From Xanthomonas sp. AM6 (GTDB taxonomy: Bacteria; Pseudomonadota; Gammaproteobacteria; Xanthomonadales; Xanthomonadaceae): a stretch of DNA of 64,000 nt. Below the pieces are notes generated by a model that saw nothing but the letters and a program-made list of their open reading frames with translations, was not told where the DNA came from and searched no databases. Positions 1 through 64,000 of the stretch are shown here, piece after piece. Both the position numbers and the translations under genes were made by a program. Positions within the stretch are counted from its first letter, which is position 1. Each line of letters opens with the position of its first letter. Where the stretch lies: contig NZ_CP106869.1 of assembly GCF_025665335.1 (NCBI RefSeq), positions 1,204,501-1,268,500 of the forward strand, written 5' to 3'.

Positions 1-711
1 CGCGAAGTAGCTTTCGGTGCGCGCCGGGGTGACCCCGTTGTTGATCAGCTGCTCCTCCTCCATCAACGTCCTGTCGCCACGCACGCGGAAGTAGACCAGC
101 GACGCCAGCAGCAGCGCCACGCCGATCGGCAGCGGCGCGAACATGCGCAGCGGCTCGATCGTGGCCATGCCCGAGGGCAGGTTGTTGTTGGCCGACTGCA
201 GCAGGTCGTTGAGCAGGATCAGCGGCGAGTTGCCGACCATGGTCAGCGCGCCGCCCATCACGATCGCCGCGGCGATCGGCAGCAGCAGGCGCTGCAGGGT
301 CAGCCCGGTGCGCCCGGCCAGGCGCGAGGCCACCGGCAGGTACAGCGCCATCACCGACGGGTTCTGCATGAACGAGGAGTTGAGCCCGGCGATGCCGGTG
401 GTCAGCAGCATCAGCCGCTCCTCGACCCCGCGCGCGCGGCGCAGCAGCCACGAGGCCAGCCGGTTCAGCGCGCCGGTGCGCTCCAGCCCGGCGCCGAGGA
501 TGGTGGTGGCGATGATGCTCATCACCGCGTTGCCGGAGAAACCGCTGAACAGCTCCTCCGGCGGGATCAGCCCGGTGACGCCCAGCACCACCAGCACCAC
601 CAGCGCGACCACGTCGGCGCGGATCCGCTCGAACACGAACATCGCCATCGTGAAGCCGACCAGCCCGAGCACGAGCTTCATGTCGTTGGTCAGCGTCAGC
701 GCGGTGTCCAT
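1..711 (-). CDS. SLC13/DASS-type permease, N-terminal part (cut by window edge)
   Basis: Membrane transporter of the divalent-anion/Na+ symporter (SLC13, CitT/ArsB-like) superfamily; the substrate cannot be told from this fragment. The 237 codons present start with ATG at 711 and continue past base 1. Hydrophobic segments begin at residues 12, 35 and 60, and the two re-entrant hairpin signatures are visible as NSSFMQNPSVMAL (about residue 110) and MVGNSPLILLND (about residue 157). A strongly polar loop rich in Glu follows the last visible helix. No Shine-Dalgarno precedes the ATG: the bases directly upstream belong to a GGGATT-type repeat, so the start could also be the ATG of MKLVLGL ten codons in. 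It lies 112 nt downstream of trmB on the same strand. Family confident, function open. Confidence 0.8.
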   Translation of the reverse strand, partial: MDTALTLTNDMKLVLGLVGFTMAMFVFERIRADVVALVVLVVLGVTGLIPPEELFSGFSGNAVMSIIATTILGAGLERTGALNRLASWLLRRARGVEERLMLLTTGIAGLNSSFMQNPSVMALYLPVASRLAGRTGLTLQRLLLPIAAAIVMGGALTMVGNSPLILLNDLLQSANNNLPSGMATIEPLRMFAPLPIGVALLLASLVYFRVRGDRTLMEEEQLINNGVTPARTESYFA

Positions 712-714
712 TTA

Positions 715-856
715 GGGCCGGGATTCGGGATTGGGGATTAGGGATTGGACAAGGCGGCAAGCGGGGCCGGCCGCGGCAATGGCTTGCCGTGGACACATGC
801 CGTCGGGATGGCGGATGCGCTCTTCATCCCTCATCCCCACTCCCCAATCCCGGCTT
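715..856. repeat. GGGATTCGGGATTGGGGATT-type inverted repeat pair
   Basis: Left copy at about 715-749 reads GGGATTCGGGATTGGGGATT; the right copy at about 822-856 is its approximate reverse complement (CCCCACTCCCCAATCCCGG). The same element recurs at 37213-37250 and 37328-37366. The right copy overlaps the last codons and the stop of trmB, and the left copy abuts the start of the SLC13 permease. Origin unknown; seen directly in the sequence. Confidence 0.75.
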
Positions 857-1582
857 GTCGTACAGCAGATCCCACACCCCATGCCCCAGCTTCTGGCCGC
901 GGGTCTCGAAATGGGTCTGCGGGCGCCAGTCCGGGCGCGGCACGTGGCCGCGCGGGCCGGCGCGGTTGACCAGGCCGTCGGTGGCGTCGAGCACGTCCCA
1001 CATCTGCTCGGCGTAGTCGGCCCAGTCGGTGGCGCAGTGCAGGCGGCCGCCGGCATGCAGCTTGCGCACCAGCAGCGCGGCGAACGCCGGCTGCAGCAGG
1101 CGGCGCTTGTTGTGGCGCTTCTTGTGCCACGGGTCGGGGAAGTAGATGCGTACTTCGTCGAGCGCGCCGTCGGCGATCTCGTGCTCCAGCACTTCCACCG
1201 CGTCGTGGTGGTACAGGCGCACGTGCGCGCTGCCGTCGGCGGCCAGCGCGTTCAGCACGCGGCCCACGCCGGGCGCATGCACCTCGATGCCGATGTAGTC
1301 GCGCGACGGATCCTGGCGCGCGGCGAAGCGCAGCGCCTCGCCGTTGCCGAAGCCGATCTCCAGCACCTTGGGCGCGCTGCGGCCGAAGGCGGCATCGAGA
1401 TCGCGCGGGGTGCCGGCGTAGTCCAGGCCGAAGCGCGGCCACAGTTCGTCGAACGCGCGCTGCTGGGCGGGCGTGAAGCGGCCCTGGCGCAGCACGAAGC
1501 TGCGCACCTGGCGGCGGCCCTCCTCGATGGTGAAGGGCTTGGGCGGGGTCTTGGCGCCGGCGCTGGAGAACGGATCGGTCAT
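824..1582 (-). CDS. trmB: tRNA (guanine-N7-)-methyltransferase TrmB
   Basis: SAM-dependent enzyme that makes m7G46 in the variable loop of tRNAs. The 252-residue product carries the class I methyltransferase core: [12 protein letters not shown] (SAM-binding loop, about residue 93), the acidic IEVHAPGVG strand end, and the family signature [15 protein letters not shown] (about residue 150) that contacts substrate tRNA. C-terminal HFETRG and GVWDLLY fit the family. It is the last gene of a thiS-thiG-trmB run, 10 nt after thiG, so co-transcription is likely. Odd point: the last nine residues (PGLGSGDEG) and the TGA are encoded inside a dispersed GGGATT-type repeat, so the natural C-terminus may have been replaced by repeat sequence. 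Confidence 0.95.
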
Positions 1583-1592
1583 GCGCGCGGCC

Positions 1593-2387
1593 TCAGCCGA
1601 TCAATCCGTCGACCGGCGAGGAAGCGCTGGCGTAGCGCTTGCGCGGGATGCGCCCGGCCAGGAACGCCTCGCGCCCGGCCTCGACCGCCTTGCGCATCGC
1701 GCCGGCCATCAGCACCGGGTTGCGCGCGCCGGCGATGGCGGTGTTCATCAGCACCCCGTCGCAGCCCAGTTCCATCGCGATCGCCGCGTCCGAGGCGGTG
1801 CCGACGCCGGCGTCGACGATGATCGGCACCTTGGCGTTGTCGATGATCTCCAGCAGGTTGTAGCGGTTCTGGATGCCCAGCCCCGACCCGATCGGCGCGG
1901 CCAGCGGCATCACCGCCACGCAGCCGATCTCTTCCAGGCGCTTGGCCAGGATCGGATCGTCGCTGGTATAGACCATCACCTCGAAGCCGTCGGCGACCAG
2001 GATCTCGGCCGCCTTCAGGGTCTGCACCACGTCCGGGAACAGGGTGCGCTGGTCGCCGAGCACTTCCAGCTTGGTCAGGTTGTGGCCGTCGAGCAGTTCG
2101 CGCGCCAGGCGACAGGTGCGCACCGCGTCCTCGGCGCTGTAGCAGCCGGCGGTGTTGGGCAGGATGGTGTAGCGCTCCGGCGGCAGCACGTCGAGCAGGT
2201 TGGGCTCGCCGGGGGTCTGGCCGATGTTGGAACGGCGGATCGCGACGGTGACGATCTCGGCGGCGGCGGCCTCGGTGGCCTGCCGGGTCTGTTCGAGATC
2301 GGCGAACTTGCCGGTGCCGGTGAGCAGGCGCGAACGGTAGGGTTTGCCGGCGATCACCAGCGCATCGTGGGGGGCGTGAGCGTTCAT
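1593..2387 (-). CDS. thiG: Thiazole synthase ThiG
   Basis: Forms the thiazole phosphate moiety of thiamine from 1-deoxyxylulose phosphate, dehydroglycine and the ThiS thiocarboxylate. The product is 264 residues with a TIM-barrel layout; TKLEVLGD (about residue 105) carries the Schiff-base lysine, and [12 protein letters not shown] and [11 protein letters not shown] form phosphate-binding loops. The reading frame extends further upstream, but the ATG at 2387 ([21 protein letters not shown]) matches the family start and lies 55 nt after thiS. Downstream trmB follows after 10 nt. No TPP riboswitch was recognised upstream of thiS. Confidence 0.96.
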
Positions 2388-2442
2388 CGCCGGATTATCG
2401 CCCATCGCCCCCGGCGCTGCCGAGCCGCGCGCCGCGCGGGAT

Positions 2443-2643
2443 TCAGCCGCCGCCCAGCGCGTGCACGATCTCGACCCGGTCGCCGTCGTGCAGCGCGTGT
2501 TCGGCATGCGCGCCGCGCGGCACGATCGCGCCGTTGACCTCGACCGCGACGCGGCGTTGCGCCAGCCCCTCCTCCAGCAGCAGGGCGGCGACGGTGGTGC
2601 GGGGCTGCAGCGGGCGGACCTGGCCGTTCAATTCGATGTTCAT
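2443..2643 (-). CDS. thiS: Sulfur carrier protein ThiS
   Basis: 66-residue ubiquitin-like sulfur carrier for thiazole synthesis; its C-terminal glycine is adenylated and thiocarboxylated by ThiF and delivers sulfur to ThiG. The sequence begins MNIELNGQV and ends HALGGG, giving the required Gly-Gly tail (one Gly more than the minimum). The start at 2643 was preferred over in-frame upstream codons because it gives the standard family length. It is the promoter-proximal gene of thiS-thiG-trmB. Confidence 0.93.
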
Positions 2644-2797
2644 GTCATCATTGTGCAATGCGTGCCGCGAGGCGCGCGATGTATTGCGGCGGTGCAACGT
2701 GAGCGTGAGGGGCAGAGGTGGAATCATGCTCGCCATGCGGCTGCGTATGTTCTGGCCGTGCCCCGAGTCACCTTCATTATCGCCCGGGAGGGCATCC

Positions 2798-4618
2798 ATG
2801 ACTTCGTCCATCCGTCCACTCCGTTCGCTGCTGGCCGCCGCGATCGTGCTCGCCGCCGCGCCCGCGATCGCGCAGCAGACCTACAGCCGCACCGTGTTCT
2901 TCGGCGACAGCCTGACCGACGCCGGCTACTACCGGCCGCTGCTGCCGGCCTCGGCGCAGGCGGTGACCGGCCAGTTCACCACCAATCCGGACTGGGTATG
3001 GGCGCAGTACCTCGCCGACTACTACGGCACCAACGGCCACGCCAACGGCAATGGCCAGATCGGCGACGACTACGCCGCCGGCAACGCCCGCGTCGGCGTG
3101 GCCAATCCCAGCGCGCTGGGCGTGGCGCCGTCGCTGGCGACGCAGGCCAGCAACTACCTGGCCGCCAACGGCGGCAAGGCCGACCCGAACGCGCTGTACA
3201 GCGTGTGGGGCGGCGCCAACGACCTGCTCGCGGTCGCCGGCGGCGCGCCGGTGCAGAGCACGATCGGCAACGCGGTGACGGCCGAGGTGGGCATCGTCGC
3301 CAGCCTGCAGAGCGCCGGCGCGCGCTACGTCATGGTCACCACCATCCCCGATGTCGGCCTCACCCCGCGCTTCCGCGCCGGCGGCGCCGCGGCGATGGCG
3401 CAGGGCACCGCGCTGGCCAGCAGCTACAACACCGCGCTGTTCGCCGGGCTCAAGAGCGCCGGGCTGCAGGTGATCCCGGTGGATACCTTCCACCTGCTGC
3501 AGGAAGTGATCGCCAGCCCGTCCACCTACGGTTTCAGCAACTACACCGGCACCGCCTGCCAACCGCAGATCACCTCGCAGTCGCTGACCTGCAACCCGAC
3601 CAGCTACGTCAGCGCCGACGCCGCCGACAGCTACGTGTTCGCCGACGGCATCCATCCCACCGGCCGCACCCACGAACTGCTGGCGCAGTACGCGCTGTCG
3701 ATCCTGGAAGGCCCGCGCCTGCAGCAGGTGCTGAGCCACTCGGCCGAGGTCACCGGCCGTTCGCGCGCCGACCAGGTCGCCTGGCACGTCGACGGCCGCC
3801 CGGAAGCGGACGGCATGCGCTGGTGGGGCAACCTGCGCGGCGACATGCAGCGCTACCAGCACGGCGACCTGTACGACGGCATGGCCCCGGCCGGCCTGTT
3901 CGGCGTGGACTGGTCGCGCGGCGAGTGGGTGTTCGGCGGCTTCGGCGGCTTCGGCCGCGTGGATGCCGACTTCGGCAACCGCGGCGGCGACTACACCCAG
4001 GACGACAGCACCCTGGGCGGCTTCGCCGGCTGGTACGGCGAGCGCGCCTGGGTCAACGCCCAGGTCAGCTACAGCTGGCTGAGCTACGACGTCAAGCGCA
4101 AGGTCAACCTGGGCCCGGCCACCATCCAGCACAACGGCTCGCCGGACGGCAGCAACCTGACCGCGGCGCTGCAGGGCGGTTACGAGTTCGGCGAAGGCGC
4201 GTTCAGGCACGGACCGGTGGCCGCGGCGATCTGGCAGAAGGTCAAGCTCGACGGCTACACCGAGAGCAACCCGAATTCCAGCGCGCTGGGCTACTACGAC
4301 CAGGACGTCGAGTCGCTGGTCGGCCGCATCGGCTGGAAGGCCAGCCTCGACGCTGGCGCGGTGAAGCCGTACCTGCAGGCCACCTACGACCACGAGTTCA
4401 AGAAGGGCGAGCAAGCCACCGCGTGGCTGCAGACCATGCCCGAGCTGGGCGCCTACGCCGTACCGGGCCTGGCCGTCGACCGCAACTACGCCTCGGTGGT
4501 GCTGGGCGCGCGGACCAAGCTGTGGGGCCTGGAAAGCAATGTCGGCATCGCCGCCACGACCGGCCAGAGCCGCGCGCACGACACCTCGCTGTTCGTGAAC
4601 TTCGGCGGCAGCTTCTAA
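2798..4618 (+). CDS. GDSL/SGNH esterase autotransporter (EstA-like)
   Basis: Outer-membrane-anchored esterase: an N-terminal SGNH hydrolase exposed at the cell surface or released, followed by a C-terminal autotransporter beta-barrel. The 606-residue product has a Sec signal peptide (residues 1-25, cut near AIA-QQ), block I FFGDSLTD with Ser38 as nucleophile, block III GGAND near residue 140, and block V DGIHP (Asp and His of the triad near 283-286). From about residue 340 it shows alternating aromatic beta strands, ending in VNFGGSF with terminal Phe, as outer membrane barrels do. ATG 2798 is preceded by CGGGAGGG at good spacing, so the long upstream extension of the frame is not used. It diverges from thiS. 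Natural substrate unknown. Confidence 0.9.
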   Translation: MTSSIRPLRSLLAAAIVLAAAPAIAQQTYSRTVFFGDSLTDAGYYRPLLPASAQAVTGQFTTNPDWVWAQYLADYYGTNGHANGNGQIGDDYAAGNARVGVANPSALGVAPSLATQASNYLAANGGKADPNALYSVWGGANDLLAVAGGAPVQSTIGNAVTAEVGIVASLQSAGARYVMVTTIPDVGLTPRFRAGGAAAMAQGTALASSYNTALFAGLKSAGLQVIPVDTFHLLQEVIASPSTYGFSNYTGTACQPQITSQSLTCNPTSYVSADAADSYVFADGIHPTGRTHELLAQYALSILEGPRLQQVLSHSAEVTGRSRADQVAWHVDGRPEADGMRWWGNLRGDMQRYQHGDLYDGMAPAGLFGVDWSRGEWVFGGFGGFGRVDADFGNRGGDYTQDDSTLGGFAGWYGERAWVNAQVSYSWLSYDVKRKVNLGPATIQHNGSPDGSNLTAALQGGYEFGEGAFRHGPVAAAIWQKVKLDGYTESNPNSSALGYYDQDVESLVGRIGWKASLDAGAVKPYLQATYDHEFKKGEQATAWLQTMPELGAYAVPGLAVDRNYASVVLGARTKLWGLESNVGIAATTGQSRAHDTSLFVNFGGSF

Positions 4619-4706
4619 GCGCGGCAACGCGGCTGCCCATGATGCCCGGCCGCGCGCCGGGCACCATGGCTGTCAGGAAGGAACGGGCGCCGCCGAGACG
4701 GCTCGC

Positions 4707-4770
4707 TGTGGGAGGGGCTTCAGCCCCGACGCCTTATCGGTAGGGCGTCGGGGCTGAAGCCCCTCCCACA
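4707..4770. repeat. REP-like palindrome pair (GTGGGAGGGGCTTCAGCCCC type)
   Basis: Arms 4707-4733 and 4744-4770 are perfect 27-nt reverse complements separated by a 10-nt loop, and each arm is itself a short hairpin (GGGGCTTCAGCCCC). It belongs to the dispersed repeat family found at 15852, 22339, 47240, 49480 and 53334. Lying after the esterase gene and before the tRNA, it could form a strong stem in RNA. No T-run follows, so a terminator role is unproven. Confidence 0.85.
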
Positions 4771-4889
4771 AAAAGCCACCTGAAGTATTGGCACCGCAAT
4801 CGCTCTGGCGCCGGCGCGCCATCGCCGCAGCCTTGTCGCACCGATTTCTTGCGCAACCGCCGGCCCACCGCATAGACTGCACCGGCGAC

Positions 4890-4963
4890 GCGGGCGTAGC
4901 TCAATGGTAGAGCTGTAGCTTCCCAAGCTACTGACGTGGGTTCGATTCCCATCGCCCGCTCCA
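4890..4963 (+). tRNA. tRNA-Gly (anticodon CCC)
   Basis: 74-nt cloverleaf with encoded CCA. Acceptor stem GCGGGCG pairs with CGCCCGC, D-loop AGCTCAATGGTAGAGC, anticodon stem GTAGC/GCTAC enclosing loop TTCCCAA (anticodon CCC at 4922-4924), T-arm GTGGGTTCGATTCCCAT, then TCCA. Reads GGG codons. It stands alone on the plus strand after the REP hairpin. Confidence 0.97.
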
Positions 4964-5154
4964 GTCGTTGCAAGGCGCTTACGCGTCGGCGCGCTCCGCA
5001 CTATCCAGCCCGCTCCGCAATTCACTGCCCGGCGCAGCTTTGGAGCCCCCCCCTCTTTTTTGTCCTCGATAGCTCGGAAGCCGGCCTGCATTACCGCAAT
5101 GGCCGCCACCGGCGTGTCAGGGGAGGCGCATCGCAACCGATATGCGCGCGCGCT

Positions 5155-6246
5155 TCAGGACTGCGTGGCGATCGCGAACTCGTCGAGCTGGCGTTGCGAC
5201 ATGCTGCTGTTGTTGAGGATCACGATCGTCTCGCGCGTGTCCAGGCGGTGCGCGAGCAGCGAGCGGTAGCCGGCGGTGTTGCCGGTTTCCCAGGCGTAGG
5301 TGCGGCGCTTGCCCTGCAGCGTCAGTGTCTTCACGCGGCCGCCGAGCGCGTATTCCTCCGGCATTTCCACCGTGTTGAGCTGGCGCAGCGACGCTGGCGA
5401 CAGAAAGCCCTTGTCGTAGACGCGGTGCGCAGCCTGCATCAGGTCCGGGGCGTTGCTGAAATAGCCGCCGGCCGCGGCGATGAAGGCCGGCCTGTCGTAA
5501 GTGCGGCGCTCGGGCGGCGACAGTGTGCGGTAGGAGGGCACGGTGGTCGGTGCGGTCGCGATCGCTGGGCCGGTGCCGGTGTGGCGCAGCTCCAGCGGGT
5601 CCAGGACCAGGGTGCGGACGGCGTCCACGAAGGGCATGCCGGCGACCGCTTCGACGATCGCGTAGACGACGATCCAGTTGGCGAAGATGTAGTCGAATTT
5701 CGCGCCCGGCTCGAACGCGAGGTCGGCGCTGGCGAACCGGCGCACGGCCTCGGCGGCCGGCAGGTCGAGCGTCGTCAGCGATGGATCGGCCTTGGCGGCC
5801 GGGCCGAACTGTTCGGTCAGGCCGCTGCTGTTCGAGAGCAGGCGTCGCAGGCTGATGCGGGCGCCGGTGTCGGCGCGATAGTCCGGCAGCCAGGCGGTGA
5901 TCGGCCGGTCGAGGTCGAGCCGGCGCCGTTCGACCAGGCGCAGCACCGCCAGCGTCGTGAGCCATTTGGAAATCGAGGCGATGCCGTAGACGTCGTCGAG
6001 CTTCGCCGGCCGCTGCGCTTCCACGTCCACGATGCCGAAGGGCTGCGCATAGGACACCTTGCCGTCGCGGGCGAGCAGGACCACGCCCTGGAAGCCGTTC
6101 GCCTTCGCCCACGCGTCGATGACGGCGGGTGCGTCCTTCGCAGCCGCCGATGCGGGGCGAGGCAGTGCGGCCAGCAACAGTGCTGCACCGGAAGCGGCCA
6201 GGAGCGATCGTCGCGACATCGAGGGCGCAATGGGCGAATCGGGCAC
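5155..6246 (-). CDS. Exported serine hydrolase of the beta-lactamase/PBP fold
   Basis: Putative periplasmic class C-like serine hydrolase (Pfam Beta-lactamase, DUF302-unrelated), 363 residues from a GTG at 6246. It has the SxxK motif in ASISKW with the nucleophilic Ser, and a conserved MPEEYALG-G/HLxWGN-like region near the C-terminus. The N-terminus SRRSLLAASGAALLLAALPRPASA looks like a signal peptide with a twin-arginine flavour. GTG 6246 is preceded by GGAGA six nt away, which decides for it over the ATG at 6219. Family members include esterases, peptidases and true beta-lactamases, so substrate cannot be assigned. No operon partner: flanked by the tRNA and a 497-nt gap. Confidence 0.82.
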   Translation of the reverse strand: MPDSPIAPSMSRRSLLAASGAALLLAALPRPASAAAKDAPAVIDAWAKANGFQGVVLLARDGKVSYAQPFGIVDVEAQRPAKLDDVYGIASISKWLTTLAVLRLVERRRLDLDRPITAWLPDYRADTGARISLRRLLSNSSGLTEQFGPAAKADPSLTTLDLPAAEAVRRFASADLAFEPGAKFDYIFANWIVVYAIVEAVAGMPFVDAVRTLVLDPLELRHTGTGPAIATAPTTVPSYRTLSPPERRTYDRPAFIAAAGGYFSNAPDLMQAAHRVYDKGFLSPASLRQLNTVEMPEEYALGGRVKTLTLQGKRRTYAWETGNTAGYRSLLAHRLDTRETIVILNNSSMSQRQLDEFAIATQS

Positions 6247-6743
6247 GGCAATGTCTCCAGAATAGTGTGGGCCGGAATGCGATGCGTCTGGGCCTGGCCG
6301 ATGCTTGCGTCCGTGGCCGCGATCGCGCCGTGGCGACGTGGAGCAAAGGCAGCGTCCGCGCCGATTCGGGCGCATCGACTGTATCAGTTGCGGTTGATCG
6401 CGGAGTTGCGGGTTTCCGCGGGTCGCCACGGCGCAGGGCGTTCGGCCGAACGGAACCGGTGTTCGCAGCGCGGTGTGCAGGCCGTCTTATCCGTGCACCC
6501 ATGATCGACGTGCAGCGATACGTGCCTGGCGCTATGGCGAGGGGTTCCCCGTCGCTGGCGCGGAACGGCGTACCGGTCGATGCCAGCGGGTGGCCTGGTG
6601 TGCAGTGCGCAGGCTGATCCGGGGCGACCCGGCGAGCAACGCGATCCGCTCGGGCATCGTTGCGCGCATCGCGGCGCTTGCGGTTGCAGGCCGACGATCC
6701 GTGCGCGTCGGGCTTCGTCGATTTCTGGCCGATCGGTCCTTGC
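6247..6743. other. Intergenic stretch, no gene recognised
   Basis: 497 nt between the serine hydrolase (leaving on the minus strand) and the 3' end of the unknown gene at 6744. Frames are open on both strands but show no family motif, start signal or codon pattern I would defend. The hydrolase promoter must lie at its left end. No repeat or terminator stood out. Confidence 0.4.
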
Positions 6744-7163
6744 CTACTTGCTTGCTGGCGCGTGGGAGTCGTCCGCGCGCTCGATCCTGCTCGTGCCATC
6801 GGCGGCGAGGGTGGCGCTGAGGCGCTGGCCGTCCGCGGCAATCGATACGACGCCCGAGCCGCCGGCGTTGTTGAGGAACAGGTAGGCAGAGGCGCCGCCC
6901 GGGCGCTCCAGCAACAGGTGGGCGCCTTTGTCGTCGATCTCGACGGTGGCGTGCGGACCGGTGGCGAGCGGGTTGAGCAGCGTCAGCGCCGGGCGTCCGG
7001 CGGCATCGAGCGCGACGCGCGCGCCGGTGCTGCCGTCCTCGCGCAGCAGCACGATCTCAGGGACGCCGTTCAGTGCCGACAGCAGCATCTTCGGGCGGCC
7101 CTGCGCATCGACGATGCGCAGTTCCTGAGTGGTGACGGGCGGCGGCGGTGGCAGGTCGTTCAT
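6744..7163 (-). CDS. Unknown 139-residue protein with WxxG-free beta-repeat look
   Basis: Not recognised. The protein is 139 residues, cytoplasmic by sequence (no signal or membrane segment), starting MNDLPPPPPVTTQELRIVD. It then runs through evenly spaced short beta-strand-like segments with Gly/Asp turns (DAQGRPKMLLSAL, EDGSTGARVALDAAGRPAL, DDKGAHLLLERPGG, NAGGSGVVSIAADGQ), suggesting an all-beta repeat fold of roughly 22-25 residue units. ATG 7163 has AAGGAA upstream at proper spacing. It is the last of a minus-strand set with the isochorismatase-like, SnoaL-like and Dps genes, 84 nt after the first of these, so a shared stress role is possible but only inferred from context. Confidence 0.65.
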   Translation of the reverse strand: MNDLPPPPPVTTQELRIVDAQGRPKMLLSALNGVPEIVLLREDGSTGARVALDAAGRPALTLLNPLATGPHATVEIDDKGAHLLLERPGGASAYLFLNNAGGSGVVSIAADGQRLSATLAADGTSRIERADDSHAPASK

Positions 7164-7247
7164 CGGCGATGTTCCTTGGGCTGTTGCGAGCATGGCGGCG
7201 CGTCCATGGGTGCACGCTGCGCGCATGGCGCCGCGATGCGCGTTGCC

Positions 7248-7874
7248 TCAGGCGGGCTTGATCATGTCGCGGGCATAGTCGAGGCCGATGCCGTAGCCGC
7301 CGCCGTGGTCGACGACGATGCCGCGTGCGGCCTCGTAGGTGGCGTGCCGGGTCCAGTCGCGTTGCAGTTCCAGCAGGAACTGCAGCCACGAGGTCATGAC
7401 CGCGCCGGCCTGTTCCATGCGGCGCAGCGCCGCGTCGTGGCTGGCGGCGGTCAGGCCGCCGCAGGCGTCCGCGACCACGTGCACCTTGTAGCCGTCGGCC
7501 AGCGCCGACAGCACCGGAAAGCTGATGCAGGCCTCGGTCAGCAGTCCGGCGACGACCAGCGTCCTGCGTCCGGTGGCGACGACCGCGGCCCTGGCCGCAT
7601 CGTCTTCCCACAGGTTCATGTTGCGTCGCTCGATCGGCGCGATGTCCGGCAGCGCGGCGCGCAGCGGCGGCATCAGCGGGCCGCTGTAGACCTTCGATGC
7701 CGAGGTGCTGACGACCACCGGCACGGCGAAGGCGGCGGCGGTGCGCGCGAGCGCCACGATGTTGCTGCGCAGGGATTGCCGGTCGGCCGAGCCGGCGGCG
7801 AAGGCCAGGCCGGCCTGTGCGTCGACCAGCACCAGCGCGCACTCGGCCGGGGTCAGCAGGGGGAGGTCGCTCAT
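7248..7874 (-). CDS. Isochorismatase-fold cysteine hydrolase (YcaC-like)
   Basis: 208-residue alpha/beta hydrolase of the isochorismatase family, which cleaves amide, imide or enol-ether bonds through an Asp-Lys-Cys triad. Visible parts: LVLVDAQAGLAF with the first Asp (about residue 18), NMNLWED in the lysine region (where the canonical Lys is not obvious), and GLLTEACISFPVL carrying the catalytic Cys (about residue 117). Then SHDAALRRMEQAGAVMTSW, typical of the YcaC/hydrolase subgroup. Clustered on the minus strand with a SnoaL-like protein and Dps, facing a two-component system. True substrate unknown; it is not expected to be an enterobactin enzyme because no such genes are near. Confidence 0.85.
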   Translation of the reverse strand: MSDLPLLTPAECALVLVDAQAGLAFAAGSADRQSLRSNIVALARTAAAFAVPVVVSTSASKVYSGPLMPPLRAALPDIAPIERRNMNLWEDDAARAAVVATGRRTLVVAGLLTEACISFPVLSALADGYKVHVVADACGGLTAASHDAALRRMEQAGAVMTSWLQFLLELQRDWTRHATYEAARGIVVDHGGGYGIGLDYARDMIKPA

Positions 7875-7896
7875 GATGTGCTCCAGGAATGAGGGG

Positions 7897-8421
7897 TTAT
7901 GGCGTGATGCCCAGTTGCTGGTCGACGGTCAGCCTGTCCCAGTAGATGGTGACGTCGTCGATCCGGTGGTCGGCCCGGTAGTGGAGCAGCATGACCCCGG
8001 GGTGATCGAAGCGGCGGCCGTTGCCGGGCGTGGTCTTGCCGGTCGCCGGATCCACGTAGGGACCGCTCCAGGTGCCGGTGACGCGCTCGACCGACACGCC
8101 CTGCATGCCGTCGACCAGCGCGTCGGCCAGGGTCACGTGGAAATCGGGATAGGCCTTGAAGATCATCGCGAAGAACGCGCGCGTCCCGGCCGCATCGAGC
8201 GGCCTGGGGTTGCTGGGCTGGTGGATCACCACGTCGGGCGTGAACAGGGCCATGACCGTGTCGATGTCGTGGCTGTTCCAGGCCTCGGCCCAGCGCTGGA
8301 TGTCGGCATGGGCGATGGCGCCGGCGGGCGGCGGCATCGGCGTCGCCTGGCCGGGCGACGCGCTGGCGGCGAACGCGGCGGCGAGCAGCACGGGCAGCGC
8401 GGACAGCAGCGTGTTGGGCAT
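7897..8421 (-). CDS. Exported SnoaL/NTF2-like protein (ester cyclase family)
   Basis: 174-residue protein with a signal peptide (residues 1-26, cut near GQA-TP) followed by an NTF2/SnoaL-like cone: RWAEAWNSHDIDTVMALFTPDVVIHQP (typical opening of the family), then FFAMIFKAYPDFHVTLADALVDG, and a closing strand VMLLHYRADHRIDDVTIYWDRLTVDQQLG. Homologues are called ester cyclase or polyketide cyclase-related, but most have no proven activity. It sits 22 nt upstream of the isochorismatase-like gene in transcription order and probably shares its mRNA. Function inferred only at fold level. Confidence 0.82.
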   Translation of the reverse strand: MPNTLLSALPVLLAAAFAASASPGQATPMPPPAGAIAHADIQRWAEAWNSHDIDTVMALFTPDVVIHQPSNPRPLDAAGTRAFFAMIFKAYPDFHVTLADALVDGMQGVSVERVTGTWSGPYVDPATGKTTPGNGRRFDHPGVMLLHYRADHRIDDVTIYWDRLTVDQQLGITP

Positions 8422-8460
8422 GGCGTGGTTCCCTGTCGCTGTGCGGATCGCGCGCGCGGT

Positions 8461-8979
8461 TCAGCGCGCGGCGCGGGTGCTCTCGTAGAGGAACCAGGCG
8501 CGGCGTTCGGCCTCGTCGATCCACACTTCGATCAGGCTGGTGGAGGCGACATCGTGGTGCTCGTCGCACACCGCGTGGGTCGCGCGCAGGAAGCCGGTGA
8601 GCCGGCGGTTGTCGTCGGCCAGTTCGGCCAGCATGTCCTGCGGGGTCACGTAGTCGGCGTCGTTGTCCAGCAGCCGCTGCAGGCGCTGGATGTGGCCGAT
8701 CGAGCGCAGCGTGGTTGCGCCGACCTTGCGCGCGCGCTCGGCGATGGCGTCGGTGGTGGCGAAGATCTGGTCGCCCTGTTCGTCGAGCAGCAGGTGGTAG
8801 TCGCGGAAATGCGGCCCGGACAGGTGCCAGTGGAAGTTCTTGGTCTTCAGGTACAGCGCGAACATGTCCGCCAGCAGGGCGTTCAGCGCGCCGCCGATGT
8901 CGGCGGTGGCCTGGGCGCCGAGATCGCTGGGGGTATGCAGCGCGCTGCTCTGGCGCGACTTGGTCGAAACGGTATCCAT
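8461..8979 (-). CDS. dps: Dps-type ferritin-like DNA-protection protein
   Basis: 172-residue mini-ferritin that oxidises Fe2+ with hydrogen peroxide and stores iron, shielding DNA during stress. The ferroxidase ligands are in TKNFHWHLSGPHFRDYHLLLDEQGD (about residues 46-70), the Dps signature; the C-terminal helix SLIEVWIDEAERRAWFLYE fits the family. The N-terminal tail is polar and flexible. First gene of the minus-strand block dps, SnoaL-like, isochorismatase-like, unknown. A 359-nt intergenic region separates it from the divergent histidine kinase, which may control it. Confidence 0.93.
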   Translation of the reverse strand: MDTVSTKSRQSSALHTPSDLGAQATADIGGALNALLADMFALYLKTKNFHWHLSGPHFRDYHLLLDEQGDQIFATTDAIAERARKVGATTLRSIGHIQRLQRLLDNDADYVTPQDMLAELADDNRRLTGFLRATHAVCDEHHDVASTSLIEVWIDEAERRAWFLYESTRAAR

Positions 8980-9338
8980 GCGGTGTCTCCGGTTGAGGGC
9001 GTGCCCGCGTTGCGCGGCGGTCTGCGGCGAGTGGTCGCGTTGCGCGGTCCACTCGGCGAGGCAGAGGTTAGGCGGCGGACGCGGGCGCGGACATCGGCGG
9101 ATCGTTTCGCCGCCTCATACCTTGGTGTGGGGCCCGCCGCGGTGGCGTTGCCGGATGTCGGCCGGGCGCGCGGGCGCGACCTCGCCGCCCGGACCGGTCC
9201 GCAGATAGGCAACGGCATCCAAGAAGTCGCGCGACGCGGGGCCTACCATGGCCGCTGCCGCACGGTCGGCCGGCCAGCGGCGCCTGGCCATGGTCGCCTG
9301 CGCGGCCGCGCGCGCGTTCCCTTCCCTGGAGGCACTCC
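8980..9338. other. Divergent control region between dps and the histidine kinase
   Basis: 359 nt holding the promoters of dps (minus) and the kinase (plus). Open frames here lack a recognisable family. I see no confident OxyR, PIP-box or sigma-54 site by eye. The kinase Shine-Dalgarno CTGGAGG lies at 9326-9332. Confidence 0.45.
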
Positions 9339-11300
9339 TTGTTCACCCCGTCTCGCAAGCAGCGGTTCGCGCTTTCGCCGCTGCGCTGGGACGCCGGGTC
9401 GTGGACCTGCGCTGGCGCGCGCTGGCGCCGGCTGGCGTTGCGCCTGGTCGCGGCGCTGCTGATGTGCGCCATCTTCCTGGTCGACACCTTCACCGCGCTC
9501 GAAGGCGCCATCGCGGTGCTGTACGTCGTCGCCGTGCTGCTGGTGGCGCGTACCGCGCGGGGCGGCGACATCGTGGTGACCGCGCTGAGCGGCGCCGTTC
9601 TCACCGTCGCCACCTATGTGGATACGCACGGCGTCGCCCACGTCGGCTCGCAGACCTTGCGCGCCATCGTCAGCCTGGCGGCGATCGCGACCACTGCGGT
9701 GCTGCTGCTGCAGAACCAGAAGGCGATGAAGGCGCTGTGCGCCCAGGCCACGTTACTGGACCTCTCGCACGACATGATCTTCGTGCGCGACCGCTTCGGC
9801 GTGATCACCTTCTGGAACCGCACCGCCGAGGAGGTATACGGCTGGTCGTCGCAACAGGCGCTCGGCCGGGTCGCGGACGAACTGCTCGGCACCCGCTATA
9901 CGATCCAGCGGGAGGCGATCGAGGCCATGCTGCTGGACGCCGGCGCCTGGAACGGCGTGCTCGAGCAGCGCACCCGGGCCGGCGCCACGCTGGTCGTGGA
10001 GAGCCGCTGGGTCCTGCAGCGCGATGCCCATGCCACGCCGATGGGCGTGCTGGAGACGCATACCGATGTCACCGAGCGCAAGGCGGCCTATGCGGCGCTG
10101 GTGCAGAGCGAGCGCCGCTACCGGCGGATGTTCGATGCCAGCCGCATCGGCGTGGCGCAACAGGACTGGACCGCGCTCCGGGCGGAACTGTCCGCGCTTG
10201 GGCTGAACGATGCGGTGGCCCTGAACGCCTATCTGGCCGAGCGCCCGGACTTCGTCGAGCGCGCGCGCCGGCTGACCAGGATCGACGGGCTGAACCCGGC
10301 GTTCCTGGCCATGGTCGGCGGCGACGGCGCACTGCATGCGCGACGCTCGGTCGACGACCTGCTGGGCGAAGGCGAGCGCAGCTTCGCCGCGGCCCTGGCC
10401 GCGTTCGTCGCGGGCGAGGCCTTCCACGAGGGCGAAACCGAGATCGTGCGCGCCGACGGGCACCGCATTCCGGTGCTCTTCACCATCACCTTCCCCGGCC
10501 CGGACGACGACGGCTGCGTGCTGGTGTTCGTGGTGGACAATTCGGAGCGCAAGCAGGCGCAACGCGCCCTGCTGACGGCGCAGGTGGAGCTGGCGCATGC
10601 CGCGCGGGTGGCGACGCTGGGCGAACTGACCGCGTCGATCGCGCACGAGGTCAACCAGCCGTTGATGGCGGTGGTGACCAACGGCGAGGCGGCCATGCGC
10701 TGGTTGCACCGCGACGTGCCCGACCTGTACGAGGTGGACGCGGCCATCGCGCGCATCATCGCCGAAGGGCGCCGCGCCAGCGAGATCGTCCGGGGCGTGC
10801 GCGATTTCCTCAGCAAGGCGCCGATGAAGCGCGACGCACTGAACGCGGCGTCGCTGGTCGAGGACGCCGTTCGCCTGGTGGAGCACGAGTTCGCGCGCGG
10901 CCAGGTGGACCTGCACGTGGAACTGCAGCCGGACCTGCCGGCCGTGGTCGGCGATCGCATCCAACTGCAGCAGGTACTGGTCAATCTGATGGTCAACGCC
11001 AGCCAGGCCATGGCGGGACAATCCGCGCCGCGGGTGCTGCGCCTGCGCGCGGCGCGGCATGCGCGCGATACGCTCGCCATCACGGTGGCCGACAGCGGCC
11101 CCGGCGTCGCGGCGGAGCACCTGCAACGCCTGTTCGATCCGTTCTTCACCACCAAGCAGCGGGGCATGGGCATGGGGCTGGCGATCTGCAGGACCACCGC
11201 CGAGGCGCACGGCGGGCAACTGTCGGTGGACAGCCTGCCCGGCCAGGGCGCGACCTTCCGCCTGCTGTTGCCGGCAACGCACGGCGAGACCGTCGCATGA
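9339..11300 (+). CDS. Membrane PAS-domain sensor histidine kinase (FixL-like)
   Basis: 653-residue hybrid-free sensor kinase. Order: N-terminal membrane region (about residues 30-125, several helices), PAS 1 (about 130-245, DLSHDMIFVRDRFGVITFWNRTAEEVYGW), a diverged PAS-like segment (about 255-405), HisKA with SIAHEVNQPL (His436), and HATPase with NLMVNASQAM, VADSGPGV and LFDPFFTTK...GMGLAICR. The HEVNQP type H-box groups with FixL/DctB-like kinases. The start is TTG at 9339, supported by CTGGAGG seven nt upstream. Its stop overlaps the ATG of the FixJ-type regulator (ATGA), so the two are translationally coupled. Signal sensed is unknown; no haem-binding PAS signature was evident. Confidence 0.88.
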   Translation: MFTPSRKQRFALSPLRWDAGSWTCAGARWRRLALRLVAALLMCAIFLVDTFTALEGAIAVLYVVAVLLVARTARGGDIVVTALSGAVLTVATYVDTHGVAHVGSQTLRAIVSLAAIATTAVLLLQNQKAMKALCAQATLLDLSHDMIFVRDRFGVITFWNRTAEEVYGWSSQQALGRVADELLGTRYTIQREAIEAMLLDAGAWNGVLEQRTRAGATLVVESRWVLQRDAHATPMGVLETHTDVTERKAAYAALVQSERRYRRMFDASRIGVAQQDWTALRAELSALGLNDAVALNAYLAERPDFVERARRLTRIDGLNPAFLAMVGGDGALHARRSVDDLLGEGERSFAAALAAFVAGEAFHEGETEIVRADGHRIPVLFTITFPGPDDDGCVLVFVVDNSERKQAQRALLTAQVELAHAARVATLGELTASIAHEVNQPLMAVVTNGEAAMRWLHRDVPDLYEVDAAIARIIAEGRRASEIVRGVRDFLSKAPMKRDALNAASLVEDAVRLVEHEFARGQVDLHVELQPDLPAVVGDRIQLQQVLVNLMVNASQAMAGQSAPRVLRLRAARHARDTLAITVADSGPGVAAEHLQRLFDPFFTTKQRGMGMGLAICRTTAEAHGGQLSVDSLPGQGATFRLLLPATHGETVA

Positions 11301-11944
11301 ACGGGCAAGCACCACCGCATGCCGCCGCGCCCAGTCCGCCCGTGGTGGTGGTCGTGGACGACGATGCGGCCGTGCGCGATTCGCTCGACAGCCTGCTGCG
11401 CTCGATCGGCCTGCGCACGCGGATCTTCGCCTCCCCGGCAGACCTGCTGCAGGCCGCGCTGGCGGACGTGTGCGGCTGCATCGTGCTCGACGTGCGGCTG
11501 CCGGGCATCAGCGGACTGGACTTCCAGGACCAGCTCGCGCGCAACGGCATCCACCTGCCGATCGTGTTCATGACCGGCCACGGCGACATCCCGATGACGG
11601 TGCGGGCGATGAAGGCCGGCGCGGTGGACTTCCTGTCCAAGCCGTTCCGCGACCAGGACATGCTGGACGCGGTCAGCGCGGCGCTGGAGCGCGACCGGCA
11701 GCGCCGCGCGGCGAGCGGCGCGGTGCAGGAACTGCATGCCAGGTACGCGACGCTGACCCCGCGCGAGCGCGAGGTGCTGGCCCTGGTGGTGTCCGGGCTG
11801 ATGAACAAGCAGGTCGCCGGCGAGATGGGCCTGAGCGAGATCACGGTGAAGATCCATCGCGGCAACGTCATGCGCAAGATGGGCGTGCGCTCGCTCGCCG
11901 ACCTGGTGCGCAGCGCCGAAGCGCTGGGGATTTCCCGGCCCTGA
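11297..11944 (+). CDS. FixJ/LuxR-family response regulator
   Basis: 215-residue regulator with N-terminal receiver (phospho-acceptor Asp65 in IVLDVRLPG, Lys115 in FLSKPF) and C-terminal LuxR-type helix-turn-helix (LTPREREVLALVVSGLMNKQVAGEMGLSEITVKIHRGNVMRKM, about residues 150-195). Start ATG overlaps the kinase stop by 4 nt. Expected to be phosphorylated by that kinase and to activate promoters; likely targets are the divergent dps block or the downstream genes, but no binding site was identified. Confidence 0.92.
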   Translation: MNGQAPPHAAAPSPPVVVVVDDDAAVRDSLDSLLRSIGLRTRIFASPADLLQAALADVCGCIVLDVRLPGISGLDFQDQLARNGIHLPIVFMTGHGDIPMTVRAMKAGAVDFLSKPFRDQDMLDAVSAALERDRQRRAASGAVQELHARYATLTPREREVLALVVSGLMNKQVAGEMGLSEITVKIHRGNVMRKMGVRSLADLVRSAEALGISRP

Positions 11945-12060
11945 GGGCCCGCAGGCAAACCTGTGTATGATTTTCGCCGCGCCGGCGGCATGGGACAAAG
12001 GGCGCATCGGCCGCGCACCGGACGCACGTGACGTGCGACACGCGGTGCGAAGGATTCCCC

Positions 12061-12444
12061 GTGGATAGCCAGGCTGCCGTGATCGCGATCGTCGACGACG
12101 ACGAAGGGGTGAGAACCTCCTTGTCCAGTCTGTTGCGCTCGTTCGGCTACGAGATCCGCAGCTACGGCTCGGCGACCGAATTCCTGGACGACCAGGGACG
12201 CGCCGGCCCCGACTGCCTGATCGCCGACATGCAGATGCCGCGGATGAGCGGCGAGCAGCTGCAGGACGCACTGCTCGCGCGCGGCCGCAGCTTCCCGATG
12301 ATCTTCATGAGCGCGTTCCCCGCCGAGGCGATCCGGGCCCGGGTCATGGCCCGCGGCGCCTGCGCGTTCCTCGACAAGCCGGTCGATGGCGAGCGCATCG
12401 CCCGCTGCCTGGCCAGTGCGCTCGCCGGCAATGACGCACGCTAG
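12061..12444 (+). CDS. Stand-alone receiver domain protein
   Basis: 127-residue single-domain response regulator starting at GTG 12061 (GAAGGA upstream), without output domain. Receiver hallmarks are intact: acidic pocket IVDDDEG, Asp56 in LIADMQMP, Ser84 in FMSAF, Lys106 in FLDKP. It lies 116 nt after the FixJ-type regulator and its receiver resembles the FixJ class, so it may compete for the phosphoryl group of the adjacent kinase or act as a phosphate sink. Upstream GTG 12028 is a weaker start. Confidence 0.85.
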   Translation: MDSQAAVIAIVDDDEGVRTSLSSLLRSFGYEIRSYGSATEFLDDQGRAGPDCLIADMQMPRMSGEQLQDALLARGRSFPMIFMSAFPAEAIRARVMARGACAFLDKPVDGERIARCLASALAGNDAR

Positions 12445-12569
12445 CGCGGCGCCGGTCCCCACACCTTCGTATGACGCAACAAGCCGAGCGTAGGATTCAA
12501 CCCGACACCGCGATTCCCTAGGCTGTGTCTGCGCTTCACCAACCCCCTTCACCCAACAAAGGCAAAGCC

Positions 12570-13400
12570 ATGAGCACGATCACCACCAAAGACGGCGTCG
12601 AGATCTTCTTCAAGGACTGGGGTCCCAAGACGGCCCAGCCGATCTATTTCCACCATGGCTGGCCGCTGTCGAGCGACGACTGGGATGCGCAGATGCTGTA
12701 CTTCCTCGGCAAGGGCTTCCGCGTCGTCGCGCACGACCGCCGCGGCCACGGCCGTTCCAGCCAGGTCAGCGACGGCCACGACATGGCGCATTACGCCGCC
12801 GACGTGGCGGCGGTCACCGAACACCTCGACCTGCGCAATGCGGTGCATATCGGCCATTCGACCGGTGGCGGCGAAGTGGCGCGCTATGTCATTACGCATG
12901 GCAAGGGCCGCGTGGCCAAGGCGGTGCTGATCAGCGCCGTGCCGCCGCTGATGGTCAAGACCGCGTCCAACCCGAACGGGGTGCCGATGGAGGTGTTCGA
13001 CGGCATCCGCGCCGGCTTGGCCGCCAACCGCGCCCAGTTCTATCTCGATTTCGCCAGCGGCCCGTTCTACGGCTTCAACCGTCCCGGCGCGCAGGTCCTG
13101 CAGGGCACGATCCAGAACTGGTGGCGGCAGGGCATGCTCGGCGGCGCCAAGTCGCACTACGATGGCATCAAGGCGTTCTCGGAGACCGACTTCACCGAGG
13201 ACCTGAAGGCGATGGACGTGCCGACCCTGGTGATGCACGGCGACGACGATCAGGTGGTACCGATCGCCACGTCCAGCGAACTGTCGGTCAAGCTGCTGAA
13301 GCACGGCTCGCTGAAGGTCTACCCGGGCTATCCGCACGGCATGTGCACGACCCATGCCGACGTGATCAACCCCGACCTGCTGGCCTTCATCCAGGGCTGA
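12570..13400 (+). CDS. Alpha/beta hydrolase, non-haem chloroperoxidase type
   Basis: 276-residue alpha/beta hydrolase of the cofactor-free haloperoxidase/esterase group. Visible motifs: [13 protein letters not shown] oxyanion loop, [10 protein letters not shown], nucleophile elbow GHSTGGGE (Ser about residue 98), [12 protein letters not shown] with the Asp, and YPGYPHGM with the His. These enzymes are esterases that can also make peracids; halogenation is a side reaction. ATG 12570 ([17 protein letters not shown]) is the usual family start and follows AAAGGCAAAG. Downstream of the receiver gene on the same strand, it may be part of the same stress response. A hairpin follows at 13413. Confidence 0.9.
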
Positions 13401-13412
13401 GTCAGGCTTGCG

Positions 13413-13439
13413 CAGGAGCGGACGCCAGCTCCGCTCCTG
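13413..13439 (+). terminator. Possible terminator hairpin after the hydrolase gene
   Basis: Stem CAGGAGCGGA (13413-13422) pairs with TCCGCTCCTG (13430-13439), loop of 7 nt, 12 nt after the hydrolase stop. Only a short T tract (TGTTG) follows, so termination strength is uncertain. The rest of 13440-13728 shows no gene I can support. Confidence 0.55.
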
Positions 13440-13728
13440 TTGCGCGCAATAGTGCCCGTGCAGCGGCCGATGCGTTCGGCCGCTGCGCGATGGCGGGCGA
13501 AAGTGGATGCGGCGGTATGCAGGAACGTTCGTGCCGAGCCGCCCTGCCGCAGCGAAGACGTCGAATAGGGCGGGGCGGGCGAATGCGTTCGCCTCGCCTC
13601 GAGAGTTCGGGTTGAACCTGCTCTTGCGCCTCGCGGGCCCCCGCGCAGGACTGCCTGTCAAACCCGCTTCATCCGCCGCGTCTACGCTGGCAGGCTCGTG
13701 AGCGCATGCTCGTTGCCGGTCCCTCCCC

Positions 13729-15816
13729 GTGGTCGAACACAGTCGTCGCCGTTTCCTCGCCCGTGCATCCCTGGCCCTCGGCGCCGGCGCGGTCATGCCG
13801 TTGCTGCCCGGGGCGATCCGCAGCGCGCTGGCGGTGCCGCCGGCGCGGGTCACCGGCACCGTGCAGGACGTGCAGCACGTGGTGATCCTGATGCAGGAGA
13901 ACCGCTCGTTCGACCACTACTTCGGCTGCCTGCGCGGCGTGCGCGGCTTCGGTGACCCGCGTCCCTTGCGCCTGCCCGGCGGACGCCCGGTCTGGTACCA
14001 GCCCGAGGCCGGCGCCGGCGATCGCTACGTGTTGCCGTTCCGCCTGAACGGCCAGACCAGCAGCGCGCAGTCGATGGAAGGTCTCAACCACGACTGGAAG
14101 GGGTCGCACGAAACCTGGAAGCACCACGACGCCTGGATCGCGCAGAAGGGCGCGATGACCATGGGCCATTTCCAGCGCGAGGACCTGCCGTTCTACTACG
14201 CGCTGGCCGACGCCTTCACCATCTGCGACGGCTACCACGCCTCGCTGTTCGGTCCGACCAATCCCAACCGCATGTACATGTTCACCGGCACCAGCGGCCT
14301 GAGCGTGGGCAACGACGGCGAGCAGGCGGTGAACAACCGCGACGACGGCAACTGGACCGGCGACATGGCGCGCGACAACCCGGCGTTTCCCGGTTACACG
14401 TGGACCACCTATTCCGAGCGCCTGCAGCAGGCCGGGATCAGCTGGCAGGTGTACCAGGAGTTCGACAACTACGGCGACAACAGCCACCCGTACTTCGCCA
14501 ATTTCCGCAATCTCGACCGCAACTCCCCCCTGTACCGGCGCGGCCGCGCGATCGTGCCGGGTTCCACCGCCGACAACGCCAAGGCCTCGCGCGGCGAGCA
14601 CCTGGTCGCCGCGTTTGCGCGCGATGTGCGCGCAGGCACCCTGCCGCAGGTGTCGTGGATCGTGGCGCCGTACCTGCTCAGCGAGCATCCCCAGGCCACC
14701 CCGGCCTACGGCGAATCGCTGAGCGCGCGCCTGCTGGAGGCGTTGGTGGCCTCGCCGGAGGTGTGGTCCAAGACCGTGTTCCTGATCAACTACGACGAGA
14801 ACGACGGGTTCTTCGACCACGTGCCGCCGGCGCTGCCGGCGACCGATCCGGCGATCGGCGCCAGCAACGTGGATCTGCGCGGCGAGGACTACCACGGCGT
14901 CCCGGTCGGCCTCGGCCCGCGCGTGCCGATGCTGGTGGTGTCGCCGTGGAGCCGCGGCGGCTGGGTCGATTCGCAGGTGTTCGACCATACCTCGGTGATC
15001 CGGTTCCTGGAGCGCCGCTTCGGTGTCGCCGAACCCAACATCGGCCCCTGGCGCCGCGCGATCGCCGGCGACCTGACCTCGGCGCTGGATTTCGCCGGCC
15101 ACGACGACGCCCATGTCGCCCTGCCGGACACGCGCGACTTCATCGCCCGGGTCGACGCGACCGCGGCCTTGCCGCCGCCGCAACGGCCGGCGCAGCAGGC
15201 GCTGCCGCTGCAGGAGCCGGGCCAGCGCCCGGCGCGCGCGCTGCCCTACGATTTCGACGTGCGCCTGCAGGCGGGCGCGCAGGGGCCGACGTTGCGGATG
15301 GTCAACCGCGGCGCGGCCGGCGTCGCCCTGAACGCCTATGCCGACGGCGGGAGCGCCGGCCCGTGGTTCTACACGGTGGCGGCGGGCAGCGAATTGCTCG
15401 ACACGCGCGCATGGCGCGGGGCGGCGGCCGATGCCGGCTATGCGTTGCGCGTGCACGGGCCCAACGGCTTCCTGCGCGAGTTCCACGGCGACGGCGTGGC
15501 CGACGCCGGACTGCAGGCCGAGGCCGACTACGAGGCGGCCACGCAATGCCTGCTGCTGGACCTGCGCAATGCCGGTCCGCAGGCGTGCCGGCTGCGCATC
15601 CGCGACGACTACCGCGGCGGGGCCGAACAGAGGCTGGAACTGGCTGCCGGCGAGCGCCGGGTGCTGCGCTTTCCGCTGCAGGCGCAGCATCATTGGTACG
15701 ACCTGGAGATCGCGAGCGAGGCGATGCCGCAGTGGCGGCGGCGCCTGGCCGGGCATGTCGAGACCGGCCGCCCGAGCATGAGCGACCCGGCGATCGGGCG
15801 TGTCGTTGCGGGTTAG
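13729..15816 (+). CDS. Tat-exported phosphocholine-type phospholipase C
   Basis: 695-residue secreted phospholipase C of the PlcH/PlcN/acid phosphatase AcpA family, which hydrolyses phosphatidylcholine or sphingomyelin. A twin-arginine signal is clear (SRRRFLARASLALGAGAVMPLL). Catalytic-core motifs: QENRSFDHYFG (about residue 56), GPTNPNRMYM (about 178), YDENDGFFDHVPP (about 355) and FDHTSVIRFLERRFG (about 418). The C-terminal 200 residues form two beta domains (DUF756 type) found in phosphocholine-specific members. Start GTG 13729 has no clear Shine-Dalgarno but gives the proper Tat leader. In plant pathogens it may act on host membranes or in phosphate scavenging. Haemolytic and non-haemolytic types cannot be told apart here. 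Confidence 0.93.
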   Translation: MVEHSRRRFLARASLALGAGAVMPLLPGAIRSALAVPPARVTGTVQDVQHVVILMQENRSFDHYFGCLRGVRGFGDPRPLRLPGGRPVWYQPEAGAGDRYVLPFRLNGQTSSAQSMEGLNHDWKGSHETWKHHDAWIAQKGAMTMGHFQREDLPFYYALADAFTICDGYHASLFGPTNPNRMYMFTGTSGLSVGNDGEQAVNNRDDGNWTGDMARDNPAFPGYTWTTYSERLQQAGISWQVYQEFDNYGDNSHPYFANFRNLDRNSPLYRRGRAIVPGSTADNAKASRGEHLVAAFARDVRAGTLPQVSWIVAPYLLSEHPQATPAYGESLSARLLEALVASPEVWSKTVFLINYDENDGFFDHVPPALPATDPAIGASNVDLRGEDYHGVPVGLGPRVPMLVVSPWSRGGWVDSQVFDHTSVIRFLERRFGVAEPNIGPWRRAIAGDLTSALDFAGHDDAHVALPDTRDFIARVDATAALPPPQRPAQQALPLQEPGQRPARALPYDFDVRLQAGAQGPTLRMVNRGAAGVALNAYADGGSAGPWFYTVAAGSELLDTRAWRGAAADAGYALRVHGPNGFLREFHGDGVADAGLQAEADYEAATQCLLLDLRNAGPQACRLRIRDDYRGGAEQRLELAAGERRVLRFPLQAQHHWYDLEIASEAMPQWRRRLAGHVETGRPSMSDPAIGRVVAG

Positions 15817-15851
15817 CTGCGGCTGCGGGATTCAGGCGGGCCTTGGCTGCG

Positions 15852-15933
15852 TGTCGCGGCTGAAGCCGCTCCTACAAAAGGCTTGGACATCGGGGTGCCG
15901 CACGCCCTTGTAGGAGCGGCTTCAGCCGCGACA
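15852..15933. repeat. REP-like inverted pair (GTAGGAGCGGCTTCAGCCGCGAC)
   Basis: Arms 15852-15877 and 15908-15933 are perfect 26-nt reverse complements, 30 nt apart. Each is the 24-nt GTAG-type palindromic unit found elsewhere in this window. Located between convergent genes (phospholipase C and TonB receptor), it could form a bidirectional RNA stem. Confidence 0.9.
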
Positions 15934-15960
15934 GATCGCCCGGCGTACGAACGCACATGC

Positions 15961-15990
15961 AAAAAAGAAGCCGCCCAAGGGCGGCTTCTT
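15961..15990 (-). terminator. Terminator of the TonB-dependent receptor gene
   Basis: GAAGCCGCCC-AAG-GGCGGCTTC hairpin with a run of A on its left side, which becomes a U-tract on the minus strand. It lies about 80 nt after the receptor stop at 16070, so it reads as an intrinsic terminator for that gene. Confidence 0.85.
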
Positions 15991-16069
15991 CGTGTGCGGC
16001 ATTCCAGTGCAAGCGCCGCCGCGGCCTGCGCAACGGTGGCGCCTCGCCTTCCCTGGCGCTGCGTTCGGC

Positions 16070-18379
16070 TCAGAACTTGCCGTTGAACGTGACGAAGAAC
16101 TGCCGCGGCGCGCCGGCCATCAGCGTCTGGTTGTAGCCGTTGGGATCGGAGACCACGTAGCCGTTGGTGCCGACGGTGGCGAAGTAGCGCTTGTCGAACA
16201 GGTTGGTTACGTTGGCGCTCAGGCCCAGGTTCTGGAACATGCCGACCTGGCCGAAGTCGTAGCCGGCGCTCAGGTCGAAGCGCCAGTAGCTCGGCACCGA
16301 CGAATCGTTGAGGTAGCTGATGTAGCGGCGGCCGGTGTACTTGCCGTCCAGCGCCGCATGCCAGCCGGCATTCTCATAGGCCAGGCTGCTGGAGAACATC
16401 CACTCCGGGATGCCGACCACGCGCTTGCCGGACGTGGCCACCACGCCGCCGTTGAGGTAGTCGTCCTGGTAGGTGGAGTCGTCGTAGGACAGCGAGTTCA
16501 GCCAGCGCAGCTGCGCGATCGGACGCCACATCACCGCCAGGTCGGCGCCCTGGCTGCGCACCGAGCCGACGTTGTTGAGCGTGGCCGAGCAGGTCTGGAT
16601 CGCGCTGCACGGCGAGGTCACCAGCAGGCGGTCGTCGAAGGTGGTGTGGTACAGCGCCAGCGACGCCTCGATGCCGTCGCCGCGCACGCGGTAGCCCAGT
16701 TCGTAGGTCTGCGCGGTTTCAGGCTCCAGCGAGTGCTTGATCGCGTCGAACGCCGCCTGCGATTCCTGGAACGGAGTGAAGCCGAAGCCGGCCATGTTCT
16801 TGTTGTAGGACGCGTAGATTTCCTGGTGTTCGTCGAGCTTGAAGTTCACGCCCACCTGCGGCAGCAGGTCCGAATCGGCCTTGATCTCGCCGGCGGCGTT
16901 GGCGGTGGTCGGCACCAGCGACTGCGCGGTGGTGTCCACCTGCAGCTTCTTGGCGCCGAAGTTCACCGTCAGGCGTTCGTCGAGCAGGCGCAGCGTGTCC
17001 TGCGCGTAGAACATGCGCGTGTCGGTTTCGTAGTGCTGGGAGAACCCGCGCTCGAACCGGGTGCCGGCCTTGTTGAAGTAGAACAGATCGGTGAACGGGC
17101 CGTCGAGCAGGAAGTAGTTGCGCTCCTGCACGGTCTTGGCGTTCTGGTACCAGCCGCCGATCTCGATCTCGTTGCCGGCGACGGTGAAGTTCAGCGACGC
17201 GGTGACGCCATGCCGGTTGAGCCGGTAGTCGGTGGTGCGCATCGACAACGGCACCGTGGCCGAGGAGGGCACGTACGGCGTGGTCCACTGCCCCTCGCCG
17301 TTGTTGTCGTGGTAATAGCCGGCCAGGTTCAGCGTGGCCGTGCCGCCGAGGTTGAAGGCGCCGCTGAGCGCGGCCAGGTTGTCGTCGCGCAGGCCGGCGC
17401 CAGAGTAGTACGACGCGTCGGCCTTGCCGTAGTCGGCCGGCAGGGCGTTCAAGGACGCCGGGTAGCTGCCGTTGCCGTTGAGCGCGTTGGCGATCTGCAC
17501 CGCGCTGTTCCAGTCCGGCATCAGGTAGTCCCAGTCCCAGCCCAGCGCCTTCTGCGAGGTCAGCGACAAGTCCATGATGTCGTATTCCTTGCGCTTGGAA
17601 CTGTCCAGGAACAGGCTGACCCGGTTGCCGTCGCCCCACTGGTACAGCGCCTTGACGTTGGCCTGGCTGTATTCGTTGTTGCCGTAGCCCTTCCACTTGT
17701 CCGTCTCGCCGTGCACCAGCGAGGTGTACATCGAGAACCCGTTGATGTCGCCGGTGTCGCCGCGCAGGTAGGTGCGGCGGGCGGAATCGGAGCCGAAGGT
17801 CTGGCTGAAGCGGATGCCCGGCTCGGCATCCGGGTCGTCGGAGTAGTAGCGCACGGTGCCGCCGAGGTTGCTGCTCGAGGCGGTACCCAGCGCGCCGGCG
17901 CCCTGCGCCAGTTCCACCGAGCCCACGTTCTCGGAGATGATCGCGCGGGTCACCTGCAGGCCGTCGCTGACGCCGTAGCTCATGTTGCCCAGCGGCACGC
18001 CGTCCAGGGTGAAGCCCAGCCGGCTCTGGTCGAAGCCGTGCAGGCTGATCGCGGTCGACCACTCGTAGGCGCCCCACGCATCGGCCGACTGGAACTGCAC
18101 GCCGGGCAGCTTGTCCAGCACCTTCAGCGCGCTGGTGCCGGGGGCGGCGATGCCGATGTCCTCGCGGGTGATGCGCTGCACCTGGCGGGTGGTGCCGGTG
18201 GACACCACGGTGATCGCATCGAGCATCGTCGCATCGCCGCCGCTGGTGGCGGCCGCCGCGTCGGCGTTGGCGCCGTCGGCCGCCGGCGCGGTCTCGGCCA
18301 GTGCGGCGAAGGCCGGCAGTGCGGACGCGACGGCGAGCACCAGCGCGTGCAGGCGCAAGGATCTGGAGGTGGGGGTCAT
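16070..18379 (-). CDS. TonB-dependent outer-membrane receptor
   Basis: 769-residue ligand-gated importer: signal peptide (residues 1-28, cut near ALA-ET), TonB-box-like DAITVVSTG, plug domain (LDKLPGVQFQSADAWGAYEWS, LDGVPLGNMSYG, VELAQGAGALGTASSSNLGGTV), then a 22-strand barrel ending in FFVTFNGKF with the terminal Phe needed for BAM assembly. ATG 18379 is chosen because it begins the signal peptide; the frame continues upstream without family similarity. Its ligand is unknown; no Fur box was identified by eye. Xanthomonads carry dozens of such receptors for plant carbohydrates and iron. Divergent from rimK across a 297-nt gap and followed by a clear terminator. Confidence 0.93.
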   Translation of the reverse strand: MTPTSRSLRLHALVLAVASALPAFAALAETAPAADGANADAAAATSGGDATMLDAITVVSTGTTRQVQRITREDIGIAAPGTSALKVLDKLPGVQFQSADAWGAYEWSTAISLHGFDQSRLGFTLDGVPLGNMSYGVSDGLQVTRAIISENVGSVELAQGAGALGTASSSNLGGTVRYYSDDPDAEPGIRFSQTFGSDSARRTYLRGDTGDINGFSMYTSLVHGETDKWKGYGNNEYSQANVKALYQWGDGNRVSLFLDSSKRKEYDIMDLSLTSQKALGWDWDYLMPDWNSAVQIANALNGNGSYPASLNALPADYGKADASYYSGAGLRDDNLAALSGAFNLGGTATLNLAGYYHDNNGEGQWTTPYVPSSATVPLSMRTTDYRLNRHGVTASLNFTVAGNEIEIGGWYQNAKTVQERNYFLLDGPFTDLFYFNKAGTRFERGFSQHYETDTRMFYAQDTLRLLDERLTVNFGAKKLQVDTTAQSLVPTTANAAGEIKADSDLLPQVGVNFKLDEHQEIYASYNKNMAGFGFTPFQESQAAFDAIKHSLEPETAQTYELGYRVRGDGIEASLALYHTTFDDRLLVTSPCSAIQTCSATLNNVGSVRSQGADLAVMWRPIAQLRWLNSLSYDDSTYQDDYLNGGVVATSGKRVVGIPEWMFSSSLAYENAGWHAALDGKYTGRRYISYLNDSSVPSYWRFDLSAGYDFGQVGMFQNLGLSANVTNLFDKRYFATVGTNGYVVSDPNGYNQTLMAGAPRQFFVTFNGKF

Positions 18380-18676
18380 CGGAATTCCAATAAAGATGGG
18401 GAGACGTTTGGGGGCTTGCCGCGCGAGGCGTGACGGCCAGCACACGGCCTGTGCGGCCCGCCCGCCACCATGCAACGGTTTTGTGAAGGTTTCGGGGCGG
18501 TCCTGTGTCGGCTGTGGGACAGCCCGATGGTGCCGATCGCGTGCACGTCCGGAGAAGCCGGTGCCGCGCTGCCGCCGCGTGCGCGCCCTGCTGACGGGCG
18601 GCGCGTGTACTGTGCCGCCCCGCGGCGCCGGCGGCGCAACGTATGATGCCGGGCCAGCCACCGCCGTCGCGCCTCG

Positions 18677-19570
18677 ATGAAGCTCGCCATCCTGTCCCGC
18701 AACACCAAGTTGTATTCGACGCGCCGGCTGGTCGAGGCCGGTCGCGAACGCGGGCATACGGTGCGCGTGCTCGACCCGCTGCGCTGCTACATGCGCATCG
18801 CCGCCGGGTCCTTCACCATGCACTACAAGGGCAAGCCGATCACCGGCTACGACGCGGTGCTCCCGCGCATCGGCAATTCCGTCACCCGCTACGGCACCGC
18901 GGTGTTGCGCCAGCTGGAGATGATGGGCGTGCGCACGCCCAATCCGTCCGATGCGATCCTGCGTGCGCGCGACAAGCTGCGCGCCCACCAGCTGCTGGCG
19001 GCCAAGGGCATCGACATGCCGATGACCGTGTTCGGCGACAACCCCGACGACACCGGCGACCTGCTGTCGATGCTGGGCCCGCCGCCGCACGTGGTGAAGT
19101 TGAACGAAGGCACCCAGGGCACCGGCGTGATCCTGACCGAGAAGACCAGCGCCTCGCGCGGCGTGGTCGAGGCGCTGCGCGGCCTGTACGCCAATTTCCT
19201 GGTGCAGGAATTCATCGGCGAGGCCGAGGGCGCCGACCTGCGCTGCTTCGTGGTCGGCAACCAGGTGGTCGCGGCGATGCGTCGGCAGGCCCCGGAAGGC
19301 GACTTCCGCTCCAACCTGCACGTCGGCGGCAGCGCGCAGCTGGCGACCGCCAGCCGCGGCGAACAGGAGGTGGCGGTGCGCTCGGCCAAGGCCCTGGGCC
19401 TGGGCATTGCCGGGGTCGACCTGATCCGCTCGCGGCGCGGCCCGCTGGTGCTGGAAGTCAACTCGACCCCCGGCCTGGAGGGGATCGAGGCGGTATGCGG
19501 GCTGGACATCGCCGGCAAGGTCATCGAGCACCTCGAAACCAGCGTGAACCGAAAGAAATCAACTGCTTAG
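18677..19570 (+). CDS. rimK: ATP-grasp ligase RimK
   Basis: 297-residue ATP-grasp ligase that adds glutamates to the C-terminus of ribosomal protein S6. Features: N-terminal preATP-grasp fold ([22 protein letters not shown]), [15 protein letters not shown] for ATP phosphates (about residue 138), [18 protein letters not shown], and Mg-binding [14 protein letters not shown] near residue 258. Length and sequence fit RimK closely. Stands alone on the plus strand. Confidence 0.94.
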
Positions 19571-19686
19571 GGCGACATCCGCCTCTCCATTCTGGCTTAA
19601 CGAGGGTTTAATTCCAGGCTGCGTATGCTTCGTCGGACCGCAGCTCTGCCCTCCTCAGCAGGAACGGTAATCGGGATATATCTTTC

Positions 19687-19718
19687 GGCCCAAGCGGCCT
19701 TGCCGCTTGGGCCTTTTT
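19687..19718 (+). terminator. Strong rho-independent terminator
   Basis: Perfect stem GGCCCAAGCGG/CCGCTTGGGCC (19687-19697 with 19703-19713), 5-nt loop, followed by TTTTT. It stands 117 nt after the rimK stop and about 120 nt before the next gene. It may end rimK mRNA or a short independent transcript. Confidence 0.88.
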
Positions 19719-19836
19719 GTTCCCTGCTGACCAGCCTGTCGCCAGCTCGCCGCCGCCACAGCGCATGCGGCTTGCGGCGCCGTTCGCAGCGGGGCTACAT
19801 TGTGATTCACACCACCAAATCGCTTAGGGGACAGGG

Positions 19837-20295
19837 ATGAAGAAAGTGATCGGTTTGATGCTGGGGATGGCGCTCGCGTGCAGCGCGGCCGCTGCGCCGA
19901 AAGGTGAGGCGCCCATGAACGTGAAGAAATCGTTCGCACAGCAACTCAGTACAATTCGCCAGCAGTTGGACGACGGCAAGACCTATTCCGAACTCAGCGC
20001 GGAAAATCGCAGCAAGGTGGAAGCCGCGCTGTCGCGCATGGCGACGGTGCTGAACGCCCATCCCGACGTGGATACGCTGCGCGAGGAAGACAAGGTCGCG
20101 TTGTTCAACGATCAGGAAACGGTCAATGCGCTGCTGACCAAGGCATCGTCGGACAGCCGGCTGATCTGCAGGCGCGAAGCGGTCATCGGATCGCTGCGCA
20201 CCACGACGCAATGCAAGACCGTGGCGGAACGCCGCCGCGACAACGAGGATGCGCAGGAACTGATGCGGCGCAATCCAACTGGCAAGTACGACTGA
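19837..20295 (+). CDS. Small exported protein of a two-component operon, function unknown
   Basis: Not assigned to a known function. 152 residues with a cleavable signal peptide (MKKVIGLMLGMALACSAAAA), then a helical, charged region (KKSFAQQLSTIRQQLDDGKTYSELSAENRSKVEAALSRM) and a C-terminal part with two Cys (RLICRREA...TTQCKTV) that could form a disulfide. Start ATG follows AGGGGACAGGG. Only 8 nt separate it from the downstream response regulator, so it is almost certainly the first gene of an operon with regulator and kinase, and may modulate the periplasmic sensor domain (inference from position and export). Confidence 0.8.
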   Translation: MKKVIGLMLGMALACSAAAAPKGEAPMNVKKSFAQQLSTIRQQLDDGKTYSELSAENRSKVEAALSRMATVLNAHPDVDTLREEDKVALFNDQETVNALLTKASSDSRLICRREAVIGSLRTTTQCKTVAERRRDNEDAQELMRRNPTGKYD

Positions 20296-20303
20296 CGGGG
20301 TAA

Positions 20304-20987
20304 ATGTTGGTGCGAATTCTAGTGATCGAAGACAACAGCGACATCGCTGCCAACCTGGGCGACTACCTCGAGGACCGCGGGCATACCGTCGATTTCGCCG
20401 CCGACGGCGTCACCGGCCTGCACCTGGCGGTGGTGCACGAATTCGATGCGATCGTGCTCGACCTCAACCTGCCGGGCATGGACGGCATCGAAGTGTGCCG
20501 CAAGCTGCGCAACGAAGCGCGCAAGCAGACCCCGGTGCTGATGCTCACCGCGCGCGACTCGCTGGACAACAAGCTGGCAGGCTTCGATTCCGGCGCCGAC
20601 GACTACCTGATCAAGCCGTTCGCGCTGCAGGAAGTGGAAGTGCGGCTCAATGCGCTGTCGCGCCGCGGCAAGGGCGTGCACACCCGGGTGCTGGAGACCG
20701 GCGACCTGGAATACAACCTGGACACGCTGGAAGTGCGGCGCCAGGGCAAGCTGCTGCAGCTCAACCCGACCGCGCTGAAGATCCTGCAGGCGCTGATGGA
20801 GGCCTCGCCGGCGGTGGTGACCCGGCAGGAACTGGAAACCCGCGTCTGGGGCGAGGAACTGCCGGATTCGGATTCGCTGCGCGTGCACATCCACGGCCTG
20901 CGCGCGGTCGTCGACAAGCCCTTCGACGTGCATATGATCCAGACCCGCCACGGCATCGGCTACCGCATCGCCGCGCCCGATGCCTGA
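20304..20987 (+). CDS. OmpR-family response regulator (ColR/VgrR-like)
   Basis: 227-residue regulator: receiver with Asp53 in IVLDLNLPGMDG and Lys104 in DYLIKPF, then a winged-helix DNA-binding domain (LQLNPTALKILQALMEASPAVVTRQELETRVWGEELP...IQTRHGIGYRI). Start may be ATG 20304 or GTG 20310 (MRILVIEDNS); GACGGGG upstream serves either. Its 3' end overlaps the kinase by 8 nt. It resembles the xanthomonad ColR/VgrR regulator, reported to govern iron balance and virulence genes; that identity is from memory and needs a search. Confidence 0.88.
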   Translation: MLVRILVIEDNSDIAANLGDYLEDRGHTVDFAADGVTGLHLAVVHEFDAIVLDLNLPGMDGIEVCRKLRNEARKQTPVLMLTARDSLDNKLAGFDSGADDYLIKPFALQEVEVRLNALSRRGKGVHTRVLETGDLEYNLDTLEVRRQGKLLQLNPTALKILQALMEASPAVVTRQELETRVWGEELPDSDSLRVHIHGLRAVVDKPFDVHMIQTRHGIGYRIAAPDA

Positions 20988-22314
20988 AGCTGGGGAGTTG
21001 CCGCGTGCGGTGCGGCGACGCGGGCGCTACCGCCGCCGCCTGCGCAGCCGCATCATCCTGTCCTTCGTGCTGTTGGGCTTCGGCCTGACGGCACTGTTCG
21101 CGTTCGCGACCAACTGGGCGCGGGCGCGGGTGGAGAACCAGCTCGTCGAAGACGTGATGAATCGCAACATCGACGAGTACGCGCGGCGGTTCTTTTCCGC
21201 GCCGTCAAAGAACCCCGACCTGCCGGTGCAGCAGATGGTCGGCCGGGTGGTCAAGAGCGACCGCTTCGAGGCGCTCAAGCGCGAGCAGCCGGAGTGGTAC
21301 AACTTCTCCGACGGCATCCACACCGTCTCCGGGCGCGACGAATCGGGCAAGCCGTTTTCCTACAAGGTCGCGGTGCGCAAGACGCCCGACGTGTGGTTCT
21401 TCCTCGCCTACGACATGACCCAGACCATCCAGGGCGAGACGCAGCTCAACCGCACCCTGTTCCTGTCGGTGCTGGTGTTCAGCGCCTTGTCGCTGGTGAT
21501 CGGCTGGTGGTCGGCGTCGCGGGTGATGCGCCCGGTCTCCGATCTGGCGGCGCGGCTGCGCGCCTATCGCGGCAGTAGCGACCCCAGGCCGCTGGCGCCA
21601 CATTTCCCCGACGACGAAGTCGGGCAGCTGGCCGAGGCGCTGGACGACTACTCGGCCCGGCTCACCGAGGTGGTGCAACGCGACCGCGAGTTCAACGCCG
21701 ACGTCAGCCACGAACTGCGCACGCCGCTGGCGGTGATCCGCGGCGCCACCGAGCTGCTGCTGACCCGGCCCAATCTCGACGACAAGGTGCTGCAGCGCCT
21801 GCAGCGCATCCAGCGCGCCGAGCAGCAGTGCAGCGACCTGATCGGCTCGCTGCTGCTGCTGTCGCGCAACGAGCGCGGGCAGGGCAACAGCAACGTGGCC
21901 AAGGTCGCCGAGCAGCTGATCGAATCGCACCGCGCGCAGCTCGGCGGCAAGCCGCTGCAGCTGTTGCTGGAGGGCGAGCGCAACCTGACCATCGACGCGC
22001 CGGAGTCGGCGCTGTCGGTGGCGCTGGGCAACCTGATCGGCAATGCGGTCAAGTACACCCAGGAAGGCCAGGTGGTGGTGCGGGTGCTGAGCGATGCGGT
22101 GCAGGTGATCGACTCAGGCCCCGGCCTCAGCGAGGAAGACGCCGCCAAGCTGTTCCAGCGCGGTTACCGCGGTACCCACGCCGGGCACTCGCAGGGCGGC
22201 GGCATCGGCCTGTCGATCGTCAGCCGCCTGTGCGACCTGTATGGCTGGCAGGTCAACGTGCGCCCGGGCGCCTCCAAGGGCGTGGTGGCGACGTTGTGGT
22301 TCAGGGCGGCGTGA
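20980..22314 (+). CDS. Sensor histidine kinase (ColS/VgrS-like)
   Basis: 444-residue membrane kinase partnered with the preceding regulator (8-nt overlap). Layout: Arg-rich N-terminus, TM1 about 24-44, periplasmic domain about 45-158, TM2 about 160-178, HAMP-like linker, HisKA with VSHELRTPLAVI (His244), HATPase with NLIGNAVKYTQEG, VIDSGPGLS and GGGIGLSIVSRL. The periplasmic part contains E-Q-P-E (residues 102-105), an ExxE motif of the kind reported for Fe3+ binding in VgrS. Hence an iron or envelope-stress role is plausible but inferred. Confidence 0.88.
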   Translation: MPEAGELPRAVRRRGRYRRRLRSRIILSFVLLGFGLTALFAFATNWARARVENQLVEDVMNRNIDEYARRFFSAPSKNPDLPVQQMVGRVVKSDRFEALKREQPEWYNFSDGIHTVSGRDESGKPFSYKVAVRKTPDVWFFLAYDMTQTIQGETQLNRTLFLSVLVFSALSLVIGWWSASRVMRPVSDLAARLRAYRGSSDPRPLAPHFPDDEVGQLAEALDDYSARLTEVVQRDREFNADVSHELRTPLAVIRGATELLLTRPNLDDKVLQRLQRIQRAEQQCSDLIGSLLLLSRNERGQGNSNVAKVAEQLIESHRAQLGGKPLQLLLEGERNLTIDAPESALSVALGNLIGNAVKYTQEGQVVVRVLSDAVQVIDSGPGLSEEDAAKLFQRGYRGTHAGHSQGGGIGLSIVSRLCDLYGWQVNVRPGASKGVVATLWFRAA

Positions 22315-22338
22315 CGGCGCTGATGATCCACGGGATTC

Positions 22339-22406
22339 TGTAGGAGCGGCTTCAGCCGCGACGGGCTTTCCCGGTAGATCCAGTCGCGGCTGAAGCCGCT
22401 CCTACA
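22339..22406. repeat. REP-like inverted pair
   Basis: Units 22339-22362 and 22383-22406 are perfect 24-nt reverse complements (GTAGGAGCGGCTTCAGCCGCGAC core), 20 nt apart, between the convergent kinase gene and coaE. Same family as at 15852 and 53334. Confidence 0.9.
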
Positions 22407-22432
22407 AGAGCGCGCATTGCCGGATCGGACTG

Positions 22433-23053
22433 TTACGCGCCTTTCGTCGCCGCCAAAGCACGATATCGCCGATCCAGCGCATCCGCCGCGTCCTGCAACT
22501 GCGATGCATCGCCATCGTTGACCACGACATCGTCGGCGATGGCCAATCGCGCCGCGCGCGTGGCCTGCGCCGCGATCATCCGCTGCGCCAACTCGGCGGT
22601 GATGCCATCGCGCTGCATCAGGCGCGCATGCTGCATCGCCTCCGGCGCGTCGACCACCACGATCCGGTCCAGCCACGGATACGCCGCGCGCGCGCCGACT
22701 TCGGTCAGCAAGGGGATCGCCGCAACCGCATAGGGGCTGGCGGCCTCGCGGCACGCCTGCTGCATCAGCAGGCGGATGGCGGGGTGGGTGATCGCCTCCA
22801 GGTCGCGGCGCGCCACCGGGTCGTCGAAGATGCGCTGGCGCAGCGCGGCGCGATCCAGATTGCCGTCCTCGCGCAGGATCTGCGTACCGAACCGGGCCAC
22901 GATCTGCGCCAGCGCCGGATGCCCGGGCGCGACCACCGCGCGTGCGGCCACGTCGGCATCGGCGACGACGATGCCCTTGGCCTCGAAGCGGCGGCTCAAC
23001 TCGCTCTTGCCGGAGGCGACGCCGCCGGTCAGGCCGACGATGAAATCACTCAC
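22433..23053 (-). CDS. coaE: Dephospho-CoA kinase CoaE
   Basis: 206-residue P-loop kinase catalysing the last step of coenzyme A synthesis. Walker A is GLTGGVASGKS at residues 7-17; VADADVAAR and the ITHPAIRLLM lid region follow, with DRIVVVDAPEAMQHARLMQRDG near residue 130. It is encoded 13 nt downstream of pilD, as usual in xanthomonads, and probably co-transcribed with pilC-pilD. Confidence 0.95.
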   Translation of the reverse strand: MSDFIVGLTGGVASGKSELSRRFEAKGIVVADADVAARAVVAPGHPALAQIVARFGTQILREDGNLDRAALRQRIFDDPVARRDLEAITHPAIRLLMQQACREAASPYAVAAIPLLTEVGARAAYPWLDRIVVVDAPEAMQHARLMQRDGITAELAQRMIAAQATRAARLAIADDVVVNDGDASQLQDAADALDRRYRALAATKGA

Positions 23054-23066
23054 GCCGTCGCTCCGC

Positions 23067-23930
23067 TCAGCGCAGCCCGGACCAGCGCATGTAGGTGTCG
23101 ATGATCTCCGTGCCCCAGAAGAACGTGATCCAGCCGGCGATGGCCAGATACGGGCCGAACGGAATGGGCGTGGCCCGGTCGCGGCCCTTGGCCGCCAGCC
23201 AGATCGAGCCGAGCACCGCGCCGACCAGCGAGGAGATCAGGATGGTCGGCAGGATGCCCTTCAGTCCGCACCAGGCGCCGATCGCCGCCAGCAGCTTGAA
23301 GTCGCCATGGCCCATGCCTTCCTTGCCGGTGATCTGCTTGAACAGCCACCACACCGACCACAGCGACACATAGCCGACCGCCGCGCCGAGCAGCGCCGGC
23401 TTGGCCGGCATGTACAGATTGTCCATGCTGCCGACCAGGCCCAGCCACATCAACGGCAAGGTCAGCTGGTCCGGCAACAGCCGGGTGCGCAGGTCGATGC
23501 CCGACATCGCGACCAGGAAGCAACTGAACACGATCGCCCCGAATCCCTGCCAGCCGAAGCCGAAGCGCCAGACGCTGGCGACCACCAGCAGGCTGGTCAG
23601 CATCTCCACCAGCGGGTACTGGATCGAGATCGGCGCATGGCAATGCCGGCACTTGCCGCGCAAGGCCAGCCAACTGAACAACGGGATGTTCTCGTACCAG
23701 GACAGCTTGTGCTTGCAGTGCGGACAGTGCGACGGCTCGACCACGATCCCGGGCGGCGGCGGGTCGTAGATGTCCGGCAGCTCCAGGATCTCGCGCGAAT
23801 CGCGCTTCCACTGCCACTCCATGCGCCGCGGCAGTCGCAGGATCACCACGTTGAGGAAGCTGCCCACCAGCAAACCCAGCCCCGCCGCGGCGGGAAAGCC
23901 GAGGCCGGGGTGTTGATCGAGAAATGCCAT
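23067..23930 (-). CDS. pilD: Prepilin peptidase/methyltransferase PilD
   Basis: 287-residue polytopic inner-membrane aspartic protease that cuts type IV prepilins after Gly and methylates the new N-terminal Phe. It has the cytoplasmic zinc-type cysteine pairs (CPHCKHKLSW and CRHCHAPIS), the first catalytic Asp in MSGIDLRTRLLPD and the second in GMGHGDFKLLA. Six to eight membrane helices are evident. Six nt after pilC; also expected to process type II secretion pseudopilins. Confidence 0.96.
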   Translation of the reverse strand: MAFLDQHPGLGFPAAAGLGLLVGSFLNVVILRLPRRMEWQWKRDSREILELPDIYDPPPPGIVVEPSHCPHCKHKLSWYENIPLFSWLALRGKCRHCHAPISIQYPLVEMLTSLLVVASVWRFGFGWQGFGAIVFSCFLVAMSGIDLRTRLLPDQLTLPLMWLGLVGSMDNLYMPAKPALLGAAVGYVSLWSVWWLFKQITGKEGMGHGDFKLLAAIGAWCGLKGILPTILISSLVGAVLGSIWLAAKGRDRATPIPFGPYLAIAGWITFFWGTEIIDTYMRWSGLR

Positions 23931-23936
23931 TAATGC

Positions 23937-25196
23937 TTATCCAACGACGGAGGCCAGCTTGAAGATGGGCAGATACATGCCGATGACCATGCCGCCGACG
24001 ATGGTGCCGATGAACACCATGATCAGCGGTTCGATCAGGCTGCTCAGCGCATCCACCGCATTGTTCACTTCCTGCTCGAAGTACTCGGCCACCTTGAACA
24101 GCATCGCATCCAGCGCACCCGCCTCTTCGCCGATGGCGGTCATCTGGATGACCATGTGCGGAAACAGATTGGCCTGCTTCATCGCCACGTTGACCGGATA
24201 GCCCACCGACACGTCGTCGCGCATGCGCAGCACGGCCTTCTCGTAGACACTGTTGCCGGTGGCGCCAGCGACGATGTCCAGCGCCTCGACCAATGGCACG
24301 CCGGCACGGAAAGTCACTGCAAGTGTTCGCGCGAAGCGCGCCACGGAGCTGTTGTGCATGATCTGGCCGATGATCGGCACCTTCAGGATCAGCCGGTCCA
24401 TGCCGTGCTGCATCGACGGCGAGCGCTTATAGGCAAAGATGAAGCCGATGACGCTGCCTAGCAGCACAATCAGCAGTATCCACCAATAGGAAACCATGAA
24501 ACGAGAGGCGGCGACGATCATTTGCGTGAACGCCGGTAGGTCGGCACCAAAGCCCTTGAACACTTCTTCGAACTGCGGCACGACCCAGACCAGCAGGATC
24601 GAGCTGACCAGCAGGGCGACTGCCACCACCATGGCCGGGTAGAACAAGGCCTTCTTGATCTTGCCCTTCAAGGCCTCGATGTTTTCCTTGTAGGCCGCGA
24701 CCGTTTCCAGCACCGTTTCCAGCACGCCGGCGCCTTCGCCGGCCTTGACCAGGTTGCGGTAGAGCTCGTCGAACTGGATAGGATGCTTGCTGATCGCCTC
24801 ATAAAGCGATGAACCGCCCTCGATGTCGGTGCGGATCTGGTCCACCATCTTCTTCATGCGCGGGTTCTTGTGCCCGCTGGCGATGATCTCCAGCGACCCG
24901 ACGATGGGGACGCCCGATTTCATCATGGTCGCCATCTGGCGGCTGAAGAAGGCGATGTCCTTGGGGCTGATCTTGCTGCCGGCGGCGCCGAACAGCGGCT
25001 TGGGCTTGGGCTTGACCACCGACGGCGTAATGCCCTGGCGGCGCAGCTCCGCACGCAACAGGTTGGCATTCTTGGCGGTCTGCTCGCCCTTCATCTTGAC
25101 GCCGCGCTTGTCCGTCCCTTCCCAGACGAACGGCAGCTGCTGGCTGGTGTTGCGCGCGACAGGCTCTTTGGGTACTGCGCTACGAGTTGCGGACAT
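23937..25196 (-). CDS. pilC: Type IV pilus inner-membrane platform protein PilC
   Basis: 419-residue GspF-family platform protein that couples the PilB/PilT motors to pilin insertion. Two T2SSF repeats are visible (about residues 85-205 and 285-410), each starting with a cytoplasmic helical domain (FSRQMATMMKSGVPIVGSLEII; FARTLAVTFRAGVPLVEALDIV) and followed by hydrophobic helices. Start ATG 25196 has GGGGAG upstream; the extra upstream frame is rejected. Divergent from pilA. Confidence 0.96.
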   Translation of the reverse strand: MSATRSAVPKEPVARNTSQQLPFVWEGTDKRGVKMKGEQTAKNANLLRAELRRQGITPSVVKPKPKPLFGAAGSKISPKDIAFFSRQMATMMKSGVPIVGSLEIIASGHKNPRMKKMVDQIRTDIEGGSSLYEAISKHPIQFDELYRNLVKAGEGAGVLETVLETVAAYKENIEALKGKIKKALFYPAMVVAVALLVSSILLVWVVPQFEEVFKGFGADLPAFTQMIVAASRFMVSYWWILLIVLLGSVIGFIFAYKRSPSMQHGMDRLILKVPIIGQIMHNSSVARFARTLAVTFRAGVPLVEALDIVAGATGNSVYEKAVLRMRDDVSVGYPVNVAMKQANLFPHMVIQMTAIGEEAGALDAMLFKVAEYFEQEVNNAVDALSSLIEPLIMVFIGTIVGGMVIGMYLPIFKLASVVG

Positions 25197-25327
25197 CAGG
25201 TGTGCTCCCCGTCCAGCCATCCCCAGGCGGACATGCTCGGCATGGTATCGGTTTCCGTGGCGTCTGGCACCAGCGGTCAATGGTCAAGACTGGCCTCGAG
25301 CCACAGGGCAGCCAAGGTTTCAGTGGG

Positions 25328-25344
25328 GTGACGTTTTGCGTCAC
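25328..25344. promoter_or_regulatory. Palindrome, candidate activator site for pilA
   Basis: GTGACG-TTTTG-CGTCAC perfect inverted repeat, with a further GTGAC half-site at 25348-25352. It sits about 120-135 nt upstream of the sigma-54 promoter, the usual place for an enhancer bound by a regulator such as PilR. Assignment to PilR is inference. Confidence 0.45.
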
Positions 25345-25461
25345 TTTGTGACCTATCCTGGCAGAGGGGAAAGCCCGTCGCAATTCCTTTCTTTGCCCAT
25401 GCTGGGCGGCATTCAATGGGGCATCATGGCGGCTGGGGAGCATAGGGTCGCGTGGGGAAGT

Positions 25462-25478
25462 TGGCACGCGGCCTGCTT
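25462..25478 (+). promoter_or_regulatory. Sigma-54 promoter of pilA
   Basis: TGGCACGCGGCCTGCTT fits the -24/-12 pattern exactly at the invariant positions: GG at 25463-25464 and GC at 25475-25476, ten nt apart. Expected transcript start near 25488, leaving a leader of about 90 nt before the pilA ATG. pilA is RpoN/PilR-dependent in relatives and pilRS lie in this window. Confidence 0.85.
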
Positions 25479-25580
25479 GTATCACCCGCACGTGGCGCTC
25501 CGCCGCGCGGCGCTCGAGGGGTAGCAAGCTCCGCGGGCCGAGTGTCTGCCAACTTACACACCATCTCTAGGGGATTCACC

Positions 25581-25976
25581 ATGAAGAAGCAGCAGGGCTT
25601 TACCCTGATCGAACTGATGATCGTCGTCGCGATCATCGCCATTCTGGCCGCCATTGCGCTGCCGATGTACCAGGACTATGTCGCCAAGTCGCAGGCGACT
25701 GCCGGCCTGGCCGAGATCACCCCCGGCAAGACGCAGTTCGAAGTGCTGAAGAACGAGGGCAGCACGTTCAGTCAGCCCGATGCCATTGGTCTCAGCACGA
25801 ACACCGCCCGCTGCACGATCGCCATCACCGCTAACTCGATCACCTGCACCCTCAAGGGCAATGCGAACAAGATCGCAGGCAAGGTCATCACCCTGACCCG
25901 CAGCACCACTGGCGGCACCTGGAGTTGCAGCGGCGGCGCGCTGGATGCCAAGTACAAGCCGGCTGGCTGCAGCTGA
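25581..25976 (+). CDS. pilA: Major type IV pilin PilA
   Basis: 131-residue type IVa prepilin. The leader MKKQQG is cleaved before Phe; the mature start [32 protein letters not shown] has Glu5 and the hydrophobic assembly helix. Four Cys are in the globular head (TARC, ITC, WSC, AGC), enough for two disulfides, and the chain ends PAGCS with a terminal Ser directly after the last Cys. ATG 25581 follows AGGGGATTCACC; the frame upstream is not used. Sigma-54 promoter upstream, terminator at 26003. Head sequence differs strongly from the second pilin. Confidence 0.97.
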
Positions 25977-26002
25977 TCAGCGCGCGCTGTAACTGGTTCA
26001 TG

Positions 26003-26029
26003 GAACCCCGCTCATGCGGGGTTCTTTTT
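26003..26029 (+). terminator. Terminator after pilA
   Basis: Stem GAACCCCGC/GCGGGGTTC with TCAT loop followed by TTTTT, 27 nt after the pilA stop. It should separate most pilA mRNA from the second pilin gene. Confidence 0.92.
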
Positions 26030-26083
26030 GGCATGCATGTTGCTGAACATTACTCAATTACCTACACCACAAGCCGTGCTGAC

Positions 26084-26506
26084 ATGCAAGCCAATCGTGG
26101 CTTCTCCCTTATCGAGCTGATGATCGTGGTGGCGATCATCGCGGTCCTTGCGGCGATCGCCTTTCCCATCTATCAAGGGTATGTCGCCAAGACCCAGGCA
26201 GCGTCTGCGCTGGAAGAAATAAGTATCGGAAAAGTCGCATACGAGCAGCTCAGCAGCGTGGGCGCTTCTGACGCAGAGTTCACCAATGCCGCTCTCGGTC
26301 TCCAATTATCGACGGTGCGATGTAGTTCCATCTCCGTGGCTCCGCCAACAGGCAGTGGCAGTAACGTTGCCATAAGCTGCACCATCAGTGGGGCACCGGG
26401 CGCGCAAGGCGAGACGATCAGTCTTGAGCGCGGAGCCAACGGTGGTTGGCAATGCCGTAGCAGCGTTGCTGCAGTCATACGGCCAAATGGATGTATCGCC
26501 TCGTGA
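26084..26506 (+). CDS. Second type IV pilin (PilA paralogue)
   Basis: 140-residue prepilin-like protein: leader MQANRG, then [32 protein letters not shown] with Glu5. The head has four Cys in the same order as PilA (TVRC, ISC, WQC, NGC) but otherwise little similarity, and ends PNGCIAS. It follows the pilA terminator, has no evident sigma-54 site and a weak ribosome-binding region, so expression is likely lower than pilA or depends on read-through. It may be an alternative major pilin or a minor subunit. Upstream in-frame ATG 26033 would give an unusually long leader and is less likely. Confidence 0.92.
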   Translation: MQANRGFSLIELMIVVAIIAVLAAIAFPIYQGYVAKTQAASALEEISIGKVAYEQLSSVGASDAEFTNAALGLQLSTVRCSSISVAPPTGSGSNVAISCTISGAPGAQGETISLERGANGGWQCRSSVAAVIRPNGCIAS

Positions 26507-26564
26507 TCGGTGAGCGAAGCTCGGTTGTTGGAGCAATCCGTTGTTTTAAAGGTGAAGTTCACTA

Positions 26565-28379
26565 ATGGTGCATCGCCGTTTTGTGTTGATGGCGTTGCTG
26601 GTCGCGACGATCTGTGCGCTGGTAATGGCGCCAGGTGTCTCGGGCGGGTTTTTGTTCGACGACTTCACCAACATCGTCTTCAACCAAAAGATTCATGTGA
26701 CGCAATGGACAGTAAGTACTTTCCGTGATGCGTTGCATGCTTACGAGGGTTCCATTGGGCGTCCATTTGCGACCTTGAGCTTTGCCTTCAATTATTGGCT
26801 GGATGGGCTGAATCCCATCGGCTTCAAGATCGGAAATCTCCTGCTGCACGTCGCCAATATCTTATTGGTAGCCTATTTGCTGCGGCTTATCCTGTCGCTG
26901 TTGTGGATTTCCGCCAGTGAAAATTCCATCGGGGCTGCTGCATTGCTCGGTGCGGCTTTGTGGGGTGTTCATCCCATACAGGTCTCTGCAGTGCTTTATG
27001 TCGTTCAACGCATGGAGCTCATGGCTGCAAGCTGCATCTTTGTTTCCCTGATCCTCTATTGTCGTGGACGCATGCGGCAGATCGAAGGCCGGCATGGCGG
27101 CTGGCGGCTCGTATCGGTCAGCGCCGTTGTGGCTGCGTTTGGCTTGACCTGCAAGGAAACTGCGGCATTGGTGCCGCTGCTTTCATTCGGAATGGAGTTG
27201 ACGGTATTCCGGTTCGCCGGAGCCAGGATCGGGAATCACCGGATATTGGCCTGGTTATATGGCGCGGGATTGTTGGTGACGGCGGGAGTCTACGCTTTCT
27301 GGCTGGTTCCCGATGCTGGCGCAGCATACGTTTCTCGAAATTTCACCATGGTGGAGCGACTGTACACGCAGCTTCGGGTGTTGCCGATGTACCTGACGCA
27401 AATCGCTTGGCCGGCGCCGTCAAATTTGATTTTTTATTACGATGGGCTATATCAGTCGACCTCGCTGTTTTCACCTATCTCAACCTTCTGGGGAGGGGTG
27501 TCGCTGGTCGCGCTCGCCATTGCGGCTGTCCTGTTCCGGAAAAGCGCGCCATTGTCGTCGTTGGGTATCTACTTCTTCTTTGCGGCACATGCCTTGACGA
27601 GCGGCGTGATTCCACTCGAACACGCGTTCGAGCACCGAAACTATCTGGCGCTTTTGGGGGTGGTGCTGGTCCTGGTGGATATCGGGTTGAGGTGCGCGCA
27701 GAAATTGCCGTCGCGAATCGTTGTTTTTTTTGCCAGTGGCATTCTGCTCTGCTTGGCTACCACCACAGTATTCCGTAGTTTGGTCTGGGGGAATCCGCTG
27801 GTGCTTGCCAGCAGCGCCGTGCATGATGCGCCTGATTCGCCGCGTGCTTCCTATGAGATGGGCATTCTCTTCATTGAACGTTCTGGGGCCGATCCGGCGT
27901 CCGTGCCGTTCGCGCTTGGGATGGCTTCGCTGAGCCATGCAGCCGAGCTTCCGCTTTCCTCGCCGCTACCGCTGCAAGCCATTATTTTAGTGAACTACAA
28001 GACCGGCCAGCTGGTTGATCCTCAGTTGTGGGAAAGGCTGTTCGCCAAATTCAGAACGCGCGCGATCGGCTCCCAGGAGTTGAGTGCGTATTACACGTTA
28101 ATGGGGGAGCGTATGTCCGGTTTGAATATTCCGGATGAGCGGCTCCGTGAATTATCTGGCATCATTATCGATAGGCGCCCGGATATTAGGGATGTTCACA
28201 TTTATTATGCGGATTTCGCCAGAAAGAATCTGCACGACGACACTGTTGCGCTTCATGAGTATCGTGCCGCCATCGCATTGACAAAGCGGTCCGAGCGGGC
28301 TGCCTTGGTGGCGAAGATAGTGCTTCAGCTAAGAGCGGAGGGCGATCGGTCACTGGCTGATTCGATAAAACTTCCTTGA
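26565..28379 (+). CDS. Polytopic GT-C-like membrane protein, candidate pilin glycosyltransferase
   Basis: 604-residue integral membrane protein with about ten to twelve helices up to residue 420 and a soluble C-terminal region with helical, TPR-like pairs. An acidic motif early in the first external loop (GGFLFDDFTNIVFN, about residues 27-40) resembles the Asp-containing catalytic loop of GT-C lipid-sugar-dependent transferases. WGVHPIQVSAVLYVVQRMELMAA (about 138) is a signature of the bacterial TMTC-like/TPR membrane protein group. It directly follows the two pilin genes (58 nt), the position held by pilin O-glycosylation enzymes such as TfpO or TfpW in Pseudomonas. It is visibly more A/T-rich than flanking core genes. 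Role as pilin glycosyl ligase is an inference. Confidence 0.7.
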   Translation: MVHRRFVLMALLVATICALVMAPGVSGGFLFDDFTNIVFNQKIHVTQWTVSTFRDALHAYEGSIGRPFATLSFAFNYWLDGLNPIGFKIGNLLLHVANILLVAYLLRLILSLLWISASENSIGAAALLGAALWGVHPIQVSAVLYVVQRMELMAASCIFVSLILYCRGRMRQIEGRHGGWRLVSVSAVVAAFGLTCKETAALVPLLSFGMELTVFRFAGARIGNHRILAWLYGAGLLVTAGVYAFWLVPDAGAAYVSRNFTMVERLYTQLRVLPMYLTQIAWPAPSNLIFYYDGLYQSTSLFSPISTFWGGVSLVALAIAAVLFRKSAPLSSLGIYFFFAAHALTSGVIPLEHAFEHRNYLALLGVVLVLVDIGLRCAQKLPSRIVVFFASGILLCLATTTVFRSLVWGNPLVLASSAVHDAPDSPRASYEMGILFIERSGADPASVPFALGMASLSHAAELPLSSPLPLQAIILVNYKTGQLVDPQLWERLFAKFRTRAIGSQELSAYYTLMGERMSGLNIPDERLRELSGIIIDRRPDIRDVHIYYADFARKNLHDDTVALHEYRAAIALTKRSERAALVAKIVLQLRAEGDRSLADSIKLP

Positions 28380-28462
28380 TTGACAGATCTTTCGCTCAAA
28401 ATTTGGTATGAGCCGGATGGTCATGTATTGCAGCTGTGACTGCTTCAGCTATGTTCGGCACT

Positions 28463-29581
28463 CTAGTGAATTTGTCTGCTTCGGCTTCCGGACGCTTTCC
28501 TGAGGCTGGAATCGAGCTTCAATGCGCATTCCCTCCACGTGGAGGCCTGCGTGTCCGGTAACGACGGGCTTTCAAGAAGGTTAGAGATCCGGCTTGCCAG
28601 CGACTTTTTGTCGCCAGGTGGATAGAGGTATCTGCTGTCGTTCCGAAGCGTCTTGGGTGTATCGCCCAACGCTGCTGCAACTATGGGGATTCGCATCGCC
28701 AGCATTTCATGCAGTTTGAGCGGGAAGCAATAGCGACCGAATGCAGAGTCTCTGTTGCATACAATGCCGACGTCCAAAGATGCTAAAAATCCGGGAACCT
28801 TTATCTGGTCCAAAACGCCGAGGTCAAATATCCTTTCATGGCGATAACGTCGCGCAACGTTGTCGGTAGGGCCAGCGTGCGCCAGGTAGATGTTTTCGTC
28901 CGTGCGCGAAAGTTGAAGGAAGGCTTCAAACATATCCTCTATTCCACGGTCGGCGGTCAGTGAGCCGGCACTGCCGATGATACGGGCATCAGCAGGCAAG
29001 GAGAGCGCAGACCGGGCTTCGGTTTTGCGCATTGGATGGAAAATCCCTTCCTGCACACCATTTACCACGATATGTATGGGGGCGGATGTGTGGTACTCGC
29101 TGGAAATGTAGCCGGCCAAAGCTTCGCTTACGACCGTGAGGCCATTCGCTTTTTGACAGGCGGAGCGGAACGCACGAGCCAGTCCCGGTATTTTTGAAAG
29201 GCCGAACGCTTCATAGTTGTCGTAAAGATCTATGAGGCAGGGGATGCCTTTGGTTGACGTCCAGCGCATTGCCAGAAGCGCTTGGATCATGTCTGAGCTT
29301 GCCCACACCACGTTGGGTCGCCAGTCTGCAGTCACTTGGTCGAGCCAGCGAGAGTAGCGATAAAGTCCATCGGGAAATGCATTGATCGAGTGCCACTGCA
29401 CACCGAGCTCGTCAGTTTGCTCGATGGCGTTCTCTCCGCGATTTCGATAGCTGAGGGCACATACCCTTACCGAGTGACCCAGCCTGGATAGCTCGCGAGG
29501 GAGCTCATGCAAACGTCCGAAGCGGTCGTCGATGAGATCCTTGCCCGTGTATTGCCGCTTGCACAGTACCAGTGTCTTCAC
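28463..29581 (-). CDS. GT4-family glycosyltransferase
   Basis: 372-residue GT-B-fold glycosyltransferase, probably cytoplasmic. N-terminal half: RLHELPRELSRLGHSVRVCALSY; C-terminal nucleotide-sugar half: ARIIGSAGSLTADRGIEDMFEAF (start of the GT4 domain, about residue 200), LASLDVGIVCNRDSAFGRYCFPLKLHEMLAMRIPIVAAALGDTP, the stretch holding the acidic/Leu donor-binding pattern. Start is GTG 29581. It is oriented against the preceding membrane protein and divergent from the methyltransferase gene, suggesting a modular, acquired cassette. Sugar donor and acceptor unknown. Confidence 0.85.
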   Translation of the reverse strand: MKTLVLCKRQYTGKDLIDDRFGRLHELPRELSRLGHSVRVCALSYRNRGENAIEQTDELGVQWHSINAFPDGLYRYSRWLDQVTADWRPNVVWASSDMIQALLAMRWTSTKGIPCLIDLYDNYEAFGLSKIPGLARAFRSACQKANGLTVVSEALAGYISSEYHTSAPIHIVVNGVQEGIFHPMRKTEARSALSLPADARIIGSAGSLTADRGIEDMFEAFLQLSRTDENIYLAHAGPTDNVARRYRHERIFDLGVLDQIKVPGFLASLDVGIVCNRDSAFGRYCFPLKLHEMLAMRIPIVAAALGDTPKTLRNDSRYLYPPGDKKSLASRISNLLESPSLPDTQASTWRECALKLDSSLRKASGSRSRQIH

Positions 29582-29981
29582 TAGGAGTTCTCAATGCTCT
29601 GGACAGCTAATGGCGAGCCAGGCCTGCCCTCTGGTGGACTCGCTCCACACGGCGTAGATTAGCGGCAATGGGGGGGCGCTGATAGCGTGCGCTTGGCATA
29701 CGCCAAGAACAACGACGTCCGCACCCAAGTGGCGCTTCAGTCCAACTCGGTCGGGCGAGAGCGAAGATGGGCGCTTGATCGTCGCATGCGCTCGGCGAAG
29801 AGGCGATACGCGATGCAGCGAGAGCTGGACAATGCTTCTCTGCTGTTTGGCAAGAGAGGGGGCGAGCAATGGTCCGAGGCATCGTGCAAGCGTCCTGGAT
29901 AGCATGGCGCCATGATGGGAGCGGTCTGTTGTAGGTGGTGTGTCACACCTTGTAAATAATGCATTGACTGAAGGCACGAAC
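29582..29981. other. Divergent intergenic gap in the glycan cassette
   Basis: 400 nt between the divergent GT4 and FkbM methyltransferase genes. Frames are open on the minus strand for up to 133 codons but look unlike any protein I know and lack a start signal. It must contain both promoters; none was recognised. Confidence 0.4.
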
Positions 29982-30857
29982 ATGAACTCCATCGCGCTCC
30001 TCCGTTTGCGCGCTTTCGCGAAGGCGCTTTCACTCGATGGGCGATTCGTTGTGCCTCAATCGATCATGAGGAGAGCTTTTCGCCATCATCGCGCCATAGT
30101 CAGCGTCGACGACTTCGATGGGACCATGTCCATGGATCTCTCGCTGACAGAACATATGCAACGACGTATTTTCTGGATGGGCTATTACAGCCAAGGCATC
30201 GTGGCGACACTCGACTGGTTGCTTAAGCCGGGTATGGTCTTCATCGATGTGGGCGCCAATATTGGAGAGATCACGCTTGTGGCGGCAAAGCGGGTCGGAC
30301 AGTCCGGAAGGGTCGTTTCGTTCGAGCCGGTCGATGCCCTGGCCGACCGCCTGTGCGATCACGTCTCCCGCAATGCGTTGCGCAATGTGACCGTAGTGCG
30401 CAAGGGGCTTTCCAGTCAGTCCGGCTTCGCGCCAATTTTTTCTTCCTGCGGGCAGGGGGACGCCGGTGATGAGCATCACGGGCTGGGGAGCCTTTTTGGA
30501 AGTCGCGCGCATGATCGGGAATTGCAGGAAATCGAAATCTCGACATTAGATGCTTATGTGGAGGGAGCCCAGTTGCCGTCGGTCGACGTGGTCAAAATCG
30601 ATATTGAGGGTGCGGAACTACCCTGCCTGCAGGGCGCTGCGATCTTGCTGGAGAAGCACAAACCCATGTTGATCGTAGAGGTTCAGCGCGAATCGTCACT
30701 GAAGGCGGGCTACCATCAGGAAGAGATACTCGACTACTTGGCCAAGTTTGGATATGGATTCAAGGCCATCGAGTCAAATGGCGCGCTGCGGACGATCGAC
30801 CGCCATTCGCTTGCTCCATATCAAAATGTCTTGTGCAGTGTTGTTGTTTCGGAATGA
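29982..30857 (+). CDS. FkbM-family methyltransferase
   Basis: 291-residue SAM-dependent O-methyltransferase of the FkbM family, which often methylates sugars on glycans. Motif I is PGMVFIDVGANIGEITLVAAKRVG (about residues 85-105), followed by GRVVSFEPVDALADRL, then VDVVKIDIEGAELPCLQGA (about 203), the characteristic FkbM acidic motif, and PMLIVEVQRES. ATG 29982 follows AAGGCACGAAC. Its stop overlaps the next glycosyltransferase start (ATGA), showing translational coupling. Likely target: a hydroxyl of the glycan made by this cassette (inference). Confidence 0.9.
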   Translation: MNSIALLRLRAFAKALSLDGRFVVPQSIMRRAFRHHRAIVSVDDFDGTMSMDLSLTEHMQRRIFWMGYYSQGIVATLDWLLKPGMVFIDVGANIGEITLVAAKRVGQSGRVVSFEPVDALADRLCDHVSRNALRNVTVVRKGLSSQSGFAPIFSSCGQGDAGDEHHGLGSLFGSRAHDRELQEIEISTLDAYVEGAQLPSVDVVKIDIEGAELPCLQGAAILLEKHKPMLIVEVQRESSLKAGYHQEEILDYLAKFGYGFKAIESNGALRTIDRHSLAPYQNVLCSVVVSE

Positions 30858-32017
30858 CGGCGCCCTCGTCCGCCAGCGTCTGGTTCTTGTTAAGTCGCTT
30901 GGATCGAGGTGGCTTGGAGCGAGTGCAGGTTTCGTTGGCCAATGGGCTGCGTGCTCGCGGATACGATGTCAAGCTAATTGCCGGAAAGTTGTCTTCTGCG
31001 CAAAGTGCCGTGCTGGCTGGCGACATCCCATTTCAGGAGATTGCTCCGCGCGGTCCGTGGGAGTTCCCCTTGGGTCTTTGGCGGGCATGGCGGCGTGAAC
31101 GGCCCAGGGTCGTAGTCACCACCTCAAATGATGTTGCTTGCCTCGTACTCATTTTTAAATTTTTCTTGCGTTGGTCGAGCCATGTAGTGGTGACTCAGCA
31201 CCAATCTTTGTCTGGGCCGCGGGTCAGGTCCATGGGGGGGCGGCGCTTGAAGCTTGAGCTGCTCAGGATCGCCATGCGGATGTTGTTTCCGCATGCGGAC
31301 AGATGTATTGCCGTCTCTGAAGCGGTTGCGAGCGACATGCAGTCTGAACTGAAGTTGCTGCCGAGCAGGGTGCTTGTGGCTTACAACCCTGTGGTCACCG
31401 CGGATTGGGAGCAACGAGCCAAGGCGCCTTTGCAGTGGCCGTGGCCGGACAGGGATGTTCCCACCATCATTTTCGTTGGCCGCTTTTCTCCAGAAAAGCG
31501 CCTGGATGTTCTTCTTCGGGCATTCGCTCGCATCCTCATTACGAGAAGGGCGAGGTTGTTGCTGGTGGGCGCGGGAGACCAGGAGGGAGCAGTGTCGGAA
31601 CTTGCAATGCGAGCTGGTCTAGGCAGCAGATGTCAGTCGATCGGTTATGTTGTTGATCCCTTGCCGTATATCTACCAGTCGAGCGTTCTGGTCTTGTGTT
31701 CCGACTACGAGGGCTTTGGAAACGTTCTTGTGGAGGCTATGGCGTGCGGCACTCAGGTCGTTTCGACGGATTGTCGTCATGGGCCGCGCGAAATACTTGA
31801 GGATGGCCGCTATGGGCAGTTGGTGCCGTGTGGTGACAGCGAGGCATTGGCGGAAGCGTTGATCGCCGTCATCGATGGTCGGTTGTGGGTCGACCCCGAT
31901 GCGCTGAAGCGACGAGCCGCCAATTTCTCCGAGCGAAGTTCCGTCGATGCCTATGAGCGCGTCATCGTGGGGATCGGTGCGCGCTCGGCGGCTGGGACGC
32001 GGTCGTCCGGTAAGTAA
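30854..32017 (+). CDS. GT4-family glycosyltransferase (GalNAc-transferase-like)
   Basis: 387-residue GT-B glycosyltransferase. N-terminal acceptor half begins FLLSRLDRGGLERVQVSLANGLRARGYDV; the GT4 donor half has TIIFVGRFSPEKRLDVLLRAF (about residue 200), LPYIYQSSVLVLCSDYEGFGNVLVEAMACGTQVVSTDCRHGPREIL with the EGFGNVLVEA signature of retaining GT4 enzymes. Family members add sugars to lipid-linked or LPS-type glycans. Start overlaps the FkbM stop by 4 nt; its 3' end overlaps the convergent flippase gene by 56 nt. Confidence 0.92.
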   Translation: MTAPSSASVWFLLSRLDRGGLERVQVSLANGLRARGYDVKLIAGKLSSAQSAVLAGDIPFQEIAPRGPWEFPLGLWRAWRRERPRVVVTTSNDVACLVLIFKFFLRWSSHVVVTQHQSLSGPRVRSMGGRRLKLELLRIAMRMLFPHADRCIAVSEAVASDMQSELKLLPSRVLVAYNPVVTADWEQRAKAPLQWPWPDRDVPTIIFVGRFSPEKRLDVLLRAFARILITRRARLLLVGAGDQEGAVSELAMRAGLGSRCQSIGYVVDPLPYIYQSSVLVLCSDYEGFGNVLVEAMACGTQVVSTDCRHGPREILEDGRYGQLVPCGDSEALAEALIAVIDGRLWVDPDALKRRAANFSERSSVDAYERVIVGIGARSAAGTRSSGK

Positions 32018-33242
32018 GCAGCCTAGCCGAAAATAGCAGCATCAGTGTGCACTCTCCGGCGATCAAGGCCCAAGCGGAGCCTATCGCTCCGCGCTCGGGT
32101 GTCAGGACGAACATGGTGCATGCCAGTACGAAAAGTCCCATGGTTTCCAGCAACACCCTGGCACGAACGTCCCCCCGCGCGAGCAGCCAATGCGCTAGCA
32201 GGATTCGCATGCAACTGACGGGCGCGCACCACGCGAGTAGTTTCACGACCGGCGTCGCAGACTCGAATTGGCTCCCGAGCAATGCAACGATGGCGTCAGA
32301 AACGAAGTAAAGGGCTAACCCTGCAATCATCCCGTAGCCTAGCGTGGTGGCAAACAGGGCTCGCATCATGGATGGGTGCTCGTTCATTCCGGCTCCGTGC
32401 CTGAACATCCTTGGCAACGCGGTTCCGATCAGGCCTTCGATTGGCAACGTTGCCAAGCCGGTGAATCGCTGCGCTGCGGTGAAGTTGCCGGCCACGCTAT
32501 CGCCACCCCATCGCAATGCAAAGGTTTTGTCCATGGAGTTCCACGCGATTGTGCTTGCCCATATGCCGGAAAGCCCGGCCCCCTCCCTCAAATCGCTCCA
32601 AGCCAGGTTGGAGTTTGGAGCGCTTTTCAGCAGGCGATTCATGCAAGCGCGCCGCAATAACAATGCGCAAACCGCCATTGCGGCCACATGCAGCCACACA
32701 TAAAGAGCGAGCCCTTGACCAGATTCGAAAAGCAAGAAGGCAACGACCGCAACGACTCTTGCCACGGAGCCGGCCACCGGTATCGCCGCGGCTTGCAAGA
32801 CTTTCGCATGTGCGGCGTACGCAGCGGCAACCTGCGCGATGATCGGTGCGAACAGGATTTCCGATAGGCCAACACCCAGTAGCATCCATGTTTGCGGATG
32901 CTCGAACATGAGGCTTGCCAGCACGACGTACAAAAGCAGAAGGGCGGGGGTGCTCCACACCAGCGCACGGCTTGCCTGATGCCATCTGGTTGCAAACAAG
33001 GTTGGATCACGCGCTGTGTCCTGGTACATGCGCAGGCCCAGGCCGAAGCCGGCAAAGCCTCCCAGTGCGACGGCAAGCCCCGCGATGCCGGAGTAGCTGC
33101 CGTATCCGGATGCTCCGAGAACGCGCGCGAGCAGCAATACCCACACGAGTTGGCTGCCGACGCGCGAGGCATGCCAGAGCGTCGTGCCAATCGTGTTTCT
33201 CGCCAGCCAGCCGAGTTTTGGCAATCGAGTGCTTTTGCTCAT
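31962..33242 (-). CDS. Wzx-like oligosaccharide flippase (MOP superfamily)
   Basis: 426-residue polytopic protein with about 12 to 14 membrane helices, starting with the amphipathic family lead (LARNTIGTTLWHASRVGSQLVWVLLLARVLGASGYGSYSGI). It has no large soluble domain. Proteins of this type move undecaprenyl-diphosphate-linked oligosaccharides across the inner membrane. It is encoded downstream of a GT4 and GT2 on the minus strand, start overlapping the GT4 stop by 4 nt, and convergent with the plus-strand GT4. This supplies the export step that a periplasmic pilin ligase would need. Confidence 0.88.
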   Translation of the reverse strand: MSKSTRLPKLGWLARNTIGTTLWHASRVGSQLVWVLLLARVLGASGYGSYSGIAGLAVALGGFAGFGLGLRMYQDTARDPTLFATRWHQASRALVWSTPALLLLYVVLASLMFEHPQTWMLLGVGLSEILFAPIIAQVAAAYAAHAKVLQAAAIPVAGSVARVVAVVAFLLFESGQGLALYVWLHVAAMAVCALLLRRACMNRLLKSAPNSNLAWSDLREGAGLSGIWASTIAWNSMDKTFALRWGGDSVAGNFTAAQRFTGLATLPIEGLIGTALPRMFRHGAGMNEHPSMMRALFATTLGYGMIAGLALYFVSDAIVALLGSQFESATPVVKLLAWCAPVSCMRILLAHWLLARGDVRARVLLETMGLFVLACTMFVLTPERGAIGSAWALIAGECTLMLLFSARLLTYRTTASQPPSAHRSPR

Positions 33243-34441
33243 GCCATCGATGCGTCTTTGCGCTTTTCGGCCAAGCCACCTAGCAACTTGGCATATGCGC
33301 CAGCGCGGCTGTCCCAGTCAAAGCGACGTACGTCGGCTGGATCGGCGGGGCGCGGCGAGAGCATCATGCGGGTAATCGCCTCGGCGAGCGCTTCCGTGTT
33401 GCCCGGTATCACCGTACGTAGCCCGCTACACGTTTCGGCCAAGCGCCGCACTGCAGGGATGTCCGATACGACCACTGGGCAGCCGCAGCCCAGCGCTTCT
33501 ATCAGCACGAGTCCAAGGCCATCTTGATCGCCGCTTTTTGCCTCGACAAACGGGGCGACGAACAAGGCGGCGCGGCGGTAGAGGGAGGGAAGCTCCGACT
33601 GGGGGACTGCGCCAAGGAAGCGAATGGTGTCCTGCAATCCCAGGTTGCGGACCTGTTCCTTGCGCATCTCCAGTTCGGGCCCGAATCCGGCAACTGTCAA
33701 CGTGGCACCGGGGACGGCGGCCCGGATCGCGTGCATTGCAGCGATCAGGAACCGTAGGCCCTTTTTTTCCACGAGCCTGCCGACGAACAGTATTTCCGTG
33801 CGCGACCGGGGCACTGCGGGGTCGGGAAAGAACCTGCCGGAAAGATCCGTCCCCATCGGCTCCACCACCACTTTGGACATGTCCGTACCCAGGTCGGCCA
33901 CCTGCGCCAGCATGCCTTCGCTGACAACGGCGAGACGCGCCGATCGCCGGATCACCATGCGCTTGATCGCGCGGAACGGCCACGCCTTCAGCGCAAACAG
34001 GTCCGCACCATGCGAGGTGACCAGAAACGGCAGGGACGGCGCCACGATCGTCAGCGCAGTGGCTGCCAGCCCCTGCGGGATCAGCCAGTGCGCGTGGATG
34101 ATGGCGGGCCGGCACGTGCGAAGCGTCCGATAGCCGGCGACCAGTTGGCCGAGGAAAAACCCTGGGAGCAGTAGTGCCTTCCAGGGATGGCGCCTCACGT
34201 TTGCGACCATTCCCCCATCGTTCACCAGCGTCTCCCAGCGCTGCGGCGCATAGCGGTAACGATGGATTTCGACGGAATCCATCAGTTCGCGTTCTAGCGC
34301 GCCGCTGGCATGGGGACAGATCACCACGACGCGGAACCGGTCGGTCAAGCGTCTGGACAGTTCATGCACGAAGCCAGGCTCTGGGTCGTCGCGCCAACGG
34401 GGATAGGTGGACGTCAGCACCAAGAGCGTTGGCTTGGTCAT
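33239..34441 (-). CDS. GT4-family glycosyltransferase
   Basis: 400-residue GT-B enzyme. Opening VLTSTYPRWRDDPEPGFVHELSRRL is typical of glycan-cluster GT4 proteins; IIHAHWLIPQGLAA and TSHGADLFAL form the acceptor half, TEILFVGRLVEKKGLRFLIAAM and FVAPFVEAKSGDQDGLGLVLIEALGCGCPVVVSDI the donor-binding half with the E-x7-E type pattern. Its 3' end overlaps the flippase start and it lies 22 nt after the GT2 gene, so GT2-GT4-flippase form a minus-strand operon. Confidence 0.92.
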   Translation of the reverse strand: MTKPTLLVLTSTYPRWRDDPEPGFVHELSRRLTDRFRVVVICPHASGALERELMDSVEIHRYRYAPQRWETLVNDGGMVANVRRHPWKALLLPGFFLGQLVAGYRTLRTCRPAIIHAHWLIPQGLAATALTIVAPSLPFLVTSHGADLFALKAWPFRAIKRMVIRRSARLAVVSEGMLAQVADLGTDMSKVVVEPMGTDLSGRFFPDPAVPRSRTEILFVGRLVEKKGLRFLIAAMHAIRAAVPGATLTVAGFGPELEMRKEQVRNLGLQDTIRFLGAVPQSELPSLYRRAALFVAPFVEAKSGDQDGLGLVLIEALGCGCPVVVSDIPAVRRLAETCSGLRTVIPGNTEALAEAITRMMLSPRPADPADVRRFDWDSRAGAYAKLLGGLAEKRKDASMA

Positions 34442-34463
34442 GTCGCTGCTCGCCCGCGCGCGC

Positions 34464-35321
34464 TCAGGCGTCGCGCCGGTAGGTCAGGTTGGTGATCTGC
34501 TCCGAGATCAATCCGATCAGGAAGATGATCACCGATGCGCTGAACAGCAGCGTGCTCATGTTGGTGAAACGATGCATCGTCGCGAAGGTGTAGCCGTAGT
34601 AGGCGAGCCCGAGGGCGAAGAACGCCATTGACACCGGCACGAACAGCTTCAGCGGCGAGTACAGGGTGGCGATCTTGAAGATGATCAGCAGGAAACGGAT
34701 GCCGTCCTTCATCGGGCGGATATGGCTGCCGTTGCCGACGCGCCTGGCGACCGGGATCGGCACATAGGCCACGGGGTAGGCGCTGCGGAAGAAGGCCATG
34801 GTGCTGGTGGTGGGGTAGCTGAAGCCGTTGGGGAGCAGGTGCAGGAACTCGCGGAACCTGTCCGCGCGCACGGCACGGAAGCCGGAGGTGAGGTCCTTCA
34901 CCTCGAAGCCGGTCATGCGGCTCGCCAGCCAGTTGTAGAAGCGGTTGGCGAGGCCGCGGTGCACGCTGGCCTGGCCGCTGCTGTCGCGCGCGCCGACCAC
35001 CATGTCGTAGCCTTGGCCAAGCTTGGTCAGCAGCTTCTGGATGTCGCCAGGGTCGTGCTGTCCGTCGGCGTCCATGAACACGAGGATGTCGCCGCTCGCG
35101 GCGCGCGCGCCGCGCTTGATCGCCGCGCCATTGCCCATCGAGTAGGGGCTGCCGATGACCCGGGCGCCCTGGTCGCGCGCAACCTGGGCGGTCGCGTCGG
35201 TCGAGCCGTCGTCGACCACGATGATCTCGGCATCCGGCATTTCCTCACGCAGCCGGGGCAGCGTGCGCGACAGGCCGGCCACCTCGTTCTTGGCTGGTAG
35301 GATGATGCTGATCTTGTCCAA
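34464..35321 (-). CDS. GT2 dolichyl/undecaprenyl-phosphate sugar transferase (DPM1-like)
   Basis: 285-residue GT-A glycosyltransferase with C-terminal membrane anchor. N-terminal SIILPAKNEVAGLSRTLPRL and EIIVVDDGSTDAT bind nucleotide; FMDADGQHDPGD (about residue 87) carries the DxD metal site; LTSGFRAVRADRF follows. Two membrane helices at about 215-235 and 253-275. Such enzymes charge polyprenyl phosphate with one sugar, the donor used by GT-C transferases in the periplasm. First gene of the minus-strand operon; divergent from pilB. Pairing with the GT-C-like protein at 26565 is an attractive inference. Confidence 0.9.
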   Translation of the reverse strand: MDKISIILPAKNEVAGLSRTLPRLREEMPDAEIIVVDDGSTDATAQVARDQGARVIGSPYSMGNGAAIKRGARAASGDILVFMDADGQHDPGDIQKLLTKLGQGYDMVVGARDSSGQASVHRGLANRFYNWLASRMTGFEVKDLTSGFRAVRADRFREFLHLLPNGFSYPTTSTMAFFRSAYPVAYVPIPVARRVGNGSHIRPMKDGIRFLLIIFKIATLYSPLKLFVPVSMAFFALGLAYYGYTFATMHRFTNMSTLLFSASVIIFLIGLISEQITNLTYRRDA

Positions 35322-35424
35322 AGGTCGACCCCTAGTTCCCCATCCGCTATGGTAATCCCAGTCGCGGCCGGATACTCGGCGCGCCCCGCCATGCCGCCCG
35401 GCTGCTCGCCGCTGAGCGGGGCGG

Positions 35425-35440
35425 TTGCACGGGATTTGCA
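35425..35440 (+). promoter_or_regulatory. Sigma-54-like promoter upstream of pilB
   Basis: TTGCACGGGATTTGCA matches the consensus TGGCACG-N4-TTGCA except that the first G of the -24 GG is T. The -24 TG (35426-35427) and -12 GC (35438-35439) are ten nt apart. Predicted start near 35451 leaves about 22 nt to the pilB ATG with GGGGGC as ribosome site. Confidence 0.6.
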
Positions 35441-35473
35441 GTATCTTAGGTCCGCAAGAACGGGGGCTTTTCC

Positions 35474-37213
35474 ATGAACGCAGCTGTCTCGGCCAACCTG
35501 GTTGGCATCACCGGTATCGCGCGCCGCCTGGTTCAGGATGGCGCGGTCGAAGAAGCGGTCGCGCGGACCGCGATGGCGCATGCCGCCGAAGCCAAGATCC
35601 CGCTGCCGCAATGGTTCTCGGAGAAGAAGCTGGTCACCGCGGCGCAGCTGGCCGCCGCCAATGCGGTGGAGTTCGGGATGCCGTTGCTGGATGTCTCGGT
35701 GTTCGACGCCAGCCAGAACGCCATGAAGCTGGTCAGCGAGGAGCTGTTGCAGAAGCACCAGGTGCTGCCGCTGTTCAAGCGTGGCAACCGCCTGTTCGTC
35801 GGCATCAGCAACCCGACCCAGACCCGGGCGCTGGACGACATCAAGTTCCATACCAATCTGACCGTCGAGCCGATCCTGGTCGACGAGGACCAGATCCGGC
35901 GCACGCTGGAGCAGTGGCAGGCGAGCAACGATGCGATCGGGAACAGCCTGGGCGGCGACGACGAGGGCATGGACAACCTCGAGGTCGGGGCCGGCGACGA
36001 GGACATGGGCAGCGGCGGCGATACCGGCGTGGATGCCAAGGGCGACGATACGCCCGTGGTCAAGTTCGTGAACAAGGTGCTGGTCGATGCGATCCGCCGC
36101 GGCGCCTCGGACATCCATTTCGAACCGTACGAGGACGACTACCGGGTGCGCCTGCGCATCGACGGCCTGCTCAAGAGCGTGGCCAAGGCGCCGGTCAAGC
36201 TCAACCAGCGCATCGCGGCGCGGTTGAAGGTGATGTCGCAGCTGGACATCGCCGAGAAGCGGGTGCCGCAGGACGGGCGCATCAAGCTCAACCTGTCCAA
36301 GAGCAAGCAGATCGACTTCCGCGTCAGCACGCTGCCGACGCTGTTCGGCGAGAAGATCGTGCTGCGTATCCTCGATGGCAGCGCGGCCAAGCTGGGCATC
36401 GACAAGCTGGGCTACGAGCCGGAGCAGCAGAAGCTGTTCCTGGACGCGATCCACAAGCCCTACGGCATGGTGCTGGTGACCGGCCCGACCGGTTCGGGCA
36501 AGACGGTGTCGCTGTACACCGCGCTGGGCATCCTCAACGACGACACCCGCAACATCTCCACCGCCGAGGATCCGGTCGAAATCCGCCTGCCCGGCGTGAA
36601 CCAGGTGCAGCAGAACAACAAGCGCGGCATGACCTTCGCCGCGGCGCTGCGTTCGTTCCTGCGCCAGGATCCGGACATCATCATGGTCGGCGAAATCCGC
36701 GACCTGGAAACCGCCGAGATCGCGATCAAGGCGGCGCAGACCGGCCATATGGTGCTGTCCACGCTGCACACCAACGATGCGCCGCAGACCATCGCGCGCC
36801 TGATGAACATGGGCATCGCGCCGTACAACATCACCAGCTCGGTGACGCTGGTGATCGCGCAGCGCCTGGCGCGGCGGCTGTGCAACAACTGCAAGCGCCT
36901 GGCCCCGGCCATGCCGGAGAACGCGCTGTTGAAGGAAGGCTTCACCGAGGCCGAGGTCGCCGCCGGCATCCAACTGTACGAGGCCGTGGGCTGCGACGAG
37001 TGCACCGAGGGCTACAAGGGCCGCACCGGCATCTACCAGGTGATGCCGATGAACGACGAGATCGCCGCGATCGTGCTGCAGGGCGGCAATGCGATGGAGA
37101 TCGCCGAGGCGGCGCAGAAGATCGGAGTCAAGGACCTGCGCCAGTCGGCGCTGCTCAAGGCCCGCAACGGCATCACCAGCCTGGCCGAGATCAATCGCGT
37201 CACCAAGGACTGA
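35474..37213 (+). CDS. pilB: Type IV pilus assembly ATPase PilB
   Basis: 579-residue hexameric ATPase powering pilus extension. Layout: N-terminal T2SSE_N domain (about 40-160), an acidic Gly/Asp linker (about 160-190), then the ATPase with Walker A GPTGSGKTVS (about 336), Asp box, Walker B QDPDIIMVGEIRD (about 396), His box STLHTNDAPQT, and a zinc-binding CNNC...CDEC tetracysteine (about 475-522). In many xanthomonads it follows pilA closely; here about 9 kb of glycan genes intervene. Confidence 0.97.
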   Translation: MNAAVSANLVGITGIARRLVQDGAVEEAVARTAMAHAAEAKIPLPQWFSEKKLVTAAQLAAANAVEFGMPLLDVSVFDASQNAMKLVSEELLQKHQVLPLFKRGNRLFVGISNPTQTRALDDIKFHTNLTVEPILVDEDQIRRTLEQWQASNDAIGNSLGGDDEGMDNLEVGAGDEDMGSGGDTGVDAKGDDTPVVKFVNKVLVDAIRRGASDIHFEPYEDDYRVRLRIDGLLKSVAKAPVKLNQRIAARLKVMSQLDIAEKRVPQDGRIKLNLSKSKQIDFRVSTLPTLFGEKIVLRILDGSAAKLGIDKLGYEPEQQKLFLDAIHKPYGMVLVTGPTGSGKTVSLYTALGILNDDTRNISTAEDPVEIRLPGVNQVQQNNKRGMTFAAALRSFLRQDPDIIMVGEIRDLETAEIAIKAAQTGHMVLSTLHTNDAPQTIARLMNMGIAPYNITSSVTLVIAQRLARRLCNNCKRLAPAMPENALLKEGFTEAEVAAGIQLYEAVGCDECTEGYKGRTGIYQVMPMNDEIAAIVLQGGNAMEIAEAAQKIGVKDLRQSALLKARNGITSLAEINRVTKD

Positions 37214-37367
37214 TGGGGCCGGGATTCGGGATTCGGGATTGGGGATTCGCAAAAGCGGAGCGGCGGCTTCTGCCGCACCTTGATCCGGCTTCTGGTTTGG
37301 CCGGATTCGGAAAGTGGGAGTGGCTGCTCTACGAATCCCCAATCCCAACTCCCCAATCCCGGCGCTT
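37213..37367. repeat. GGGATT-type inverted repeats between pilB and pilR
   Basis: Directly after the pilB stop comes GGGATTCGGGATTCGGGATTGGGGATTC (to about 37250); the approximate reverse complement (AATCCCCAATCCCAACTCCCCAATCCCGG) occupies 37328-37366 and ends at the pilR stop. Same family as at 715-856. The convergent genes have no separate terminator, so this pair may serve that purpose. Confidence 0.75.
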
Positions 37368-38756
37368 CTACTCCATCCCCAGCTTCTTGAGCTTGTAGCG
37401 CAGCGCGCGGAAGGTGATGCCCAACTGCGCTGCGGTGCGAGTCTTGTTCCAGCGGTTCTCTTCCAGCGCCTTCTGGATCGCGGCGCGCTCGAGCTGCTCG
37501 ATGTAGGAGGGCAGGGCGGAGGAGGTGGGGTCGATGTCGACTACGCCGGGCGGCAGCGCGGGGGCGGCTTCGGCCGCGGCGCGGGCGCTGTTGCCGGGCT
37601 GCGGCAGGTGCAGGTCGGCGGCGCTGATCTGGTCGTCCTCGGCCATCGCCAGGGCGCGTTCGAGGATGTTCTCCAGTTCGCGCACGTTGCCGGGGAAGGC
37701 GTAGCGGTTCAGGGCGTCCAGCGCCGAGGGCGACAGCAGCGGAGTGATCCGGCCATGGCTCTTGGCCAGCCGCGCCAGGATCGCCGCGGCCAGTTGCGGC
37801 AGGTCGCCGCCGCGCTCGCGCAGCGGCGGCACGCGCAGTTCGATCACGTTGATGCGGTAGTACAGGTCGTGGCGGAAGCGGCCGTCGGCGACCAGGTCGG
37901 CCAGGTCCTTGTGGGTGGCCGACAGGATGCGCACGTCGGTCGGGACCTCGGTGGCGGCGCCGACCGGGCGCACCGATTTCTCCTGGATCGCGCGCAGCAG
38001 CTTGACCTGCATCGGCAGCGGCAGCTCGGCCACTTCGTCCAGGAACAGGGTGCCGCCGTGCGCAGCCTGGAACAGGCCGGCCTGGTCGGCATGCGCGCCG
38101 GTGAAGCTGCCCTTCTTGTGGCCGAAGAACTCGCTTTCCATCAGTTCGGCCGGGATCGCGCCGCAATTGACCGGCACGAACGGCCCGGCCGCGCGCGCGC
38201 CCTGCTCGTGGATGGTGCGCGCGACCAGTTCCTTGCCGACCCCGGACTCGCCGAGGATGTAGACCGGCGCCTGGCTGCGCGCGACCTTGGCGATGGTGGC
38301 GCGCAGCGCGTCCATCGCGGTCGAGGCGCCGAGCAGGCGGCTGGCCTGCTCCGGCGGCGCCGGCGGCGGCGCGGCGCGCTCGGCGTTGTTGAGTTCCAGG
38401 GCATGCTTGACCAGGCCGCGCAGCACGTGGATGTCCACCGGCTTGCTGACGAAGTCGAAGGCGCCGGCCTTCAGCGCTTCCACCGCCAGGTCCATGCTGC
38501 CGAACGCGGTGATCATCGCCACCGGCGTGCGCGGGTAGTGGCGGGCGATCTCGCTGACCAGCTCGATGCCGTTGCCGTCGGGCAGGCGCATGTCGGTGAT
38601 GCACAGGTCGTAGGGGTTGCTGGCCAGCAGTTCGCGGGCTTCGGCGAGATTGGCGGCGGTGCTGATGCGCAGCCCCATCCGGCCCAGGGTCAGCACCAGC
38701 AGTTCGCGGATGTCGCGTTCGTCATCGACGACAAGGGCGCTTCGGGTTTCGTTCAT
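37368..38756 (-). CDS. pilR: Sigma-54-dependent response regulator PilR
   Basis: 462-residue NtrC-family activator of pilin transcription. Receiver with Asp55 ([10 protein letters not shown]) and Lys in FVSKPVD; AAA+ domain with Walker [15 protein letters not shown] loop (the sigma-54-contacting GAFTGA with Ser for the first Ala), [13 protein letters not shown] and [24 protein letters not shown]-terminal Fis-type helix-turn-helix [27 protein letters not shown]. Start ATG 38756 aligns with the family. Partner of pilS, encoded 75 nt upstream; the pilA promoter in this window is the expected target. Confidence 0.96.
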
Positions 38757-38831
38757 GTGGGGAAAAGATAGCCCAGGTCCGGGGGGAAGCGCCAATTTAT
38801 CGACGCGGCAGCGGGGGCGGTGCGGTGGTGC

Positions 38832-40445
38832 TCAGTTCGCGAGCATGGTGTGCGGGCCGGGCAGGACCACGCGGAAGCAGGCGCCGCCGGCCGGCACCGG
38901 CACGTACTCCAGCCGCGCCTGGTTGGCCCGGCACAGCTCGCGGGCGATGTACAGGCCCAGCCCGGTGCCGTGCTCGGAGGTGGTGAAGAACGGCCGGAAC
39001 AGCTGCGCGGCCACCGCCTCGGGGATGCCGGGGCCGCGGTCCATCACATCGACGATCGCGTTGCGCTCCTGCACCGCCACGCGCAGCCGCACCCGCGCCG
39101 GCTCCTCCATCACCCGTCCATACTTGAGTGCGTTGTGCACCAGTGCGCTGAGGATCTGGTGCAGGTGCTTGGGATCGACCAGCGCGTGCACCGGCTTCGG
39201 CGCGCCGATGGCCTCCAGGCTGTCGGTCTCGATCGACATGGTCTGCTGGTATTCCAGCACGAAGCGGCGCACGAACACGCCCAGGTCCAGGTTCTCCGGA
39301 TTGGAACGCTCGCGTCGCGCCAGCCCCAGCACGCTCTCGACGATGCCGTTGGTGCGCTGGCACTGCATGTGGATGATCTGCAGCAGGCGGCGGTCGGCAT
39401 CGCCGATCCCCGGCGACTCCTCCAGCAACTGCGAGGCGTAGTTGATGGCGGCCAGCGGGTTGCGGATCTCGTGCGCCAGGCTGGCCGAGAAGCGGCCCAG
39501 CGCCGACAGGGTCAGCGACTCGGCGCGGCGCGACACCACCGTCGCATCGTCCAGGAACACCAGGGTCAGGTCGCCTTCCACCAGCAGCCGGGCGAAGCGC
39601 GGCTGCACCTCCGGCTGGTCCGGGGACAGCTGCAGCGGCGTCTCTTCCTGGTTCCAGCCGTTGCGCCAGCGCTGCAGGCGCCGGGCCAGTTCGGGCGCGG
39701 CGCTGAGCAGGTCCAGGCGGCCGCTGGCGCTGTTGCCGTCGGCGTCGCCGAGCAGCGCCGAGGCCGCCTCGTTGGCCAGGGTGACGCGGTTCTGCGCGTC
39801 CACCACCAGCACCCCGGTGCGCATGCGGCGGATGATCAACTCGTTGATTTCGTAGAGATTGGCGACTTCCGCGCCGCGTTGTTCGGCCAGCGACTGGCTG
39901 CTGCGCGCGCGCTGCCCGATCTGGTAGCAGATGTAGGCCACGGCCAGATAGCTGGTGGCGAACATCGCCAGTTCGGCCAGGCTGCGGGTGCTGTCGCCGC
40001 CGTCCAGCGAGGTCCACAGGTACTCCAGCAGGGTCGCCGCCGCCGCGGTCAGGGCGACGCCGAAGCCGTAGCGCAGCCGCAGCAGCATCGCCGCGGCGGC
40101 GACGTTGAACAGCAGCATCATCGCGATGCCGGCGCTGGCGGCCGGCAGCGCGTGCGCGGCCAGGGTGGCCGCGGCGATGTCCGCGGTCGCGCTGCAGCAC
40201 ACGATCGGGGTCAGGTGGCGCTCGTTGCGGCCCCACAGCAGCAGCACCAGCGCCACCACCAGGTAGGCGCCGGCCAGCCCGACCGCCAGTTGCGGGAACC
40301 GCGGTTCGCCGATCAGCACGCTCAACGGGCTGAACACCAGGGCCGCGATCAGCCCGGCCACCAGCACCCGGTACAGCGCGAAGAAATACAGTTCGCGGCG
40401 GGGGATGGACTCGAGGCGGTCGATGAGCGAAGCGCTTGTGGGCAA
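38832..40445 (-). CDS. pilS: Sensor histidine kinase PilS
   Basis: 537-residue membrane kinase controlling PilR. Six or so N-terminal helices (about residues 20-200), PAS domain (about 215-320, YEINELIIRRMRTGVLVVDAQNRVTLANEAA), HisKA with SLAHEIRNPLAAINYASQLL, HATPase with NALKYGR, DVMDRGPGIP and TGLGLYIARELC. The start was set at TTG 40445 because GGAG stands six nt upstream and the longer frame is low-complexity and non-homologous. PilS in Pseudomonas senses pilin levels in the inner membrane. Confidence 0.93.
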   Translation of the reverse strand: MPTSASLIDRLESIPRRELYFFALYRVLVAGLIAALVFSPLSVLIGEPRFPQLAVGLAGAYLVVALVLLLWGRNERHLTPIVCCSATADIAAATLAAHALPAASAGIAMMLLFNVAAAAMLLRLRYGFGVALTAAAATLLEYLWTSLDGGDSTRSLAELAMFATSYLAVAYICYQIGQRARSSQSLAEQRGAEVANLYEINELIIRRMRTGVLVVDAQNRVTLANEAASALLGDADGNSASGRLDLLSAAPELARRLQRWRNGWNQEETPLQLSPDQPEVQPRFARLLVEGDLTLVFLDDATVVSRRAESLTLSALGRFSASLAHEIRNPLAAINYASQLLEESPGIGDADRRLLQIIHMQCQRTNGIVESVLGLARRERSNPENLDLGVFVRRFVLEYQQTMSIETDSLEAIGAPKPVHALVDPKHLHQILSALVHNALKYGRVMEEPARVRLRVAVQERNAIVDVMDRGPGIPEAVAAQLFRPFFTTSEHGTGLGLYIARELCRANQARLEYVPVPAGGACFRVVLPGPHTMLAN

Positions 40446-40729
40446 GCCGGACTCCAGCCAGGCGACGGACGGCGCGAGTATAGGCGTCGCGCCGGGGAAT
40501 GCGATGGCAGGGGCAGTCGGGGCGGTGGTGGCGGCTGCGGCGACCGCCCGCCGAGGGCGGGTTGGCGGGGCGCGGGCCGGTCCGGGGCTCGCTTCCCCGA
40601 AGGGCCGGACCTGCGCTTTTGCGCCGCCGCCCAGGGTCGGCGACAATATGCGGCCCGTCCGTACCCTTCCGGCCGCCATGAAAGGCCCGGATCGCTGCGG
40701 GACGGTCGTTCCTCTTCCCACGGTGACGC

Positions 40730-41893
<1,164 letters not shown>

Positions 41894-41916
41894 ACCCACG
41901 AGACTAGGAAGAATTC

Positions 41917-42789
41917 ATGTCTGTTTTGATCAACAAGAACACGAAAGTCATCGTGCAGGGCTTCACCGGCCAGCAGGGCACTTTCCACGCGACCCAGATG
42001 GTCGAGTACGGCACCCAGGTCGTCGGCGGCGTGACCCCGGGCAAGGGCGGCACCAAGCACATCGACCTGCCGGTGTTCAACACCGTGCGCGAAGCGGTCG
42101 AAGCCACCGGCGCCGACGCGTCGGTGATCTACGTGCCGCCGCCGTTCGCGGCCGATGCGATCCTGGAAGCGGCCGCGGCCGGCATCAAGGTCATCATCTG
42201 CATCACCGAGGGCATCCCGGTGCTGGACATGCTGCGCGTCAAGAACGTGCTGAAGTCGCACCCGGACGTGACCCTGGTCGGTCCGAACTGCCCCGGCGTC
42301 ATCACCCCGGGCGAGTGCAAGATCGGCATCATGCCGGGCCACATCCACATGCCGGGCAAGATCGGCATCGTGTCGCGCTCGGGCACGCTGACCTATGAAG
42401 CGGTCAAGCAGACCACCGCGGCCGGCCTGGGCCAGTCCACCGTCATCGGCATCGGCGGCGACCCGATCAACGGCCTGAACTTCGTCGACTGCCTCAAGCT
42501 GTTCAACGAAGACCCGCAGACCCTGGGCATCATCATGGTCGGCGAGATCGGCGGCGACGCCGAGGAAGCCGGCGCCGAGTACATCAAGGCCCACGTCAAG
42601 AAGCCGGTGGTGGGCTTCATCGCCGGCGCCTCGGCCCCTCCGGGCAAGCGCATGGGCCACGCCGGCGCGATCGCCTCGGGCGGCGCGGGCACCGCCGCCG
42701 GCAAGTTCGCGGCGATGGAAGCGGCCGGCGTCAAGACCGTCCGCTCGCCGGGCGACCTGGGTGCGGCGATCGCGGCACTGGTGAAGTAA
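41917..42789 (+). CDS. sucD: Succinyl-CoA ligase alpha subunit
   Basis: 290-residue alpha subunit that binds CoA and carries the phosphorylated active-site His ([10 protein letters not shown] near residue 246). [19 protein letters not shown] is the CoA-binding start and [20 protein letters not shown] the central motif. Pairs with sucC just upstream; a hairpin follows the stop. Confidence 0.98.
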
Positions 42790-42812
42790 TTCGAAGTCTG
42801 GATGGTGCAGTC

Positions 42813-42840
42813 AGAAGGCCCGCCCTCGTGCGGGCCTTCT
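42813..42840 (+). terminator. Hairpin terminator of sucCD
   Basis: AGAAGGCCCG and CGGGCCTTCT pair around an 8-nt loop, 24 nt after sucD. Only TTCT, not a long T-run, ends the stem, and the next start codon is at 42842, so read-through into the acyltransferase is possible. Confidence 0.7.
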
Positions 42841-42841
42841 C

Positions 42842-44779
42842 ATGTCCGGAGTCAAACAGGGGCGGACAGGGGTGAGGTTCCGTAGCGAGATCGAAGGTCT
42901 GCGCGGCGTCGCGGTGCTGATGGTGGTGCTGGCCCACGCCAGGCTTCCGTTTCTGCCCGGCGGCTACGTGGGCGTGGACGTCTTCTTCGTCATCTCCGGG
43001 TTTCTCATCACCGGCCTGTTGCAGCAGGAACTGCAGGCGACCGGCAGCATCGATGTCCGGCAGTTCTACGCGCGCCGCATCAGGCGCTTGCTTCCGGCAT
43101 TCGGCGTCATGCTTGTGGCGACGGCGGCGCTTGCGCTCTGGTTGCTGCCCAGCAGCAGTTGGGGCACGCAGGCCGAAGCCGCGCGCTGGGCCGCGCTGTG
43201 GGCATCGAACATGTTTTTCGCGGGTGCCGATTCCGGCTATTTCGATCAGGGAGCCGAAGCCAATCTCTATCTGCATACCTGGTCGCTGAGCGCCGAGGAG
43301 CAGTTCTACCTGATCTGGCCCACGCTCATCGGCCTTGCGTGGAAGTTCGGACGCCGGCGCGGCGCGACGACGCTCGTCTGGGCGCTGGTGGCGTTGGGGT
43401 TCGGGTTGACGGTGGCGGCCACCGCGCTGGAGCCATTGCATGCCTACTACCAGATGCCGTGTCGCCTCTGGCAATTGGCGTTGGGCGCGGGCGTCCAGCT
43501 TTCCGCCGGCCAGGCGCGTCTTTCGCTGCGGCGGGTCCATGCCGCTCGTGCCGTCGGCTGCCTGCTGCTGGTCGTTGCGGCGCTCTGCCTGGCACCGGAT
43601 CGGATCTCGTATCCGGGGCTGTGGGCGCTGTTGCCGACGCTGGCCGCGGCGTTGCTGCTGCTGAACGGCCCGGACGGCTGGCGGGACGCCTGGCTGGACC
43701 TGAAACCGCTGCGATTCCTCGGCCGATTGTCGTACAGCTGGTATCTCTGGCACTGGCCGGTCCTGGTCCTGGGTTTCTCGTTGGCGGGCCGCACTCCATC
43801 GGTCGGACTGGTGGCCGCGGCGCTGTCGCTGGTTCCCGCGTGGCTCAGCTGGAGGCTGGTCGAACAGCGCGTTCGCACGATGGAGCGCGGCCGGGCAACC
43901 ACCTGGGTGCTGGCTGGCCTGCTGGTATCGGCCGTGTTGGCCTATGCGGCGATGGCGTGGGAGCAGGCGGCTTTCGTTCCTGGGCGATCCGATACGCGGA
44001 ACCAGGCCTTGCTGACGACCCTGACCACCCCGGCGCTCTACCGGCAGCCCGGCTGCGACGAGTGGTTCCATGCCGACCGCCTCGTTCCTTGCACCCTGGT
44101 CCGTGCCACGTCCGAAGAAGCTCCGACCGTGGTGCTGGCGGGCGACAGCGTCGCGGCGCAATGGTCGACCGCGCTGGAGAGCATTGCCCGTGCGCGCGGC
44201 TGGAACCTCGTGGTTCTGACCAAATCGTCGTGCCCGATGCTCGATCATCCATTTGTCTATCCGCGGCTCAACCGACGCTACGTGGAGTGCGAGCGTTGGC
44301 GGGACCGTGTGGTGGCGTATCTGCACGAGCGGCGGCCGACGTTGCTGGTGCTGGGTTCTTCGGCGGCCTATGCGTTCGATCCGGCGGATTGGGAGCGCGG
44401 GACGCGCCGGTTCCTGACGCGGATCGAGGGCGCTGCGCAGCGCACCGTCCTGCTCGCGCCGACGCCGCTCTTGCCGTTCGATGGCCCGCAGTGCGCGCTG
44501 GCGCGTTCCGGGCAGAACGGGCACTTGGCGCGGGAGTGCAGCGTACCGTTGCAGCAGGTCCGGCCCAGCGCGCTCATCGCGCGGCTGCAGGCCGCTGTCG
44601 CGGGCCATGCGTCGGTGCGTCTGGTCGATCTGGGGGATGCGGTCTGCCCAGGGCAGACCTGCTCCGCCGAGCGCAACGGCGTGCTGCTGTATCGGGATGG
44701 GCAACACCTCAACGCGAGCTATGTTCTGCAACTGGCGCCGGCGCTGGACGCCGCACTGGATCGGCCCTCTGCCCGTTGA
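42842..44779 (+). CDS. OafA/YrhL-type membrane acyltransferase with C-terminal SGNH domain
   Basis: 645-residue acyltransferase-3 protein for O-acylation (usually acetylation) of surface polysaccharide or peptidoglycan. N-terminal ten or so helices (to about residue 370) contain EIEGLRGVAVLMVVLAHA with the catalytic His, RRIRRLLPAF, LYLHTWSLSAEEQFYLIWP and SYSWYLWHWPVLVL. The periplasmic C-terminal half is SGNH-like: VVLAGDSVAAQWSTAL (nucleophile Ser about residue 439) and YRDGQHLNASY with the His. ATG 42842 lies two nt after the sucD hairpin, and the family start is nearby (GVRFRSEIEGLRG). Target glycan unknown; the pilus-locus glycan or LPS are options. Confidence 0.9.
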   Translation: MSGVKQGRTGVRFRSEIEGLRGVAVLMVVLAHARLPFLPGGYVGVDVFFVISGFLITGLLQQELQATGSIDVRQFYARRIRRLLPAFGVMLVATAALALWLLPSSSWGTQAEAARWAALWASNMFFAGADSGYFDQGAEANLYLHTWSLSAEEQFYLIWPTLIGLAWKFGRRRGATTLVWALVALGFGLTVAATALEPLHAYYQMPCRLWQLALGAGVQLSAGQARLSLRRVHAARAVGCLLLVVAALCLAPDRISYPGLWALLPTLAAALLLLNGPDGWRDAWLDLKPLRFLGRLSYSWYLWHWPVLVLGFSLAGRTPSVGLVAAALSLVPAWLSWRLVEQRVRTMERGRATTWVLAGLLVSAVLAYAAMAWEQAAFVPGRSDTRNQALLTTLTTPALYRQPGCDEWFHADRLVPCTLVRATSEEAPTVVLAGDSVAAQWSTALESIARARGWNLVVLTKSSCPMLDHPFVYPRLNRRYVECERWRDRVVAYLHERRPTLLVLGSSAAYAFDPADWERGTRRFLTRIEGAAQRTVLLAPTPLLPFDGPQCALARSGQNGHLARECSVPLQQVRPSALIARLQAAVAGHASVRLVDLGDAVCPGQTCSAERNGVLLYRDGQHLNASYVLQLAPALDAALDRPSAR

Positions 44780-45099
44780 AGGTGGCCGGATGGCGTGATC
44801 GTGGCCCAGCGTCCGACCGGCGCGCCATGGCGTGCGATGGGCCCATGGCCGGCCTGGCCGCGACCCTGGCCGTGGACGAAGCAACGGCACCGCCATTCCT
44901 GTCTCGACCCAGGCCGCCAAGCAATGGTCGGACCGTGGTTGCCGGCGCGCAGCGAATCGGGCGTCCAGTCTTTCCGCCTCCATTCGTCCCTGCCGGGCCA
45001 CCACTGGTCACCGGGACGACCACGGCGCTCCCTCGACCGCTGCGGGCGAGTGGGTGTTGCCGATACTGCTCGGCACTTCGGATGCGACGGGACAGCACA
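44780..45099. other. Intergenic stretch before the PQQ dehydrogenase
   Basis: 320 nt between acyltransferase stop and the dehydrogenase start. Several frames remain open because the DNA is GC-rich, but none has a known motif. No terminator or promoter consensus was recognised. In-frame ATG 45082 is a possible slightly earlier start of the next gene. Confidence 0.4.
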
Positions 45100-47202
45100 G
45101 TGATCAGCGGATGGCGAACGGCGGTGTGTGGGGTGGGACTGGCGTTGGGCGTCGGTGGGATCTGCGCGGCGGCACCGGGGGGCGATTGGTCCAGTTATGC
45201 CGGCGCGCCCGGCGGCGGCCAGCATTCGCCGCTGGCCCAGATCACCCCGGACAACGTCGGGCGGCTGCGCATCGCCTGGTCGTTCCGGACCGGCGAACTC
45301 GGCGCCGGACTGCCCGATCCGGAACGGCGCCGCTTCGAGGCCAACCCGCTGGTGGTGGACGGGCGCATGTACCTGGTCACCGGCACCGGCATCGCCTTCG
45401 CGCTGGACGCGGCCAGTGGCCGCGAACTGTGGTCGTTCGACGCCAGGATTTCGCGCGGCAAGCACTACAGCGATCCGGCCTCGCGCGGGGTGAGCTTCTG
45501 GCGCGACGCGCGGGCCGTGGACGGCGCGTGCCGCGAGCGGATCGTGTTCGGCACCCTGGACGCGCGGCTGATCGCGCTGGACGCGGCCGACGGCCGGCTC
45601 TGCGCCGGGTTCGGCCGCGGCGGCACGATCGACCTGCACGCCGGCGTCGATGTGCACGACACGCCCAGCGACGCCTGGTCGAACTATGCGGTGACCTCGC
45701 CGCCGGTGGTGGCCGGCGACGTGATGGTGGTCGGCAGTTCGATCGGCGACAACCGCGGGCACGCGCTGGAGCAGGGCGTGGTGCGCGGCTACGACGTGCG
45801 CAGCGGCCGCGAGCTGTGGCGCTGGGATCCGGTGCCGCGCGCGGCCGCCGCCGCGGCCGCGGCCGGTTGGCAGCCGGAGCAGGCGGCCACGGTCGGTGGC
45901 GGCAATGCCTGGGCGCCGCTGGCGGTGGACCTGGCGCTGGGGCTGGTCTACGTGCCGACCGGGTCGGCCAGTCCCGACTACTACGGTGGCGAGCGGCTCG
46001 GCGACAACCGCGATGCGAATTCGCTGGTGGCGCTGGAGCTGCACAGCGGGCGTCGGGTATGGGCGCGGCAACTGGTGCATCACGACCTGTGGGACTACGA
46101 CCTGGCCTCGCAGCCGGTGCTGGCGACGGTGCAGACCGCGCGGGGTCCGCGCGAGGCGGTGCTGCAGGCGACCAAGACCGGTTTCCTGTTCGCCTTCAAC
46201 CGCCGCGACGGCACCCCGGTGTTCCCGATCAGCGAAGTGCCGGTGCCGGCCACGGACGTGCCCGGCGAGCGCGCCGCGCCGACCCAGCCGATGCCCGAGC
46301 CGGCGCTGCGCCTGGCGCGGCACACGCCGCTGACCGTCGCCGATGCCTGGGGGCCGACCCCGGCCGCGCGCCGCGAGTGCGAGGCGCTGATCGCCGGGCT
46401 GCGCTCGGACGGCCTGTTCACCCCGCCCAGCATGCGCGGCACGATCGCGTTGCCGGGCTGGGCCGGCGGGGTGAACTGGGGCGGCATCGCAGTGGACCCG
46501 CAGCGCCAGTTGGCGATCATGCCGGTGTCGGACCTGCCGATGCAGGTGGCGCTGATCCCGCGCGCGCAGTTCAGCGAGGCCGACCACGCGCGCCATCCCG
46601 ACCAGCAGTTCAACGACATGGAAGGCACGCCGTACTACATGCGCCGCGGCATGCTGGCCTCGTCCGGCGGCATCCCCTGCGTCAAGCCGCCATGGGGACG
46701 GCTGGTGGCGGTGGACCTGCGCACGCGCACGGTCGCCTGGGAGCGCCCGCTCGGCACGCTGGAGGAAAAGCTGCCGTGGCTGCCGCTGGAAGTGGGCACG
46801 CCGCTGCTCGGCGGCGCGGTGACCACCGCCGGCGGCCTGACCTTCATCGCCGCGGCGGCCGACGCGCGCCTGCGCGCGCTCGACAGCGCCAGCGGCAGGA
46901 CCCTGTGGGACGCCAAGCTGCCGGCCGGCGGCCAGGCCACGCCGTCGGTCTACGCGGTGGGCGGCAAGCAGTACGTGGTGCTCGCCGCCGGCGGCCGCGA
47001 AGGCATGGGAACGATGGGCGACTACGTGGTCGCATACACGCTCGACGGCGAGGGCAGCGAGGTAGTGTTCCAGCACGGCGTGGCCGCGCGGATGGCGACG
47101 CTGGCGGCGGCTGCGCTGGCGTTGTGTGCGGGAGTGGTGGCGCTGTGGCGGCGCTGGCGTCGGTGGCGCCATGCGAAGACCGGCGGTCGCGGCAACACTT
47201 GA
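45100..47202 (+). CDS. PQQ-dependent dehydrogenase (glucose/quinate type), compact form
   Basis: 700-residue quinoprotein with eight-bladed propeller. N-terminal segment SGWRTAVCGVGLALGVGGICAAA exports it; the propeller begins DWSSYAGAPGGGQHSPLAQI. Family motifs: DTPSDAWSNYAVTSPPVV, GGGNAWAPLAVDLALGLVYVPTGSASPDYYGG, LVHHDLWDYDLASQPVL, PGWAGGVNWGGIAVD, PCVKPPWGRL and KQYVVLAAGG. It lacks the five-helix N-terminal anchor of classical mGDH but has a C-terminal hydrophobic helix followed by Arg-rich tail (ALCAGVVALWRRWRRWRHAK), perhaps anchoring it to the membrane. Oxidises a sugar, polyol or alcohol in the periplasm, passing electrons to ubiquinone; substrate unknown. GTG 45100 chosen for GGGAC spacing; ATG 45082 is alternative. 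Confidence 0.87.
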   Translation: MISGWRTAVCGVGLALGVGGICAAAPGGDWSSYAGAPGGGQHSPLAQITPDNVGRLRIAWSFRTGELGAGLPDPERRRFEANPLVVDGRMYLVTGTGIAFALDAASGRELWSFDARISRGKHYSDPASRGVSFWRDARAVDGACRERIVFGTLDARLIALDAADGRLCAGFGRGGTIDLHAGVDVHDTPSDAWSNYAVTSPPVVAGDVMVVGSSIGDNRGHALEQGVVRGYDVRSGRELWRWDPVPRAAAAAAAAGWQPEQAATVGGGNAWAPLAVDLALGLVYVPTGSASPDYYGGERLGDNRDANSLVALELHSGRRVWARQLVHHDLWDYDLASQPVLATVQTARGPREAVLQATKTGFLFAFNRRDGTPVFPISEVPVPATDVPGERAAPTQPMPEPALRLARHTPLTVADAWGPTPAARRECEALIAGLRSDGLFTPPSMRGTIALPGWAGGVNWGGIAVDPQRQLAIMPVSDLPMQVALIPRAQFSEADHARHPDQQFNDMEGTPYYMRRGMLASSGGIPCVKPPWGRLVAVDLRTRTVAWERPLGTLEEKLPWLPLEVGTPLLGGAVTTAGGLTFIAAAADARLRALDSASGRTLWDAKLPAGGQATPSVYAVGGKQYVVLAAGGREGMGTMGDYVVAYTLDGEGSEVVFQHGVAARMATLAAAALALCAGVVALWRRWRRWRHAKTGGRGNT

Positions 47203-47239
47203 AGTGATCGGCGCCGGGCGAGGCCGGTCGGCGACCAGC

Positions 47240-47543
47240 GTCGGGACTGAAGTCCCTCCCACAGTGCACCCAGCCGCATTCGGCATGCTCGCTTTTGTAG
47301 GAGCGGCTTCAGCCGCGACCGCATCGGTCGGCGGCCGGCTCCGGAAACCGCCAGGGCTGAAGTTCCTCCCGCAACGCACGCATCCGGTACCCGTCGTGTT
47401 CGCCTTCATGGGAACAGCTTCGGCCGCGATCGTGGCCGGCCGGCAGCCGGTTCCGGATTTCACCTGGACTGCTGTTCCGCTTGCAGAGTGCATCCAGCAG
47501 TTCTCGGCGCATCTGCCGTTGTGGGAGCGACTTCAGTCGCGAC
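47240..47543. repeat. Cluster of five REP-like units before nadE
   Basis: 24-nt palindromic units at 47240-47263 (minus form, GACTGAAGTC core), 47296-47319 (plus form, canonical GTAGGAGCGG), about 47352-47373 (degenerate), about 47409-47431 (degenerate) and 47520-47543 (GTGGGAGCGACTTCAGTCGC). Orientation alternates in part. They fill most of the 574-nt gap 47203-47776, which shows no gene. Confidence 0.8.
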
Positions 47544-47776
47544 GCGGGTTTGGTCGGCGGATAGTGTCGAAGACTGCCGGGACGCAAATCCCCGCAGCGC
47601 ACCAATGGGCGAGCGGCGCAGCGTGGCAGGGACGACCCGGCGCGGTCGCGGCGCTACACTGCGCCCTGCCGGCGCGCGGCTGCGTCGGCGCCGCTGCCGC
47701 TGGCGCGCGGTCGGCGCGTCCGAGGATGCGCGCGGCCGCGGCACGCCTTCCACCTCCCGCTCCTGCAAGGTCGTCC

Positions 47777-49414
47777 ATGTCTTCTTCCCTTCGCATCGCC
47801 ATGGCCCAGTTCGATTTCCCGGTCGGCGCCGTGGCCCAGAACACCGACCGCATCATCGCGATGATCGAGGAGGCGCGCGACGAGTACGGCGCCGACATCG
47901 TGCTGTTCCCGGAGCTGGCGGTCAGCGGCTATCCGCCGGAGGACCTGCTGCTGCGTCCGGGCTTCCTCGCCGATTGCGAACTGGCGGTGCAGCGCATCGC
48001 GGTGCGCGTGCACGGCATCGTCGCGGTGGTCGGCTGGCCGCAGAGCGCCGGCAGCGTGGTCTACAACGCGGCCAGCGTGCTGCGCGGCGGGCGCGTCGAC
48101 ACCACCTACCGCAAGCGCGAGCTGCCCAACTACGCGGTGTTCGACGAGCGCCGCTATTTCGACGTCGATCCGGACGGCGGCAGCTGCGTGTTCGAGGTCA
48201 AGGGCACGCCGGTCGGCCTGGTGATCTGCGAGGACCTGTGGTTCCCCGAGCCGCTGGCCGATACCGCGCGCAACGGCGCCGAGCTGGTGCTGGTGCCCAA
48301 CGCCTCGCCGTTCGAGCGCGGCAAGCATGCGCAGCGCGATGCGTTGCTGGCCGAGCGCGTGCGCGAGACCGGCGTGGCGCTGGCCTATCTCAACGTCGTC
48401 GGCGGCCAGGATGCGCTGGTGTTCGACGGCGCCTCGGTGGTCGCCGACGGCGACGGCAGCGTGCATCCGGCCGCGGCTGCGTTCACCGACCAATGGCTCG
48501 TGGTGGACTACGCGACGCAGACGCGCGCGTTCACCCCGTTGCGCTGGATCGACGACGGCGACGAGAGCGTGGACGCGCTGGCCTGGCGCGCGGTGGTGCG
48601 CGGGCTGCGCGACTACTGCGGCAAGAACCGGTTTTCCAAGGTGTGGCTGGGCCTGTCCGGCGGCATCGATTCGGCGCTGGTGCTGGCGATGGCGGTGGAC
48701 GCGCTCGGGGCGGACAACGTCACCGCGGTGCGGCTGCCGTCGCGCTACACCGCCGGCCTGTCCAACGACCTGGCGGACGAGCAGTGCCGCGCGCTGGGCG
48801 TGAAGCTGGAGACGGTGGAGATCGAGCCGGCGTTCCAAGGCCTGCTGCAGGCGCTGGGCCCGTTGTTCGAGGGTACCCAGGCCGACGTCACCGAGGAGAA
48901 CCTGCAGTCGCGCAGCCGCGGCGTGATCCTGATGGCGCTGGCCAACAAGTTCGGCGGGCTGCTGCTGACCACCGGCAACAAGAGCGAGTACGCGGTCGGC
49001 TACGCCACCATCTACGGCGACATGTGCGGCGGCTATGCGCCGCTGAAGGACCTGTACAAGACCGAAGTGTTCGGCCTGGCGAAATGGCGCAACACGGTCG
49101 GCGGCGCGCCGGTGATCCCGCCGGCGGTGATCGCGCGGCCGCCGTCGGCGGAACTGCGCGCCAACCAGACCGACCAGGATTCGCTGCCGCCCTACGACGT
49201 GCTCGACGGCATCCTGTACCGCTATGTCGACCAGGAACAGTCGCGCGACGAGATCGTCGCCGCCGGCTACGCGCCGGAGGTGGTCGACCACGTGGTGCGG
49301 CTGGTGCGCATCACCGAATGGAAGCGGCACCAGGCCGCGCCGGGCCCGAAGGTGTCGCGCCGCGCGTTCGGCCGCGAGCGGCGCTATCCGATCACCAACG
49401 GGTACCAGGCGTAG
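47777..49414 (+). CDS. nadE: Glutamine-dependent NAD+ synthetase
   Basis: 545-residue two-domain enzyme making NAD+ from nicotinate adenine dinucleotide, ATP and glutamine. N-terminal nitrilase-type glutaminase: Glu in LFPELAVSGYPPEDLL, Lys in YRKRELPNYAVFDE, Cys in GLVICEDLWFPE. C-terminal synthetase: P-loop LGLSGGIDSALVL (about residue 295), SRYTAGLSNDLA, TTGNKSEYAVGYATIYGD. ATG 47777 follows CAAGG; the frame upstream is not used as it runs through REP units. Confidence 0.97.
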   Translation: MSSSLRIAMAQFDFPVGAVAQNTDRIIAMIEEARDEYGADIVLFPELAVSGYPPEDLLLRPGFLADCELAVQRIAVRVHGIVAVVGWPQSAGSVVYNAASVLRGGRVDTTYRKRELPNYAVFDERRYFDVDPDGGSCVFEVKGTPVGLVICEDLWFPEPLADTARNGAELVLVPNASPFERGKHAQRDALLAERVRETGVALAYLNVVGGQDALVFDGASVVADGDGSVHPAAAAFTDQWLVVDYATQTRAFTPLRWIDDGDESVDALAWRAVVRGLRDYCGKNRFSKVWLGLSGGIDSALVLAMAVDALGADNVTAVRLPSRYTAGLSNDLADEQCRALGVKLETVEIEPAFQGLLQALGPLFEGTQADVTEENLQSRSRGVILMALANKFGGLLLTTGNKSEYAVGYATIYGDMCGGYAPLKDLYKTEVFGLAKWRNTVGGAPVIPPAVIARPPSAELRANQTDQDSLPPYDVLDGILYRYVDQEQSRDEIVAAGYAPEVVDHVVRLVRITEWKRHQAAPGPKVSRRAFGRERRYPITNGYQA

Positions 49415-49479
49415 CCGGCAGGCGCGCCGCGGTCTCGCGGCGCTTCACTGGAGAATCGCCAAGGGTTTTGCCGGTGTCT

Positions 49480-49503
49480 GTCGCGGTTGAAACCGCTCCT
49501 ACA
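49480..49503. repeat. Single REP-like unit
   Basis: GTCGCGGTTGAAACCGCTCCTACA is the minus form of the GTAG-type unit with two compensatory changes in the stem (GGTT/AACC). It lies 65 nt after nadE, between convergent nadE and egtD; about 125 nt later a partial GGGATT-type repeat (GAATCCCGAATCC) is also visible. Confidence 0.75.
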
Positions 49504-49647
49504 CAGGGCGGGCCGTCAGGTCGGACAATGCAACGCGGGAAGAGAGAGCTTCAGCCTCGGCAGCGTCCATTCTGCGCTTCGTTCGCCGCGGCCGATGCCC
49601 GAGGCCGCCCGCAGCATGGACGCTGTGCCGAATCCCGAATCCAGGCC

Positions 49648-50631
49648 TCACACCGCCTGCAGCAACCGCAACCCGAACGCATCGTCCTGCGCATTCCAGC
49701 CGTGGCTGACCCGCAGGCCGGCCGCGGCGGCCATCTCGCCGAAGCTCTGGTCGGTGTACTTGTGGCTGTATTCGACCTGCATTGCCTCGCCGGCGGCGAA
49801 GTCGAAGCGGCGCCCGCCCACGTTGACCTGCTGCGCGCGCTGGCTGACCAGGAAGGTCTCGATGCGCTGGCGTTCGCGCGAGTACACGGCGCGATGGCGG
49901 AACTGGTCCAGGGCGAAGTCGCTGCCGATCTCGCGGTTGAGCCGGCGCAGCAGGTTCACGGTGAACTCGGCGGTGACGCCGGCCGCGTCGTTGTAGGCCG
50001 CTTCCAGCACCGACACGTCCTTGACCAGGTCGATGCCGATCAGCGCGCAACCGTCCTGGCGCATCGTCGCGCGCATCGACGCCAGCAGCTTGATGCCGTC
50101 CTCGCGGGTGAAGTTGCCCAGCGTGGAGCCGGGGAAGAACACCAGCGTGCGGCGCGCGCTGCGCCGCGGCGCCGGCAGCGCCACCGGCGTGGTGAAGTCG
50201 GCGCAGACCGGCAGCATCTGGATGCGCGGGAAGCGCTCGGCCAGGCGCGCGGTGCTGGACATCAGCATGTCGCGCGAGATCTCGATCGGGGTATAGGCCA
50301 CCGGCTCGCGCAGGCCGTCCAGCAGCAGTTCGGTCTTGCGCCCGCTGCCGCTGCCCAGTTCCACCACGTGCGCGCCACTGCCCACCGCCTGCGCGATCGA
50401 CGGCATCCGCGCTTCCAGCAGGTCCAGCTCGGTGCGGGTCAGGTAGTACTCGGGCTGGCGAGTGATCGCCTCGAACAGGCGCGAGCCCTCGGCATCGTAG
50501 AAATACTTGGACGGCAACTGCTTGGGGCTGCGCGACAGCCCGGCGACCGCATCGGCGGCGATGTCGTCCGGCTGCGGGTGCAGGTCGGTGAGCGCGGCTT
50601 CGGTCAGTGCACGGGCGGTCACGGCGTTCAT
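49648..50631 (-). CDS. egtD: L-histidine N-alpha-methyltransferase EgtD
   Basis: 327-residue SAM enzyme that trimethylates histidine to hercynine, the first step of ergothioneine synthesis. Motifs: SKYFYDAEGSRLFEAITRQPEYYLTRTE (family signature, about residues 41-69), VVELGSGSGRKTELLL for SAM (about 88), YTPIEISRDMLM, FFPGSTLGNF (about 165), and EYSHKYTDQSF near the C-terminus that shapes the histidine pocket. Start ATG 50631 overlaps the egtB stop (ATGA), so egtB-egtD are translationally coupled. Confidence 0.95.
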   Translation of the reverse strand: MNAVTARALTEAALTDLHPQPDDIAADAVAGLSRSPKQLPSKYFYDAEGSRLFEAITRQPEYYLTRTELDLLEARMPSIAQAVGSGAHVVELGSGSGRKTELLLDGLREPVAYTPIEISRDMLMSSTARLAERFPRIQMLPVCADFTTPVALPAPRRSARRTLVFFPGSTLGNFTREDGIKLLASMRATMRQDGCALIGIDLVKDVSVLEAAYNDAAGVTAEFTVNLLRRLNREIGSDFALDQFRHRAVYSRERQRIETFLVSQRAQQVNVGGRRFDFAAGEAMQVEYSHKYTDQSFGEMAAAAGLRVSHGWNAQDDAFGLRLLQAV

Positions 50632-51917
50632 ACGGGATCCTTGGCCAGGCGCACGCCGGCGAATTGCCACCGCGCATCGGAGGGAAAGAAGTTGCGGTAG
50701 CTGGCGCGGATGTGGTCGTGCGGCGTGGCGCAGCTGCCGCCGCGCAGCACCCATTGCGCGTTCATGAACTTGCCGTTGTATTCGCCCAGCGCGCCCGACC
50801 AGGGACGGAAGCCGGGGTAGGCCAGGTAGGCGCTGCCGGTCCATTCCCAGACGTCGCCGAACAGCTGCTGCAGGCCGGCCTCGCCGTGCGCGGCGGACTG
50901 CGGGTGCAGCGCATCGGCATCGGCGAAATTGCCGGCGATGGCCGCGCCGGTGGCGGCCTGTTCCCACTCGGCTTCGGTCGGCAGGCGCGCGCCCGCCCAG
51001 CGCGCGTAGGCGTCGGCCTCGAACAGGCTGATGTGGCAGACCGGCGCATGCGGATCGCGCTCGCGCCAGCCGCCCAGGGTGAATTCGCGCGCGCCGTCGG
51101 CATGCCAGTACAGCGGCCGCTGCCAATCCTCGGCGCTGCGCCGCGCCCAGCCGTCGCTGAGCCACAGCGCGACGTTGCGGTAGCCGCCGTCGGCGATGAA
51201 CTGCGCGTACTCGGCATTGCTGACCGGGCGGCTGGCCAGCGCATGCGCCGGCACCAGCACGCGGTGCCGCGGCGACTCGTTGTCGTAGGCGAAGTCCGCG
51301 TGCGCCGGCCAGCCGGGGGCGCCGATCTCGCACAGCTGCTCGTCGCGCTGGATCCAGCGCAGCGCCGTGGCCGGCGCCTGCGTCGCGGCCAGATCGTCGC
51401 GGTACGCCGGGGCCAGCGGATTGCTCCAGAACGCGTGCTTGATGTCGGTCAGCAGCAGCTCCTGGTGCTGCTGCTCGTGGTGCAGGCCCAGTTCCAGCAC
51501 CTGCAGCGTCTGCGCCGACAGGTCCCCGGCCTGCAGCCGCGCCAGCACCCGGGTCTCGATCTCGGCGCGGTAGTCCAGCACCTGCGCCAGCGACGGACGC
51601 GACAGCACGCCGCGGCGCGGCCGCGCATGCATCGGGCCCACGCTCTGGTAGTAGCTGTTGAACAGGTAGTCCCACTGCGGATCGACCGCGCGGTAGCCGG
51701 CGTCGGCGGCCAGCACGAAGCGCTCGAAGAACCAGGTGGTGTGGGCGAGGTGCCATTTCGCAGGACTGGCGTCGTCCATGCTCTGCACCATCGCGTCTTC
51801 CTCGCTCAACGGCGCGGCGAGCTGGCCGGTGCGCTGGCGCACGTGGCGGAAACGCGCCGCCAGCGGCACGGCGGACGCCGCGGGCGAGGGGGATGCCGCC
51901 GGAGAGGTCGCTTGCAT
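50628..51917 (-). CDS. egtB: Ergothioneine sulfoxide synthase EgtB
   Basis: 429-residue non-haem iron enzyme joining hercynine to a thiol (gamma-glutamylcysteine or cysteine) with oxygen. N-terminal DinB-like domain supplies iron ligands: WHLAHTTWFFERF (His56/His59) and HHEQQHQELL with HxxxHxE (His147, His151). C-terminal FGE-sulfatase domain: ARLPTEAEWEQAA, LFGDVWEWTGSAYLAYPGF, VLRGGSCATPHDHIRASYRNFF. No egtA (glutamate-cysteine ligase) or egtC amidohydrolase is next to it, which favours direct use of cysteine, though such genes could be elsewhere. A 123-nt spacer separates it from the divergent PLP enzyme. Confidence 0.94.
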   Translation of the reverse strand: MQATSPAASPSPAASAVPLAARFRHVRQRTGQLAAPLSEEDAMVQSMDDASPAKWHLAHTTWFFERFVLAADAGYRAVDPQWDYLFNSYYQSVGPMHARPRRGVLSRPSLAQVLDYRAEIETRVLARLQAGDLSAQTLQVLELGLHHEQQHQELLLTDIKHAFWSNPLAPAYRDDLAATQAPATALRWIQRDEQLCEIGAPGWPAHADFAYDNESPRHRVLVPAHALASRPVSNAEYAQFIADGGYRNVALWLSDGWARRSAEDWQRPLYWHADGAREFTLGGWRERDPHAPVCHISLFEADAYARWAGARLPTEAEWEQAATGAAIAGNFADADALHPQSAAHGEAGLQQLFGDVWEWTGSAYLAYPGFRPWSGALGEYNGKFMNAQWVLRGGSCATPHDHIRASYRNFFPSDARWQFAGVRLAKDPV

Positions 51918-52040
51918 CCGCCAAGCTTAGGGGAAGACCGTGAACATGCCGTCATGCGTGGTGGAACGGCGCGTTACGCTAGGGCCTGTCAATGCGCTGG
52001 GGCACCGCATCCCCAAGCGCGCCAACCGGCCTCACTGCCC

Positions 52041-53255
52041 ATGCCTCCAGCAGCTTCGTCCAACGCTTCCCCGTTCGCCTCCGAAGCGCCGCCCGTCCCG
52101 GTCGATTTCGCCGCGGCGCCGCAGGCCTTCGTCCTGCCCGATGGGGTGCGCTATCTGGACACCGCCAGCAAGGGGCCGCGGCTGGCCAGCGCGCTCGCCG
52201 CCGGGCAGGCGGCGCTGGCCGCGTCGGTCGCGCCGTGGACGCTGTCCTTCGACGCCTGGCGGGAGCAGATCGAGCAGCTGCGCGGCCTGGCCGCGGCGAC
52301 CCTGTTCGAGGGCGATGGCGACGGCCTGGCGATGGTGCCGTCGGCCGCCTACGGCCTGGCCACCGCGGCGCGGCAATTGCCGCTGGCGGCCGGCGAGGCG
52401 GTGCTGCTGCTGGACGGCCAGTTTCCATCGAACCTGCTGCTGTGGCAGCAGCGCTGCGCCGAGACCGGCGCGCAGCTGGCGGTGGTGCAGCGCGGACCGC
52501 AGCAGGACTGGACCGAGGCGGTGCTGGCGGCGCTGGACGCGCAGCCGCGGGTGCGGATCGCGACGCTGCCGCATGCCTACTGGCGCGACGGCACGTTGCT
52601 GGACCTGGACCGCATCGCCGCGCGCGTGCATGCGGCCGGCGCGGCGCTGGTGCTGGACCTGAGCCAGAGCCTGGGCGTGCTGCCGGCGCGACTGGCGGCG
52701 TGGCGGCCGGACTTCGTGGTCGCGGTCGGGCACAAATGGCTGCTCGGGCCGATGGGGCTGGCCTGGCTGTGGGCCGCGCCGCACTGGCGCGCGCATGGCG
52801 TGCCGATCGAGCATCACTGGCAGACCCGCGATCCGGGCGCCGACTGGCATTTCCCGGCCGAGGCGGCGCCGCCGTTCCGCGCCGGCGCGCGCCGCTTCGA
52901 TGCCGGCGGCGTCGCCGACCCGCTGCGGCTGGCGATGGCCACCGCGGCGCTGCGGCAGCTGCAGCAGTGGGAACCGGCGCGGATCGCGGCGCGGCTGGGC
53001 GAACTCGGCACGGCGTTCGAGGATGAGCTGCAGGCGCAGGGCGCGGGCGACTGGATCGCGCCCGGGCACGCGCCGCATCTGTACGCGCTGCGCCCGCCGC
53101 TGCCGGCGATGCAGGCCTTGCTGCCGTGGCTGCAGCGCACACAGGTGATCTGCACGCACCGCCACGGCGCATTGCGCATCGCGCCGTACCTGCAGCTGAG
53201 CCCGGAGGCGATGCGCGGGCTGGCGCGGGAGATGGTGGCCGTGGCGCGCGGGTGA
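52041..53255 (+). CDS. Class-V PLP-dependent enzyme, candidate EgtE-type C-S lyase
   Basis: 404-residue fold-type I PLP protein of the class-V aminotransferase/cysteine desulfurase family. Landmarks: VRYLDTASKGPRLASAL near the N-terminus, LVLDLSQSLGVLP with the PLP-pyridine Asp (about residue 207), and FVVAVGHKWLLGPMGLAWLW with the Schiff-base Lys (about 232). No catalytic Cys loop of a desulfurase is obvious. EgtE, the lyase that splits hercynylcysteine sulfoxide in the ergothioneine pathway, belongs to this family, and this gene is divergent from egtB-egtD. The EgtE role is therefore plausible but inferred from position. Confidence 0.85.
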   Translation: MPPAASSNASPFASEAPPVPVDFAAAPQAFVLPDGVRYLDTASKGPRLASALAAGQAALAASVAPWTLSFDAWREQIEQLRGLAAATLFEGDGDGLAMVPSAAYGLATAARQLPLAAGEAVLLLDGQFPSNLLLWQQRCAETGAQLAVVQRGPQQDWTEAVLAALDAQPRVRIATLPHAYWRDGTLLDLDRIAARVHAAGAALVLDLSQSLGVLPARLAAWRPDFVVAVGHKWLLGPMGLAWLWAAPHWRAHGVPIEHHWQTRDPGADWHFPAEAAPPFRAGARRFDAGGVADPLRLAMATAALRQLQQWEPARIAARLGELGTAFEDELQAQGAGDWIAPGHAPHLYALRPPLPAMQALLPWLQRTQVICTHRHGALRIAPYLQLSPEAMRGLAREMVAVARG

Positions 53256-53333
53256 GCGTGGGTTCGAGATGCTTCCGGGTGCAGGCTTCGGCCCAGTTGG
53301 TGGCTGGTGCCTGGAAGGTTTATCGCTTCGCTC

Positions 53334-53857
53334 GTCGCGGCTGAAGCCGCTCCTACAGGGGCTTGCGAAGAGTTTGCTGGGCGCACTGTAGGAGCGGCTT
53401 CAGCCGCGACCGTCGCCGGCGCCGGGAGATTTGCCGCTGCGTTCGTCGCGACTGAAGTCGCTCCCACAGGGCAGTTTCGGCGCGCTTGCTGGATGCATTC
53501 TGGGAGGGCTTCAGCCCTGACCGTGGCCGGAGCCGGAAGGTTTGCTGCTTTTCATTTGTCGCGACTGAAGCTGCTCCTACAGAGGATTGGAGCGAGTTTG
53601 CTGGGTGCGCTGTAGGAGCGGCTTCAGCCGCGACCGTCGCCGGCGCCGGGAGATTTGCCGCTGCGTTCGTCGCGACTGAAGTCGCTCCCCCAGGGAGGCT
53701 TGCGGCGAACTTGCTGGGACTTGTAGGAGGGGTTTTCAGTTCCCGGCTGTGACTGGGCCGGAAGGTCTGCTGCTCCATTCGTCGCGGCTGAAGCCGCTCC
53801 TACAGGAGGCTTGCGGTGTGCCTGCTGGTGCACTGTGGGAGGGACTTCAGTCCCGAC
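53334..53857. repeat. Dense array of about ten alternating REP-like units
   Basis: 24-nt palindromic units at 53334 (minus form), 53387 (plus), 53445 (minus), 53500 (plus, short), 53558 (minus), 53611 (plus), 53669 (minus), about 53722 (plus, degenerate), 53781 (minus) and 53834 (plus). Orientation alternates strictly, with 50-58 nt between starts. The segment 53386-53469 is repeated at 53610-53693 with a single visible mismatch, a 224-nt period. This fills the 707-nt gap 53256-53962; no gene is supported there. Confidence 0.92.
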
Positions 53858-53962
53858 GGGTTCCGAAGCCGATCGCTGGCCAGCGCCACGAGCGTGACCG
53901 AGGGCTGGGCATGCGATGCGTTCCGCTGTTGCCCGGGTGAGCGGCGCCCGCGCGTCCGGGCT

Positions 53963-55462
53963 TCAGCGCCGTGCCGCCAGGCGCAGGCCGCGCGGAGTCA
54001 GCCAGCGTTCCAGGCCCTCGAACAGCGCTTGCACCAGCAGTGCGAGCAACGCCGCCGGCACCGCGCCTTCCAGGATCAGGCCGATGTCGTCCAGGCGGAT
54101 GCCGGTGAGGATCGGCTGGCCGTAGCCACCGGCGCCGATCAAGGCGCCCAGGGTCGCGGTGCCGACGTTGATCACCGCGGCGGTCTTGATTCCGGCCAGG
54201 ATGGTGCGCAAGGCCAGCGGCAGTTCGATCCGCCACAGCCGCGTGCCCGGCGGCAGGCCGATCGCCGCGGCGGTCTCGCGCAGTTCGCGGGCGATGCCGG
54301 TCAGGCCGGCATGGGTGTTGCGCACGATCGGCAGCAGGCTGTACAGGAACAGCGCGGCGATCGCCGGTTGGGCGCCGATGCCGAACAGCGGGATCATGAA
54401 CACGAACACCGCCAGCGACGGCAGCGTCTGCAGCACCCCGGTCAGCGACAGCACCACCTGGCCGAGCCGCGGCCGGTAGGCGGCGAGGATGCCCAGCGGC
54501 AGCGCCACCAGCAGCGCCAGGCCCAGCGACAGGCCGACCAGCGCCAGGTGTTCGCGGGTGCGCTGCAGCAGGCGCGCCAGCCGGCCGTCCTGGGCCGGGG
54601 CGGCGATGCCCAGCCATTGCGCGGCGATCGCGCTTTCGGCGCGCTTGTCCAGCTTCGCCTCGGCGTTGAGCCGTTGCATCGTCGCCGCGTCGATGCGCCC
54701 GCCCAGGCCTTCCAGCGCCTGCACGAACCGCGGCGCGCGCTGCGCCAGGTCGCTGCGATACAGGAACACCGCGGCGTAGCGCGGGAAGTAGCGGCGGTCG
54801 TCCTGCAGCACCAGCAGGTCGTGCGCGGGGATCTCGGCGTCGGTGCTGTACAGGTCGGTGAGGTCGATCGCGCCGCTGTCCAGCGCGCGATAGGCCAGGT
54901 CGTGGTCCAGCCCGGTCGGCGTCTGCGGCAGCCGGTAGGCGTCGCGCACCCCGGGCCAGCCGTCGGCGCGCGAGACGAACTCGTTGCTGAGCCCGAGCTT
55001 CAGCGCCGGATGCGCGGCCAGGTCGGAGATGCGCGCGATGCCCAGCGCTTGCGCGCGCTGCCGGCGCATGCCGAACGCATAGGTGTTGTCGAAGCCCAGC
55101 GGCGCGCTCATCGCCAGGCCGCGCCGGGCCAGAGCGCGGCGCAGCGCGGCATCGTCGGCGTCGGGCAGTTGCAGCAGCTCCGCGGCCAGGGTGCCGGTGT
55201 ACTCGGCATAGGCGTCGATCGAGCCCTGCTCCAGCGCGCGCCACAGGATGCGGGTGCCGCCGAGCTGGCGCCGGTGTTCGACCTCCACGCCGGCCTGGCG
55301 TCCGGCGCCGGCGGCGATCTCGCCGAGCACCACCGCCTCGGTGAAGTTCTTCGAGCCGACCACCACTTTCGCCGGCGCCGCCGCTGCGCTGCCGGCGCAC
55401 AGGGCCAGCAACGCCGCGAGCGCGACCAGCGGCGCCGCGCGGCGCCGCACCGAGGCCGTCAC
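53963..55462 (-). CDS. Osmolyte ABC importer: substrate-binding protein fused to permease
   Basis: 499-residue fusion. A signal peptide (to about residue 29, SAAA) precedes an OpuAC/YehZ-type glycine betaine/choline binding domain (VVVGSKNFTEAVVLGEIAAG; YTGTLAAELL; GLDHDLAYRALDSGAIDLTDLYSTDAEI), about 30-290. A BPD-type permease domain follows (about 305-495) with REHLALVGLSLGLALLVALPLGILAA and the ABC-contact EAA loop AAAIGLPPGTRLWRIELPLALRTILAGI. This order (binding domain first) differs from the more common permease-first OpuF type. GTG 55462 overlaps the ATPase stop (GTGA) and has GGAGG eight nt upstream. Osmoprotectant uptake inferred from family. Confidence 0.88.
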   Translation of the reverse strand: MTASVRRRAAPLVALAALLALCAGSAAAAPAKVVVGSKNFTEAVVLGEIAAGAGRQAGVEVEHRRQLGGTRILWRALEQGSIDAYAEYTGTLAAELLQLPDADDAALRRALARRGLAMSAPLGFDNTYAFGMRRQRAQALGIARISDLAAHPALKLGLSNEFVSRADGWPGVRDAYRLPQTPTGLDHDLAYRALDSGAIDLTDLYSTDAEIPAHDLLVLQDDRRYFPRYAAVFLYRSDLAQRAPRFVQALEGLGGRIDAATMQRLNAEAKLDKRAESAIAAQWLGIAAPAQDGRLARLLQRTREHLALVGLSLGLALLVALPLGILAAYRPRLGQVVLSLTGVLQTLPSLAVFVFMIPLFGIGAQPAIAALFLYSLLPIVRNTHAGLTGIARELRETAAAIGLPPGTRLWRIELPLALRTILAGIKTAAVINVGTATLGALIGAGGYGQPILTGIRLDDIGLILEGAVPAALLALLVQALFEGLERWLTPRGLRLAARR

Positions 55463-56196
55463 CGCGCATCCTCCAGCGTGCGCTGCGCGTGCAGGAACTG
55501 GCCGACGAACGGCTCGGCCGGCGCGTCCAGCAGTGCGCGCGCGCTGCCCTGCTGCACGATGCGCCCGCCGCGCATCAGCACCAGCGTGTCGCCCAGGTAG
55601 GCGGCCTCGGCGACGTCGTGGGTCACCAGCACCACGGTCTTGCCGAGCAGCGCGAACAGCTCGCGCATCTGCGTCTGCAGCTCGTGGCGCACGATCGGGT
55701 CGAGCGCGCCCAGCGGTTCGTCCAGCAGCAGCACCGGCGGATCCAGCAGCAGCGCGCGGATCAGGCCGACGCGCTGGCGCTGGCCGCCGGACAGCTCGGC
55801 CGGATAGCGCGCCAGCAGCGTGTCGGGCAGGCGGCACAGCGCGGCCAGTTCGTGCAGCCGCGCATCGATCCGCGGCCGCGCCCAGCCCAGCGTCCGCGCC
55901 AGCAGCGCGGCGTTGTCGCGCGCGCTCAGGTGCGGGAACAGTCCGCCCTCCTGGATCACGTAGCCGATGCGGCGGCGCTGCGCCAGCAGCGTGGCGCGGC
56001 GCAGCGGCTCGCCCTGGAAGCGGACCTCGCCGGCGTCCGGCCATTCCAGCCCGAGCAGCATGCGCAGCACGCTGGACTTGCCGGCGCCGCTGGGGCCGAT
56101 CAGCGCGGTGGTGCGGCCGGGGGCGATGGCCAGATCGACCCGGTCCAGCGCGAGCGTGTCGCCGTAGCGGCGGGTGACCTGGTGCAGTTCGAACAT
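55459..56196 (-). CDS. ABC transporter ATP-binding protein (osmolyte importer)
   Basis: 245-residue ATPase energising the fused permease encoded next (4-nt overlap). Walker A GPSGAGKSS (about residue 34), Q-loop IQEGGLFPHLSARDN, signature LSGGQRQRVGL, Walker B PPVLLLDEPLGALD, H-loop VTHDVAEA. No C-terminal CBS domains, unlike OpuCA/OpuAA, so direct ionic-strength sensing is unlikely. ATG 56196 (MFELHQVTRRYG) fits family; ATG 56208 is possible. Confidence 0.92.
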   Translation of the reverse strand: MFELHQVTRRYGDTLALDRVDLAIAPGRTTALIGPSGAGKSSVLRMLLGLEWPDAGEVRFQGEPLRRATLLAQRRRIGYVIQEGGLFPHLSARDNAALLARTLGWARPRIDARLHELAALCRLPDTLLARYPAELSGGQRQRVGLIRALLLDPPVLLLDEPLGALDPIVRHELQTQMRELFALLGKTVVLVTHDVAEAAYLGDTLVLMRGGRIVQQGSARALLDAPAEPFVGQFLHAQRTLEDAR

Positions 56197-56515
56197 GCGT
56201 CCAAGCATAGCCGGGCCGCGCGGTCGGGGGGCGCGAAGGCGCGGCGCGGCCGGCGGATTCCGTCGGCCGGGTCGAGCGACAGGTGCGGCATCGACGTCGG
56301 CCCCGCCAGGCCGTACGTCAGCCGACGTGGTCTTCCACGCCCTGCAGGTCGATCTGGTCGAGCGGTTCGTAGAGATCGATCGCGGCGACCACGTTCGCAG
56401 CGTCGGCACGCTCTGCGCGACGCTGTCGCAGCAGCCACCGGCGCCGGGCGGCGCACGGCCCGCCAACGAAAAAGGGGCCTTGCGGCCCCTGTCTGGTTGC
56501 GTCCGGCGGTCTGGC
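56197..56515. other. Gap between bamD and the ABC importer genes
   Basis: 319 nt holding the bamD terminator (56468-56490) and presumably the importer promoter. A minus-strand frame at 56318-56467 ending in a codon-biased peptide (VVAAIDLYEPLDQIDLQGV) lacks ATG; its only start would be GTG 56392. I do not call it a gene. Confidence 0.45.
56468..56490 (-). terminator. Terminator of bamD
   Basis: GGGGCC/GGCCCC stem (56474-56479 with 56484-56489), TTGC loop, and AAAAA on the left giving a U-tract on the minus strand, 26 nt after the bamD stop. Confidence 0.88.
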
Positions 56516-57394
56516 TCAGCGGGCCATCTGCGAGTTGGACTGCCCGGTGGAAGCGGACTTCTCGCCGGCGAACGGGTTGAGCTTGCGGATCATCCACGGG
56601 TACTTCGGCCAGTGGCCGGTCAGCCACGGGTGCTTGGGCTCGTTGAGTTCCAGCACCCGGCGCGCGTCGTCGGCCAGCGGCTTGTTGCCCAGATGGGTGT
56701 AGGCCTCGGCCAGCACCGCCACCGCGTCGTACTGGTAGGCGCTCTGCGGATAGGTCTCCAGCAGGTAGGTGGCGCGGCCGGCGGCCGAGACCCAGGCGTC
56801 GCGGCGCAGGTAGTACAGCGCGTTGTCCAGTTCCTGCTGGGCGAACACGTTGCGCAGCGCGATCATGCGCTGGCGCGCGTCGGCGGCGTAGCGGCTGTTC
56901 GGGTAGCGCTCGGCGACGATGTTGAAGTCGGCGTAGGCCTGCTGCGGCGTGGACAGGTCGCGGCGGCTCGGGTCCAGCGACCACACCCGGCGCAGGAACA
57001 CCGTGTCGCGGTTGCCGTTGGACAGCCCGCGCAGGTAGTACATGTAGGCGATGTTGCGGTGGGTCGGGTAGGTGCGGATGAAGCGGTCGATGCTGGACAC
57101 CGCGTCGTCGTGCTTGCCCGCCTTGTACTGGGCGTAGGCGGTCTCGATCATCGCCTGCTCGGTGTACTGGCCGTAGGGGTACTGCGCGATCAGGCGCTTG
57201 AAGCTGTTCTCGGCGCCGGCCCAGTTGCCGCTCTCCATCTGCGAGTGCGCCTTCTGGTAGAGCTGCTCCACCGGCATCCCTTCCTCGGGATTCTTGTTCT
57301 TCTGGCGGTGGCAACCCGTCGCCACGACGACCATGACCAGCATCAGGGCGATGAAACGGACGTGCGCGGAGAGCGGGACGGAGCGTCGGATCAT
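56516..57394 (-). CDS. bamD: Outer-membrane assembly lipoprotein BamD
   Basis: 292-residue lipoprotein of the BAM complex that inserts beta-barrel proteins. A lipobox VVATGC places the lipidated Cys at residue 28. Five TPR pairs follow (PVEQLYQKAHSQMESGNWAGAENSFKRLIAQYPYGQYTEQAM; YMYYLRGLSNGNRDT; PQQAYADFNIVAERYPNSRYAADA). The C-terminal 50 residues are a Pro/Trp-rich extension (HPWLTGHWPKYPWMIRKLNPFAGEKS) longer than in E. coli. Divergent from rluD, a common arrangement. Confidence 0.96.
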   Translation of the reverse strand: MIRRSVPLSAHVRFIALMLVMVVVATGCHRQKNKNPEEGMPVEQLYQKAHSQMESGNWAGAENSFKRLIAQYPYGQYTEQAMIETAYAQYKAGKHDDAVSSIDRFIRTYPTHRNIAYMYYLRGLSNGNRDTVFLRRVWSLDPSRRDLSTPQQAYADFNIVAERYPNSRYAADARQRMIALRNVFAQQELDNALYYLRRDAWVSAAGRATYLLETYPQSAYQYDAVAVLAEAYTHLGNKPLADDARRVLELNEPKHPWLTGHWPKYPWMIRKLNPFAGEKSASTGQSNSQMAR

Positions 57395-57508
57395 GGGTTC
57401 GGGCAGGACACGTCAGGAATACGAAGGGGCGATGATAGCCTAGTGGCCTGTCCGGCGACTGACTACGGCCGCCGCGACCCTCCCTTTCCGACGTAGCCGT
57501 GCCCTTTC

Positions 57509-58516
57509 ATGCCCAATACCCTCCCGGACGCCCCCGAGGACGCCGCCCCCGACGGCCCGCGCCAGGCGCGCGTGCCCGACCATGCCGCCGGCCGCCGCTT
57601 CGACGCGGTGCTGGCCGAGCTGTTTCCCGAATTCTCGCGTTCGCGCCTGGCCGAGTGGATCAAGTCCGGCGACGCGCTGCTGGACGGCGCCCCGGCACGG
57701 CCGCGCGACGCCCTGCGCGGCGGCGAGATCGCCAGCCTGCACGCGGTGCTGGAGACCCAGACCCACGCGCTGCCGGAGGACATCCCGCTGGAAGTGCTGT
57801 ACGAGGACGACCAGGTCATCGTGCTGAACAAGCCGGCCGGGCTGGTCGTGCACCCGGGCGCCGGCAATGCCAGCGGCACCCTGGTCAACGCCCTGCTGTA
57901 CCGCGATCCGTCGCTGGCGGCGCTGCCGCGCGCCGGCATCGTGCACCGCCTGGACAAGGACACCAGCGGCGCGATGGTGGTGGCGCGCACGCTGCCGGCG
58001 CACACCTCGCTGGTGGCGCAGCTGTCGGCGCGCGACGTGCACCGCCAGTACCTGGCGGTGGTGGCCGGGCCGCTGGTCTCCGGCGGCACCGCCAATGCGC
58101 CGATCGACCGCCATCCGCGCGACCGCCTGCGCATGGCGGTGCGCGAGGACGGCCGCGACGCGGTCACCCACTACCGGCTGCGCGAGCGCTTCCGCGCCCA
58201 TACCGCGCTGGAATGCCGCCTGGAGACCGGGCGCACCCACCAGATCCGCGTGCACATGGCGCACCTGAAGCACCCGATCATCGGCGATCCGCTGTACGGC
58301 GGCCCGCTGAAGCTGCCCAAGGGCGCCACCGAGGACCTGATCGCCGAATTGCGTGGCTTCAAGCGCCAGGCGCTGCATGCCGAGACGCTGGAGTTCAAGC
58401 ATCCGGTGCATGGCGAACCGGTGCGCGCCACCGCCGCGGTGCCGGCCGACCTGCAGCGCCTGCTGGCGGCGCTGCGCGAGGATTCGCGGCTGGCCGCCGA
58501 ACAGGCGCGGCGCTGA
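57509..58516 (+). CDS. rluD: 23S rRNA pseudouridine synthase RluD
   Basis: 335-residue enzyme that makes pseudouridines 1911, 1915 and 1917 in 23S rRNA helix 69. N-terminal S4 RNA-binding domain ([32 protein letters not shown], about residues 28-60), catalytic [18 protein letters not shown] with the nucleophilic Asp (about residue 150), and [26 protein letters not shown] in the core. Upstream gene on the other strand is bamD; pgeF follows 189 nt later. Confidence 0.95.
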
Positions 58517-58705
58517 GCATGGCCGTGGCGGGCACGGTGAAGCCGGGCAGGGGCAGTGGCGGAGTCGCGCAGGCGGCGCGCCTGCGGGCTGCACGGTGCC
58601 CAGTGGTGCAGGACGCGGCCGGGACCGCCGGCCGGCTGCGGGCGACCACCGGCCGCATTGCGAAGCGCCGCATCGGGACCGCCGCCGTGCCGCGGGCAGC
58701 TCTCC

Positions 58706-59488
58706 ATGGCTGACGCCGCCGGCTTCTTCCTCGCCGCGGACTGGCCGGCGCCGCCACGGGTGCGCGCGCTGACCACGCTGCGCCACGGTGCCGGCGCCTC
58801 GTTGCCGCCGTTCGACCGTTTCAACCTGGGCAACCGCAGCGCCGCCGACGGCGACGATCCGGCCACGGTGCAGCGCAACCGCGACGAACTGGCCGCCCGC
58901 CTGGCACTGCCGTCGCCGCCGCACTGGTTGCGGCAGGTGCACGGGGTGCAGGTGCTGCGCCTGGAGCGGCCGCCCGCCGCCATCGGCATCGACGCCGAGC
59001 CGACCGCCGACGCCGCGGTCACCGCCGTGCCCGGCGTGGTGCTGGCGATCCTGACCGCGGACTGCCTGCCGGTGGTGTTCGCCGCGCGCGACGGCAGCGA
59101 GGTCGGCGCCGCGCATGCCGGCTGGCAGGGCCTGGCCGGCGGCATGCTGGAGGCCACCGTCGCCGCGCTGCGCACGCCGCCGGCGCAGCTGCAGGCCTGG
59201 CTGGGGCCGGCGGCCGGCCCGCAGGCGTACGAGATCGGCGCGAACGTGCGCGATGCGTTCCTGGACCACGACCCGGCCGCCGCCAGCGCCTTCGCCGCCA
59301 CCCGCCCCGGCCACTGGCGGGTGGATCTGTATGCGCTGGCGCGGCAACGCCTGGCCGCCGCCGGGCTGGACCCGGCGCATGTGCACGGCGGCGGACTGTG
59401 CACGATCTCCGATCCGCACCGCTTCCATTCCTATCGCCGCGACCGCCGCAGCGGGCGCATGGCGACGCTGGCATGGATCGCGGACTGA
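58706..59488 (+). CDS. pgeF: Purine nucleoside phosphorylase / peptidoglycan editing factor (YfiH/PgeF)
   Basis: 260-residue member of the multicopper-polyphenol-oxidase-like YfiH family, shown in relatives to phosphorolyse purine nucleosides and to remove wrong L-Ser from muramyl precursors. Zinc ligands are in WLRQVHGVQV, ILTADCLPVV and GAAHAGWQGLAGG (about residues 74, 115, 132); the C-terminal GGGLCTISDPHRFHSYRRD is typical. ATG 58706 has a weak ribosome site, but the frame further upstream has no family match. It overlaps the next gene by 16 nt. Confidence 0.93.
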   Translation: MADAAGFFLAADWPAPPRVRALTTLRHGAGASLPPFDRFNLGNRSAADGDDPATVQRNRDELAARLALPSPPHWLRQVHGVQVLRLERPPAAIGIDAEPTADAAVTAVPGVVLAILTADCLPVVFAARDGSEVGAAHAGWQGLAGGMLEATVAALRTPPAQLQAWLGPAAGPQAYEIGANVRDAFLDHDPAAASAFAATRPGHWRVDLYALARQRLAAAGLDPAHVHGGGLCTISDPHRFHSYRRDRRSGRMATLAWIAD

Positions 59489-60015
59489 GCGTGCCGCTGT
59501 TCGCGCGGCTGCTCGGCGACGGCTTCGCGCAGTTGCCGCCGGCGCTGCGCACGCTGCATTCGGTGCCACGGCGGCAGCGCTACCATGGCCGTGCCGAGGT
59601 GCGCCGCGGCCGCCATCCGCTGCTGCCGCTGTGCGCGTGGCTGGCGCGGTTGCCGCCGGCCAGCGCCGCCACGCCGGTCGACGTGGTCTTCAGCGCCGAC
59701 GCGCAGGGCGAGCGCTGGCAGCGCCGCTTCGGCACGCATGCGATGCCGTCGCGGCTGTGGCTGCAGGACGGGCGGCTGCGCGAGCGCTTGGGCGCGGTCG
59801 AGTTCGAATTCGCGCTGCGCGTGGACGGCGCGGCCATCGTCTGGAGCGCCGCGCGCGCCTGGGCGTTCGGCGTGCTGCCGTTGCCGCGGCGCTGGCTGGC
59901 CGGCGTGCATTGCCGCGAAAGCGAGCGCGACGGCCGCTACGCGTTCCTGGTCGAGGTGGCGCTGCCGTGGATCGGCCCTTTCATCCGCTACGAGGGCTGG
60001 CTTGAGCCGGCCTGA
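59473..60015 (+). CDS. DUF4166-type protein
   Basis: 180-residue protein matching my memory of the DUF4166 family; function unknown. MDRGLSVPLFARLLGDGFAQLPPALRTLHS is the family opening, followed by YHGRAEVRRGRHPLLPLCAWLARLPPASAATPVDVVFSAD, WQRRFGTHAMPSRLW and CRESERDGRYAFLVEVALPWIGPFIRYEGWL, a beta-rich ligand-binding-like pattern. No signal or membrane anchor. Start lies within pgeF and its end overlaps the DCC-protein gene, so the three are translationally coupled. Confidence 0.8.
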   Translation: MDRGLSVPLFARLLGDGFAQLPPALRTLHSVPRRQRYHGRAEVRRGRHPLLPLCAWLARLPPASAATPVDVVFSADAQGERWQRRFGTHAMPSRLWLQDGRLRERLGAVEFEFALRVDGAAIVWSAARAWAFGVLPLPRRWLAGVHCRESERDGRYAFLVEVALPWIGPFIRYEGWLEPA

Positions 60016-60445
60016 GCGCCCGCGCCCGGCAGCGCCCGCGCTGGACGCGGACAGCGCGATCGTCGTGTTCGACGGAGTGTGCCTGCTGTGCAGCCGCTGG
60101 GTGCGCTTCCTGCTGCGCTTCGACCGCCGCGGCCGCTACCGCTACGCGTCGGTGCAATCGGCCAGCGGCCGCGCGCTGCTGCGCGACAACGGGCTGGACC
60201 CGGACGATCCGCTGTCGTTCCTGTTGCTGACGCCGCAGCGCGCGTGGACCGAGTCGGACGCGGCGATCGGCGTGATCGCCGGCCTTGGCGGCGCATGGCG
60301 CGGCGTTGCCGTGCTGCGCCTGCTGCCGCGGCGCTGGCGCGATGCCGGCTACCGGCTGCTGGCGCGCAACCGCTACCGCTGGTTCGGCACCTCCACGCAG
60401 TGCTTCCTGCCCGATCCCGAGCAGCGTTCGCGCTTTCTGGAGTGA
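60002..60445 (+). CDS. DCC-family thiol-disulfide oxidoreductase-like protein (DUF393)
   Basis: 147-residue protein of the DCC family, named for the Asp-Cys-Cys region: FDGVCLLCSRWVRFLLRFDRRGRYRYASVQS (about residues 22-52) with a CxxC-like VCLLC. It continues DDPLSFLLLTPQRAWTESDAAIGVIAGLGG and ends ARNRYRWFGTSTQCFLPD. Start is TTG 60002, overlapping the DUF4166 stop, with GAGGG five nt upstream. Redox role is by family analogy only. Confidence 0.85.
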   Translation: MSRPERPRPAAPALDADSAIVVFDGVCLLCSRWVRFLLRFDRRGRYRYASVQSASGRALLRDNGLDPDDPLSFLLLTPQRAWTESDAAIGVIAGLGGAWRGVAVLRLLPRRWRDAGYRLLARNRYRWFGTSTQCFLPDPEQRSRFLE

Positions 60446-60534
60446 GCGCGGCCGGCGGTGCGGCCGCGTGCGGGCGCCGGGCTCAGGCGCCGCGATGTCC
60501 TGCGACGCCGCGGACCACCGCGGCGGCGCTTCGC

Positions 60535-62391
60535 CTAGCCGGCGCTGCGCAGCAGCGGGGTGACGTTGCTGCCGTGCGCGGCGGCGCCGCGGTCGATGCG
60601 GAACACCGCCACCGCGGTGGCCAGGCTGCCGGCCTGTTCTTCCATGCTGCGTGCGGCGGCGGTCGCTTCCTCGACCAGCGCGGCGTTGCGCTGGGTCACC
60701 TCGTCCAGCTGCATCACCGTGCGGTTGACCTGCTCGATGCCGCTGGACTGCTCGGCGCTGGCGGCGCTGATCTCGCCGATCAGCCCGGTCACGCGCTGCA
60801 CCGAGCCGACGATCTCGTGCATGGTCGCGCCGGCGCGGTTGACCAGCCCCGAGCCCAGCGTCACCTTGTGCGTGGAGTCCTCGATCAGGCCCTTGATCTC
60901 CTTGGCCGCGTCCGCCGAGCGTTGCGCCAGCGAGCGCACTTCCGAGGCGACCACGGCGAAGCCGCGGCCCTGCTCGCCGGCGCGCGCCGCTTCCACCGCG
61001 GCGTTGAGCGCCAGGATGTTGGTCTGGAAGGCGATGCCGTCGATGACGCTGATGATTTCGCCGATGCGCCGCGAGGAACTGCTGATCGCGCTCATCGTGG
61101 CGACCACCTCGTCCATCACCTTGCCGCCGGACTGGGCGATCTCGCCGGTGCCCTGCACCAGGCCGTTGGCCTGCTGCGCGTTGTCGGCGTTCTGCTTCAC
61201 CGCCGAGGTCAGTTCTTCCATCGAACTGGCGGTTTCCTCCAGGCTCGCCGCCTGCTGCTCGGTGCGGTCGGACAGGTCGGTGTTGCCGGCGGCGATTTCC
61301 ATCGAGGCGCGGCGGATCGCCTCGACCGCGCCCTGGATGCCGACGATGATCTCGGTCAGCTTGGCCACGGTGCGGTTGGTGTCCTCGCGCAGCTGCGCGA
61401 ACACGCCCTGCGCCTGGCCGTCGACGCGGTGGGTGAGGTCGCCTTCGGCCAGCGCGGCCAGCGCGCTGGCCAGCGCCGCCAGGTTGCTTTCCACCGAATC
61501 GGAGATGCGGTTGACGCCTTCGGCCAGCGCCTTGAGCACGCCGTCCATCGTCGCGGTGTCGATGCGGCGGCTGAAGTCGCCGTGCGCGGCGGCCTCGATC
61601 ACCGTGGTCAGCGCCTGCTCGGCGTTGACCTGCGCGGTCACGTCCTCCCACTGCGCGATGGTGCCCAGGCGCACGCCGTCGGCGCCGGTGATCGGGCTGT
61701 ACACGAAATCGATCTGGCGGCCGAAGAACGGCGCGCGCACGCGCTTGGAACCGGTCAGCGCGCGCATGCGGTCGATCGCCGCCTGGCTGTCCGGATAGAT
61801 GTCGCCGATGCTGCCGCCGACGAAGCCTTCGGCGCGGAACTCGGGGCGGAAGCTCTGCACGTCCGGCTCGATCGCGCGCAGCATCTGCAGCAGCTTGCGG
61901 TTGGCGAAGTGCACGCGGCCGTCGTCGTCGGCGATGCGCACCATGGTGTCCAGGTCGTCCAGCGCCTGGATCACGAAGCGGCCGCGGCGCAGTTCGGCCT
62001 CGGTCTCGGCCTGGCGCGCGGCCAGCCGCGCCTGCGCGGCCTGCAGCGCGCGCAGCAGCGCCGCGTCCGCGCCATTGCCGGCGGAGGCCAGGCGCTGCTC
62101 GAAGCGGCCTTCGCCCAGCGCCTGCACCGCTTGCACCGCGTGCTGCAGCGACGGCGCCGCGAGCCGCAGGCCGGCCCAGTACAGCGCCGCCACCATCAAC
62201 GCCGCGATCGCCAGCGCCGGCGCCAGGCGCGCCAGCGCCGGTCCGTCCGGCCCGAGCTGGCGGCCGACGTGCAGCGCGTACAGCGCCATCGCCAGCAGGC
62301 CCAGCGCATAGGCCAGGGCGAGCAGCAGCGGGCGCAGGTGCGGACGGGAGCCGCCGGTCGAGGGAAGGGCTGAGGCGTCTGGCAAGGTCAT
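60535..62391 (-). CDS. Methyl-accepting chemotaxis protein with PAS domain
   Basis: 618-residue chemoreceptor. Two close N-terminal helices (about residues 20-40 and 50-72) leave almost no periplasmic loop. A PAS-like domain (about 135-260, [33 protein letters not shown]) sits in the cytoplasm, HAMP-like helices follow (about 275-340), then the signalling domain with the hairpin tip [59 protein letters not shown]. So it probably senses an internal cue such as redox or energy state. The frame extends far upstream without similarity; ATG 62391 was chosen, ATG 62427 is possible. Transcribed toward the DCC-protein gene and downstream of the PQQ dehydrogenase on the same strand. Confidence 0.9.
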
Positions 62392-62765
62392 GGCGGCTAC
62401 CGGCTGGGAAGCGTCGGCGCAGTCCATTCGCGTCGGCGGTTCATCGTGAATGTCTTCCAGTATCGGCCGGCAGGTTCGCCGGCTTGACCGCGCCGGGTGC
62501 CGCTCGTCGGAAAGATTCGACCTGAATGGGCACGGCAGGTAGCTGAATACGCTGGTTTTTATGCTGCGCTGCGATGTCGGGCGGCGCATGCCGCGCTCTC
62601 GGCCGGTGCACCGTCGCCGGCACGGATGGCCGCCGCAGCCGCAGCCGCAGCTGCCGGACGCGGCAACGCGGACGCGCCCCTCGGACCGGCGGGCCACAGC
62701 CTCCTCCAAACGAAACCGGCCGTCTCGCGACGGCCGGTGGGGTCGAACGGCAGCGGCGGGGGCGC
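62392..62765. other. Gap between PQQ dehydrogenase and chemoreceptor genes
   Basis: 374 nt with the dehydrogenase terminator at its right end (62709-62739). The rest should hold the chemoreceptor promoter; no consensus or repeat was recognised, and open frames look like shadows. Confidence 0.45.
62709..62739 (-). terminator. Terminator of the PQQ dehydrogenase gene
   Basis: ACCGGCCGT/ACGGCCGGT stem (62716-62724 with 62731-62739), CTCGCG loop, preceded by AAACGAAA, which is a U-rich tail on the minus strand. It lies 27 nt after the gene's stop. Confidence 0.82.
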
Positions 62766-64000
62766 CTATTTCGCCGTGGCGGCGTCGGGCAGCGTCCAGG
62801 CGATCACGCTGTCGCCGGGCTTGGTCTCCATGCGGTCGTGGCCGCCGATCGCGGCGACGATGTACTGCTTGCCGTCGACCGTGTAGCTCAGCGGCGCGGC
62901 CTGCGGGCCGGCCGGGACCCGCACTTCCCACAGCAGCTCGCCGGTCTGGGTGTCGTAGCCGCGCAGGAAGTTGTCCAGCGCCGCGCCGATGAAGGTGACG
63001 CCGCCGGCGGTGGCCAGCGAGCCGCTGTTGTTCGGCGTGCCCAGCTCGAACTTCATCTTCGACGGGATGCCCATCGGGCCCTGGTCGTAGCCGGTGCCCA
63101 GCGGACGCCGCCAGATCACCTGCTGGGTGCGCAGGTCCACGCCGGAGATGTAGCCCCACGGCGGGGCGATGCACGGGGTGTTCAGCGGCGACATCCACGG
63201 CTCCTTGCGCGCGCCGTAGGCCAGGCCTTCCTGGGCCATGTAGCCGGGCGTCCTGCTCTTGCCGTTGAACACCGAGACCACGCCCAGTTGCTCCATCTTC
63301 TGCCGCGGGTACACGTTCTCGGTGTACGGCAGGCGGTTGCTGTTCATCACCATGATGCCGCGCTGCAGGTCCACCGACACGCCGCCCCAGTTGATGCCGC
63401 CGTGGTTGCCGGTGAACGACAGCGAGCCGCCGAGGCTGGGCGGGGTGAACATGCCTTCGTAGCGTAGCTGCTTGAACTGGATGCGGCAGGCCAGCTGGTC
63501 GAACGGGGTGATGCCCCAGGCGTCGGACTCGACGATGGTCTCGTAGTCCTTGCTCGGCGCGCCGACGGTGTTGGGCATGCCCGGCGAAACCGGCTGGGTC
63601 TTGGCGGTCCAGTCGCCGTGGTCGGTGCCCTGCGGCACCGGCAGCTGCTGCACCGGCATGATCGGCTTGCCGGTCTCGCGGTCGAGCACGAACACCTGGC
63701 CGGACTTGGTCGCCTGGATCACCGCCGGGCGCGTGCCGCCGCCGGGCACCGGGAAATCGACCAGGTTCGGCTGCGGGCCGATGTCGTAGTCCCACAGGTC
63801 GTGGTTGACCGTGCGGAAGTGCCAGCGCTCCTTGCCGGTGGCCGCGTCCACCGCGACCAGCGAGGCGGTGTATTCCTCTTCCTGCGGGGTGCGGCCCTTG
63901 CCGAAGAAGTCGCCGGAGGCATTGCCGGTGGGCAGGTAGACCAGCCCCAGTTCGTCGTCGGCGGCCATCAGCGACCACACGTTCGGGGTCGAGCGGGTAT
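62766..64000 (-). CDS. gcd: Membrane-type PQQ dehydrogenase, C-terminal part (cut by window edge)
   Basis: The last 411 codons of a quinoprotein glucose/quinate/shikimate-type dehydrogenase; the N-terminus is beyond the window. Propeller motifs: [133 protein letters not shown] and [13 protein letters not shown]. These match glucose dehydrogenase (Gcd) more closely than the compact paralogue at 45100. Periplasmic oxidation of glucose to gluconate feeding ubiquinone is the likely role; the symbol is provisional because quinate-type paralogues look similar. Confidence 0.88.

What the first reader, a model, noticed from the sequence alone, without database searches (positions are those of the whole stretch)
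26565..35321. Glycan-assembly cassette inserted inside the type IV pilus locus, possibly a pilin-glycosylation system
Seen: between the two pilin genes and pilB lie a GT-C-like polytopic protein, three GT4 enzymes, an FkbM methyltransferase, a Wzx-like flippase and a DPM1-like GT2, in three opposing transcription units, with A/T content clearly above the flanking core genes. Known: pilin O-glycosylation enzymes in Pseudomonas sit next to pilA, and glycan protects pili from phages. Inferred: the set contains every step (prenyl-phosphate charging, chain building, methylation, flipping, transfer) for putting a methylated oligosaccharide on pilin. Mixed orientations and composition suggest horizontal, modular acquisition at a variable site.
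Basis: partly seen in the sequence, partly recalled or inferred. Interest (0 to 1): 0.82.

Follow-up and report, generated by a model that had tools for sequence, protein, structure and literature searches.

The report
Swappable sugar-coating cassette beside pilus genes
Next to the genes for the bacterium's surface hairs lies an exchangeable set of genes that very probably puts a methylated sugar onto the hair protein; its sugar-attaching enzyme belongs to a large family, built like a human protein-mannosylating enzyme, that is usually encoded right behind a hair-protein gene.

Summary
In detail: between pilC-pilA1-pilA2 and pilB lie a GT-C protein, three GT4s, an FkbM methyltransferase, a Wzx-like protein and a GT2. 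The foreign-looking segment is pilA2 through GT4c (about 26.08-34.44 kb); the GT2 has native codon usage. Of 20 genus genomes, 9 (the window and eight at 38-44% identity) carry the GT-C here with the GT2 beside pilB; 11 carry neither. The genes between are swapped in at least four versions. The GT-C is not a Wzy_C-type oligosaccharyltransferase: its profile matches PMT-type enzymes (95.8-98.2%; Wzy_C 0.3%), ends in TPRs and shares TMTC motifs in part. It occurs in 145 of 297 genomes of the family; a pilin lies within 1 kb in 40 of 40 loci from 29 genera. Best reading: pilin O-glycosylation. GT2 charges polyprenyl monophosphate, GT4s and methyltransferase elaborate the sugar, Wzx flips it, the GT-C transfers it to pilin. 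No glycan was measured. Linked pilin glycosylation is known; this enzyme type at pilins with an exchangeable donor module looks new.

The parts
23937..25280 (-). pilC (T4P inner-membrane platform protein); conserved left flank; maximal ORF, true start probably later
   Evidence: T2SSF PF00482 E 3e-63; 90-96% identical in the other 19 genus genomes
25581..25976 (+). pilA1, pilin with native codon usage, ends ...KPAGCS
   Evidence: PF00114 E 1e-23, CAI 0.68
26084..26506 (+). pilA2, second pilin directly upstream of the GT-C gene; foreign-like codon usage; ends ...NGCIAS (scripts used 26081, one codon early)
   Evidence: PF00114 E 4e-15; CAI 0.36; two pilin hits in 9 of 9 GT-C+ and 2 of 11 GT-C- genus genomes
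26565..28379 (+). pilin-linked GT-C with C-terminal TPR domain (PMT/TMTC-like), proposed pilin glycosyltransferase
   Evidence: no Pfam/NCBIfam hit alone; profile of 56 relatives matches PF02366 PMT proteins at 95.8-98.2% and TPR structures over profile positions of about 404-629; D32 D33 R66 R149 K197 E356 R358 in 114 of 114 nonredundant relatives
28463..29581 (-). GT4a glycosyltransferase
   Evidence: PF13579/PF00534; homologs at the same place in G002, G017, G018
29982..30857 (+). FkbM-family methyltransferase
   Evidence: PF05050 E 5e-22, TIGR01444 over cut-off
30833..32017 (+). GT4b glycosyltransferase
   Evidence: PF13692 E 4e-35
31962..33242 (-). Wzx/MATE-type flippase candidate
   Evidence: PF01943 E 3e-08, over cut-off; no PDB sequence match
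33239..34441 (-). GT4c glycosyltransferase; right end of the foreign-like segment
   Evidence: PF13692 E 4e-30; CAI 0.47
34464..35321 (-). GT2 polyprenyl-monophosphate sugar synthase candidate (ArnC/DPMS/GtrB/AglJ-like) with native codon usage
   Evidence: PF00535; best NCBIfam match AglJ, below its cut-off; best PDB matches ArnC, dolichol-P-mannose synthase, GtrB-type sll0501 (the name GtrB for sll0501 is recalled); 89-98% identical in the eight other GT-C+ genus genomes, no such copy in the eleven others
35474..37213 (+). pilB (T4P extension ATPase); conserved right flank
   Evidence: translation (name from sequence, no family search run on it); 90-98% identical in the other 19 genus genomes

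Best explanation
The locus is a dedicated type IV pilin O-glycosylation system with an interchangeable donor module. In the cytoplasm the GT2 charges polyprenyl monophosphate with a first sugar (inferred from its ArnC/DPMS/GtrB-type relatives). The GT4 enzymes lengthen it and the FkbM methyltransferase caps it (inferred from family; order unknown). The Wzx-like protein carries the lipid-linked glycan across the membrane (inferred). The 604-aa GT-C, a PMT/TMTC-type enzyme whose TPR domain may hold the acceptor, moves the glycan from the lipid to Ser/Thr of the pilins encoded just upstream (inferred from linkage to pilins and conserved catalytic-type residues). Shown: gene content, linkage, conservation, exchange of the middle genes between conserved flanks. 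Not shown: any glycan on pilin, the donor, the sites, or phage protection.
For: A prepilin motif lies within 1 kb of the GT-C, same strand, in 40 of 40 loci (40 genomes of 29 genera that I chose from 145 matching genomes), and in the stretch in 70 of 80 genome-contig loci (68 co-directional within 2 kb upstream) and 15 of 20 class loci (11 within 2 kb), against 0 of 40 control loci around PMT and Wzy_C genes (control flanks are shorter, but GT-C loci with about 1.5-kb flanks score 29 of 30 in the same call). GT-C and the close GT2 occur together in 9 of 9 and are both missing in 11 of 11 genus genomes. All nine genus loci carry at least one GT4, one methyltransferase and a flippase-like protein, either PF01943 or the unrelated PF03706 type (Pfam was run on representatives, the rest assigned by sequence similarity, and the PF03706 match of type C is below cut-off). 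In L136 the locus reduces to pilin, GT-C, a 155-aa ORF, GT2, PF03706, pilB, pilC in one direction. In Pseudomonas chengduensis (L156) pilin, GT-C, GT2, Wzx, methyltransferase, FkbM, GT4b and GT4a homologs form one co-directional run. The GT2 matches ArnC and DPM synthase structures. The GT-C profile matches PMT, not Wzy_C, proteins and has a TPR end. The Wzt_C (O-antigen exporter) hit of the genome is at 4.10 Mb, the window at 1.20-1.27 Mb.
Against: No experiment. Three class loci (L121, L133, L134) and one genome contigs locus (L201) with long flanks have no pilin motif, and in four class loci the motif is further than 2 kb or not co-directional upstream. A close GT2 lies within the fetched stretch in only 23 of 40 family loci and 35 of 80 genome-contig loci, though stretches end 7-8 kb out. 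GT4s and methyltransferases serve many surface glycans. GT-C distance correlates with both pilins about equally (Spearman 0.55-0.62, 71 loci) and relatedness confounds this. Ser/Thr content of the pilin heads gives no clear sign: pilin 1 averages 0.26 with and 0.22 without GT-C, pilin 2 0.16 with GT-C. The TMTC motif residues P67 and E151 are kept in only 99 and 81 of 114 relatives, and the DD did not align with the DE of the PMT set in the global profile alignment. Transfer of an oligosaccharide by a PMT/TMTC-type enzyme has no precedent that I know (recalled). No structure model could be made.
Confidence: 0.77

Rival explanations
1. Only the GT2, flippase and GT-C act on pilin and add a single sugar (Gtr-like three-component system); GT4s and FkbM make another product.
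For: PMT-type GT-C enzymes and ArnC/DPMS-type synthases use polyprenyl-P monosaccharides (established for the families; matches; three-component systems in PMC11127046, passages). L136 has only pilin, GT-C, a 155-aa ORF, GT2 and PF03706 before pilB.
Against: All nine genus loci carry GT4 and methyltransferase genes, and the same gene types recur in Pseudomonas chengduensis. GT4s use cytoplasmic donors and would not extend a sugar after export.
Confidence: 0.25
2. The cassette makes an O-antigen, capsule or exopolysaccharide component and sits at the pilus locus by accident.
For: GT4, Wzx and FkbM genes are typical of surface polysaccharide loci; the Pfam hits are generic.
Against: No Wzy_C, ABC exporter or phosphoglycosyltransferase domain among the ten proteins scanned from pilC to GT2. 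The genome's Wzt_C hit is at 4.10 Mb and its PF02397 hit at 1.995 Mb, the window at 1.20-1.27 Mb. Linkage to pilins holds across many genera.
Confidence: 0.08
3. The GT-C protein is not a transferase but a pilin assembly accessory (TfpX/Y/Z-like chaperone).
For: TfpX/Y/Z accessory genes also lie behind pilin genes and TfpY does not act as a glycosylation enzyme (PMC11841053, abstract and passages). The TPR domain could bind pilin.
Against: D32, D33, R66, R149, K197, E198 and the ExRxY positions known from PMT/TMTC enzymes are kept in 105-114 of 114 nonredundant relatives; it travels with a lipid-P-sugar synthase. TfpY-like proteins have three N-terminal helices and no recognised glycosyltransferase domain.
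Confidence: 0.06

Closest known systems
TfpW, GT-C pilin arabinosyltransferase of Pseudomonas aeruginosa group IV / P. paraeruginosa (PMC11841053 abstract and passages; PMC12369383 passages)
   Same: GT-C enzyme encoded behind the pilin gene in an exchangeable pilin cassette; lipid-P donor; pilin as acceptor (inferred here)
   Different: TfpW adds D-Araf. No UbiA or phosphoribosyltransferase domain was found among the cassette proteins, which offer a GT2 plus GT4s, methyltransferase and flippase instead. Homology to TfpW itself not tested (no sequence in hand).
TfpO/PilO, TfpM, PglL/PglS O-oligosaccharyltransferases (PMC12645811; passages)
   Same: Genes close to the pilin gene (TfpO, TfpM, PglS); periplasmic transfer from a lipid carrier
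   Different: Known members possess the O-antigen-ligase/WaaL-like domain; ours shows no Wzy_C match
Eukaryotic TMTC1-4 O-mannosyltransferases with dolichyl-P-mannose donor (PMC7801869; passages)
   Same: GT-C membrane part plus C-terminal TPR; DD, R(P), R-x-acid, KE motifs; paired here with a DPM1-like GT2
   Different: No TMTC_DUF1736 domain; R of ExRxY is shifted by one against ERxxY; P67 and E151 only partly kept; acceptor pilin, not cadherin; extra donor-module genes
Gtr and GT136 three-component extracytoplasmic glycosylation (PMC11127046; abstract and passages)
   Same: Polyprenyl-P sugar synthase + flippase + GT-C
   Different: Acceptor is pilin; synthase is a GT2 as in GtrB, flippase is Wzx- or PF03706-type, GT4s and methyltransferases are added
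Haloarchaeal AglJ-primed dolichyl-phosphate oligosaccharide assembly (recalled, except the NCBIfam match)
   Same: GT2 primes a lipid monophosphate, further GTs and a methyltransferase build on it
   Different: Bacterial, O-linked pilin target, no AglB; AglJ match is below its cut-off

Membership tests
Wzy_C-type pilin O-oligosaccharyltransferase (TfpO/TfpM/PglL) | Wzy_C / WaaL-like domain | tested here: not met
   No PF04932 hit; profile comparison with 16 clean Wzy_C proteins 0.3% (0.1%, where 4 of 20 rows were wrong-frame ORFs)
Wzy_C-type pilin O-oligosaccharyltransferase (TfpO/TfpM/PglL) | C-terminal Ser/Thr on the pilin (TfpO, TfpM) | tested here: not met
   Both window pilins end in Ser, but ends such as ...CG...CTTSL...CRAD occur in other GT-C+ genus genomes
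PMT-type GT-C enzymes | profile similarity to PF02366 proteins | tested here: met
   hhalign 95.8% local, 98.2% global against 16 PF02366 proteins; 97.7% with 19 rows including 3 wrong-frame ORFs; 84.6% in a run that a too-strict filter cut to 5 rows
PMT-type GT-C enzymes | acidic DD/DE motif in the first periplasmic loop | tested here: inconclusive
   D32 D33 in 114 of 114; loop position inferred from sequence; in the global profile alignment the DD did not align with the DE of the PMT set
TMTC family | GT-C part followed by TPR repeats | tested here: met
   TPR matches at about profile positions 404-629: engineered TPR E 4e-33 (many repeats), natural OGT TPR E 4e-10
TMTC family | TMTC_DUF1736 (PF08409) | tested here: not met
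   No hit in P0004; the family search in 150 genomes found nothing, but no control rang either
TMTC family | motifs DD, SHKSYRP, RxD, KE(T/Q)xxT, ERxxY | tested here: inconclusive
   DD, R66P67, R149xE151, K197E198T199, E356HRNY360 in P0004; over 114 relatives D32 114, D33 114, R66 114, P67 99, R149 114, E151 81, K197 114, E198 112, T199 51, E356 114, R358 114, Y360 105; SHKSY part and exact ERxxY register absent (motifs)
TfpW systems | GT-C gene adjacent to pilA | tested here: met
   58 bases from the pilA2 stop to the ATG; within 1 kb in 40 of 40 loci
TfpW systems | sequence homology to TfpW | not testable with these tools
   No TfpW sequence could be identified; 20 pilB neighbourhoods of an unnamed genus that I take for Pseudomonas were read
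TfpW systems | D-Araf donor | not testable with these tools
   No UbiA or phosphoribosyltransferase domain in the cassette proteins, but donor genes may lie elsewhere
Gtr/GT136-like three-component system | lipid-P sugar synthase, flippase and GT-C together | tested here: met
   by sequence family only:
Gtr/GT136-like three-component system | GT136 or Gtr GT-C family membership | not tested
   No member sequences compared
Classical Wzx/Und-PP oligosaccharide pathway | initiating phosphoglycosyltransferase in the locus | tested here: not met
   No PF02397 or PF00953 hit in the cassette proteins; the one PF02397 hit of the genome is at 1.995 Mb; PF00953 was not searched genome-wide

The most novel reading that the evidence does not exclude
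A widespread, previously unrecognised class of bacterial pilin glycosyltransferases, TMTC-like GT-C + TPR enzymes paired with a DPM1-like GT2, uses methylated oligosaccharides built on polyprenyl MONOphosphate (not diphosphate) and transfers them as a block to type IV pilins; donor modules are swapped between conserved pilC-pilA and GT2-pilB arms, giving serotype-like variation of the pilus surface.
Probability: 0.35. Interest if true: 0.85.

Novelty: new variant of a known kind. Interest (0 to 1): 0.68.

Why it matters
Type IV pili are phage receptors, and pilin glycosylation lets Pseudomonas evade pilus phages (PMC11841053, abstract and passages). If the reading is right, many Lysobacterales and other Gammaproteobacteria (112 of 369 sampled genomes of the class have a GT-C match at E 1e-8) decorate pilins with variable, methylated glycans, using an enzyme type not named among the pilin glycosylation enzymes in the passages I read. 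It would link human-type protein O-mannosylation (DPM1 + TMTC) to a bacterial surface filament and offer a natural set of interchangeable glycan modules; both are directly testable by pilin mass. Five searches for pilin glycosylation in Xanthomonas, Xanthomonadaceae or Lysobacter listed no paper that describes it by title or abstract start (open-licence library; one listed 20 of 60 and 77 listed 15 of 18). A passage in PMC11841053 does count Xanthomonas campestris pv. vesicatoria among organisms with pilin accessory proteins, citing a 1997 fimA paper that I did not see.

Tried and rejected
Considered and rejected: TfpO-like C-terminal-Ser glycosylation (both window pilins end in Ser, but this is not conserved); O-antigen locus; a terminator-attenuator behind the pilin genes (10 terminator-like sites in the region against 9.7 expected by chance); choosing which pilin is the substrate by distance correlation (not separable). 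Led nowhere: P0004 alone against PDB and plasmids, A1 profile against PDB, PF08409 search (no control rang), Wzx against PDB, the third pilin region, and identifying TfpW (of 20 neighbourhoods, one only 391 bases long, 2 carry a clear member of this GT-C family followed by an ORF with a GT2-like start and, further on, an ORF of about 300 aa that I did not scan; one carries a weak relative; the others give no match; genomes unnamed).

Limits of counts: the 40 loci are 40 genomes of 29 genera, chosen by me from 145 matching genomes in 35 genera. Five of the 20 class loci were chosen because the shorter loci lacked a pilin motif (14 of 19 had one there), so 15 of 20 is biased down. In one search, 9 of the 10 genome-contig loci without a motif lie on contigs of about 5.5-10 kb, some with several kb upstream of the GT-C; L201 has full flanks. 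The regex misses unusual pilins: one search shows one pilin in G006 and G008 where tblastn shows two, so G008 is missing. In one search, 16 of 140 loci gave no usable ORF and were dropped, and 133 sequences were thinned to 114 at 75% identity. In one search, 81 of 149 loci had two tandem pilins and 71 remained after thinning. In one search, 3 of 19 PMT ORFs were dropped as wrong-frame; an earlier filter was too strict and kept 5; 4 of 20 Wzy_C control ORFs turned out wrong-frame, and the control was rerun with 16 (0.3%). CAI references were chosen for GC3 > 0.75, which favours a contrast.

Full report
WHAT IS THERE. The window lies in a 4,917,337-base single-contig genome at 1,204,501-1,268,500. 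It is a Xanthomonas by inference: genus genome G002 shares its 204,141-base contig length with a titled Xanthomonas bonasiae record, L148; no record names the window's own genome. The order is pilC(-), pilA1(+), pilA2(+), GT-C(+), GT4a(-), FkbM(+), GT4b(+), Wzx-like(-), GT4c(-), GT2(-), pilB(+). The 604-aa protein has no Pfam or NCBIfam hit.

BOUNDARIES. GC is 0.53-0.59 in the seven 1-kb bins from 26,001 to 33,000 and at least 0.636 in every bin outside 24,001-33,000. Codon adaptation to 21 flanking ORFs is 0.32-0.47 for pilA2, GT-C, GT4a, FkbM, GT4b, Wzx and GT4c, lower than all 21 references, while pilC (0.64), pilA1 (0.68), GT2 (0.76) and pilB (0.83) lie within their range. So the exchanged-looking segment includes pilA2, which the finding left out, and excludes the GT2, which the finding counted in.

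THE SITE ACROSS THE GENUS. All 20 genus genomes offered have pilC. I read the pilC-pilB interval in all 20. Nine carry the GT-C: the window and eight others at 38-44% identity. All nine have two pilin hits and a GT2 beside pilB, 89-98% identical to the window's in the eight others. Eleven have neither; their intervals are 0.87-2.8 kb, and two of the eleven have two pilins. Genome-wide, eight of the eleven have only a 31-33% GT2 paralog elsewhere and three have none at E 1e-20. The middle differs. Type A (G000, G002, G017): GT4a, FkbM, GT4b, Wzx, GT4c, with an extra methyltransferase in G002 and G017. Type B (G007, G011, G012): GT4, PF03706 membrane protein, methyltransferase. Type C (G008, G015): aminotransferase, an ORF without Pfam hit, methyltransferase, PF03706-like protein (below cut-off), GT4, with a second methyltransferase in G008 only. 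Type D (G018): GT4a, another GT4, an asparagine-synthase-like protein, methyltransferase, Wzx-like protein, GT4c (Pfam was run on representatives, the others assigned by similarity). Thus the roles of lipid-sugar synthase, GT4, methyltransferase and flippase persist while the proteins change, including replacement of one flippase-like family by an unrelated one.

GT-C GOES WITH PILINS RATHER THAN WITH THE SUGAR MODULE. G000 and G002/G017 share the type A module, yet their GT-C membrane parts differ by 0.60. G015, with the unrelated type C module, differs from G002 by only 0.46, and its pilins are closer to those of G002 as well (8 of the 9 GT-C+ genomes are in this matrix). Over 71 loci, GT-C distance correlates with both the near and the far pilin (Spearman 0.55-0.62); the two cannot be told apart and shared ancestry contributes.

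LINKAGE BEYOND THE GENUS. The GT-C family occurs in 145 of 297 genomes of the taxonomic family (35 of 54 genera; E 1e-20) and 112 of 369 of the class (E 1e-8). A prepilin motif lies within 1 kb on the same strand in 40 of 40 loci from 29 genera that I chose from the 145 (gap 0-644 bases), and within the fetched stretch in 70 of 80 genome-contig loci (68 co-directional within 2 kb upstream) and 15 of 20 class loci (11 within 2 kb). The same motif scan gives 0 of 40 around PMT and Wzy_C genes and 29 of 30 in GT-C loci with short flanks. A GT2 homolog above 100 bits lies within the fetched stretch in 23 of the 40 family loci, 35 of 80 genome-contig loci and 13 of 20 class loci. Two loci are especially telling. 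In L136, pilin, GT-C, a 155-aa ORF, GT2, PF03706, pilB and pilC run in one direction. In L156 (Pseudomonas chengduensis), pilin, GT-C, GT2, Wzx, methyltransferase, FkbM, GT4b and GT4a homologs run in one direction. Opposing orientations in Xanthomonas are therefore not essential to the set.

WHAT THE GT-C IS. A profile of 56 relatives compared by hhalign gives 95.8% (local) and 98.2% (global) against 16 PF02366 PMT proteins, 0.3% against 16 Wzy_C proteins (PMT figures), and 0.1-0.3% against the Wzx and PF03706 sets. In the global alignment the two acidic motifs are not in register, so the fold call rests on the overall profile. The C-terminal part matches TPR structures: an engineered TPR at E 4e-33 and the TPRs of O-GlcNAc transferase at E 4e-10. 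In 114 nonredundant relatives D32, D33, R66, R149, K197, R265, E356 and R358 are invariant, while P67 (99) and E151 (81) are not. TMTC enzymes share this architecture and the motifs DD, SHKSYRP, RxD, KE(T/Q) and ERxxY (PMC7801869, passages). I call the protein TMTC-like, not a TMTC, because DUF1736 is absent and several motifs match only in part.

HOW IT LIKELY WORKS. The GT2's best solved relatives are ArnC, dolichol-P-mannose synthase and sll0501, enzymes that load a polyprenyl monophosphate (established for these families; recalled for sll0501). The cassette has no phosphoglycosyltransferase. The simplest complete pathway is therefore GT2 priming, GT4 extension and methylation on the monophosphate lipid, flipping, and transfer by the GT-C to pilin. 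Only gene content and linkage are shown; each biochemical step is inferred. A single-sugar version (as in Gtr systems) is the main rival, and L136 would fit it.

WHAT IS NEW. Linked pilin glycosylation is known (TfpO, TfpW, TfpM, PglS; passages). Known O-oligosaccharyltransferases possess an O-antigen-ligase/WaaL-like domain (PMC12645811, passages), of which I find no trace here. TfpW is a GT-C; I could not test homology to it. Searches for pilin glycosylation in Xanthomonas and relatives and for TPR, TMTC or polyprenyl together with pilins listed no paper describing this system; only listings were seen, and subscription papers and preprints were not searched.

One search recounted adjacency, GT2 neighbours and motif residues, reran the Wzy_C control without wrong-frame rows, and found the PF03706-like gene of G015 that the ORF caller had missed.

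Noticed in passing
L017 (G005) 16644-17378: An IS200-like transposase (PF01797) lies in the pilA-pilB interval of a genome without the cassette, possibly a trace of loss.
   Followed up: no
   Followed up: no
L094, L131, L175 and many of L178-L220: Many genomes carry two or more tandem GT-C paralogs at the pilin locus, which might add different sugars or serve different pilins.
   Followed up: no
L261-L280 (pilB neighbourhoods of an unnamed genus taken for Pseudomonas): The genes behind pilA vary greatly among genomes of one genus: TMTC-like GT-C in some, other large polytopic proteins in others.
   Followed up: partly
G000:C1:640528-640845 (L003, L281): A third PF00114 hit of the genome lies about 0.56 Mb away, near ORFs whose starts look like topA and smg; no glycosylation genes were recognised directly beside it, but a PMT hit and a Wzy_C hit lie 7-10 kb further.
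   Followed up: partly
L030 (G018) 7009-8913: An asparagine-synthase-like protein (PF00733 + GATase) is part of one sugar module, suggesting an amidated sugar acid.
   Followed up: no
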